From a virus, in IMG/VR virus record IMGVR_UViG_3300029893_000445, positions 1 through 30,260 of that record: DNA of 30,260 nucleotides; one strand, given 5' to 3'. A program made the position numbers and the translations under genes. The notes beneath the pieces were generated by a model. That model saw only the letters and a program-made list of their open reading frames with translations. It was not told the origin of the DNA and searched no databases. Below are positions 1-30,260 of the stretch, piece after piece. The stretch's first letter is position 1. Every line of letters begins with the position of its first letter.

Positions 1-49
1 TCAAGTAATAGTTTAGTGGTGCTTCTGGTAGTTTTTGTTTTTCGTTCAT
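1..49 (-). CDS. Partial hypothetical protein (N-terminus only)
   Basis: An ATG at 49-47 opens a frame that runs off the left edge; the visible residues are MNEKQKLPEAPLNYYL. A purine-rich GAAGGA lies 6 bases before the ATG and overlaps the 3' end of the upstream gene, as expected for the tightly packed leftward operon. Too little is visible to name it. Confidence 0.5.
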   Translation of the reverse strand, partial: MNEKQKLPEAPLNYYL

Positions 50-51
50 AA

Positions 52-285
52 TTATCCTTCAAACTCTTTTAATTGATTAAACTCGTCTTTAGTCATATTG
101 ATAACCATAACTTTTATTGGCATATAAGGAGTTCTGCCATCTAAACAATCACCAACATACTCAAGTGCTTCCTCTTTAGTTTCAAACACAATGTTAGAAA
201 CAGTGTCATCTACAACTCTATAAAACTTTTGGTAGTCTTCTATCTCACCCCTTACTGTTGGTTTGTTGTCTGTTTGTTTTTTCAT
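52..285 (-). CDS. Hypothetical protein, 77 aa
   Basis: Not recognised. A small mixed-charge soluble protein with no membrane segment and no Cys/His metal motif. The start is well supported: AAGGAGGAG sits about 5 bases before the ATG, one of the best ribosome binding sites in the left arm. The ATG overlaps the stop of the upstream gene (ATGA), so translation is probably coupled. Confidence 0.7.
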   Translation of the reverse strand: MKKQTDNKPTVRGEIEDYQKFYRVVDDTVSNIVFETKEEALEYVGDCLDGRTPYMPIKVMVINMTKDEFNQLKEFEG

Positions 286-419
286 TTCTCCTCCTTTTGT
301 AGGGCTCTAATAAGTCTGTCTCCAAAGTTTCTCTGCCCATCGTGGTATAGACCTATTTCTCCACCTAGCCCAATTGTATAATATTTCTTCTTTTTTTGTT
401 CCTGTTTTTTATTTGTCAT
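282..419 (-). CDS. Hypothetical lysine-rich protein, 45 aa
   Basis: Not recognised. The frame is open further upstream to a GTG at 479, but the ATG at 419 (MTNKKQEQ) is preferred because it overlaps the previous gene (stop 409-411) by only 11 bases and has AAGGA about 11 bases upstream. The N-terminus is a Lys/Gln run, followed by a Gly-rich segment (GLGGEIGLYHDG). It ends in an ATGA overlap with the next gene. Function unknown. Confidence 0.5.
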   Translation of the reverse strand: MTNKKQEQKKKKYYTIGLGGEIGLYHDGQRNFGDRLIRALQKEEK

Positions 420-738
420 GTTTTCTTTTATCCTTGGGTATAACATAAACGGTCTGGTCAAACGTCTTTGTCGTCCCACTATCGTCTTTATACCCTACAC
501 CAAATTGGTGTTTTTTTATTAGTCTTGTGTAATTATCCAAACAGTTATCAAGTTGCTTTTTAAGTTTTTTTTGTTTTTTTCTCTCCTTTTCTTTTCGTTG
601 AATCAACGCTTCCTCGACAATATCCCAAATATGATCAAAATCTATTTCACATCCCTTACACGGTTGTTTGTTGCTGCAGGGGTTTAGGTCGAGATATGCT
701 TGAAAGGCTCTTTGTTTAAGTTTTTTGTTTTTCCTCAT
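409..738 (-). CDS. Hypothetical protein with CxxC motif, 109 aa
   Basis: Not recognised. The N-terminal 20 residues are basic. A Cys-x5-Cys-x2-Cys cluster lies near residues 21-30 (NPCSNKQPCKGCEIDFDH), which could bind one metal together with the nearby His, though a full four-ligand site is not obvious. A very Lys-rich predicted helix follows at residues 48-70. The C-terminal half is polar (GVGYKDDSGTTKTFDQTVYV). The Shine-Dalgarno is weak. First of a run of coupled small genes reading to the left edge. Confidence 0.6.
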   Translation of the reverse strand: MRKNKKLKQRAFQAYLDLNPCSNKQPCKGCEIDFDHIWDIVEEALIQRKEKERKKQKKLKKQLDNCLDNYTRLIKKHQFGVGYKDDSGTTKTFDQTVYVIPKDKRKHDK

Positions 739-765
739 ATCTTTATTTATTGGGCTTGGATTAGA

Positions 766-929
766 TTAAAACTTAAAATCACTATTCTTAAAAAACCTTC
801 CAATCCAAGGTAATTTTATTGCTCCCGCTGTTTTAACCATAAATATTCTTTGCTCTTTGCTCAATTTTAGAAAATCGTCTCCTACTGCCTGCAACAATCT
901 TATAAATTTTTTTTCTCTTTTTTTCTCAT
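766..929 (-). pseudogene. Small ORF interrupted by a frameshift at an A8 run
   Basis: A frame ending in IKLPWIGRFFKNSDFKF-stop (stop 768-766) has good coding character but lacks a usable start in its own frame. An ATG at 929-927 (MRKKEKK) lies one frame away. The two join exactly if ribosomes slip -1, or if one A is missing, at the run of eight A (minus strand, plus-strand T8 at 907-914), which contains an A-AAA-AAA slippery heptamer. The joined product would be about 54 aa. It could be a sequencing error in the homopolymer, a decayed gene, or programmed frameshifting. The stretch 739-1005 holds no other gene that I can support. Confidence 0.4.
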
Positions 930-1005
930 ATATCTTTATTCTTCGGCATTATCTTCAAAAGCTCATGAGAAAAAAGATAAAAGATTTCGTTTAGTTTATT
1001 TTTTT

Positions 1006-1302
1006 TCATTTATTCACTTCTTCAATTATATTGAAATTCCTACCAGTAAAATTCCAACCATTGAAATCACCGCTATTAAAATCCCAACCAATAAAATTCC
1101 AGCTATTAAAACCATTAAAATTCCTATTAGTAAAATTAAATCTTTGATCATCATTTTCTAAATACAAGTTTCGATACTCAACATTTCTTATCTCGTCTCT
1201 TGTAGGTTCAAACTCAATACGGATATCCTCATCAGGAACAATTAAGTCCTTGTCCTTATTTACAAGTTTGGCTAGTTCTTCACTGTTTTTTATGATTATC
1301 AT
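1006..1302 (-). CDS. Pentapeptide-repeat-like protein, 98 aa
   Basis: The C-terminal third has Phe every five residues (for example FNSWN, FIGWD, FNSGD, FNGWN, FTGRN), the period expected of a pentapeptide-repeat right-handed quadrilateral helix; the matching DNA is a degenerate 15-bp tandem repeat at about 1030-1140. The first 50 residues are acidic and not repetitive (LVNKDKDLIVPDEDIRIEFE). Some pentapeptide-repeat proteins mimic DNA and bind gyrase, but nothing here shows that this one does; with only about seven repeats it would be short for that. Its ATG overlaps the stop of the ribbon-helix-helix gene (ATGA), so the two are co-translated and may be functionally linked. Confidence 0.6.
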   Translation of the reverse strand: MIIIKNSEELAKLVNKDKDLIVPDEDIRIEFEPTRDEIRNVEYRNLYLENDDQRFNFTNRNFNGFNSWNFIGWDFNSGDFNGWNFTGRNFNIIEEVNK

Positions 1303-1448
1303 TTTTCTGGTGCTTTCTTTATTGCCTCATTAATAAGTTTTCTGATAACCGCACTAAGCCTTCCTTCAAACCCAACAAGGGCTATCTTTTTAATATATTG
1401 ATATTGCTCTTCTGTAAGCGAAATTGTAAGTCGTCTATCCTTGTTCAT
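1299..1448 (-). CDS. Ribbon-helix-helix (CopG/Arc-like) DNA-binding protein, 49 aa
   Basis: The short protein begins MNKDRRLTISLTEEQYQYI and continues through two predicted helices ending KLINEAIKKAPEK. This is the ribbon-helix-helix pattern: a beta strand with alternating residues (RRLTISL), the TEEQ helix cap, then a second helix after a GRLSAVIR turn. Such proteins dimerise, insert the two-stranded sheet into the DNA major groove and usually repress their own promoter. A TTGACA-N17-TACATT promoter ends one base before its ATG and its spacer carries a small dyad (see 1456-1484), consistent with autorepression. It is coupled to the pentapeptide-repeat gene. Confidence 0.75.
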   Translation of the reverse strand: MNKDRRLTISLTEEQYQYIKKIALVGFEGRLSAVIRKLINEAIKKAPEK

Positions 1449-1455
1449 AATTCAC

Positions 1456-1484
1456 AATGTATCACCAATGATAACATGTGTCAA
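1456..1484 (-). promoter_or_regulatory. Promoter with operator-like dyad before the RHH gene
   Basis: On the minus strand TTGACA (1484-1479), a 17-base spacer and TACATT (1461-1456) predict transcription starting at 1449, one base before the ATG at 1448. Within the spacer TATCA-N4-TGATA forms a dyad that could be the target of the RHH repressor. Confidence 0.65.
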
Positions 1485-1499
1485 GTATCAGTTTGAAGC

Positions 1500-1772
1500 T
1501 CATTTAATATACTTTTCCCTGTACCTTTTTTCAGTCATAGCCGTTACACTTCCCTGTTCCCACACAAGTATTTGGCTTGGAGGCCTAAAGCCTTGTGGCG
1601 TTGGGGGTATCTGATTACTGTTATGGCCTATTATCATGCCGTCATACATTTCTTCGTCTGTCAAATCCTCAAAAAATGGGTCAATACTAAAATGCGCTGG
1701 AAGCTCCTGGCCTCTGAAGTGCTGGATTTTTATTTCCCCTTTGAAATTATCGGGTTGGCTTCTTTCCTTCAT
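1500..1772 (-). CDS. Hypothetical protein, 90 aa
   Basis: Not recognised. Soluble, acidic in the middle (FFEDLTDEEMYDG), Pro-rich (IPPTPQGFRPPS) and ending basic (EKRYREKYIK). No known motif. The ATG at 1772 lies inside the 3' end of the upstream gene (26-base overlap) without a clear Shine-Dalgarno, so translation is probably coupled. Last gene before the RHH promoter. Confidence 0.55.
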   Translation of the reverse strand: MKERSQPDNFKGEIKIQHFRGQELPAHFSIDPFFEDLTDEEMYDGMIIGHNSNQIPPTPQGFRPPSQILVWEQGSVTAMTEKRYREKYIK

Positions 1773-1974
1773 AAACGGTTATAACGGCCACTGGTGTAAT
1801 TGTAGTGGTGTGTACCTCTGTTTCAAGCCCGCTTAATCCTCTGGTGTATATAACCCGTGAGCCTTGAGGGAACTTGTCTTTGGGGACATGGCCAGCATAA
1901 TAATCAATGTTTTTATTGAGTGCCCCAGCCTTGCTTCTGGTTTCACCTAACCAAATGGGTTCACTCTCCTTCAT
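1747..1974 (-). CDS. Hypothetical small protein, 75 aa
   Basis: Not recognised. The start is chosen at the ATG at 1974 (MKESEPIWLGETRSKAGA) because GGAG lies 9 bases upstream and the overlap with the previous gene is only 14 bases; an ATG at 1989 is an alternative. The frame stays open to 2169, but that part shadows another gene. The C-terminal half is beta-rich and Thr/Val-rich (GLETEVHTTTITPVAVITV). It has no membrane segment or metal motif. Confidence 0.5.
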   Translation of the reverse strand: MKESEPIWLGETRSKAGALNKNIDYYAGHVPKDKFPQGSRVIYTRGLSGLETEVHTTTITPVAVITVYEGKKPTR

Positions 1975-2275
1975 CGGGTAATTCTCCATCTGGTGGCAGG
2001 TTTTCCTCCCCATATATAAACACAGGATAATTGCCTGTAAAATTAAAATACATTTCATGGTCAATAGAAGCCGAAAAACCGTTCTTATTAACACGTTCAG
2101 CCTCAGCTTCAATTTTCGTAAGTATCTCGTCACACATGGGGTCAATCCCGTGTTCAAGGACAAGCTCACGGCCTAACTCATGGCTTCTTTTTGCCAATTC
2201 TCCCCACAGGCGTTTTTTATATTCGCCTTCAATATCGGCAACCTTACAGTCCCAATCAACTTCACGTTCTGTCAT
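1961..2275 (-). CDS. Hypothetical protein, 104 aa
   Basis: Not recognised. The start MTEREVDWDCK at 2275 is chosen because its ATG overlaps the phosphoesterase stop (ATGA). Residues 10-60 look like two long amphipathic helices rich in Glu and Lys; the C-terminus is acidic and Pro/Gly-rich (NLPPDGELPDEGE). The position directly behind the phosphoesterase in a coupled arrangement suggests a shared transcript and possibly a shared process. Confidence 0.6.
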   Translation of the reverse strand: MTEREVDWDCKVADIEGEYKKRLWGELAKRSHELGRELVLEHGIDPMCDEILTKIEAEAERVNKNGFSASIDHEMYFNFTGNYPVFIYGEENLPPDGELPDEGE

Positions 2276-3240
2276 AAACCCCATTTTTCATGCGCAGAAA
2301 GTATATCGAAATCTACATCTACTCTTTTTTTGTCACCATAAAGCATTATAGAGGCTCCATACATTTGTTCTGGCAACATTCCCACAAAACCCTCCCTTTG
2401 CCCATATCCGTCGGTTGGTTTATACGCCCCAGCTGAAATATGGGTAATCACATCGGCACGGCCAAATTTTCTAATTGTTTCTTGAGATACTTGTTTTTTG
2501 TGAGTATGAAAATTTATATATATATCAGCATCTTGCAATTCAAATCTCGCTTCTCTATAGGTGGGGTGGTTTTTATTATACATACTGTAACCACGGGCTT
2601 TATGTTGAACTACCAGCTTATAGTCAATCTCTCCACAATGAATTAATACCTCACCAACCCCTTTAATATATGGAGCACCAGACAATTCTGTAAAAACAGC
2701 ATAAGGGTCTCCACCCGTACGCATTTGCCATTTTGAGTCGTGTTCTCCCGATACTCCTATAATAATCTTGCCCCTTAACGCTTGAAAAATTGCCCACATA
2801 GTTTGTTGTTGCTCCGTTAAACTGGCAGCTTGCTCGCCTCCACCTTCTCCGCCCCAGTGAATACCATCAACTAAATCAGCACCTAAAATAACCAGACTGT
2901 TGGGAGTGTTGCGAATGACCTCCAGCTCTTGCCTGACTCTATCGTGGTGTGTTTCTTGGTTCCACAGATGGAGATCGCCCCACATACTAATAATTGAGTT
3001 AGGTTGAATTGTAACTTCTACAAAATTTTCTGACTGTGGAGATAACTCTTTATATTGCTTGGATACTTTACTAGCAATAGCCAAATGTTCATCTGCATCA
3101 CGGGGTAATTTAGATGAGGAATTGTATATAATAGCTGGCAGTTCACCTCTAAATGCTAAATCACGACGTATTTGCTCGGTAGATCGAAAACTTCCGTCTG
3201 GATAATATAAACCACTGTTGTTAGAAATACGCTCTGCCAA
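2272..3240 (-). CDS. Calcineurin-like metallophosphoesterase, 322 aa
   Basis: All five metal-site blocks of the metallophosphatase superfamily are present in order: D-x-H at 89-91 (GDLHLWN), GADLVDG with D122/D125, GEHD at 165-168, an isolated His at 213 (VVQHKARG), and H-x-H at 245-247 (NFHTHKKQ). The third block normally reads GNHD or GNHE; here Glu replaces the metal-binding Asn. Phage members of this family include SbcD-like nucleases and small phosphatases or phosphodiesterases; the substrate cannot be told. About 85 residues precede the catalytic domain and are unrecognised. The start is TTG, fixed by a strong AAAGGAGA 6-7 bases upstream; no ATG lies anywhere near. Confidence 0.82.
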   Translation of the reverse strand: MAERISNNSGLYYPDGSFRSTEQIRRDLAFRGELPAIIYNSSSKLPRDADEHLAIASKVSKQYKELSPQSENFVEVTIQPNSIISMWGDLHLWNQETHHDRVRQELEVIRNTPNSLVILGADLVDGIHWGGEGGGEQAASLTEQQQTMWAIFQALRGKIIIGVSGEHDSKWQMRTGGDPYAVFTELSGAPYIKGVGEVLIHCGEIDYKLVVQHKARGYSMYNKNHPTYREARFELQDADIYINFHTHKKQVSQETIRKFGRADVITHISAGAYKPTDGYGQREGFVGMLPEQMYGASIMLYGDKKRVDVDFDILSAHEKWGL

Positions 3241-3349
3241 TTTTTATCTCCTTTCGTTTAAATTTGGCTTCTTTGAGGAGGACAGTAACCCTTTCATAAT
3301 TTGTATTAGACTTCTTTTTATCTGGGAAAGGATTTTTTTCTGGACTCAT
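3221..3349 (-). CDS. Small basic hypothetical protein, 42 aa
   Basis: The frame begins MSPEKNPFPDKKKSNTNYER and ends KEIKIGRAYF, 42 residues. It spans the phosphoesterase ribosome binding site and overlaps that gene by 20 bases, so its translation could deliver ribosomes to the TTG start. The regular mix of Lys, Val and Leu in the C-terminal half looks coding, but no homologue is recognised and its own ribosome binding site is poor. The rest of the 292 bases between 3240 and 3533 holds the promoter at 3444-3472. Confidence 0.4.
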   Translation of the reverse strand: MSPEKNPFPDKKKSNTNYERVTVLLKEAKFKRKEIKIGRAYF

Positions 3350-3443
3350 CTATTTCTTTTTTGTGCAAATCAAACCAACTATTTCTTTTTAGATACAAAA
3401 GCGGGGAATTCCACATGCTTTAGTTATAAATGATATATAATTT

Positions 3444-3472
3444 CATATAATAAAGAAGTGGAAGAATGTCAA
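3444..3472 (-). promoter_or_regulatory. Promoter for the phosphoesterase operon
   Basis: On the minus strand TTGACA (3472-3467), a 17-base spacer and TATATG (3449-3444) predict a start near 3437, in the only sizeable gap in this part of the left arm. The leader to the small ORF at 3349 would be about 90 bases, so unlike most promoters in the window it is not leaderless. Confidence 0.5.
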
Positions 3473-3532
3473 ATATTGCAAGATGCAAAAATTTTAGAGT
3501 TAGAAAATAAGCGTGTTAATTCAACGATACAA

Positions 3533-4054
3533 TTATTTGTCTATAATTTCACCTTCTAAAATTTCATCAAGTTCAGCTTCTTCTTCTTTTAGCTTTTTAA
3601 GATCATTGTCTAAATCCCGATGGCTTTTCCCCATCAAATCAGCATTTACCCGTAAAGATGAAGATTGCATTTTAGTAGCAGGATACCTGTCTTTAAGTTT
3701 AAGCACCATATCAAGCCCCCTGGCTGCATCAGATAAGCTTGTACGATCTGATTGAAGCCCCCTGGTAACTAGTATCCTTAGATCACGGGCAATTGCCTCA
3801 TCACTGAACCCCCCCTTATCCAGAAGGTTATTAATGTATTTTTGTACTCGATCACGGGATAACACCTCATATACATATTTAGTCTTAACAGCATGGCTAT
3901 TCTTGTAAGCGATAGCAGCAGCTTTCTTAGCAGCCTTACTCATCTCATAGCCTTTATTCAAATATCTTATATATTCTCTACTAAAAACTTCTTCCTTAAG
4001 AGTAACTCCTGTTTTTGGATTAACTGAAATTGGTGTTCCTTTTTCTATTGGCAT
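3533..4054 (-). CDS. Probable terminase small subunit, 173 aa
   Basis: The layout matches phage terminase small subunits: an N-terminal helix-turn-helix region (YIRYLNKGYEMSKAAKKAAA), a segment resembling 'p.v..yi..ll' (VLSRDRVQKYINNLLDKG), a helical stretch where many small subunits read 'd.kdRikAlelLgk' (SDAARGLDMVLKLKDRYP), and a charged coiled C-terminus (DLDNDLKKLKEEEAELDEIL). This subunit would recognise the packaging site and recruit the large terminase. It is unusual in being on the opposite strand and 4.3 kb from the large subunit. Start choice is between ATG at 4054 and TTG at 4060; AAAGGA lies 11 or 5 bases upstream respectively. Confidence 0.55.
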   Translation of the reverse strand: MPIEKGTPISVNPKTGVTLKEEVFSREYIRYLNKGYEMSKAAKKAAAIAYKNSHAVKTKYVYEVLSRDRVQKYINNLLDKGGFSDEAIARDLRILVTRGLQSDRTSLSDAARGLDMVLKLKDRYPATKMQSSSLRVNADLMGKSHRDLDNDLKKLKEEEAELDEILEGEIIDK

Positions 4055-4325
4055 AGACAATTAAATCCTTTCTTTTACATGGTATCACAGTTAAAACAAG
4101 TAAAAAACTCTTATTTTTCCTTTGGGTAACAAACACAAAACCATTACAATACCAATACTCGGTTTTAAACTGATCTGCTCCATATTTAGTCAGTTTTTCA
4201 AAGCGCCTCTGTGAGCTTTTAAACTTGCAGTGAGTGGCAGATTCAAACAAGGTTCTTGCCTGGTCATACTCCAAGCCCCGATCAGTGCATCTTTTTTTTG
4301 CATGGTGTGTAAACTGATAAGCCAT
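4020..4325 (-). CDS. DUF4258-like small protein, 101 aa
   Basis: The start MAYQFTHHAKKRCTDRG at 4325 is fixed by a TAATG overlap with the previous gene. The N-terminus 'FTHHAKKRCTDRGLEYDQA' resembles the 'hA..R...Rgi' opening of the DUF4258 family, and the C-terminal half carries paired strands (FVFVTQRKNKSFLLVLTVIP) as in that fold, which is related to RelE/BrnT-type toxins. No antitoxin partner is evident, so a toxin role is not claimed. Length fits the family. Its stop lies inside the downstream terminase-like gene. Confidence 0.5.
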   Translation of the reverse strand: MAYQFTHHAKKRCTDRGLEYDQARTLFESATHCKFKSSQRRFEKLTKYGADQFKTEYWYCNGFVFVTQRKNKSFLLVLTVIPCKRKDLIVYANRKRNTNFS

Positions 4326-4516
4326 TATTTCTTGATTGCGTGAATTGTAGAATTTCCAACTATCATACATTCCCCGCTTTTAAATTGAATAATAGATTGA
4401 TGTTTCCTTAATTCTTTACTCATTTTGGTTTCATAGTAGATTTGAGCCTGTTTGAGAGTTTTAAAATATCTTCCAATCAAGGCGCCTTTCTTAACTTTAA
4501 TAGTTTCATTTTTCAT
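4325..4516 (-). CDS. Hypothetical basic protein, 63 aa
   Basis: Not recognised. The protein MKNETIKVKKGALIGRYF... is Lys-rich, soluble, and lacks cysteine pairs or membrane segments. Its ATG overlaps the upstream stop (ATGA) and its stop overlaps the downstream start (TAATG), so it is translationally coupled on both sides. This is the best evidence that it is a real gene. Confidence 0.6.
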   Translation of the reverse strand: MKNETIKVKKGALIGRYFKTLKQAQIYYETKMSKELRKHQSIIQFKSGECMIVGNSTIHAIKK

Positions 4517-4821
4517 TTCCCTTTATACAATCGCCAGAATTTCCAATAAAAAAGTCTAAGCTTAGGTACATTTCCTTCATAGTCTTTACAAAACTCATAA
4601 GCACTATTTAGATACTTCCTGTGCTTTTCATTATAGATCCTAAAATGCCTTACCAGGTTGGGCAGCTCTTTCTTGTCCCCAGAGTATTCCTTCCAGACTT
4701 TGAAAGCAAAGGCTTGCCACTCATGTTTTAAAGCATTTTTTTTTGGCTCAAATCTCCTCTCGCCCAGGAGTTCTGCCATGCTCATCATATTCTTCTTTGA
4801 TTTTATCATTGTAGATATCAT
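4513..4821 (-). CDS. Hypothetical aromatic-rich basic protein, 102 aa
   Basis: Not recognised. Predicted almost wholly helical, with many aromatic and basic residues (KHEWQAFAFKVWKEYSGD, RLFYWKFWRLYKGK). Such composition is common in small DNA- or RNA-associated phage proteins, but this is not diagnostic. The start at 4821 overlaps the upstream stop as TAATG; it ends in an ATGA overlap with the next gene. Confidence 0.6.
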   Translation of the reverse strand: MISTMIKSKKNMMSMAELLGERRFEPKKNALKHEWQAFAFKVWKEYSGDKKELPNLVRHFRIYNEKHRKYLNSAYEFCKDYEGNVPKLRLFYWKFWRLYKGK

Positions 4822-5168
4822 TATGTAATTTTTTTAATATTCCTTTTTTTTAATTTTGGTTTACCAACGACTATTGTGAATTTAAAGTGGTAACAAAGCC
4901 CGCTTCTGCACTTAGGGCATTTAATATCTTTCATAATGTGGGGGCGATGGGGGTGATTAGATTCTTCAAAAGTTAATGAAGTTCCTTCTGGATAATAATC
5001 AACTATCCCGCCAACTGTAGCTTCTACTTGAGCAAAGTTAATGATAATGTCCTCCCTGTGGCAGTTAGCGCAGATGACAGGCTCATACCAGTTATCAATT
5101 TTATAAGGAGGGATTAATTGCTCAAGCTTCTCCTCAATCATGTATTTAGTAAATTCCTTTCTACTCAT
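4821..5168 (-). CDS. Zinc-ribbon protein, 115 aa
   Basis: Two CxxC knuckles frame the middle of the protein: CANC in VICANCHRED and CPKC in DIKCPKCRSG, the usual four ligands of a zinc ribbon. Between them is a beta-rich insert with a PEGTSLTFEE segment. The start MSRKEFTKYM at 5168 is chosen over an ATG at 5192 because it overlaps the upstream stop as ATGA. Function unknown; zinc ribbons in phage early regions often bind nucleic acid or host proteins. Confidence 0.65.
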   Translation of the reverse strand: MSRKEFTKYMIEEKLEQLIPPYKIDNWYEPVICANCHREDIIINFAQVEATVGGIVDYYPEGTSLTFEESNHPHRPHIMKDIKCPKCRSGLCYHFKFTIVVGKPKLKKRNIKKIT

Positions 5169-5410
5169 AGCACTTGTTTGACAGGCTCCCAAGGGAAATC
5201 AATTAATTGATAATTCTTACCAGTGAACTTGCTTTTAAATTCTTCTTTCATGGAGTTGGTTAAATACCCCTTCAACGATCTTGATGGGAAGCGCCTCGAA
5301 TCTCCTTGAAATTCAATAATCAGATCCTCGTGTTTTTTAATGCAGTCCTGCACAATGTAATCTCTTACACTGGCGTGGCCCAACCACAATTTTTTAACTT
5401 TTACTATCAT
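5165..5410 (-). CDS. Hypothetical protein, 81 aa
   Basis: Not recognised. Begins MIVKVKKLWLGHASVRDYIV. The early KLWLGHASVRDYIV segment followed by a helix and a basic region (GDSRRFPSRSLKGYL) is distinctive but matches no family that I know. Coupled on both sides by ATGA overlaps. Confidence 0.6.
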   Translation of the reverse strand: MIVKVKKLWLGHASVRDYIVQDCIKKHEDLIIEFQGDSRRFPSRSLKGYLTNSMKEEFKSKFTGKNYQLIDFPWEPVKQVL

Positions 5411-5661
5411 AAATTTAATTTTGTTAAATAAAAATCATCTGGCGAATTTCCTCTTAAAAGCCAGGTGGTCTTTTCTCCTCGGATATACACTATGTAATAA
5501 TCCCTCTTGTGAGATACATTTAAAATCCCCTCAATATCTTCTTGACCTACATCAATCCAATTGTATTTATGTTTTTTTAAATCCCCGCCAAACCAAACTC
5601 TGTTTTTCTTTTTCTCGTCAATCCAGAACTTAATTTGGCTGACTTTGCTTTTCATATTCAT
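5407..5661 (-). CDS. Hypothetical protein, 84 aa
   Basis: Not recognised. Beta-rich, with many Trp and Tyr (KFWIDEKKKNRVWFGGDL, DYYIVYIRGEKTTWLLRG), and ends in an ATGA overlap with the next gene. The start is uncertain: TTG at 5676, ATG at 5661 or ATG at 5655 are all possible and all overlap the upstream gene by 26 to 47 bases. I chose 5661 because GGA lies about 10 bases upstream. Confidence 0.55.
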   Translation of the reverse strand: MNMKSKVSQIKFWIDEKKKNRVWFGGDLKKHKYNWIDVGQEDIEGILNVSHKRDYYIVYIRGEKTTWLLRGNSPDDFYLTKLNL

Positions 5662-5851
5662 TGATATATTTTCCAAGGTAAGTGATAAAATTCGGGTTAG
5701 CGATAATTTGCTTTATATCCATACTATTCATCTGCCAGCCATATTTTTTAGCAATAGAGGCTAAAAAGCGAATCGCAAATAAAACTCTTTTGTATTCGTT
5801 TTGATCAATTGTCATTCCTACCATCTTATAAAAGGTTCTACCATTTGTCAA
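5630..5851 (-). CDS. Hypothetical helical protein, 73 aa
   Basis: Not recognised. Mostly helical (EYKRVLFAIRFLASIAKKYG), with a hydrophobic stretch too short and too charged to be a membrane anchor. The start at 5851 overlaps the upstream stop as ATGA, supporting coupled translation. Function unknown. Confidence 0.6.
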   Translation of the reverse strand: MTNGRTFYKMVGMTIDQNEYKRVLFAIRFLASIAKKYGWQMNSMDIKQIIANPNFITYLGKYINEYEKQSQPN

Positions 5852-6267
5852 TGGGTATTTAATTTTTCTCTCATTGAGGGTTTAAAAGTCGTTGTCTTAG
5901 GATTGTCAAATCCAAATCTACATCCCCAACATTTTTTAAAAGAAGGTGAACGAAGCTGCCTCCCGCATTTTTCGCACCTCCAAGTTCGATACTCATCCCA
6001 GCTGACTATTTTTATATGATCTTGGGATTTTTGATCAAGTTCAGGGACTAGCTCGCCAACAAATTCAATGAAGCGGTTATAGTGATTCCAAATATAGTGA
6101 GCCAGTTCCAGGGCGTCATCTTTAAATTCAGGGCGTTTTTCGGCAAGTAAAACTTTATCGATAAATTCATCCAGAAATTTTTTTCTTGAGAAGCGTTTAT
6201 ATTTTTTTGAATCGTAAAAGTCAATTATTTCTTTCTTAACATTAATTTTGAAAATTTTTTTCGTCAT
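5848..6267 (-). CDS. Zinc-ribbon protein, 139 aa
   Basis: A helical, basic N-terminal two thirds (KKEIIDFYDSKKYKRFSRKK) is followed by a compact zinc ribbon, C-x2-C-x11-C-x2-C (WRCEKCGRQLRS...KKCWGC). The C-terminus is basic and Pro/Thr-containing (PKTTTFKPSMREK). First gene after the structured non-coding stretch 6290-6650 and head of a run of nine coupled genes down to the terminase-like gene; it has no clear promoter or ribosome binding site of its own, so it may be expressed by read-through of the structured region. Function unknown. Confidence 0.65.
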   Translation of the reverse strand: MTKKIFKINVKKEIIDFYDSKKYKRFSRKKFLDEFIDKVLLAEKRPEFKDDALELAHYIWNHYNRFIEFVGELVPELDQKSQDHIKIVSWDEYRTWRCEKCGRQLRSPSFKKCWGCRFGFDNPKTTTFKPSMREKLNTH

Positions 6268-6289
6268 CGTATATTTTTAAACACAACAA

Positions 6290-6650
6290 GGTATCCCCCC
6301 TTAAACCCCCCTCCTTGGAAATCAGTACTTCATCCCCAAGTCGGTTGCCAGTTTAGCAAGCGAGGCTTATCTCTTTCTCTTATCAGGTTTAGTACCACCG
6401 CTAACAAGTTTTTAAAAACGATCAGGACTTGGAAAATCCTCACCTGTATCGCCTTATCTTGCCTATCTTCAACGAGTCGGGAAACGGCTTGTTTCACTCT
6501 CAGATAGATGCGGTTCCGTAGGTCGCTAACTGAATAGCTGCTCTATCCCGAAATTAAGCCTTAAAGGCTTAAAGGGTTGGAGGAGCAGTTTGCTGGAAAC
6601 CAGCTCAATAGGTGGTGATAAGATACTTATTGAAGTTCTCCAACCCTTTC
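6290..6650 (-). ncRNA. Candidate large structured RNA or 5' regulatory region
   Basis: About 360 bases with no supportable gene. On the minus strand it carries many paired elements. A perfect 12-bp stem joins 6649-6638 to 6582-6571 and encloses two small hairpins (GCTGG-AAA-CCAGC at 6592-6604 and a CAATA/TATTG stem). Next come AAGCC/GGCTT around 6551-6570; a two-part stem TCGGG/CCCGA plus ATAGA/TCTAT across about 6476-6552, with GCTA/TAGC inside; and a 7-bp stem CCAAGTC/GACTTGG across 6426-6342 enclosing TTAGC/GCTAA. The 3' edge has two runs of six G (about 6295-6311). It matches no riboswitch, tmRNA, RNase P or intron core that I can recall. The strand is inferred from neighbouring genes. 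Its 5' stem overlaps the last codons of the 6627-6962 gene. Confidence 0.5.
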
Positions 6651-6962
6651 AGCTTTTAAAACTTTTGCTTTTTGTTTTTTACGAGCTTTTTTTTCAGATT
6701 TACTATAGTGCTTTATTATAATGTCTTTTCCATCAGAATAACAAAGATTGCAAACTTTTAACCCATGCTGACATTTCATTAGATATACTCCATATGAGCT
6801 TTCTTCAAAAGTTGTTGGATTAAGTTTTCTATATTTTTTTGCACTGCGCCCACAGATATGACAGGTATTTGACATTTGCCATTTTTTTTCTTGAAGTACT
6901 TGAAATGCATTTAGGGCTTTACTTTTTGTTTTCGGTTGTTCTATACTATAAGTGGGTTTCAT
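6627..6962 (-). CDS. Zinc-binding protein on a leaderless transcript, 111 aa
   Basis: Cysteine pairs CHIC (NTCHICGRSAKKYR) and CNLC (LKVCNLCYSDG), with an extra Cys-x-His before the second pair (KCQHGLKVC), suggest one or two zinc sites. The C-terminal 25 residues are very basic (KSEKKARKKQKAKVLKAE), typical of nucleic-acid binding. The ATG at 6962 is used rather than a TTG at 6968 because the promoter at 6969-6998 predicts transcription starting exactly at that ATG. First gene of the leftward arm, under the operator-like dyad at 6967-6992, so it is a good candidate for an early regulator. Its last codons form one arm of the 12-bp stem of the structured region downstream. Confidence 0.65.
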   Translation of the reverse strand: MKPTYSIEQPKTKSKALNAFQVLQEKKWQMSNTCHICGRSAKKYRKLNPTTFEESSYGVYLMKCQHGLKVCNLCYSDGKDIIIKHYSKSEKKARKKQKAKVLKAERVGELQ

Positions 6963-6966
6963 AACC

Positions 6967-6992
6967 AAACTATAAACCAGTCTTTATAGTTT
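6967..6992. promoter_or_regulatory. Operator-like perfect inverted repeat
   Basis: AAACTATAAA (6967-6976) and TTTATAGTTT (6983-6992) are perfect complements around a 6-base centre. The dyad covers the whole spacer and the -10 of the leftward promoter, so a bound dimeric repressor would block RNA polymerase. Confidence 0.6.
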
Positions 6993-6998
6993 TGTCAA
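6969..6998 (-). promoter_or_regulatory. Leftward leaderless promoter
   Basis: On the minus strand TTGACA (6998-6993), an 18-base spacer and TATAGT (6974-6969) place the predicted start at 6962, the A of the ATG. It is the consensus-like promoter for the left arm. Confidence 0.7.
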
Positions 6999-7000
6999 TA

Positions 7001-7037
7001 GGGGCAAAGAAGTGTTGGGCAGGCACTTCAATGCCCC
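7001..7037. promoter_or_regulatory. Imperfect 14-bp inverted repeat in the divergent control region
   Basis: GGGGCAAAGAAGTG (7001-7014) and CACTTCAATGCCCC (7024-7037) pair in 12 of 14 positions around a 9-base centre. It sits between the two divergent promoters and ends one base before the rightward -35. It may be a protein-binding site or a hairpin insulating the two arms. It is an unlikely terminator, because both promoters face away from it. Confidence 0.5.
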
Positions 7038-7038
7038 T

Positions 7039-7067
7039 TTGACATTTTTACAAGATTTAAGGATTAT
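7039..7067 (+). promoter_or_regulatory. Rightward leaderless promoter
   Basis: TTGACA (7039-7044), 17 bases and GATTAT (7062-7067) predict a start at 7074, one base before the ATG at 7075. This is what fixes the start of the transglycosylase gene. Confidence 0.6.
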
Positions 7068-7074
7068 TTATGCT

Positions 7075-7818
7075 ATGGCAGCAATAAAACTTAATTTATC
7101 TTCAATGGGAGATTCTTTTAGAAATTTTTTAACTTCACTTTTAGGGGAAAAAATTATTGTAATAGAGGTTGGTAAGCCAACCCAGGAATTTTCTCCAGAA
7201 GAATATGAAGAATATAAAAAGAAAAGAAATGACCAAAAAGAGCCTATCCCCTCCCCTACTCCAAAGGATCAATCTGGCGTTGAGCTTGCCCAAGTAGAAA
7301 ATGAGGAAGGGGAAAATGATCCTTTTTCTGGATTTAGAACTACAAAAGTTCCAGAAGATTTTAGGGAAGCAATTTTGGCTGCTGCAAAAAAATATGATGT
7401 TGACCCCAATCTTTTAGCAGCAGGGCTTTTTCAGGAAAGTAGTTTTAACCGAATGGCTACTAATAAGGGTGTTACAAAAGAAGGAAAACCTTTTGTTGCA
7501 AGAGGACCAGCTCAAATTGTTGATATTTATAATCCAGATGTTACTCCAGAACAGGCTTTTGATATACCATATTCTGCTGAATATTATGCTAAAGGATTAG
7601 ATGAAAGAAGGGAAAAGTTTGGTGGAGATTTGTCTAGGGCTTTAGCTGGTCATTTTGTCGGACCAGGAGGAGCTTCGGTTAAGGGTTCAGAGCCTTTTGG
7701 GGGAGGTCCACAGGGGCAAACTTATATAAATAATGTTGCTCGCAATTTAACTTATGATCTTATTAAAGATTTAGGTCTAAAAGTTTCTCCATCGCTTCTT
7801 GAAGAATATGGACTTTAA
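7075..7818 (+). CDS. Lytic transglycosylase (SLT-fold), 247 aa
   Basis: Residues 95-230 carry the lysozyme-like SLT pattern: an entry helix (ILAAAKKYDVDPNLLAAGLF), the catalytic Glu at 121 in FQESSFN, a GPAQI turn near 144-148 standing in for the usual 'GLMQI', and ALAGHFVGPGG (189-199) in place of 'ALAAYNAGPG', then YINNVARN. It would cleave the glycan strand of peptidoglycan, either as a virion-associated entry enzyme or as a lysin. There is no signal peptide. The first 90 residues are a short amphipathic region plus an acidic, Pro-rich linker and are unrecognised. The frame is open back to 7012, but that part overlaps the control region and the leaderless promoter dictates the ATG at 7075. 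Confidence 0.82.
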   Translation: MAAIKLNLSSMGDSFRNFLTSLLGEKIIVIEVGKPTQEFSPEEYEEYKKKRNDQKEPIPSPTPKDQSGVELAQVENEEGENDPFSGFRTTKVPEDFREAILAAAKKYDVDPNLLAAGLFQESSFNRMATNKGVTKEGKPFVARGPAQIVDIYNPDVTPEQAFDIPYSAEYYAKGLDERREKFGGDLSRALAGHFVGPGGASVKGSEPFGGGPQGQTYINNVARNLTYDLIKDLGLKVSPSLLEEYGL

Positions 7819-7847
7819 TTGACTAACTAATTGAATTGCACCATAAT
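7819..7847 (+). promoter_or_regulatory. Promoter ahead of the terminase operon
   Basis: TTGACT (7819-7824), 17 bases and CATAAT (7842-7847) predict a start at 7854, three bases before the ATG at 7857. It begins two bases after the transglycosylase stop. Confidence 0.55.
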
Positions 7848-7856
7848 AGAAATGGT

Positions 7857-8405
7857 ATGACAAACAGTATGCAACTTAAAAAATCTCCTGTTTTTATTGA
7901 TTCAGAAAAATATAAAAAAAAGCTAAAAGATGAAGAAAACCGCTTTAAACTTGAGATGATGGGGCATGACAATGAAAGTAAATCCATAAGCTTCATTAAT
8001 GAAAATAACGAGCAGATTCTTTTAGAAGAAGCGGAGATTGAATACAAGGGAAAAGAAAAACTTAAAAAGTCGAGGCGTGGCAGGAAATTTAATTATTATG
8101 TTAGGCTTGCTCAGCACTCTATTGAGATGATTGCCAAGTATTCGGATCTGCCAAAGTACTTTAAATGGGGAGTTTATCCGACAAGTGAAGGTGTAGTTTT
8201 TTGGTTAAGAACTTTTGATGAAAAGCCATTTGTAAAGGCAATCAAACCAATCGGGGATCCTCACATAGATCTTATTGGCGGAGTTTATACCTGTATAAGA
8301 GAACTTGAGAATACTGCAATAAGGGAAAGAGATAAGCTTAAAGTCGTGCCAGTTGAGGATGATACTAAACTTAGAAGAACAAAATCAGGAATTATTTTGC
8401 CATGA
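7857..8405 (+). CDS. Unknown protein coupled to the large terminase, 182 aa
   Basis: Not recognised. Basic N-terminal half with coiled character (EKYKKKLKDEENRFKLEM) and a KKSRRGRKFNYYVRLAQHSI segment; the C-terminal half is more globular (KYFKWGVYPTSEGVVFWLRT). The ATG at 7857 fits the promoter at 7819-7847 better than the TTG at 7836. Its stop overlaps the terminase start as ATGA. The position directly before the large subunit is where a small terminase usually sits, but I see no helix-turn-helix or oligomerisation pattern, and the better small-subunit candidate is at 3533-4054. It may be a packaging accessory protein. Confidence 0.6.
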   Translation: MTNSMQLKKSPVFIDSEKYKKKLKDEENRFKLEMMGHDNESKSISFINENNEQILLEEAEIEYKGKEKLKKSRRGRKFNYYVRLAQHSIEMIAKYSDLPKYFKWGVYPTSEGVVFWLRTFDEKPFVKAIKPIGDPHIDLIGGVYTCIRELENTAIRERDKLKVVPVEDDTKLRRTKSGIILP

Positions 8406-10855
8406 AAAAAAGAGGAAGAAAAAAAGGTCAGCCATATATCAAGACAGAGTATGTAAAAAAACGAAAAGTACAGGAGATTATTGAAAGAAGAAAAGTCCTG
8501 CGGGAAAAGAAAAGACAGGCGTGCCTCAAAAACTTTTTTCTTTTTAATAAGTATGTGATGCAGTGGCCAGATCTTTCTGAGCCTTTGCACCATGAGATGT
8601 GCGACTTCATCCAGTTTTCCAAGAAAAATAAAAAGCTAATGTTGGTTGCCAGAGGTCATCTGAAAAGCTCGGTGATTACTGTCAGCTATGCTCTTTGGAG
8701 AATTGCTCAAAATCCAGAAATTAGAATATTTATCGCTAATGCTACTTATAATATGGCGGTTTCGTTTTTAAGCCAAATCAAGTCTGTTATTCAGAAAAAT
8801 GAGATTTATAGAGATCTCTTTGGAGAATTTGATGTTGGTGCAGAAAAGTGGAGCAACGATATGATTAAGGTTGGGACAACTTCTTTTAAAGCCAAGGAAT
8901 CGACAGTAACAGCTTATGGTATGGGAGGGAACCTGGTTGGTCAGCACTATGATTTAATTATTATGGATGATGTGGTTGCCAGGGAGAATATTGGAACTAA
9001 GGAACAGAGGGATAAAACACTTCTTTTTTACAAAGATGCACTTGATCTTTTAGATCCTGGAGGCGAAGTAATTATTATTGGCTGTTTTATTGCGGGAACA
9101 AAAATTTTGATGGCAGATGGGACTTGGAAGAATATTGAGAATGTAAATGCGGGAGAAATGGTTAAAACTAGAAAAGGAGATAAAATTGTAACTACTAATA
9201 TTTTACAGGGGGTATCTGATGTTTACGAATTAAGGACAAATAATGGAAAAATAGTTGGGACTAAAAACCACCCATTTTTAAAAAAAGGGAAGTGGGTAAA
9301 AATGGAAGATTTGAAAAAAGGAAACAAAATTTCTTTTTATTCAGGTAAAAAAGACGGCAGGAAAGATATTTCAAAAGAAATGGCTTGGGCATTGGGATAC
9401 ATGGTTGGAGATGGTTGGGTTACTCTGCATCCAAATTCAAAAGGTAGTATGAGATATGTTGTCGGCATAGCAAGGGGTATTTATAAAGACAGGAACGAAA
9501 AAATAAAAAATATATTTGAGAAAAATTTTGGATGTAAATTCCAAATTAAAAGAAAAAATTGGCATACAACTTGTGCTGAATTGGGCAGGTGGCTTTTAGA
9601 AAACGGACTAGAGAGGGGAGCTAAAAATAAAAAAGTGCCTGATTTTATATTTGAACAAGATTTAGAAAGGAGGGTAAGTTTTATAAAAGGATTTCTTGAT
9701 GCAGATGGCTGGGAGGATAAAGGAAAATATAATGTAAAAAGTTTTTGCTATGAAGTTACAAGTAAAGAATTGGCTGAAGGAATAAGACTTCTTGCAATTA
9801 TTTCTGGTTTAAGGGTAAATAATATTTATTCGAGGAAAAGATTGATTAAAGCTCCAAATTCAAAGGAAGAGTTGATATCAAATACTTATCATTGCCGATT
9901 ATACTTTGGTGAACCTACAAAAGAAGTTTTTGTTCGTTCAATTAAAAAAGTCGGTAAACAGGAGGTTTATGATTTGTCAGTTGAAGGCGAGCATAGCTTT
10001 ATCGCAGAGGGATTTATAGTTCATAACACGACCTGGCATCAGTACGATCTTTATAACTGGATTATGGATGAGGATAGTAAAGTGATCTCAGACTTTGACA
10101 TTTTCGTTAAACCAGCTTATCAAGGAAATTGGGGAGATGGTATTATCTCGTTCCCTGAAAAGTTTAGTTGGAAGCACCTGGAAGAGTTAAAAAGGCAGAA
10201 GGGTCCATCAGAATTCGCAGCTCAATACCTTCTTAATCCAGTTCCAGAAGAATCGGCAATATTTAAAAGGCATTATTTTAAAGAATATGAAGATTGGGAA
10301 ATAAGAGGTAAGCACCTTAATAGGTTTATGGCAGTTGATCCTGCAATCAGTGAGGAGAAGTCAGCAGACTACAGTGCAATCGTTGTTGTCGGGGTTGATG
10401 AATTTGATAATTGGTATATTTTAGATATTTTTGCAGAACGATGTGGAGTTGAAAGATTAATTGGTGAGATTTTTCATTATGCAAATAAACATAGACCAAT
10501 TGAAATTGCACTTGAAATGGAAGCGTATGCTAAATCTTTACAGTACTTTATGAGCGAGGAAATGAAGCGTAGAGGCCAATTCTTACCGATAACAGAGGTT
10601 CGTTCTACCAGAGTTGGAAATGATAAGGAATACAGGATTAAAGCACTTGAGCCAAGATATTTTAATGGATTTATTTATCACAATAAACACGATCCGAAAA
10701 CCAGAGATCTTGAGGAACAACTGACAAGTTTCCCTAAGCAGAGAAATGACGATATTATGGATGCTTTGGCTTACATAAACCAAATTGCTTTCTCACCGAG
10801 GAAGGCGAGGGATAGGGCAAATAGAAGGCAAAAATATTTATATAATAAAACTTAA
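8402..10855 (+). CDS. terL: Terminase large subunit with intein, 817 aa precursor
   Basis: The DNA-packaging motor. The ATPase half has a Walker A-like ARGHLKSS (83-90) and Walker B LIIMDD (185-190). The conserved segment that usually reads 'iiGTrWh.dD' is split by an intein at residues 228-542; after splicing it reads VIIIG-TTWHQYDLYNW. The RNase H-like nuclease half has the acidic residues D646 (FMAVDPAI), E705/E707 (IALEMEA) and D784/D787 (NDDIMDALA). The mature protein would be 502 residues, a normal large-subunit length. The ATG overlaps the previous stop and the TAA is followed at once by the portal ATG, so the packaging genes form one translational unit. Confidence 0.95.
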   Translation: MKKRGRKKGQPYIKTEYVKKRKVQEIIERRKVLREKKRQACLKNFFLFNKYVMQWPDLSEPLHHEMCDFIQFSKKNKKLMLVARGHLKSSVITVSYALWRIAQNPEIRIFIANATYNMAVSFLSQIKSVIQKNEIYRDLFGEFDVGAEKWSNDMIKVGTTSFKAKESTVTAYGMGGNLVGQHYDLIIMDDVVARENIGTKEQRDKTLLFYKDALDLLDPGGEVIIIGCFIAGTKILMADGTWKNIENVNAGEMVKTRKGDKIVTTNILQGVSDVYELRTNNGKIVGTKNHPFLKKGKWVKMEDLKKGNKISFYSGKKDGRKDISKEMAWALGYMVGDGWVTLHPNSKGSMRYVVGIARGIYKDRNEKIKNIFEKNFGCKFQIKRKNWHTTCAELGRWLLENGLERGAKNKKVPDFIFEQDLERRVSFIKGFLDADGWEDKGKYNVKSFCYEVTSKELAEGIRLLAIISGLRVNNIYSRKRLIKAPNSKEELISNTYHCRLYFGEPTKEVFVRSIKKVGKQEVYDLSVEGEHSFIAEGFIVHNTTWHQYDLYNWIMDEDSKVISDFDIFVKPAYQGNWGDGIISFPEKFSWKHLEELKRQKGPSEFAAQYLLNPVPEESAIFKRHYFKEYEDWEIRGKHLNRFMAVDPAISEEKSADYSAIVVVGVDEFDNWYILDIFAERCGVERLIGEIFHYANKHRPIEIALEMEAYAKSLQYFMSEEMKRRGQFLPITEVRSTRVGNDKEYRIKALEPRYFNGFIYHNKHDPKTRDLEEQLTSFPKQRNDDIMDALAYINQIAFSPRKARDRANRRQKYLYNKT
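9083..10027 (+). other. LAGLIDADG intein inserted in the large terminase
   Basis: This 315-residue insertion starts with Cys228 (CFIAGTKILMADG, block A) and ends FIVHN542 followed by Thr543, the standard splice chemistry (Cys1, His-Asn, Thr+1). Block B is GTKNHPF (T287, H290) and block F/G is EVYDLSVEGEHSF...FIVHN. Between them are the two dodecapeptide motifs of a homing endonuclease, LGYMVGDGW (331-339) and IKGFLDADG (428-436), both with the catalytic Asp. It therefore looks able both to splice and to home. Confidence 0.93.
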
Positions 10856-13108
10856 ATGGCAGAAGCGAAAATCAGATCAAAATACAAACCAAATGGAGCG
10901 GAAAAAGATGCACTCAAAAGAGTTTACAACCGCTATGAGGAAATGAAAAACGCTCCTTCCCGTACCCGATTTTCAAAAGATTGGGATCGCTGGGAGAAGG
11001 CTTGGGAGGCCTATAGAATCCCGATGAGCGATGATGATTGGCAAAGCAACATCGTTCCACCCCTTACTACTTCTATTATTGAGGCAATAGTCGCAGAGAT
11101 GGTCAGGCAAAGAATTAGACCTTTGATTGCCCCTCGTGGAGTTGAGGATCAGCCCAGGGCCAGAGTTATGAATCATACTGTAGATTACACTTGTGATATT
11201 GGTTATTTTGATGACGAGCTTGAAAATGTATTTCGTGATTCATTAAAGCTTGGGACTGCTGTAACCCAGGAATATATGTTTACTCTCATTCGGGATGTGA
11301 GATTTGCGAAGGCATTAAAACAAACAGTTGAGGACAAGAAAAAACAGGAATTTTTTGATACCAAAAAGCTGGTCGAGTTTGATGATCCTTTTATGGAGAA
11401 TGTCAAATTGACTGAGTTTTTTGTAGATGAAACAGCAAGATCTTTCAGGGTCGGGCCTTATCAAGCAAGAGATGCAATAAGGCGCTTCATAATGAATAAA
11501 GATAGTTTTAAACAGTTTTTTCGAGGAATCTGGAATCCATTGGATAATGTTAAATATGTCAAAGGCGGAGAGGGCGATGGGTATTATGAATTTTACACTC
11601 CTCCTAACGGAATAAGGCACGAAGATGAGGTTGAAGTTTTGTGGTATTGGAGCAAGATCCCAGATGATGCTTTGATTATTGTTGCCAATGACGTGGTTTT
11701 GAATATGGGGCCGAACCCATACAACCATAAACAGCTTCCATTTGCTCGTGCGGTTGATATTAAAAGAACTCATCAGTTTTATGGCAAGGGTGAGGCTGAA
11801 CTTCTTGATTCAATCCAGGATGAATTAACATTAACTCGCAGGATGAGGCTTGATAGGATGCACCTTTCTCTTGATCAGATGTTTTTGCTTAGTGAGAGAG
11901 TTGATTTTGACGATGAGGAATTAATTGTTAGACCGCATGGTGGTATAAGAGTGCCAGATGTGGATAGGGATATTAAACCGCTTACTTACAATGATACTCC
12001 CCGAAGCGCATATCTTGAGGAGGATAGATTGAAAGAGGATGCAGTCAGGGTTACTGGAATGGATGACAGGCTTCAAAGTGTTGATGTTAAAAGTGGAACT
12101 GCAACCGAGGCAGCGATCTTAAAAGAATCAACCCTTAAAAGGGTAAATATGAAACTTGAGAATATTAAAAGAAGTTTCATTATTGAGTGGGGACAGCTTC
12201 GTGTTGCCAATATTTTACAATATTATACTCAGCCTAAGCTTGAGGCAATTTTGGGAGATAAGTTTACGGCAGATTACAAAGCACGGGTCGGTGAGGCACA
12301 AAGAGCGGGGACTTATAGAAAAATTAATGGTCAGGAATATGAGCTTAAATATCCAAATATCAGAATAAGAGATAAGGAGATATTGAGAACTAAAAGAGGA
12401 CTTGAGGAAAAAAATGCAAAAGGGTTTACTTTCTTTGAAGCAAGACCAGAAGATCTTATACCCGTTTATGGAATGTATGATGTGCAGTATGAAGCTGGAG
12501 CCGAACTTCCTGTTTCTAAACCTCTGCTTCGTCAGGAATTAAATAATCTTTGGGATAGAATCGGGCCCTTAGCGCTTCAAGGAATCGGAGGATATTCTGC
12601 TGGAAAGATTATGGATATGATAGTTGATGCTTATGGTAAGGATCCAGATGAATTGAAAGTTGATGAAGAAAGCGGATTTGAGGGTACAAAAGCAAAAGCA
12701 ATTCTTTTGGCAATTGAGGAAAATAAACTTATAAAACAGGGACAAAATATTCCGCCAACTCAATATGCCCCCCCAGCACACACTGAAATTCATATGGCTG
12801 AATTTGAAGGCGGGGATTATCCTTACGGATCTGATAGGTTTTTAATAATGACAAGGCATATCCAAGGTGAGGTCATGGCGCAGCAATCAAGAGGAATGGC
12901 GGTTAGAGGAGTGCCTGGGGAAGCTGCGCCTGGTGGAGTTGCACCTGGAAGGAGGCCAGGCGCATCTGAACTTGGACTTGAGGAAGCAATACCTGGGAGA
13001 ATTGAGGGTGGAGAAAATGTTGCTGAAAAGTTACCTGTTCCAAGGGGAGGGCCTCAGATGATCAGAAAAGGCGCACAAAAAATAGCACAGCTCTTTGGAG
13101 TGAAGTAG
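10856..13108 (+). CDS. Portal protein, 750 aa
   Basis: The portal dodecamer sits at the capsid vertex, docks the terminase and passes DNA. Support comes from position immediately behind the large terminase, length (portals of the long P22/T7-like type run 500-750 aa), and sequence: an N-terminal WDRWEKAWEAYR region, a central stem-like segment (AVDIKRTHQFYGKGEAELLD then helical DELTLTRRMRLDRMHL), and SGTATEAAILKESTLKR, the Thr-Ala-Thr-Glu-Ala signature common to portals. The C-terminal 60 residues are Gly/Pro/Ala-rich (GEAAPGGVAPGRRPG) and probably disordered inside the capsid. No ribosome binding site is visible; the ATG abuts the terminase TAA. Confidence 0.88.
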   Translation: MAEAKIRSKYKPNGAEKDALKRVYNRYEEMKNAPSRTRFSKDWDRWEKAWEAYRIPMSDDDWQSNIVPPLTTSIIEAIVAEMVRQRIRPLIAPRGVEDQPRARVMNHTVDYTCDIGYFDDELENVFRDSLKLGTAVTQEYMFTLIRDVRFAKALKQTVEDKKKQEFFDTKKLVEFDDPFMENVKLTEFFVDETARSFRVGPYQARDAIRRFIMNKDSFKQFFRGIWNPLDNVKYVKGGEGDGYYEFYTPPNGIRHEDEVEVLWYWSKIPDDALIIVANDVVLNMGPNPYNHKQLPFARAVDIKRTHQFYGKGEAELLDSIQDELTLTRRMRLDRMHLSLDQMFLLSERVDFDDEELIVRPHGGIRVPDVDRDIKPLTYNDTPRSAYLEEDRLKEDAVRVTGMDDRLQSVDVKSGTATEAAILKESTLKRVNMKLENIKRSFIIEWGQLRVANILQYYTQPKLEAILGDKFTADYKARVGEAQRAGTYRKINGQEYELKYPNIRIRDKEILRTKRGLEEKNAKGFTFFEARPEDLIPVYGMYDVQYEAGAELPVSKPLLRQELNNLWDRIGPLALQGIGGYSAGKIMDMIVDAYGKDPDELKVDEESGFEGTKAKAILLAIEENKLIKQGQNIPPTQYAPPAHTEIHMAEFEGGDYPYGSDRFLIMTRHIQGEVMAQQSRGMAVRGVPGEAAPGGVAPGRRPGASELGLEEAIPGRIEGGENVAEKLPVPRGGPQMIRKGAQKIAQLFGVK

Positions 13109-13114
13109 CACCGC

Positions 13115-13143
13115 TTGACAAAAGGTGAAAATAAATATATCAT
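13115..13143 (+). promoter_or_regulatory. Leaderless promoter after the portal gene
   Basis: TTGACA (13115-13120), 17 bases and TATCAT (13138-13143) put the predicted start within a base of the ATG at 13149. The same GACAAAAGGT context recurs at 13741. Confidence 0.65.
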
Positions 13144-13148
13144 AAATT

Positions 13149-13466
13149 ATGGCTATAAAAAAAAAGGTAAAATCCGCTTATATTGAAAGAGTAGTCAGAA
13201 CTTTAAATGATAGGCATTTAAAAAGTTTTTTGAATATCTACAATTCTCAGGAGTTTGATGATTTGAAACAAGTGGTTGAAAATATTAAGTACAATACCAT
13301 GGTTTCTTTCTTTCAGTTAGACCATCTTCGTGAACCTAAGTATTTGGCTCAAGAAGGGGCTTTTGCTAAGGGAACTATCTTTGGCCTTAAAACATTAATA
13401 AGGATCATCGAGGCTATACCAGAGGAGGTGGACAGGCGTGAAAGCAAACCAAAACGAAGCAAGTAA
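13149..13466 (+). CDS. Hypothetical protein, 105 aa
   Basis: Not recognised. A helical, basic protein (VKSAYIERVVRTLNDRHLKS) with Lys/Arg-rich ends and no metal site or membrane segment. Between portal and scaffold genes many phages encode small packaging or head-assembly accessories, so a virion or assembly role is likely by context only. Its last 29 bases overlap the next gene and hold that gene's AGGAGGT ribosome binding site. Confidence 0.6.
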   Translation: MAIKKKVKSAYIERVVRTLNDRHLKSFLNIYNSQEFDDLKQVVENIKYNTMVSFFQLDHLREPKYLAQEGAFAKGTIFGLKTLIRIIEAIPEEVDRRESKPKRSK

Positions 13467-13605
13467 AATTTTTAAAAGAATCATTGAAAGTATCAGAACC
13501 TTTTTAAAAATTAAGGGTACTCCTTCTATAAAGAAAATAAATTTGAAAACCGAAGATGATGATCCTTTTGACGGGATACCCCTACCAACAAGAAAATGGG
13601 AATAA
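13438..13605 (+). CDS. Hypothetical protein with GTG start, 55 aa
   Basis: Not recognised. Begins (V/M)KANQNEASKIFKRIIE and ends FDGIPLPTRKWE: a basic helical first half and an acidic, Pro-containing tail. The GTG start is convincing because AGGAGGT lies 8-9 bases upstream, inside the preceding gene. It sits in the head-assembly block between portal and scaffold, so a minor head protein is possible. Confidence 0.6.
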   Translation: MKANQNEASKIFKRIIESIRTFLKIKGTPSIKKINLKTEDDDPFDGIPLPTRKWE

Positions 13606-13608
13606 ATT

Positions 13609-13737
13609 ATGCCGTTCACTAAACGAGGAAAATTTTATTATCATAAAGGCAGGAAGTACACTAAAAAGCAGGTGAGGGCTTATTATGCCTCTAAGGGTAC
13701 TTTTTCAAAAGCTAAAAAGCGTAAGAAAAAGAGATAA
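13609..13737 (+). CDS. Extremely basic small protein, 42 aa
   Basis: MPFTKRGKFYYHKGRKYTKK... ends in KAKKRKKKR; 18 of 42 residues are Lys or Arg and there is only aromatic or small residue filling between. It starts three bases after the preceding stop. Composition suggests binding to DNA inside the head, comparable in spirit to the protamine-like core peptides of some viruses, but no homologue is recognised and a ribosomal-protein-like or scaffold-linked role cannot be excluded. It lies between portal and scaffold genes. Confidence 0.6.
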   Translation: MPFTKRGKFYYHKGRKYTKKQVRAYYASKGTFSKAKKRKKKR

Positions 13738-13738
13738 C

Positions 13739-13769
13739 TTGACAAAAGGTAGATACTTATGACTATAAT
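13739..13769 (+). promoter_or_regulatory. Promoter ahead of the scaffold gene
   Basis: TTGACA (13739-13744) and TATAAT (13764-13769) with a long 19-base spacer. The predicted leader to the ATG at 13806 is about 30 bases, and GAAAGG lies about 14 bases before the ATG, so this one is not leaderless. Confidence 0.45.
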
Positions 13770-13805
13770 AGAAGCAAGGTAAACCGAAAGGCCCTTAAAA
13801 TTATT

Positions 13806-14648
13806 ATGCCAGATCCAATAGATCCAACTAAAAACAATCCTCCAGCAGGTGATAATCCTCCAAAAGATCCAAACCAGGGAGGTAGTGATTCAGGTGGTGG
13901 TGATGAAAATCCTTTTAAATCTTTGATGGAGAAGAAAGGTTTTAAATCCGAAGCGGATATTATTAAATCTTACGAGGAACTTGAAAGCAATAATACAAAA
14001 CTTGCTCAAGAGCGTGATCAATACCAAAAGTACTATCCTTATGCGTTGGCCTTCTCTAGTTATTTGAAGTCTGATGAGGAAGCGATGAAACGTTACAAGA
14101 AATGGTCAGAGGGACAAGACGATGATGGTGGGGATGATGATAGAGCTGGTAAAGGTGAGGGTGAAGGTGGTGAGCCTTCAAAAGATGATGCAGCTAGAAA
14201 AGATATTGGTGAACTTCTTGGAATTGAGAGGGATCGGGTTGTAGGAACTTTTGATCAGAAGTATGGGTTAAGTCAGCTTAAAAGTGAGGATTATAACAGG
14301 ATTGCTGGTGAAATGGGTTCGACTTTGAGGAGTTGGGGGATTGACCTTAGAAATCCAACGACTCAAATGCTTAAAAGGTTGCCTCGTGCTTTGGAAGATG
14401 CTTATGCTTTGGTTAAAATGCAGGATGCAAAGGCTGAGGGTAAGCTTGAGGGTTTTCTTCAGGCAAGTCAGGATCAAAAGGGAAGGATACCACCTATCCC
14501 ATCAAGAGCTTTGGATGTTAATCCAGATGATATAACTGAAGAATCTCTTTCTAATAAGGAAAGAGAAGTCGCTCAAAAGATGGGACTTACTCCTAAAAAG
14601 TACGCAGAACGCAAAAAAGAAATCCTTGAAAGCGCCTCAAAAGAGTAA
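13806..14648 (+). CDS. Scaffolding-like head assembly protein, 280 aa
   Basis: Composition and position fit a capsid scaffold: it lies just before the decoration and capsid genes, begins with a disordered Pro/Asn/Gly-rich stretch (PTKNNPPAGDNPPKDPNQGG), continues with a charged helical segment (ELESNNTKLAQERDQYQK), a long acidic Gly/Asp linker near residues 104-124, more helices, and a basic C-terminal helix (KKYAERKKEILESASKE) of the kind scaffolds use to bind capsid subunits. There is no catalytic motif, so it is not an obvious maturation protease. Assignment is by composition and synteny, not by sequence family. Confidence 0.65.
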   Translation: MPDPIDPTKNNPPAGDNPPKDPNQGGSDSGGGDENPFKSLMEKKGFKSEADIIKSYEELESNNTKLAQERDQYQKYYPYALAFSSYLKSDEEAMKRYKKWSEGQDDDGGDDDRAGKGEGEGGEPSKDDAARKDIGELLGIERDRVVGTFDQKYGLSQLKSEDYNRIAGEMGSTLRSWGIDLRNPTTQMLKRLPRALEDAYALVKMQDAKAEGKLEGFLQASQDQKGRIPPIPSRALDVNPDDITEESLSNKEREVAQKMGLTPKKYAERKKEILESASKE

Positions 14649-14653
14649 AAGAC

Positions 14654-14682
14654 TTGACATTTAAAATTTCTTTGTTTATCTA
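14654..14682 (+). promoter_or_regulatory. Upstream promoter of the decoration gene (tandem pair)
   Basis: TTGACA (14654-14659), 17 bases and TATCTA (14677-14682). It starts just after the scaffold stop and is followed by a second promoter at 14710. Confidence 0.45.
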
Positions 14683-14709
14683 TTAATTAGAGTGAGTTTT
14701 AGAAAATAC

Positions 14710-14738
14710 TTGACATTTCTGAAAGCAACTCTCATAAG
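14710..14738 (+). promoter_or_regulatory. Downstream promoter of the decoration gene
   Basis: TTGACA (14710-14715), 17 bases and CATAAG (14733-14738) predict a start about four bases before the ATG at 14749. No Shine-Dalgarno is present. Confidence 0.55.
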
Positions 14739-14748
14739 TTAATTAAAT

Positions 14749-15297
14749 ATGGCATTATCTAGTGGAACAAAAGGATTCTATTTTAGAAAGAATATGGAAG
14801 GTGGAAATGCACATCCTCCTCTATTAGATTTGATTATTGATGATACCCAAACAATTACTATTGGAGATGCTATTACGCTTTCGTCTGGGTATGCTCAACC
14901 AGCAGGGACTAATGGGAGGGTAGTTGGTATTGCTCAGGCGATTGTTGATAAGGATGGGCTTCCAGTACATGGGTTTAATTCTCATGCAGATCAAGATGGA
15001 ACGGTAACTGGAGATGACACTTATGTTTCAGCTTCCGATAATACGACAGATAAACAGGTTAAAGTTAGGGTAATGCTCGCAAGACCGAATGATCTTTATT
15101 ACAACGATGCAGACGCCTCTTTAGCTCAGGCAAATATTGGTTCTTATTTTGATATGAACTCTGGTGCAGATGAGATTGATGTAGCAACGGCAGGTGCGAC
15201 TGGGGTTTGGCAATTGGTTGAAATAGATCCAGACAATGATTCTGATGCAAGTAAGGGTTTGTTCAGGATTGCAGAACCTTATTTCAAGATGGCATAG
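14749..15297 (+). CDS. Putative capsid decoration/stabilisation protein, 182 aa
   Basis: A beta-rich, acidic, Cys-free protein (ITIGDAITLSSGYAQPAGTN, NIGSYFDMNSGADEIDVAT) encoded between scaffold and major capsid genes. That position and the 'G.A..L.SGYA.PA....RVVGIAQ' opening are typical of small head decoration or cement proteins, which trimerise on the capsid surface. I recognise the style of the family rather than a specific named member. It is probably made in high amounts, since two promoters precede it. The ATG follows directly on a leaderless promoter. Confidence 0.55.
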   Translation: MALSSGTKGFYFRKNMEGGNAHPPLLDLIIDDTQTITIGDAITLSSGYAQPAGTNGRVVGIAQAIVDKDGLPVHGFNSHADQDGTVTGDDTYVSASDNTTDKQVKVRVMLARPNDLYYNDADASLAQANIGSYFDMNSGADEIDVATAGATGVWQLVEIDPDNDSDASKGLFRIAEPYFKMA

Positions 15298-15298
15298 T

Positions 15299-15326
15299 TT
15301 GACATTTTGAAATAAGTTGTTAATAA
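15299..15326 (+). promoter_or_regulatory. Promoter of the major capsid gene
   Basis: TTGACA (15299-15304), 16 bases and TAATAA (15321-15326) predict a start about four bases before the ATG at 15337; it overlaps the end of the decoration gene. Confidence 0.55.
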
Positions 15327-15336
15327 ATAAACTAAC

Positions 15337-16266
15337 ATGGCAGGTAAAACACATTTTTCAGATTTCCTAGAACCAGGATTAAGGGAGATTTATTTTGATG
15401 AATATCGTACTCTCCCTCAGCAATATGACAAGATCATAGAGGTTTTGGATTCTTCAAAACAGGATGAAACCGATTCTGGTATTTCAGGATTTGGTTATTT
15501 TCGTCAGTCATCTGATGGAAATCCTTTGCAATATGAGGATCCAGTACAGCTTTATGATGTAACTTATACTCATTTGACTTGGAAACTTGGATTTAAAGTT
15601 ACCAAAGAAATGTATGACGATGATCAATACAATACGATCAATAGGCTTCCCAAACTTTTGGCTCGTGCAGCTCAAAGAACTCTTGAGAATCAGGCAGCAA
15701 CTATATTCAGAAGGGCATTTGACACTAGTTATCCTGGTGGTGATGGTAAACCCTTAATGTCTACTGGACATTTGCGAGCTGATGGAGGTTCAAGCCAGTC
15801 TAATGCTTCTGCAACTGGTATAGCTTTGAATGACGATAATCTTGAAACTGCATTAATTGCTCTTTCAGAACAACTTGATCATAAGGGGATGCTTACAGGT
15901 ACAATGGCAACTGATATTTTAGTACCACCTGATTTGAAGAAAGAAGCAAGAATTTTGGTTGAATCTCCGATGAGGCCAGAATCAGCAGATAATGATATCA
16001 ATGTCTATAAAGGTGAAATGAATGTAATCTCTTGGCCTTGGATTGGTGGAGCTGCACAAAACGGGTCCCGAACATGGTGGTTCTTAATGGATAAGACCTA
16101 TCATAGATTGAAAATGTACTTTAGAGAACGACCAAACTTTGAGAATGATTCTACTTTTGATACTGATGAAGCACTCTTTAAAGGCAGAATGAGATTCTCC
16201 GTAGGATTCAGCGATTGGTATGGGACCTGGGGCAGTAAGGGCGACGGTTTAGCATACTCCAGCTAA
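15337..16266 (+). CDS. Major capsid protein (HK97 fold, Mu gpT-like), 309 aa
   Basis: The main shell subunit. Sequence features resemble the Mu gpT-type capsid family: an N-terminal region through EIYFDEYRTLPQQYDKI, a P-domain helix with TYTHLTWKLGFKVTKEMY, an E-loop-like Gly/Ser segment (STGHLRADGGSSQSNASATG), LNDDNLETALIALSEQ, a conserved 'ILVPPDLKKEARIL' spine, and the C-terminal KGRMRFSVGFSDWYGTW. Length of about 310 residues is normal for the family. It is preceded by its own promoter and followed by a strong terminator, as expected for the most abundant phage protein. No delta-domain protease is fused or adjacent. Confidence 0.85.
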   Translation: MAGKTHFSDFLEPGLREIYFDEYRTLPQQYDKIIEVLDSSKQDETDSGISGFGYFRQSSDGNPLQYEDPVQLYDVTYTHLTWKLGFKVTKEMYDDDQYNTINRLPKLLARAAQRTLENQAATIFRRAFDTSYPGGDGKPLMSTGHLRADGGSSQSNASATGIALNDDNLETALIALSEQLDHKGMLTGTMATDILVPPDLKKEARILVESPMRPESADNDINVYKGEMNVISWPWIGGAAQNGSRTWWFLMDKTYHRLKMYFRERPNFENDSTFDTDEALFKGRMRFSVGFSDWYGTWGSKGDGLAYSS

Positions 16267-16284
16267 GAAAGGCAACTTCAAGCT

Positions 16285-16309
16285 AAGGCTCGAAGGAGCC
16301 TTTTTTTTT
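16285..16309 (+). terminator. Rho-independent terminator after the capsid gene
   Basis: A perfect 7-bp stem AAGGCTC / GAGCCTT with a GAAG loop (16285-16302) runs into a nine-T tract (16301-16309). It is the clearest terminator in the window and isolates the capsid transcript from the Ser/Thr-tail genes. Confidence 0.92.
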
Positions 16310-16321
16310 GGTCTAAAAGAC

Positions 16322-16350
16322 TTGACATAATTGTTAGGCTTTAGCATACA
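16322..16350 (+). promoter_or_regulatory. Leaderless promoter of the Ser/Thr-tail gene
   Basis: TTGACA (16322-16327), 17 bases and CATACA (16345-16350) predict a start two bases before the ATG at 16359; it follows the capsid terminator directly. Confidence 0.6.
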
Positions 16351-16358
16351 AGAAATAT

Positions 16359-16751
16359 ATGGGAGCAACTCATTTTAGGAAATTAGCTGGATTAGTTAGA
16401 TCCGATTCTCGACCTTCTTCACCCCAGACTGGTGAACTTAGGTGGGATGATACTAATAAGGTTTGGGAAGTCTATGATGCTTCCGTTTGGCGTGGGGTTG
16501 GTTTTTCAACGTCGACTACAACGAGTACTTCAACTTCGTCAACCAGTTCTAGCACAAGTTCTAGTACAAGTTCGACTACTAGTACATCAAGTAGCACAAG
16601 TTCTAGCACAAGTTCTAGTACAAGTTCGACAACGACATCGACAAGTTCGACAACCACATCTAGTTCGACATCTAGTTCGACCAGTACATCAAGTAGCACA
16701 AGTTCGACAACGACAAGTTCAAGTACATCAACCAGTACAACGACAGTATAA
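16359..16751 (+). CDS. Virion-like protein with an 80-residue pure Ser/Thr tail, 130 aa
   Basis: Two parts. Residues 1-49 form a small folded module (THFRKLAGLVRSDSRPSSPQ then GELRWDDTNKVWEVYDAS) whose 'P..GElR.n.tn.lEvY....W.G' pattern is common in phage tail-fibre and virion proteins. Residues 50-129 are exclusively Ser and Thr, followed by a final Val. No bacterial or phage enzyme family has such a tail; it resembles a mucin domain, the classic acceptor of O-linked sugars. It has its own leaderless promoter after the capsid terminator, and a paralogue follows at once. With five glycosyltransferases downstream, an O-glycosylated surface protein is the natural inference, but is unproven. Confidence 0.7.
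   Translation: MGATHFRKLAGLVRSDSRPSSPQTGELRWDDTNKVWEVYDASVWRGVGFSTSTTTSTSTSSTSSSTSSSTSSTTSTSSSTSSSTSSSTSSTTTSTSSTTTSSSTSSSTSTSSSTSSTTTSSSTSTSTTTV
16506..16745 (+). repeat. Ser/Thr-coding low-complexity repeat DNA
   Basis: The tail of the preceding gene is built from imperfect tandem units of AGT/TCG/ACA-type codons. A 32-base segment at 16545-16576 recurs exactly at 16599-16630 (54-base offset), and a 23-base segment at 16581-16603 recurs at 16683-16705. All offsets are multiples of three, so slippage changes tail length without breaking the frame. Confidence 0.85.
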
Positions 16752-16753
16752 GC

Positions 16754-16782
16754 TTGACATTGTTACTAGTGTTGATTACACA
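16754..16782 (+). promoter_or_regulatory. Promoter of the second Ser/Thr-tail gene
   Basis: TTGACA (16754-16759), 17 bases and TACACA (16777-16782) predict a start about five bases before the ATG at 16794. Confidence 0.5.
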
Positions 16783-16793
16783 ATAGATATAAT

Positions 16794-17000
16794 ATGGCAA
16801 GAAGTAGTGGAACACATTTTAAAAAGCTCGCAGGTCTTATCAGGACCGAATCAAGACCGACAGCTCCTCGTAATGGAGAAATGAGGTTAAATTTGACAAA
16901 TAACGTTCTGGAAGTGTACTCTACTAGTAGCAGTGCATGGTATGGAATTGCATTAACCACCTCCACCAGTTCTTCAACCAGCACTACAACGAGTGCTTAA
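16794..17000 (+). CDS. Short paralogue of the Ser/Thr-tail protein, 68 aa
   Basis: The first 54 residues align with the 16359 gene (THFKKLAGLIRTESRPTAP against THFRKLAGLVRSDSRPSSP; EMRLNLTNNVLEVYSTS against ELRWDDTNKVWEVYDAS), showing a tandem duplication. Its tail is only 13 residues of Ser/Thr before a final Ala, so the module itself is the conserved part and tail length varies. Probably the same location in the virion as its neighbour. It has its own leaderless promoter; the next gene starts three bases after its stop. Confidence 0.7.
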   Translation: MARSSGTHFKKLAGLIRTESRPTAPRNGEMRLNLTNNVLEVYSTSSSAWYGIALTTSTSSSTSTTTSA

Positions 17001-17003
17001 AAG

Positions 17004-17636
17004 ATGATTTATTTACATAACCCAGAGATCGGAGGATCCGACATAATTGACTATGTTGTAGGCGAACCAGGCCGAAGCAGAAGATATAACTTCAAGAAAG
17101 GTGAAACTTGGGGCTTTGAAGATGAGGTTGCCCATTACTTCATAAGAGTTTTTGGTGTTAGAGGCGGAGAGCAACATGGTTTAATGGAGGGCTTTTTGGA
17201 AATAGTTGATCCTCAAAAAGTTACTACATCTGAGCCAGTTAAAGCAGAAATAAAAGAAATTGAAAAAGATGGAAAAATTCTTTATGAATGTAGTATTTGT
17301 GGTTATACTCACAGAAAGAAAATAGGCGTTTCGTCGCATGCCAGAATAAAACACGCAGACGAATTAACAAAAACCAAAGTTGATAATTTTAAAATCCAAG
17401 AAGGCGATGCGGTTGTACCTCCAGAAGAAATTGATAGACTAAGGCGTGCAAGGCAGGAAATAACTAGCATGAAACCTAAAAGATCATTAGCTGATTTGAG
17501 GCCAAAAAGTGAGGATGAGATCGGCTACAGACAGCCAGACAGAAGGCTTGACTTTAATGATAGTGGTATGAATACTAATCCTCAAATGGCCAGACACTTT
17601 TATGGGCCAGGTTTAGAGGAGGATACAGAAGTATGA
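17004..17636 (+). CDS. C2H2 zinc-finger-containing protein, 210 aa
   Basis: Residues 1-75 are a small domain of unknown type (NPEIGGSDIIDYVVGEPGRS). A classical C2H2 finger follows near residue 95: CSICGYTHRKKIGVSSHARI then KH, i.e. C-x2-C-x12-H-x4-H. The C-terminal third is basic and disordered, with LRRARQEITSMKPKRS and a QPDRRLDF motif. C2H2 fingers are uncommon in phage structural blocks. By position between the Ser/Thr-tail proteins and a small virion-like protein, it may be a head-tail or DNA-contacting virion protein, but this is only context. It overlaps the next gene by ATGA. Confidence 0.6.
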   Translation: MIYLHNPEIGGSDIIDYVVGEPGRSRRYNFKKGETWGFEDEVAHYFIRVFGVRGGEQHGLMEGFLEIVDPQKVTTSEPVKAEIKEIEKDGKILYECSICGYTHRKKIGVSSHARIKHADELTKTKVDNFKIQEGDAVVPPEEIDRLRRARQEITSMKPKRSLADLRPKSEDEIGYRQPDRRLDFNDSGMNTNPQMARHFYGPGLEEDTEV

Positions 17637-17923
17637 AAACAGTATTTCCGCCAGCAACAAGAGTAGTTTCAGGAACATCAGATGGATCTCTTTATTCTGG
17701 TGCAGGTTTAATTACGACCATAGGAGTTGATCCAGAAGGAGGAGCTTGTGAGATTACAGTAAGGGATGGAGATGCTTCTGGTTCGCTTCTTTGGAATATG
17801 TCCACCGCAGCTGATGGCGAATACAGGGGTCAATCTTTTAAGGGTATCGGATTTAATAAGGGCATCTACCTTCAAGTTTCTGGCACAGGTAGAGGCTTAG
17901 TAGAATTTATCAAAAAAGTCTAA
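17633..17923 (+). CDS. Small beta-rich virion-like protein, 96 aa
   Basis: A compact, all-beta protein with Gly-rich turns (SGTSDGSLYSGAGLITTIGV, EITVRDGDASGSLLWN, KGIYLQVSGTGRGLVEF). The 'GLI.....TVyDG..sG..LW......G....F.gi.f.kGiYl.vSGTG...V' pattern recurs in small phage structural proteins of unknown exact role, so virion localisation is likely. AGGAGG lies about 10 bases before the ATG, which overlaps the preceding stop. Last gene of the structural block before the HNH endonuclease. Confidence 0.55.
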   Translation: MKTVFPPATRVVSGTSDGSLYSGAGLITTIGVDPEGGACEITVRDGDASGSLLWNMSTAADGEYRGQSFKGIGFNKGIYLQVSGTGRGLVEFIKKV

Positions 17924-17956
17924 ACCAGCTCCCACTTGCCTCCATACAAGACTATT

Positions 17957-18685
17957 ATGCAAGGCGGAATTAAGAAAACTAAAGTTTGTATTGATTGTGG
18001 TATTGATGTTACTCCAAAAAGCAAGAGATGCCGTTTATGTTGGTTTAAAGTTAAGAAGGCTCCTTGGTTGAAAAAATATCGGTTTGAAAAAGGACACATT
18101 CCTTGGTTAAAAGGCAAAAGTGTTCAAACTAATACTGGTAAAACTCATTTTAAGAAAGGGCATAAGTTGAATTTTGGTAAAAAGAGGCCCGATATGTCTA
18201 TAGCACAGAAAGGAAAAAGACTTCCTGCTTTGGCATATACTAATTCTCAAAAAAGGTTAAAAGAGTTGGGTTATCCAAACAGAACAGGAAAAAAACATTT
18301 ATTAGAAACTAAGAAGAAAATTTCTGAAAGTAGAAAAGGTAAGGCAATTGGCAGAAAAAATGTAAATTGGAAAGGCGGGGTTACTTCAATTAAATCTTTA
18401 GTTAGGAATTTACCAGAGTATAGTGAATGGAGAAATGGTGTTTTTGAAAGAGATAATTATACTTGTTATAAATGTGGTAAAAGGGGTGTGTATCTCGAAG
18501 CTGATCATTATCCTGTTTTATTTGCTAAACTTTTACAAGAAACCATTAATTTATATGGTAAAAATATTGAAAAAATAAGGAAATATGAGCCGTTGTGGGA
18601 TATAAATAATGGAAGGACTGTTTGTAAAAAAGATCATAAAAGGGTTTTTGCGGGAAATCAATACATGGGAGGAATTTATTTATGA
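17957..18685 (+). CDS. HNH homing endonuclease with NUMOD3-type repeats, 242 aa
   Basis: A free-standing mobile endonuclease. An N-terminal zinc knuckle pair (C11/C14, C25/C28) is followed by several NUMOD3-like DNA-binding motifs (FEKGHIPWLKGKS, FKKGHKLNFGKKR, TKKKISESRKGK) and a C-terminal HNH nuclease: WRNGVFERDNYTCYKCGKRG, EADH (181-184), NNGRTVCKKDHK with N217/N218 and H227. All expected metal and catalytic residues are present, so it looks active. The ATG at 17957 is preferred to a TTG at 17936. It ends in an ATGA overlap with the first glycosyltransferase, so it rides on that operon; it marks the junction between structural and glycan genes. Confidence 0.85.
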   Translation: MQGGIKKTKVCIDCGIDVTPKSKRCRLCWFKVKKAPWLKKYRFEKGHIPWLKGKSVQTNTGKTHFKKGHKLNFGKKRPDMSIAQKGKRLPALAYTNSQKRLKELGYPNRTGKKHLLETKKKISESRKGKAIGRKNVNWKGGVTSIKSLVRNLPEYSEWRNGVFERDNYTCYKCGKRGVYLEADHYPVLFAKLLQETINLYGKNIEKIRKYEPLWDINNGRTVCKKDHKRVFAGNQYMGGIYL

Positions 18686-19962
18686 GAACAAAAGTTTCGA
18701 TAAATACAACTTTTAATCAGTTTGATCCCGCATATTCCTTAATTAATGTTGTGGAAGATCAGATTAGGATGCTTCGTTTTGCTGGATACTCTCCAGTCGT
18801 TTTGGTTCAAGAGGGATTTAAGCCAGAAGGAGAATTTAAGAATGTAGAGCTTCGGGAATTGCCTTCAGTCAGAGTTTATAACGAAGTTAAGGTGGATGAT
18901 ACTTTTGAGGAAGATCAAGAAGCGCTTTATAAAGCGATGAAAAAATATCTTGAAGATATTAAAGTAGTTATTACTCACGATTGGATTTATCAGCCAGATG
19001 CTCTTAAGCACCAGGTTGCAGCAAGACGTATAGCCAAAGAGGATTCAGGTAAACGCTGGCTTCATTGGATTCATTCTGCGACTACTCCGTTCATACTTGC
19101 AACCCAGAGAGGTGGAGGCAATAAGTTTATGGATATGATTCACGAGGAATGGCCTAATAGCTATATTTGTTTTCCTAATTCTTATTCTATTCCAAGGGTT
19201 GCCAGTCATTACAATGTTTCTGAGGATAGGGTAAAAACTGTTCATCATCCTACGGATATCCCTTCATTTTTTGGTTTTGACGAAACCGAGTTTAAATTTT
19301 GGAGAGAGAAAAAATTATGGCTTGCAGATGCGATAGCGGTTGCCCCAGCCAGGCTTGACAGGGGTAAACAGATTGAGTGGGTAATCAAGATTATGGCTGC
19401 ACTTAAACACGAAGGTCAGCAGGTTAGGGTAATTGTGGTAGACTTTCATTCAACTGGAGGTGATAAGGTTAATTATCGGGAGGAGCTTAAACAAATTGGA
19501 ATTGATTGGGGATTAAATCCCCTTGAGCTTTCTTTCACTTCTGAGTTTTCAGATAAGTGGGGAACGAGAGTACCCAGAAAAACAGTAGATAATTTCTTTG
19601 CAGTATCAAATGTTTTTATCCTTCCATCGAGAAGCGAAACATATTCTCTAGTTGCACAAGAGGCAGCGCTTCGGGGTAATTTGCTTGTGTTAAATAAAGA
19701 CTTCCCTCCATTCAGGGATATTTATGGGCCTTCCGCTTTGTATCATCCTTTTTCAAGTAACATCGACAAGATGACTGGTATGGATGGTGAAACTACAACC
19801 TCATATACTTCGGAGCGGGATTTTGCAATAGAGGTTGCAAGAGAAATTAAATATCATTTAGAGAACGATTTTGCTCTTAAAATGAGGACAAAGTTAAGGA
19901 AAGAAAGAACTGTCGAAGCTGTTGCTCAGAATGAATTTATACCGATAATTGAGGGTATATGA
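18682..19962 (+). CDS. GT-B glycosyltransferase (GT4-like), 426 aa
   Basis: Transfers a sugar from an activated nucleotide donor. The C-terminal Rossmann half has the retaining GT4 signatures: AIAVAPARLDRGKQIEWVIK at 217-236 and an E-x7-E pair, E319/E327, in RSETYSLVAQEAALRG. The N-terminal half binds acceptor (ITHDWIYQPDALKH with the usual early 'HDW', then WLHWIHSATT). No signal peptide or membrane segment, so it is cytoplasmic. A strong GGAGGA lies 8 bases before the ATG. It opens the overlapping gene run that continues to 24190. Acceptor unknown. Confidence 0.85.
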   Translation: MRTKVSINTTFNQFDPAYSLINVVEDQIRMLRFAGYSPVVLVQEGFKPEGEFKNVELRELPSVRVYNEVKVDDTFEEDQEALYKAMKKYLEDIKVVITHDWIYQPDALKHQVAARRIAKEDSGKRWLHWIHSATTPFILATQRGGGNKFMDMIHEEWPNSYICFPNSYSIPRVASHYNVSEDRVKTVHHPTDIPSFFGFDETEFKFWREKKLWLADAIAVAPARLDRGKQIEWVIKIMAALKHEGQQVRVIVVDFHSTGGDKVNYREELKQIGIDWGLNPLELSFTSEFSDKWGTRVPRKTVDNFFAVSNVFILPSRSETYSLVAQEAALRGNLLVLNKDFPPFRDIYGPSALYHPFSSNIDKMTGMDGETTTSYTSERDFAIEVAREIKYHLENDFALKMRTKLRKERTVEAVAQNEFIPIIEGI

Positions 19963-20738
19963 GAGATGACGCTGTAGTTATAGGGGGAAAAGGCACTGTA
20001 GGAAGGGCGACACGAAAGGCTTTAAATATTAAATATTATTTCGATAAAAAGGGTTCAAATATTAGCCTTAATGAAGCTCATCATAAGTGTCTTTTTGTTT
20101 TTATATGCCTACCTACTCCTGTAGTTGAGGGTGAATATAAAACCGAAGAAATAACTGGAATTGTCAGGCAGATGGCAAGTATGGGCAGTCGTAATATTTT
20201 TGTGATCCGCTCTACAGTTGCTCCAGGATACGGCAAATGGCTTCACAGTAAATTTGGAGTTCCAGTTGTTAGTCATCCAGAGTTTGGGAATGAGGACAGT
20301 ATGCTTGATGACATGAAGAATCCAGACTTAGTTGTTTTGGGTGCAGATGCAGATTCTTATTGGGCGCTTGAGCGTGTCAGAAATAAATTTTATGCAGATA
20401 TTGATTCATCAAAACTGATTTCAACTGATAACTCTACAGCAGAACAGATTAAAGTAACTCTCAATGCGTTTTATACAATGAAGGTTATTTTTGCCAATGA
20501 AGTTTATGATAATTGTGAGAGGACAATGGCTAATTATGAGCTTGTTAAGTATGCTCTTGAACATAACCGCTACGGAAGCAAAAATCATTTTGATATTTTT
20601 CATAAAGGCGGAAGGGGAGCAGGGGGTCGTTGCCTTCGTAAGGACTTTGAGTTTTTTTCAAACTTTACCAATTCGGAACTGTTTAAAGTTGCAAATAGAA
20701 TTAATATAAAGTTATTAGAAAGTACAAACAAAAAATGA
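19959..20738 (+). CDS. Compact UDP-glucose/GDP-mannose dehydrogenase-like protein, 259 aa
   Basis: Family members oxidise a nucleotide sugar twice to the uronic acid. Seen here: an NAD-binding start (VVIGGKGTVGRATR), FICLPTPVVEG (48-58), IRSTVAPG (83-90), SHPEFGNED, the central NSTAEQIKVTLNAFYTMKVI with the conserved Lys and Asn, and the thiohemiacetal cysteine C225 in GGRGAGGRCLRKD (usual form 'GpGFGGSCfpKD'). The protein stops soon after, so the C-terminal nucleotide-sugar domain (roughly 130 residues) is absent; typical enzymes are about 400-450 aa. It may be a minimal phage form, may need a partner, or may have changed activity. Coupled by ATGA to genes on both sides. Confidence 0.78.
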   Translation: MRDDAVVIGGKGTVGRATRKALNIKYYFDKKGSNISLNEAHHKCLFVFICLPTPVVEGEYKTEEITGIVRQMASMGSRNIFVIRSTVAPGYGKWLHSKFGVPVVSHPEFGNEDSMLDDMKNPDLVVLGADADSYWALERVRNKFYADIDSSKLISTDNSTAEQIKVTLNAFYTMKVIFANEVYDNCERTMANYELVKYALEHNRYGSKNHFDIFHKGGRGAGGRCLRKDFEFFSNFTNSELFKVANRINIKLLESTNKK

Positions 20739-21463
20739 ATAAGTTTTCTGTAATTCTCCCAGTTTATAACAGAGCGCATTTTTTGCCTCGTGCTATTAAT
20801 TCACTCCTTACCCAGACTTATGGAGAATGGGAGCTGATTGTTGTTGATGATGGATCGACTGATAATATTGATGATGTGATGAAATTTTATAATACTGATG
20901 ATAGGATTTTTTATATCAAACAAACTGGTCATTTTGAACGTGTTAGAGCGCAAAATTTGGGTTTTAAACTTGCTACTGGTAATTGGCAGACTTGGCTTGA
21001 TAGTGATGATGTTTTTCTCCCTACTTACTTTGAAACAGTAAATGCAGCAATTTATAAATATGGGGATTTTGATGTGTGTAATTTTGGGGCAATTGTAATT
21101 CACGATGATTACAATGTTTCGATAAGACCAACATTCAAGCCTGAAAGAACGGAAACAGGCCATGTGGCTTTTGGAAGCGGAGATATTGGGGCTGGATCTT
21201 TTGTGTATAAGACTGAGGTTTGGAATAACCTTAAGTATTTTGGTGATACTCATTTCCCAGAAGTTAATAATCCTTATGAATTTGCTGATGCAGCCAAGGA
21301 GAAATTTCCTGAGCTAATACAATTTTTTGGAGAAAGAGAATTGGGAAATCCTTGGGGAAACGATGCATTGGCGTTTTTTATGCTTACTAGAAATCACTAT
21401 TCTCGGCCATTGGATACGGCACTTTATGTGCAATTAGGTAAGAATATTAAACAATGGCCTTAA
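20735..21463 (+). CDS. GT-A glycosyltransferase, family 2 type, 242 aa
   Basis: A family 2 inverting-type fold: FSVILPVYNRAHFLPRAINS, ELIVVDDGSTDN with the nucleotide-binding Asp pair, RAQNLGFKLATGNWQTWLDSDD with the DxD-like metal site, then a GAGSFVYKTEVW acceptor-side segment. Cytoplasmic; no membrane helices. It overlaps its neighbours by a few bases on both sides (ATGA upstream, ten bases downstream). Acceptor and sugar unknown. Confidence 0.88.
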   Translation: MNKFSVILPVYNRAHFLPRAINSLLTQTYGEWELIVVDDGSTDNIDDVMKFYNTDDRIFYIKQTGHFERVRAQNLGFKLATGNWQTWLDSDDVFLPTYFETVNAAIYKYGDFDVCNFGAIVIHDDYNVSIRPTFKPERTETGHVAFGSGDIGAGSFVYKTEVWNNLKYFGDTHFPEVNNPYEFADAAKEKFPELIQFFGERELGNPWGNDALAFFMLTRNHYSRPLDTALYVQLGKNIKQWP

Positions 21464-22404
21464 TACCAGTTTCTAAACCTCAATATGATGTACGAGATGA
21501 GAAGCTTCTTAAAGAAGTGGTATCTTCTGGTAATTGGGTTCGGGGAGGAAATTTTGTCAGGATTTTAGAATATGAGTTTGCTCAATATGTGGGTGCTAAA
21601 TATGCAATAGCGGTTTCTTCTTGGCCTATTGCGCTTTATCTGGTTTTGAAAAATATCTATATGCGAAGCCAGGTGTTAAAGATTCCTACCTGTACTTATG
21701 TTGGAATTGTTAATGCAGTAAAGCAGGCTAATTGCAGGTATCAGCTTATTGATGAGATTTTTGTTGGTAAACCATACCAGATTGCCCCTCTTACTATTTG
21801 GGATAGTTCATATGAGATCAAAAAAAATCAGGGTTTTTCCAGTGCTGTTTATTCTTTTTATCCCACAAGGCAAATTGCTTCTTTTGATGGGGGAATGATT
21901 ACCACCAATATAAAAGATTCTGCTATTTGGTTTAGGCGGGCTAGAATGGGAGGAAGAAAAGACAATGTTTATAGTTGGGATTATGATGTTGAATTTGCTG
22001 GTTATAGGGCAGAAATGACAGAAGTACAAGCAGCGCTTGCACTTTCTCAATTAAGAAAAATTGAAGAGAATGATGAAAAGAGGCGCAATATTGTCAGAAA
22101 ATACAATGAGAGGTTGGGAGAAAAAAATAGCAGTTTGACAATATTTCCAATTTTAGTTCAGGATAGAGAAGGATTTATTGAATTTGCAAGACAACGTGGA
22201 TTTGAAGTATCTGTGCATTTTAAACCCCTCCATTGGTTAAAAGCTTACAAAATTCTTAGATACAGATATCCTTTTCCAAAGTCAGATGAATGGGGTAAAC
22301 GTGAGGTGAGTTTGCCTCTATTTCCTGATATGACAGAAGAAAATATTGACACTGTATGTAATGCAGTATTAGACTGGAAGGAGAAAGAAAATGCAAAAAA
22401 TTGA
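21454..22404 (+). CDS. DegT/DnrJ/EryC1/StrS aminotransferase homologue lacking the PLP lysine, 316 aa
   Basis: Normal members use PLP to transaminate keto-nucleotide sugars. Family blocks are clear: PVSKPQYDVRDEKLLKEVV, YAIAVSSWPIALYLVL (normally 'SGTaAL'), IWDSSYEI (cofactor Asp), YSFYPTRQIASFDGGMITT, and YRAEMTEVQAALALSQL. The internal-aldimine Lys should be where 'FyPTKnl' is; here residue 139 is Arg (codon AGG, 21868-21870). Direct transaminase activity is thus doubtful. Some family members with a replaced Lys act as PLP-dependent dehydratases (His in ColD), but Arg is not a known substitute. It could be regulatory, structural or decayed by one A-to-G change. Length is about 50 residues below average. 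Confidence 0.8.
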   Translation: MALIPVSKPQYDVRDEKLLKEVVSSGNWVRGGNFVRILEYEFAQYVGAKYAIAVSSWPIALYLVLKNIYMRSQVLKIPTCTYVGIVNAVKQANCRYQLIDEIFVGKPYQIAPLTIWDSSYEIKKNQGFSSAVYSFYPTRQIASFDGGMITTNIKDSAIWFRRARMGGRKDNVYSWDYDVEFAGYRAEMTEVQAALALSQLRKIEENDEKRRNIVRKYNERLGEKNSSLTIFPILVQDREGFIEFARQRGFEVSVHFKPLHWLKAYKILRYRYPFPKSDEWGKREVSLPLFPDMTEENIDTVCNAVLDWKEKENAKN

Positions 22405-23113
22405 TATTGTTATTACTGCGTGGCTTAGGGAGAATATGTCTAGGTGGTGTATTGAAGCTATTAAAAAAAATACTACTACTCCATATAGGTTGATTGTTAT
22501 TGATAATGATTCTGATAGATTTACCAGAGAATTCTTTTTAGAAAATGCTCATGTTTATGTTAAGTTAGACAGAAATCGAGGATTGGAATATGCCAAATGG
22601 CTTGGGATGCAGTTTGTAGAGAGTGATTTGTTTGTTTCTACGGATAATGATATTTTGGTTTACAAATACGATGAAAAGGATTGGTTACAAAGATTGATTG
22701 ATTTAATGAATAAATATCCTGAATATGGCGCTATTGCTCCTAGGCCACAAGTATTAGTTGGTACAAGCATGGAAATGTTTAATACTGATAAAGAAATTGT
22801 TGATTTTGGTCATGTGCCAGGATATGCAAGAATAATGCGTACAGAATGGGTAAGAGAGGTTGGGGCTTGGAATGATAAAAGACCGCTTCGAGGGCATGAA
22901 GAATTATGGATTGGAGAAAAATTTAAGGATAAAGGTTATAAAATGGCTTGGGCAAAAGACATTGAATGTTATCATCTCTTTGGGGATGATGAACATGATG
23001 GATGGGGTTATGCTAAAAATATTTCTCCAGAAAATCATGGACATAATGAAGTTTCTTCGCTTCCTAAAAATGATCCCAAATTAATATTTAAAAAAACTGG
23101 GATTAAGATATGA
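22391..23113 (+). CDS. GT-A glycosyltransferase, 240 aa
   Basis: Family 2-like: DIVITAWLRENMSRWCIEAI, YRLIVIDNDSDRFTREF (donor-binding Asp), RNRGLEYAKWLGMQF, VSTDNDILV (DxD-like), then RGHEELWIGEKFKDKGYKM, where 'HEElwigek' takes the place of the usual 'EDvdlg.R' base region. A GGAAGGAG ribosome binding site lies 5-6 bases upstream, inside the aminotransferase homologue. Coupled downstream by ATGA to a methyltransferase, suggesting that one builds a sugar and the other methylates it. Cytoplasmic. Confidence 0.82.
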   Translation: MQKIDIVITAWLRENMSRWCIEAIKKNTTTPYRLIVIDNDSDRFTREFFLENAHVYVKLDRNRGLEYAKWLGMQFVESDLFVSTDNDILVYKYDEKDWLQRLIDLMNKYPEYGAIAPRPQVLVGTSMEMFNTDKEIVDFGHVPGYARIMRTEWVREVGAWNDKRPLRGHEELWIGEKFKDKGYKMAWAKDIECYHLFGDDEHDGWGYAKNISPENHGHNEVSSLPKNDPKLIFKKTGIKI

Positions 23114-23676
23114 GTGAAAGAATATATGTTGATGAGGAGCGCTGGGATGATGGTCCAAGTAGAGCGCATTTGTTCCGCTACTATGTGGCGAGAGGTTTTA
23201 TCGAGTCTACAGATCGGATAAATGATTTTGCTTGCGGTTGCGGATATGGCAGTGCCATTTTAGCAAGAGTAGCAAAACAAGTTGTTGGTTTTGATTATGA
23301 ACCAGAGGCAATTAGACATGCTCAAGAAACTCACGATGCTGAGAATATAATTTTTGGAATTTCCGATTTTAATACTGAACGATCTTTTCCTGAATGTGAT
23401 GTTACTGTTTCTATTGAAACAATTGAACACTTAAAAGATCCTGTCCGATTTGCAAAACTTATTAAAGAATCTACCAAAAGATTGATATTTTTAACTACTC
23501 CGATAATTCCCACAAAGCACGAAAATCCACACCATTTACAAGATTTTACTCCTGGGCAGATTGAGGCTTTATTTATAGATGATCAGTGGAAGCCCTTTCA
23601 CTCATACGCTCAGGGGGCGCATGGAGGATCGGCTTATGGAGGATTTATATTTTATAGAAATAATGGAAGCGTCTAA
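23110..23676 (+). CDS. SAM-dependent methyltransferase, class I, 188 aa
   Basis: Class I Rossmann methyltransferase: motif I DFACGCGYGSAILARVA (usual 'DvGCGtG'), the acidic residue after strand 2 in VVGFDYEPEAIRHA, motif at DVTVSIETIEHLKDP, and LIFLTTPIIPTKHENPHH. The last motif is typical of ubiE/SAM-MT type 11 enzymes that act on small molecules or glycans. Embedded in the glycan operon, it most probably O-methylates a sugar. Overlaps the next gene by 14 bases. Confidence 0.82.
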   Translation: MSERIYVDEERWDDGPSRAHLFRYYVARGFIESTDRINDFACGCGYGSAILARVAKQVVGFDYEPEAIRHAQETHDAENIIFGISDFNTERSFPECDVTVSIETIEHLKDPVRFAKLIKESTKRLIFLTTPIIPTKHENPHHLQDFTPGQIEALFIDDQWKPFHSYAQGAHGGSAYGGFIFYRNNGSV

Positions 23677-24190
23677 AATTTGGGAACTCGTTAAAGATCA
23701 GAAATGGCAAACCGAAGAAAATATCTCGGATCTTGTTGCTTTGGCAAAAAATATCTCAGATGTTAATGGCATTATTGTTGATATCGGTATAGGTGGTGCA
23801 ACTAGCGCTTGTGCTTTAGCTCTTGCTTCTGGGTGTCCAGTCTATAGCATTGGTGAGCAGGTCGCTCCAATTGCAGTTAATACTGTTATTAGGCTTGGTC
23901 TTGAAGGAAGAGTGTTTTTTTGTGCTGGGGAATCTGATAATGTTTGGAAGAATTGGGATCGGCTTGTAAATTTAGTTTTTATTGATGGGCTGCACACTTA
24001 TGATGCTGTAACAAGTGATGCAGAGAAGTGGAGTGATTGGATTAAACTTGGAGGGATTTTAGCTTTCCACGATTATGATCTTTACAGAAATACAGTTGGT
24101 AAGGCTATTGATGAATTTTATGAAAAACACAAAGAGGATTATAAACCCCTTAAAACTGGTTTTAATATTAAAGCATTTCAAAAAATATGA
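23663..24190 (+). CDS. Class I methyltransferase (Methyltransf_24-like), 175 aa
   Basis: The ATG at 23663 (MEASKIWELVKDQKW) is chosen; the frame stays open to 23579, but that part shadows the previous gene. The core is GIIVDIGIGGATSACALALA (SAM-binding loop), VYSIGEQVAP, then VFIDGLHTYDAVTSDAEKW and GGILAFHDYD. The 'DG.H.Y..v..D...w...l..GG.l.fHDyd' pattern is that of the Methyltransf_24 type often found in glycan and natural-product clusters. Probably a sugar or glycan methyltransferase. Confidence 0.8.
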   Translation: MEASKIWELVKDQKWQTEENISDLVALAKNISDVNGIIVDIGIGGATSACALALASGCPVYSIGEQVAPIAVNTVIRLGLEGRVFFCAGESDNVWKNWDRLVNLVFIDGLHTYDAVTSDAEKWSDWIKLGGILAFHDYDLYRNTVGKAIDEFYEKHKEDYKPLKTGFNIKAFQKI

Positions 24191-24267
24191 AGATGCTTCC
24201 GATTGAAAAATATCGAGCTGGTAGGCTTGGAATAAGCGGATTTATTGGTATAATTCTAAAAAATTAA
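24187..24267 (+). CDS. Very short ORF after the methyltransferase, 26 aa
   Basis: An ATG overlapping the methyltransferase stop (ATGA) opens MKMLPIEKYRAGRLGISGF..., 26 residues with a slightly hydrophobic end. The coupling resembles its neighbours, but length and lack of a known family make it weak; it may be a remnant of a longer gene that filled the gap to 24306. Confidence 0.25.
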   Translation: MKMLPIEKYRAGRLGISGFIGIILKN

Positions 24268-24270
24268 TTT

Positions 24271-24300
24271 TTGGCACTCTTTGATGATAAGTGCTAATTA
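24271..24300 (+). promoter_or_regulatory. Candidate leaderless promoter inside the glycan island
   Basis: TTGGCA (24271-24276), 18 bases and TAATTA (24295-24300) predict a start at the ATG 24306. Weaker match than the others, but in the only gap of the island's first half. Confidence 0.4.
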
Positions 24301-24305
24301 AAAAA

Positions 24306-25268
24306 ATGAAACTTTATATAGTCGATCACTTAGGAGATCACAGAACAACACAGCAAATAGAAAACTGGTTTTCGTCAAAAGGCCATGAAGTAAAGTGGAC
24401 ACGCTATTGGGAACCAGAATGGGGAAAGTGGTGCGACACTTGTTTGTTTGCCTGGACTGAGGGGATGCTTCAAAGAGCGCTTGATCCAAGTATCCCTGAA
24501 AATAAAGGCGAAGATATTTTAAAAGATAAAAGAGTTGTTACTTACTTGATGGATATTGAAATGTGGGCGCAGCAATTCAATGGAACTCCTTGGGACAAGG
24601 TTGATGGATTGGCATATTGCAGTCAGTATATTTATGATGTTTTTGTTAAAGAGGCAGGACTTACTAATAATGTTGAAGTTGCCCATATTCCTCTTTCTTA
24701 CAATATGGATGATTGGACTTTCAGAGATAACAGAAATCCTGGTGGTAGAAATATTGCAGTGATTGGTCATATGTGGGCAGCTAAGGGAGTACAAATGCTT
24801 CCTGAGTTTTTATATCGGTTGATAAAACAAACCAATGATTCAAGTTGGAAAGTTTTTGTGCAAGGGGAATGGCGACACGATGTTTGGCGCTGGTTTAATC
24901 ATTATGTCAGAAACCAATTAAAGGATTTAGGGTTGGAAGAAAATGTAATAATTACTGAGGATAAAGTTCCGTCAATTGATACTTGGCTGGAGGATAAAGA
25001 TTATTTGATTACTTTTTCGATGAAAGACGCTTTTTCTTTGATTGTTGGAGAAGCTCTTGCAAAAGGGATCCCTGCATATCCTCATAATTTTCCAGGAGCG
25101 CAAGATATTTGGGGGGACTATACATGGAAAACAATTGATGGTTTAATTTATACAATGCTTAATCGACCAAAACCTGCAAACGATCACCGCTTTTTTGTTG
25201 CGTCAAGATATTCAAATGAAGAAATTATGCCTAAATGGGAAGCTTTATTGAGGCTAACGACCTCATAA
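24306..25268 (+). CDS. GT-B glycosyltransferase, 320 aa
   Basis: GT4-like fold with a GT-B layout: short N-terminal half (LYIVDHLGDHRTTQQIENWF, RVVTYLMDIEMWAQQF), linker at RNIAVIGHMWAAKGVQMLPE (149-168), and the donor site ITFSMKDAFSLIVGEALAKG, in which D241 replaces the first Glu of the E-x7-E pair and E249 is the second. The PAYPHNFPGAQDIWG that follows is the usual phosphate-binding segment. The ATG at 24306 is chosen over GTG at 24291 on promoter grounds. Cytoplasmic. Substrate unknown. Confidence 0.78.
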   Translation: MKLYIVDHLGDHRTTQQIENWFSSKGHEVKWTRYWEPEWGKWCDTCLFAWTEGMLQRALDPSIPENKGEDILKDKRVVTYLMDIEMWAQQFNGTPWDKVDGLAYCSQYIYDVFVKEAGLTNNVEVAHIPLSYNMDDWTFRDNRNPGGRNIAVIGHMWAAKGVQMLPEFLYRLIKQTNDSSWKVFVQGEWRHDVWRWFNHYVRNQLKDLGLEENVIITEDKVPSIDTWLEDKDYLITFSMKDAFSLIVGEALAKGIPAYPHNFPGAQDIWGDYTWKTIDGLIYTMLNRPKPANDHRFFVASRYSNEEIMPKWEALLRLTTS

Positions 25269-25306
25269 AATCAATTCTAAGGGGTGTCTAAAACAAAAGA
25301 TAATAT

Positions 25307-25843
25307 ATGAATCAAAGATTTATAGTTCGCAGCGATGATCTGGATCCAAGAATTACTTTGGAGGATTTAAAACCCATCCATGAGAAATTTTTGCGGGCAA
25401 ATATTCCTTTTACTATTGCTGTTAATAATGCGATGAATGAGCTTCGGGAGTTTCGACCAGAAGTAATTGACTATGTAAATAATACTTCGGGGTGGGATAT
25501 ACAACTACATGGCTGGCATCACGATGCTTACTTTCCAATGCGTTGGCCAGATGTTTATGTGAATCTTGTTGCAAATATTCACGACACAAAGAGGGATTTT
25601 AAAAATGCGGATCCGAAAGTTTTTTACCCTCCTTGGAATGAAGGAAGCGAAACTGTCGAAAAAGTTTGCAAAAAGCTGGGGCTTAGAATGGATACATCTG
25701 GTATCCATATGCGTTATTGGTTTAAATGGAAAAGGAGGGACAGTAATGTTTTGTTTTTTCATTGGTGGGATAAAAGCGATATTGAAATTTTGGATGATGT
25801 ACTAAAGGAGGTAAAAAACTATTATGGGGATACCATATATTGA
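25307..25843 (+). CDS. Polysaccharide deacetylase-like (NodB fold) protein, 178 aa
   Basis: Removes N- or O-acetyl groups from sugars. NodB motifs are visible in order: the catalytic/metal Asp pair in FIVRSDDLDP, the metal histidines in QLHGWHHDAYF (HxxxH-like), and the FYPPWNEGSETVEKV loop (usual 'fRpPyG'), then LGLRMDTSG. At 178 aa it is short but contains the core; it resembles the DUF2334/deacetylase branch. No signal peptide, so it would act in the cytoplasm, on precursors or on finished glycan before lysis. The last 20 bases overlap the next gene and contain its AAAGGAGGT ribosome binding site. Confidence 0.72.
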   Translation: MNQRFIVRSDDLDPRITLEDLKPIHEKFLRANIPFTIAVNNAMNELREFRPEVIDYVNNTSGWDIQLHGWHHDAYFPMRWPDVYVNLVANIHDTKRDFKNADPKVFYPPWNEGSETVEKVCKKLGLRMDTSGIHMRYWFKWKRRDSNVLFFHWWDKSDIEILDDVLKEVKNYYGDTIY

Positions 25844-26378
25844 TCCAGTAAAAAATACAAAAGGCAGGGAGTACATTAATCGTATTGTAATTCCAAGGTT
25901 TGCTGAAAGATTTAAAGATCAGGATTTGGTTATTAATGTTGGCAAGCATAGGCTTTGGGATTATTCTTCTTTCTTTAACAGACCAGACAAGTTTGTAGAA
26001 TATAAAAGCCTGGATATTGCAGAGGGTGAAGAACCAGATATTGTTGATAATATTTTAGCCTCCACCTTACCAGACAACTATTGTGAGGGTGTAATTTATG
26101 TGGGGATGGATTGGGATATTGATAACAACGAACAAGCCTTAAAAGAGATCAGAAGAATCTTAAAGCCAGGAGGCTCGGTTGCGATTAGCTTAGCAGCACC
26201 AGGAGATACCAGAGGTGGAAAAGTTTGGACTTTTAATGAAGCCTTAGAGATGGTAAGAAAAGAATTTTTGATTGACGAGATCCATATTGCTTATGGGCCA
26301 ATTCAGCCTGGAGCACCACTTTACAGTGAGGGAGATCCGATTGCTTGGTTTTTTGTAGCTAGAAAAACAACCTCTTGA
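25824..26378 (+). CDS. Class I methyltransferase-like protein, 184 aa
   Basis: The C-terminal half is a standard class I methyltransferase end: NNEQALKEIRRILKPGGSVA then ISLAAPGD, as in 'l.ei.RvLkpGG'. The N-terminal SAM loop is degenerate: DLVINVGKHRLWDYSSFF instead of 'vLDvGcG.G', followed by YKSLDIAEGEEPDIVDN (acidic residue of strand 2 and motif II). It may still bind SAM, or may be a modified relative. A near-perfect AAAGGAGGT lies about 11 bases before the ATG. Confidence 0.68.
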   Translation: MGIPYIDPVKNTKGREYINRIVIPRFAERFKDQDLVINVGKHRLWDYSSFFNRPDKFVEYKSLDIAEGEEPDIVDNILASTLPDNYCEGVIYVGMDWDIDNNEQALKEIRRILKPGGSVAISLAAPGDTRGGKVWTFNEALEMVRKEFLIDEIHIAYGPIQPGAPLYSEGDPIAWFFVARKTTS

Positions 26379-26404
26379 CAAATGGGTGGGTTATTCCTTA
26401 TATT
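26375..26404 (+). promoter_or_regulatory. Leaderless promoter of the epimerase gene
   Basis: TTGACA (26375-26380), 18 bases and TATATT (26399-26404) predict a start two bases before the ATG at 26413. It overlaps the methyltransferase stop. Confidence 0.6.
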
Positions 26405-26412
26405 AAAAGGAA

Positions 26413-27384
26413 ATGAAAGTTTTTCTTACGGGTATTTCAGGATTTGTGGCAAGCCATATTGCCCAAAGGCTTATTAAAGAAGGTTATGAAGTTTCAGGTC
26501 TTATCAGACATTCTTCAAACAGACCATCGGTTTTGAGTGAATTAGAAAATGGCGGTGTTAGGATATATCGAGGAGATCTTTTTGATTACTATGGACTTAT
26601 TAATATTTTAAAAGAAGCACAACCCGATATAGTTTGCCATCTCGGTGCTATTACTCCAGTAAGCTATTCTTTTAATCATCCAATTGAAGTCAATGAAGTT
26701 AATTTTATAGGCACGATGAAGTTGGTTGAGGCGGTTAAGGCAACGACTACTCATCTTCAAAAGTTTATTTTTTCAAGCTCAATGGAGGTCTATGGCAAAC
26801 AATCCGAACATCAGGCTTTTACAGAAGATCTTGAACCTCATCCTCTAGCTCCTTATGCAGTGAGCAAATATGCAGCAGAAAAATATCTTGAATTACAAGC
26901 CAGAGTTTATGATTTTCCTGTTATGTCTTTCAGACAAACTAATGCTTATGGCAGAAAACATAATGATTATTTTGTAGTTGAAGCATTTATTACAAAGATT
27001 CTTAAAGCTCAAAGAGGTTATATTGATATTGGTAGAAAAGAACCAATCCGTAATTTTATCTATATTGACGATCTTGTTGATCTTTGGATGAAAGCAATAA
27101 CTCTTGATCAGCAAAAATTTAATGATGTAGCACGAGGACAAGTATTTAATACTGGTCCTGACAATGGACTTACAATTGGAGAGCTTTATGAAAAGATTGC
27201 TCAGAAGCTTAATTGGCAGGGAAGGCCGAATTGGAACTCAATTGAAATGCGTGCAGGAGAAGTGTTTTATCTAAATTCAAGCGGTGAAAAAGCTCAGGAA
27301 GTATTTAATTGGAAACCAAGATATACACTAGATGAAGGGCTTGACCTTACTATCGATTTTTGGAAAAGAAAATTAAATGGATAA
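26413..27384 (+). CDS. NAD-dependent epimerase/dehydratase (extended SDR), 323 aa
   Basis: Acts on nucleotide sugars, as a 4-epimerase or 4,6-dehydratase. Cofactor loop FLTGISGFVASHIAQRL (GxxGFxxxH), GDLFDYYGL with the NAD adenine Asp, CHLGAITPVSYS, FSSSMEVYG, and the catalytic YAVSKYAAEKY (YxxxK), then RNFIYIDDLVDLW and the C-terminal NTGPDNGLTIGEL substrate domain. It is full length (about 320 aa) with every catalytic residue present. RQTNAYGRKHND in place of 'R..NvYGp' is consistent with GDP-mannose dehydratase-like enzymes, but the exact substrate is not decided. Overlaps the next gene by eight bases. Confidence 0.88.
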   Translation: MKVFLTGISGFVASHIAQRLIKEGYEVSGLIRHSSNRPSVLSELENGGVRIYRGDLFDYYGLINILKEAQPDIVCHLGAITPVSYSFNHPIEVNEVNFIGTMKLVEAVKATTTHLQKFIFSSSMEVYGKQSEHQAFTEDLEPHPLAPYAVSKYAAEKYLELQARVYDFPVMSFRQTNAYGRKHNDYFVVEAFITKILKAQRGYIDIGRKEPIRNFIYIDDLVDLWMKAITLDQQKFNDVARGQVFNTGPDNGLTIGELYEKIAQKLNWQGRPNWNSIEMRAGEVFYLNSSGEKAQEVFNWKPRYTLDEGLDLTIDFWKRKLNG

Positions 27385-28903
27385 TAACGATCAAAACTTA
27401 CAAAAAAATGCAGTAGTAACCAATCAGGGCAAAACTGATTTACCAGAAGCAGTGCAACCTCAAACCCCAGAGGAAGCAAAGACTGACGTATGGGGTACAC
27501 CAATTAATGAAAATCAAACTCCAGTACCAGCCTCCGAACCTCTTGAATACGAACAGCCATTTCTTGCTCGCAGTGTAGCGACTGGAGATAAGGTGTTTTT
27601 GATTTTCAAAGATGAAAGGCGTTGGATTACTTCTCCAGAAGCTTTGGCAGGTTTGGGATATCAATTTGGGGATGAGCATGAAATTAAATACAATCAGTTG
27701 ACTTCATATAAAGAGGGTGAGGCGATTGGGGTGGATGATGTAAAATCGTTAAGGGAAGAATTGGGGAATAAGTCGTTAAGTACCCCTAATGATCCTAAAT
27801 CCGAACCAGTTGAACAACCTGAGATTGTAGCTCAAGAGTCAGAACAATTGCCTATTAAAACAGAAGATTTTAAAGTAGCGGAAGAAATAGATGACAATTT
27901 GAGAAAAGAAAATTATTATTATGAAGTACGAGGAGAAAAACCAGAAGCTATTTTTGTTATTCCCATAATTAGGCCAGATTATATCAAGCGATACCTTGAA
28001 ACACTTTATAAATATACTCCCATTGATTTTAGAGTAATAGTAATTGATCAGACAATTGATAAAAAGGCTTATGAGGAGTGTAAAGACAAAGTACATCTTT
28101 GGGTAAATTCTTACCGCAACCTTGGATTTTCTAAGGCTCATAATACTGGGGCTTTACTTGCACTTCGGGAAGAACCTAAATACATTGTTTTTTCTAACGA
28201 TGATGTGGAATTTATGAACAAACGTTGGTGGGGTGGAATAATGGAAACTTTTGCGCTTGACCCTAAGATTATTGGAGTTAATCCTAACAGCCCCAGAATT
28301 GCGATGTGGGGATATGGTGTTAATGGGTATTTGGATGTGATTGATTATAAACCAGAGTTTAGTGAGGAAGATTATAATTTCCTTCTTACTGGAGATTTTG
28401 AAAGCGTTAAAGCTACCAAAAAAGCAAAGACCAACGAGGGTGAAGAAGTAAATATTCCTGCAAGCTTCCCAGGCAAACAGAGCGGTGTCATTGATGCGGT
28501 TGCTACCTGGTGTACTGTTTTTAAGACTGATGAGCTTTTAAAGCTTGGCCTGTGGGATGAGAGATACTACCCAGGAAGTGGTGAAGATTATGATATGATG
28601 GCTCGTGCATATTCAAGCGGTTATCCTGAAAGAAGTGATGTATATAGGCCAGATCAGCATTTAAGGGTTGTGGGGACCAATAAATCTTGGGCTTGGCATC
28701 ATTGGACACGAAGCAAGGATTACTTCAATGAAAATCCAGAAGCCAGAGAAAAACTTATGAATGTAAGGCCAAACTTTTCTGATGCTGGCGTCCCATGGAG
28801 AAAACTATCAAATGGCAACTTTGACTGTTGGGGGCATTATGATAAAAATGGTGTAAAAACTCCGTTAATTAGGGAAAAAAAGATATTTGTTGACTCCCTA
28901 TAA
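27377..28903 (+). CDS. GT-A glycosyltransferase with N-terminal extension, 508 aa
   Basis: Residues 1-60 are disordered, Pro/Gln/Glu-rich. Residues 62-118 form a small domain (KVFLIFKDERRWITSPEALA, then GLGYQF and LTSYKEGEAI) resembling a short 'v.li.dg.kr.i.spe.f..lGy....v....l..y..G' domain I recall from Patescibacteria and actinobacterial surface proteins. After another acidic linker (about 120-185) comes a family 2-like catalytic domain: IFVIPIIRPDYIKRYLE, VIVIDQT, RNLGFSKAHNTGALLA, YIVFSNDDVEFM (DxD-like, 274-276), and LGLWDERYYPGSGEDYDMMA (acceptor base region). The extension could tether the enzyme to a surface or to a substrate such as the virion. Start overlaps the epimerase stop. 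Confidence 0.8.
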   Translation: MDNNDQNLQKNAVVTNQGKTDLPEAVQPQTPEEAKTDVWGTPINENQTPVPASEPLEYEQPFLARSVATGDKVFLIFKDERRWITSPEALAGLGYQFGDEHEIKYNQLTSYKEGEAIGVDDVKSLREELGNKSLSTPNDPKSEPVEQPEIVAQESEQLPIKTEDFKVAEEIDDNLRKENYYYEVRGEKPEAIFVIPIIRPDYIKRYLETLYKYTPIDFRVIVIDQTIDKKAYEECKDKVHLWVNSYRNLGFSKAHNTGALLALREEPKYIVFSNDDVEFMNKRWWGGIMETFALDPKIIGVNPNSPRIAMWGYGVNGYLDVIDYKPEFSEEDYNFLLTGDFESVKATKKAKTNEGEEVNIPASFPGKQSGVIDAVATWCTVFKTDELLKLGLWDERYYPGSGEDYDMMARAYSSGYPERSDVYRPDQHLRVVGTNKSWAWHHWTRSKDYFNENPEAREKLMNVRPNFSDAGVPWRKLSNGNFDCWGHYDKNGVKTPLIREKKIFVDSL

Positions 28904-28924
28904 GTTTTTAATTATGTATCTCCC

Positions 28925-28953
28925 TTTACATTTCTTTTAGGCTTCTATATAAA
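28925..28953 (+). promoter_or_regulatory. Promoter ahead of the beta-helix gene
   Basis: TTTACA (28925-28930), 17 bases and TATAAA (28948-28953) predict a start near 28960, about 20 bases before the ATG at 28980. No Shine-Dalgarno is visible in the leader. Confidence 0.5.
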
Positions 28954-28979
28954 AAATTTAATACTTTTATTAAATAGAT

Positions 28980-30260
28980 ATGGCTATATTTTATCTTGAT
29001 TATGAAAATGGTTCTGATGCCAATGATGGCTCTACTTGGGCATTAGCGTGGAAAACAATAACCTCTGGAGCAACGGCAGCCAGAATAGCCCCTGGTGATG
29101 TCATCAGGATTGCCAAAAGTCCAGCACCCACCTCTATTGGTAGCGCTACTTGGACTAACTTGTCTAAGACGGTTACTCTGGCTTCAGCTCAAACTCAGAC
29201 AGTGGAATTATGTGAAACAGCTTGGACTGCTTCTGCTAATGTTACTGCCACTGCTTCAACAACTCAGAAACAAGGTAGTTATGCCGCTTCTTTGGCTATT
29301 GCTACTGCTTTTACGACTGGAAAAGTCGCTTATAAAAGTTTTACCACCTTGGATTTATCCGCTTATCAGAAAATAAGTTTTTGGTTTAGAAATTCGGTTG
29401 CGGTTACTGCCAATTATTTGAAAGTCTGCCTTTGTTCTGATATGGCTGGTGATACTATTGTTGATACTTTCTTTATTCCAGCCGTTCCTTCTACCGCAAA
29501 ATTTATACCGTTGACTTTAACCAAAGATGGTGGCGGAAATTTAGGGGCTTCTATTCAGTCAATTGCTGTTTATGCTGATGTTGACCCTGGAACCCTCACG
29601 CTTTTATTAGATGATTTTATTGCCTGCACAACGGATGGACTTAATTTACAAAGTTTAATTTCCAAAAACTCAGCAGAACAGGGAGGCACAGAAGGTTGGT
29701 ATGGAATACAAAGTATCGTTGGGACAACGGTTTTGCTGGATGCTGATCCTAACTTGCAAGCCGAAATTGGCAGGGGTTACTCTGGCACAACCGAAACTGT
29801 GGCGACTTATAAAAGAGAAACGATTAAAACTGCTATGGCAAGCGGTAGTACAAATATAGTTCAAGGAGTTCAAGATAGTGGAATATCGGGAAGCAATATA
29901 GAATTTCAAGGCGGATACAATACTTCTACCACAGTTCAAGATGGGGAAACATTTTTTGATGGATTAAATGGAAATGGTTATGGTTTGTATTTAAATGCTA
30001 AAAATTACACTACTTTTAATTATTTGAATGTCTGTAGATATAACTACGGTGTTTACTATAGTGGTAGCAGTAACAACACCATTACTACTCTCTCCAATGC
30101 CAACAATAATTATAATTTTGGTGTTTACTATAATGGCAGCCATAACAACACCATTACTACTCTCTCCAATGCCAACAATAATTATAGTTATGGTGTTTAC
30201 TATAGTAGCAGCTATAACAACACCATTACTACTCTCTCCACTTCTGGAAACACAACGGCA
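28980..30260 (+). CDS. Beta-helix tail-spike or fibre protein (partial, 427 aa visible)
   Basis: The frame is open from the ATG at 28980 to the right edge with no stop. It starts AIFYLDYENGSDANDGSTWA, the 'Y.d..nGsD.ndGst...a.kTi..a' opening of right-handed parallel beta-helix proteins (pectate-lyase-like, NosD-like) that serve as phage tail spikes. Residues 100-200 look like a jelly-roll insert (ATAFTTGKVAYKSFTTLDLS, ISFWFRNSV), and from residue 354 there are three 24-residue repeats (NYGVYYSGSSNNTITTLSNA and so on) that continue past the edge. Such proteins bind and often cut host surface glycans. It directly follows the glycan island under its own promoter. The C-terminus and any catalytic residues are out of view. 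Confidence 0.75.
   Translation, partial: MAIFYLDYENGSDANDGSTWALAWKTITSGATAARIAPGDVIRIAKSPAPTSIGSATWTNLSKTVTLASAQTQTVELCETAWTASANVTATASTTQKQGSYAASLAIATAFTTGKVAYKSFTTLDLSAYQKISFWFRNSVAVTANYLKVCLCSDMAGDTIVDTFFIPAVPSTAKFIPLTLTKDGGGNLGASIQSIAVYADVDPGTLTLLLDDFIACTTDGLNLQSLISKNSAEQGGTEGWYGIQSIVGTTVLLDADPNLQAEIGRGYSGTTETVATYKRETIKTAMASGSTNIVQGVQDSGISGSNIEFQGGYNTSTTVQDGETFFDGLNGNGYGLYLNAKNYTTFNYLNVCRYNYGVYYSGSSNNTITTLSNANNNYNFGVYYNGSHNNTITTLSNANNNYSYGVYYSSSYNNTITTLSTSGNTTA
30039..30254 (+). repeat. 72-bp tandem repeat, three copies, in the spike gene
   Basis: Units at 30039-30110, 30111-30182 and 30183-30254 encode the 24-residue beta-helix repeat (consensus YNYGVYY.....NNTITTLS). Parts of the unit (the AACAACACCATTACTACTCT stretch) are identical in all three, implying recent duplication; the third copy diverges at its end. 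Confidence 0.85.

Follow-up and report, generated by a model that had tools for sequence, protein, structure and literature searches.

A phage reading frame that encodes only serine and threonine over 80 consecutive residues, just behind the capsid gene and upstream of a block of glycan genes, raises the question of what such a tail is for and whether the neighboring enzymes act on it. We addressed this question in the window, the whole 30,260-base virus record that was analyzed. Its rightward gene order comprises the terminase large subunit (with an intein), the portal, a small protein, a scaffold-like protein, a 182-aa head-region protein, and the major capsid protein. Downstream of the capsid gene lie two small open reading frames (ORFs; 16359-16751 and 16794-17000), each encoding a bead of ~50 residues and then a Ser/Thr tail, followed by two more small genes, an HNH-like insertion, and a 10 kb glycan island (18682-28903). 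The features around the tailed genes are the following:

15337-16266 (+), major capsid protein of the Mu gpT / Phage_capsid_4 type (PF25209, E 8e-17; PF10124; phrog_371)
16285-16302 (+), terminator-like hairpin with a T run, 3′ of the capsid gene (computed scan)
16359-16505 (+), bead domain (49 aa) of Ser/Thr-tailed protein 1 (37 homologous beads aligned; three strands by AF2)
16506-16751 (+), 80-residue Ser/Thr-only tail, terminal Val, and stop (translation, codon analysis)
16794-16955 (+), bead domain of Ser/Thr-tailed protein 2, a paralog that is 55% identical
16956-17000 (+), 13-residue Ser/Thr tail, terminal Ala, and stop
17633-17923 (+), small protein of the structural region, of a kind whose homologs bear a Ser/Thr tail in loci L208 and L219 (head swap)

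The first tailed ORF encodes 130 aa, of which residues 50 to 129 are exclusively Ser (46) and Thr (34), followed by Val and the stop codon; the 49-residue module and the 80 Ser/Thr-only residues of the original prediction are thus confirmed. Within 16359-17000 that prediction described one protein, whose ORF is indeed present, but a second gene built in the same way lies in the interval as well. The prediction further placed the 16359 gene after the major capsid gene and its terminator, in agreement with the profile matches and the hairpin listed above, and gave it a promoter of its own, which we could not uphold: no plus-strand sigma-70-like site passed the scan, and the TTGACA at 16322 has a poor second hexamer. 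At the nucleotide level the tail uses nine codons, its longest homopolymer is 2, and it contains one pair of adjacent identical codons compared to 10.2 ± 2.5 expected from protein-preserving codon shuffles (0 of 5,000 as low), which together rule out a repeat-slippage artifact. The 134-base WSN pattern of the tail was not matched in 100 shuffles, and no C-terminal Ser/Thr run of at least 10 residues occurred in 120 random viral loci (1.02 Mb).

Elsewhere in the window, the terminase gene (8402-10855) is split by an intein that includes parts of a LAGLIDADG-type homing endonuclease (PF14890, PF14528), and a small minus-strand ORF (1006-1302) has short repeats of the NFxGxNF type and resembles pentapeptide-repeat proteins. 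The HNH-like insertion is an ORF at 17936-18685 that separates the structural genes from the first gene of the island; it was recognized by eye as HNH-endonuclease-like, has no Pfam match, and shows weak similarity to one clade record only.

Relatives were sought in viral contigs. Single-sequence or two-sequence-alignment queries with the capsid protein, the bead, or the paralog returned none or unrelated ones. A scan of the viral contig collection with a 30-codon Ser/Thr pattern containing 14 fixed A's gave two loci with the layout of the window, L051 and L113 (capsids 54-55% identical), and an alignment of the three capsids yielded 37 loci. Records with a capsid identity of at least 47% and enough downstream DNA have, shortly after the capsid gene, between one and three tandem genes for Ser/Thr-tailed proteins, in most of which a small bead domain precedes the tail; across this tailed clade the capsid identity is 47-56%. 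The window is a member of a previously undescribed clade of uncultured phages. The original prediction described a single tailed protein; its tail is real, but the trait is clade-wide and common to the relatives. Behind the capsid gene of relatives with a capsid identity below 40%, Ser/Thr-tailed genes were absent. In several cases the post-capsid product of these relatives starts with a similar motif, T-x-F-[ST]-G, as in L011 (annotated by its depositors as a "cement protein"), L162, and L165, and this common N terminus hints that the beads may dock on the particle through it. The capsid tree can be explained by either one or two changes in the tail trait, and the uncertain placement of the untailed sister phages (L161 to L165), which lie on long branches, means that joint loss of the tail and its partner enzyme (below) is not separable from original absence.

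We then compared the tails themselves. Among 101 distinct tails from 41 loci, 5,211 of 5,259 residues (99.1%) are Ser or Thr. The remaining residues are mainly Ile, Leu, Val, and Gln, the commonest last residue is Val, Leu, or Ile, and Pro, Gly, Asp, and Lys do not occur once; with no Pro among the 5,259 residues, we dropped the term mucin in its strict Pro-Thr-Ser sense. In nine pairs of same-length diverged tails, the codon differences comprised 170 synonymous changes, 32 exchanges between Ser and Thr, and 1 other change, so that 202 of 203 were synonymous or Ser/Thr exchanges. Random substitution would give ~30% synonymous changes, 10% Ser/Thr exchanges, 57% other changes, and 2% stops. Because the codon changes are almost all of the first two kinds, the feature under selection is, as read from these comparisons, a hydroxyl at every position. 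Tail lengths cluster near 18, 40-44, and 76-105 residues in several of the loci L135 to L160, and the second and third paralogs keep tails of ~39 and ~41 residues across diverged genomes.

The protein in front of the tail can be exchanged. The head in L202 to L204 is unrelated, only 33 aa long, and carries a tail of 102 residues. L208 and L219 have one tailed protein of the 17633 kind (the L208 and L113 proteins match by blastp at E 1e-4), and in L151/L201 another, longer protein ends in a 93-residue tail. Both the tail and a GT4-type glycosyltransferase, encoded by the first gene of the glycan island, persist across these head swaps. The island comprises five glycosyltransferases, a nucleotide-sugar dehydrogenase, an aminotransferase, an epimerase, a deacetylase-like protein, and three methyltransferases, arranged as follows:

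18682-19962 (+), GT4-type retaining GT-B glycosyltransferase (PF00534; AF2 GT-B fold; EX7E motif)
19959-20738 (+), compact UDP-glucose/GDP-mannose dehydrogenase-like protein (PF00984, PF03721)
20735-21463 (+), GT2 glycosyltransferase (PF00535, E 7e-30), with relatives in most clade records
21454-22404 (+), DegT/DnrJ/EryC1-type sugar aminotransferase (PF01041, E 3e-44), a variable island part found in few clade records
22391-23113 (+), GT2 glycosyltransferase (PF00535), in most clade records
23110-24190 (+), two methyltransferases, 23110-23676 and 23579-24190 (PF13847/PF08241, PF13578)
24291-25268 (+), second GT4-type glycosyltransferase (PF13692)
25307-26378 (+), polysaccharide-deacetylase-like protein and methyltransferase (PF10096, PF08241)
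26413-27384 (+), NAD-dependent sugar epimerase/dehydratase (PF16363, E 9e-54; PF01370)
27377-28903 (+), GT2 glycosyltransferase with a long N-terminal extension (PF00535), 36-47% identical in most clade records

The 426-aa product of the first of these genes, referred to below as GT4, follows the tails closely. Orthologs (45-53% identical) were found in all 18 tailed clade records that extend far enough (one short match at a contig end) and in none of 10 untailed sister records. The clade fragments without GT4 (G007, G013, G017, G021, and G023) stop 0-880 bases past the capsid gene, and L051, which has only 880 bases of downstream sequence, lay outside this search. In the reciprocal search, starting from GT4, 47 of 48 viral loci had Ser/Thr-tailed ORFs 0.05-6.3 kb upstream, compared to such tails in 0 of 120 random viral loci, and at the 48th (L236, record G020) the tailed ORFs lie elsewhere on the same contig (L156). 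Relatives with the tail but without glycosyltransferases, the outcome named beforehand as speaking against glycosylation, were looked for; instead the same GT4 was present in all 18 records and GT2 in all 17 long ones. Since every tailed clade record with enough sequence keeps GT4 and an enzyme-first search finds the tails, the idea that the island may glycosylate the tail now has strong comparative support. The pairing mostly reflects a single origin retained along one clade rather than many independent gains, and several records are near-copies, so the records counted here are not independent. We note that in G020 the capsid and Ser/Thr genes are near the contig start and the glycosyltransferase island is on the opposite strand ~15 kb away, an arrangement due to rearrangement or misassembly.

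Outside these contigs GT4 is rare. None of 50,697 phage records matched it, and 84,980 species genomes gave a single match, which lies on a 4.5 kb contig assembled from a metagenome and perhaps of viral origin itself. The enzyme has the hallmarks of a retaining GT-B member of its family, namely the Glycos_transf_1 domain, an EX7E motif (E319-X7-E327) that is invariant in 17 aligned sequences, and, in the AF2 model (pLDDT 88), a GT-B fold near many retaining enzymes, a predicted fold that fits a protein, sugar, or lipid acceptor alike. A profile search against PDB sequences gave no match. Taken together, these data suggest that GT4 is the core partner of the tails and a candidate for the initiating enzyme.

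The rest of the island is partly conserved. Most clade records have the dehydrogenase and three GT2 genes, whereas the aminotransferase, the epimerase, and several tailoring genes differ between records. All 17 long tailed clade records encode GT2 enzymes, compared to 7 of 50 random viral records, but some untailed sister records also have one to three, so that the presence of GT2 alone is not specific. The dehydrogenase was detected in 16 of 17 clade records by tblastn and in 12 of 13 by profile, and is absent from G024. It is compact (259 aa, and 247-275 in relatives), with no UDP-binding C-terminal domain reported, and this form recurs across most clade records. The GT2 at 27377-28903 has ~190 extra N-terminal residues that are absent from its clade relatives (~300 aa). 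The spike-like ORF behind it (28980-30260) runs off the window end, contains a 72-base tandem repeat (30039-30240), and has a 75% identical match in record G022. The Polysacc_synt flippase (PF01943) and the Bac_transf priming transferase (PF02397), as expected of lipid-linked polysaccharide or O-antigen systems, were found in 0 of 13 records, with control bacterial genomes positive. The island proteins of the window are predicted to be soluble, with a hydrophobic stretch in one methyltransferase. The absence of these two enzymes together with the predicted solubility would fit sequential, cytoplasmic protein glycosylation.

We also examined the bead. AF2 gave a confident three-stranded fold (mean pLDDT 84), for which the VIA structure comparison returned weak scores (Z 2.5-3.4), mostly to trimerization elements; the best of these weak matches were CBA120 TSP3, the collagen XVIII and XV trimerization domains, and the Mtd N terminus, all with a small three-stranded arrangement like that of the bead. 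One clade bead also had a weak match to PF18454 (Mtd_N, E 0.03). Foldseek matches were all above E 0.001, those in the viral structure library being phage fiber-like proteins. By profile, the bead was matched at E ~7e-4 in PHROGs (1325, 24138, and 25721) and had no match among PDB sequences. Phage fiber proteins with RPxxPxxGxLxY...W beads (T4-like cyanophage proteins and the ctn9Y15 fiber type) have this domain in common with the window proteins but continue into Gly-rich or other domains, in place of a Ser/Thr tail. L003 and L004 are likewise fiber-type proteins, with a similar bead alone in common. From these weak fold matches the bead may form trimers, which would place three tails at one point. 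The position of the genes, the bead shared with fibers, and the N-terminal motif of sister post-capsid proteins suggest that the tailed proteins are part of the virion.

On these grounds we consider it likely that enzymes of the phage itself O-glycosylate the tails in the cytoplasm, the tails being dedicated acceptors that form a brush on the virion. In this mechanism GT4 would put the first sugar on the tail hydroxyls, the GT2 enzymes would lengthen the glycan, and the nucleotide-sugar and tailoring genes would determine its chemistry; the bead, a small and possibly trimer-forming domain, would anchor the tailed protein to the particle, and the finished virion would thereby display the glycan brush on one to three kinds of bead. 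What we infer here is the acceptor role of the tail, the order of the enzymes, the virion location, the trimerization, and the use of the brush, which according to the original prediction could be masking, adhesion, or protection from proteases. We also lean, somewhat less firmly, toward a broader reading of the head swaps, in which the Ser/Thr-only tail is a movable glycosylation tag on interchangeable virion heads that is read by one GT4 and yields a dense brush. To our knowledge, phage glycosyltransferases are common and their acceptors rarely known; here, comparative genomics names one candidate acceptor and one enzyme and makes virion glycosylation testable with two genes. If the proposal holds, the phage would have a minimal system for protein O-glycosylation, with an acceptor of extreme simplicity, that could serve to study the glycan brushes of environmental viruses and as a tool for dense O-glycan polymers.

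The alternative that fares best, though we regard it as unlikely, is that the tails stay unmodified and serve virion appendage proteins as flexible or extended spacers, or as polar brushes, and that the island has another target. Ala, Gly, Asn, or Pro would be acceptable in such a spacer, whereas the tails change almost only by synonymous or Ser/Thr substitutions; the alternative is favored by the frequency of Ser/Thr-only tracts as inter-domain linkers in environmental phage proteins (at least 120 matches) and by the 35 of 50 non-clade records with such tracts that have no GT2. The clade tails, however, are C-terminal, and one specific GT4 is kept in every testable record and across the head swaps. 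Less probable still is that phage DNA or, for superinfection exclusion, the host surface receives the sugars of the island, whose adjacency to the tailed genes would then reflect conserved gene order only. Phage glycosyltransferases for both targets are known, according to the summary in PMC12619734, and the island does lie within a conserved block, but surface-polysaccharide systems differ in having the flippase and priming transferase missing here, the island of the window has no clear membrane enzyme, and GT4 accompanies the tails even across a 5.7 kb gap or on a rearranged contig. That the tails are functionless low-complexity by-products of repeat expansion we hold to be highly improbable, as short tandem units of 12 and 21 bases are detectable but the codon diversity, the near absence of adjacent identical codons, and the purity across 101 tails under strong purifying selection contradict it.

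Glycosylation of the tails, as proposed, would fit the cytoplasmic O-glycosylation of bacterial serine-rich adhesins. These proteins (SRRPs) are surface adhesins exported by an accessory Sec system, and their O-glycosylation is cytoplasmic and sequential, by a GtfA/GtfB core and accessory glycosyltransferases (PMC7661464). The likeness lies in a Ser/Thr-rich low-complexity acceptor, a dedicated glycosyltransferase in the same locus, and a core with variable accessory glycosyltransferases; the Ser-rich acceptor encoded beside its enzyme corresponds here to the Ser/Thr-only tails beside GT4. Unlike GtfA/GtfB, which bear an inserted DUF1975 domain (PMC8561734), the phage GT4 matched neither DUF1975 nor GtfA, and the Pfam and NCBIfam scans returned generic GT4 families only. 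Accessory Sec families (SecA2/SecY2/Asp), which would be unexpected in a phage, had no match among the scanned island proteins of the window. Staphylococcus SdgB glycosylates Ser-Asp repeat adhesins at a D-S-D acceptor motif (PMC8561734). Like SdgA/SdgB, the phage system would pair a GT-B enzyme with a monotonous Ser-containing repeat, and SdgB is among the fold matches of GT4 (Z 14.9, rmsd 16.7, 335 aligned), but it is tied with many other GT-B enzymes, the fold match shows no membership, and the phage tails contain no Asp. By the families tested, the phage GT4 is outside the GtfA/SdgB type. Mycobacteriophage virions are glycosylated at the C termini of capsid and tail-tube subunits, a modification described as shielding (Freeman et al. 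2023, as summarized in PMC12619734); in the clade, by contrast, the candidate glycans would sit on the Ser/Thr-only tails of separate small bead proteins. As in phage virion glycosylation, glycosyltransferase genes are co-retained with the putative acceptor. This comparison suggests a phage-encoded system for virion protein glycosylation, in which the new part would be a dedicated, movable, Ser/Thr-only acceptor tail; we found no description of such phage tails in the open-licence literature.

Outside the clade, a Ser/Thr tract alone does not imply glycosylation. Among non-clade records with long Ser/Thr tracts, 15 of 50 had GT2, compared to 5-7 of 50 random, shorter records, and with this weak enrichment we dropped the tracts as a general marker of glycosylation. 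On unrelated viral contigs (L025, L095, and L103), proteins with a different small head (NNPGVHPRLREWL..) likewise terminate in a tail of pure Ser/Thr or Thr, which may be an independent instance of C-terminal hydroxyl tails. Two further unrelated contigs, those of L048 (45,984 bp) and L031 (33,444 bp), encode Ser/Thr tracts of 358 and 146 residues, respectively, with four to five GT2 genes per contig, and are candidate cases bearing on an association of tracts with glycosyltransferases beyond the clade.
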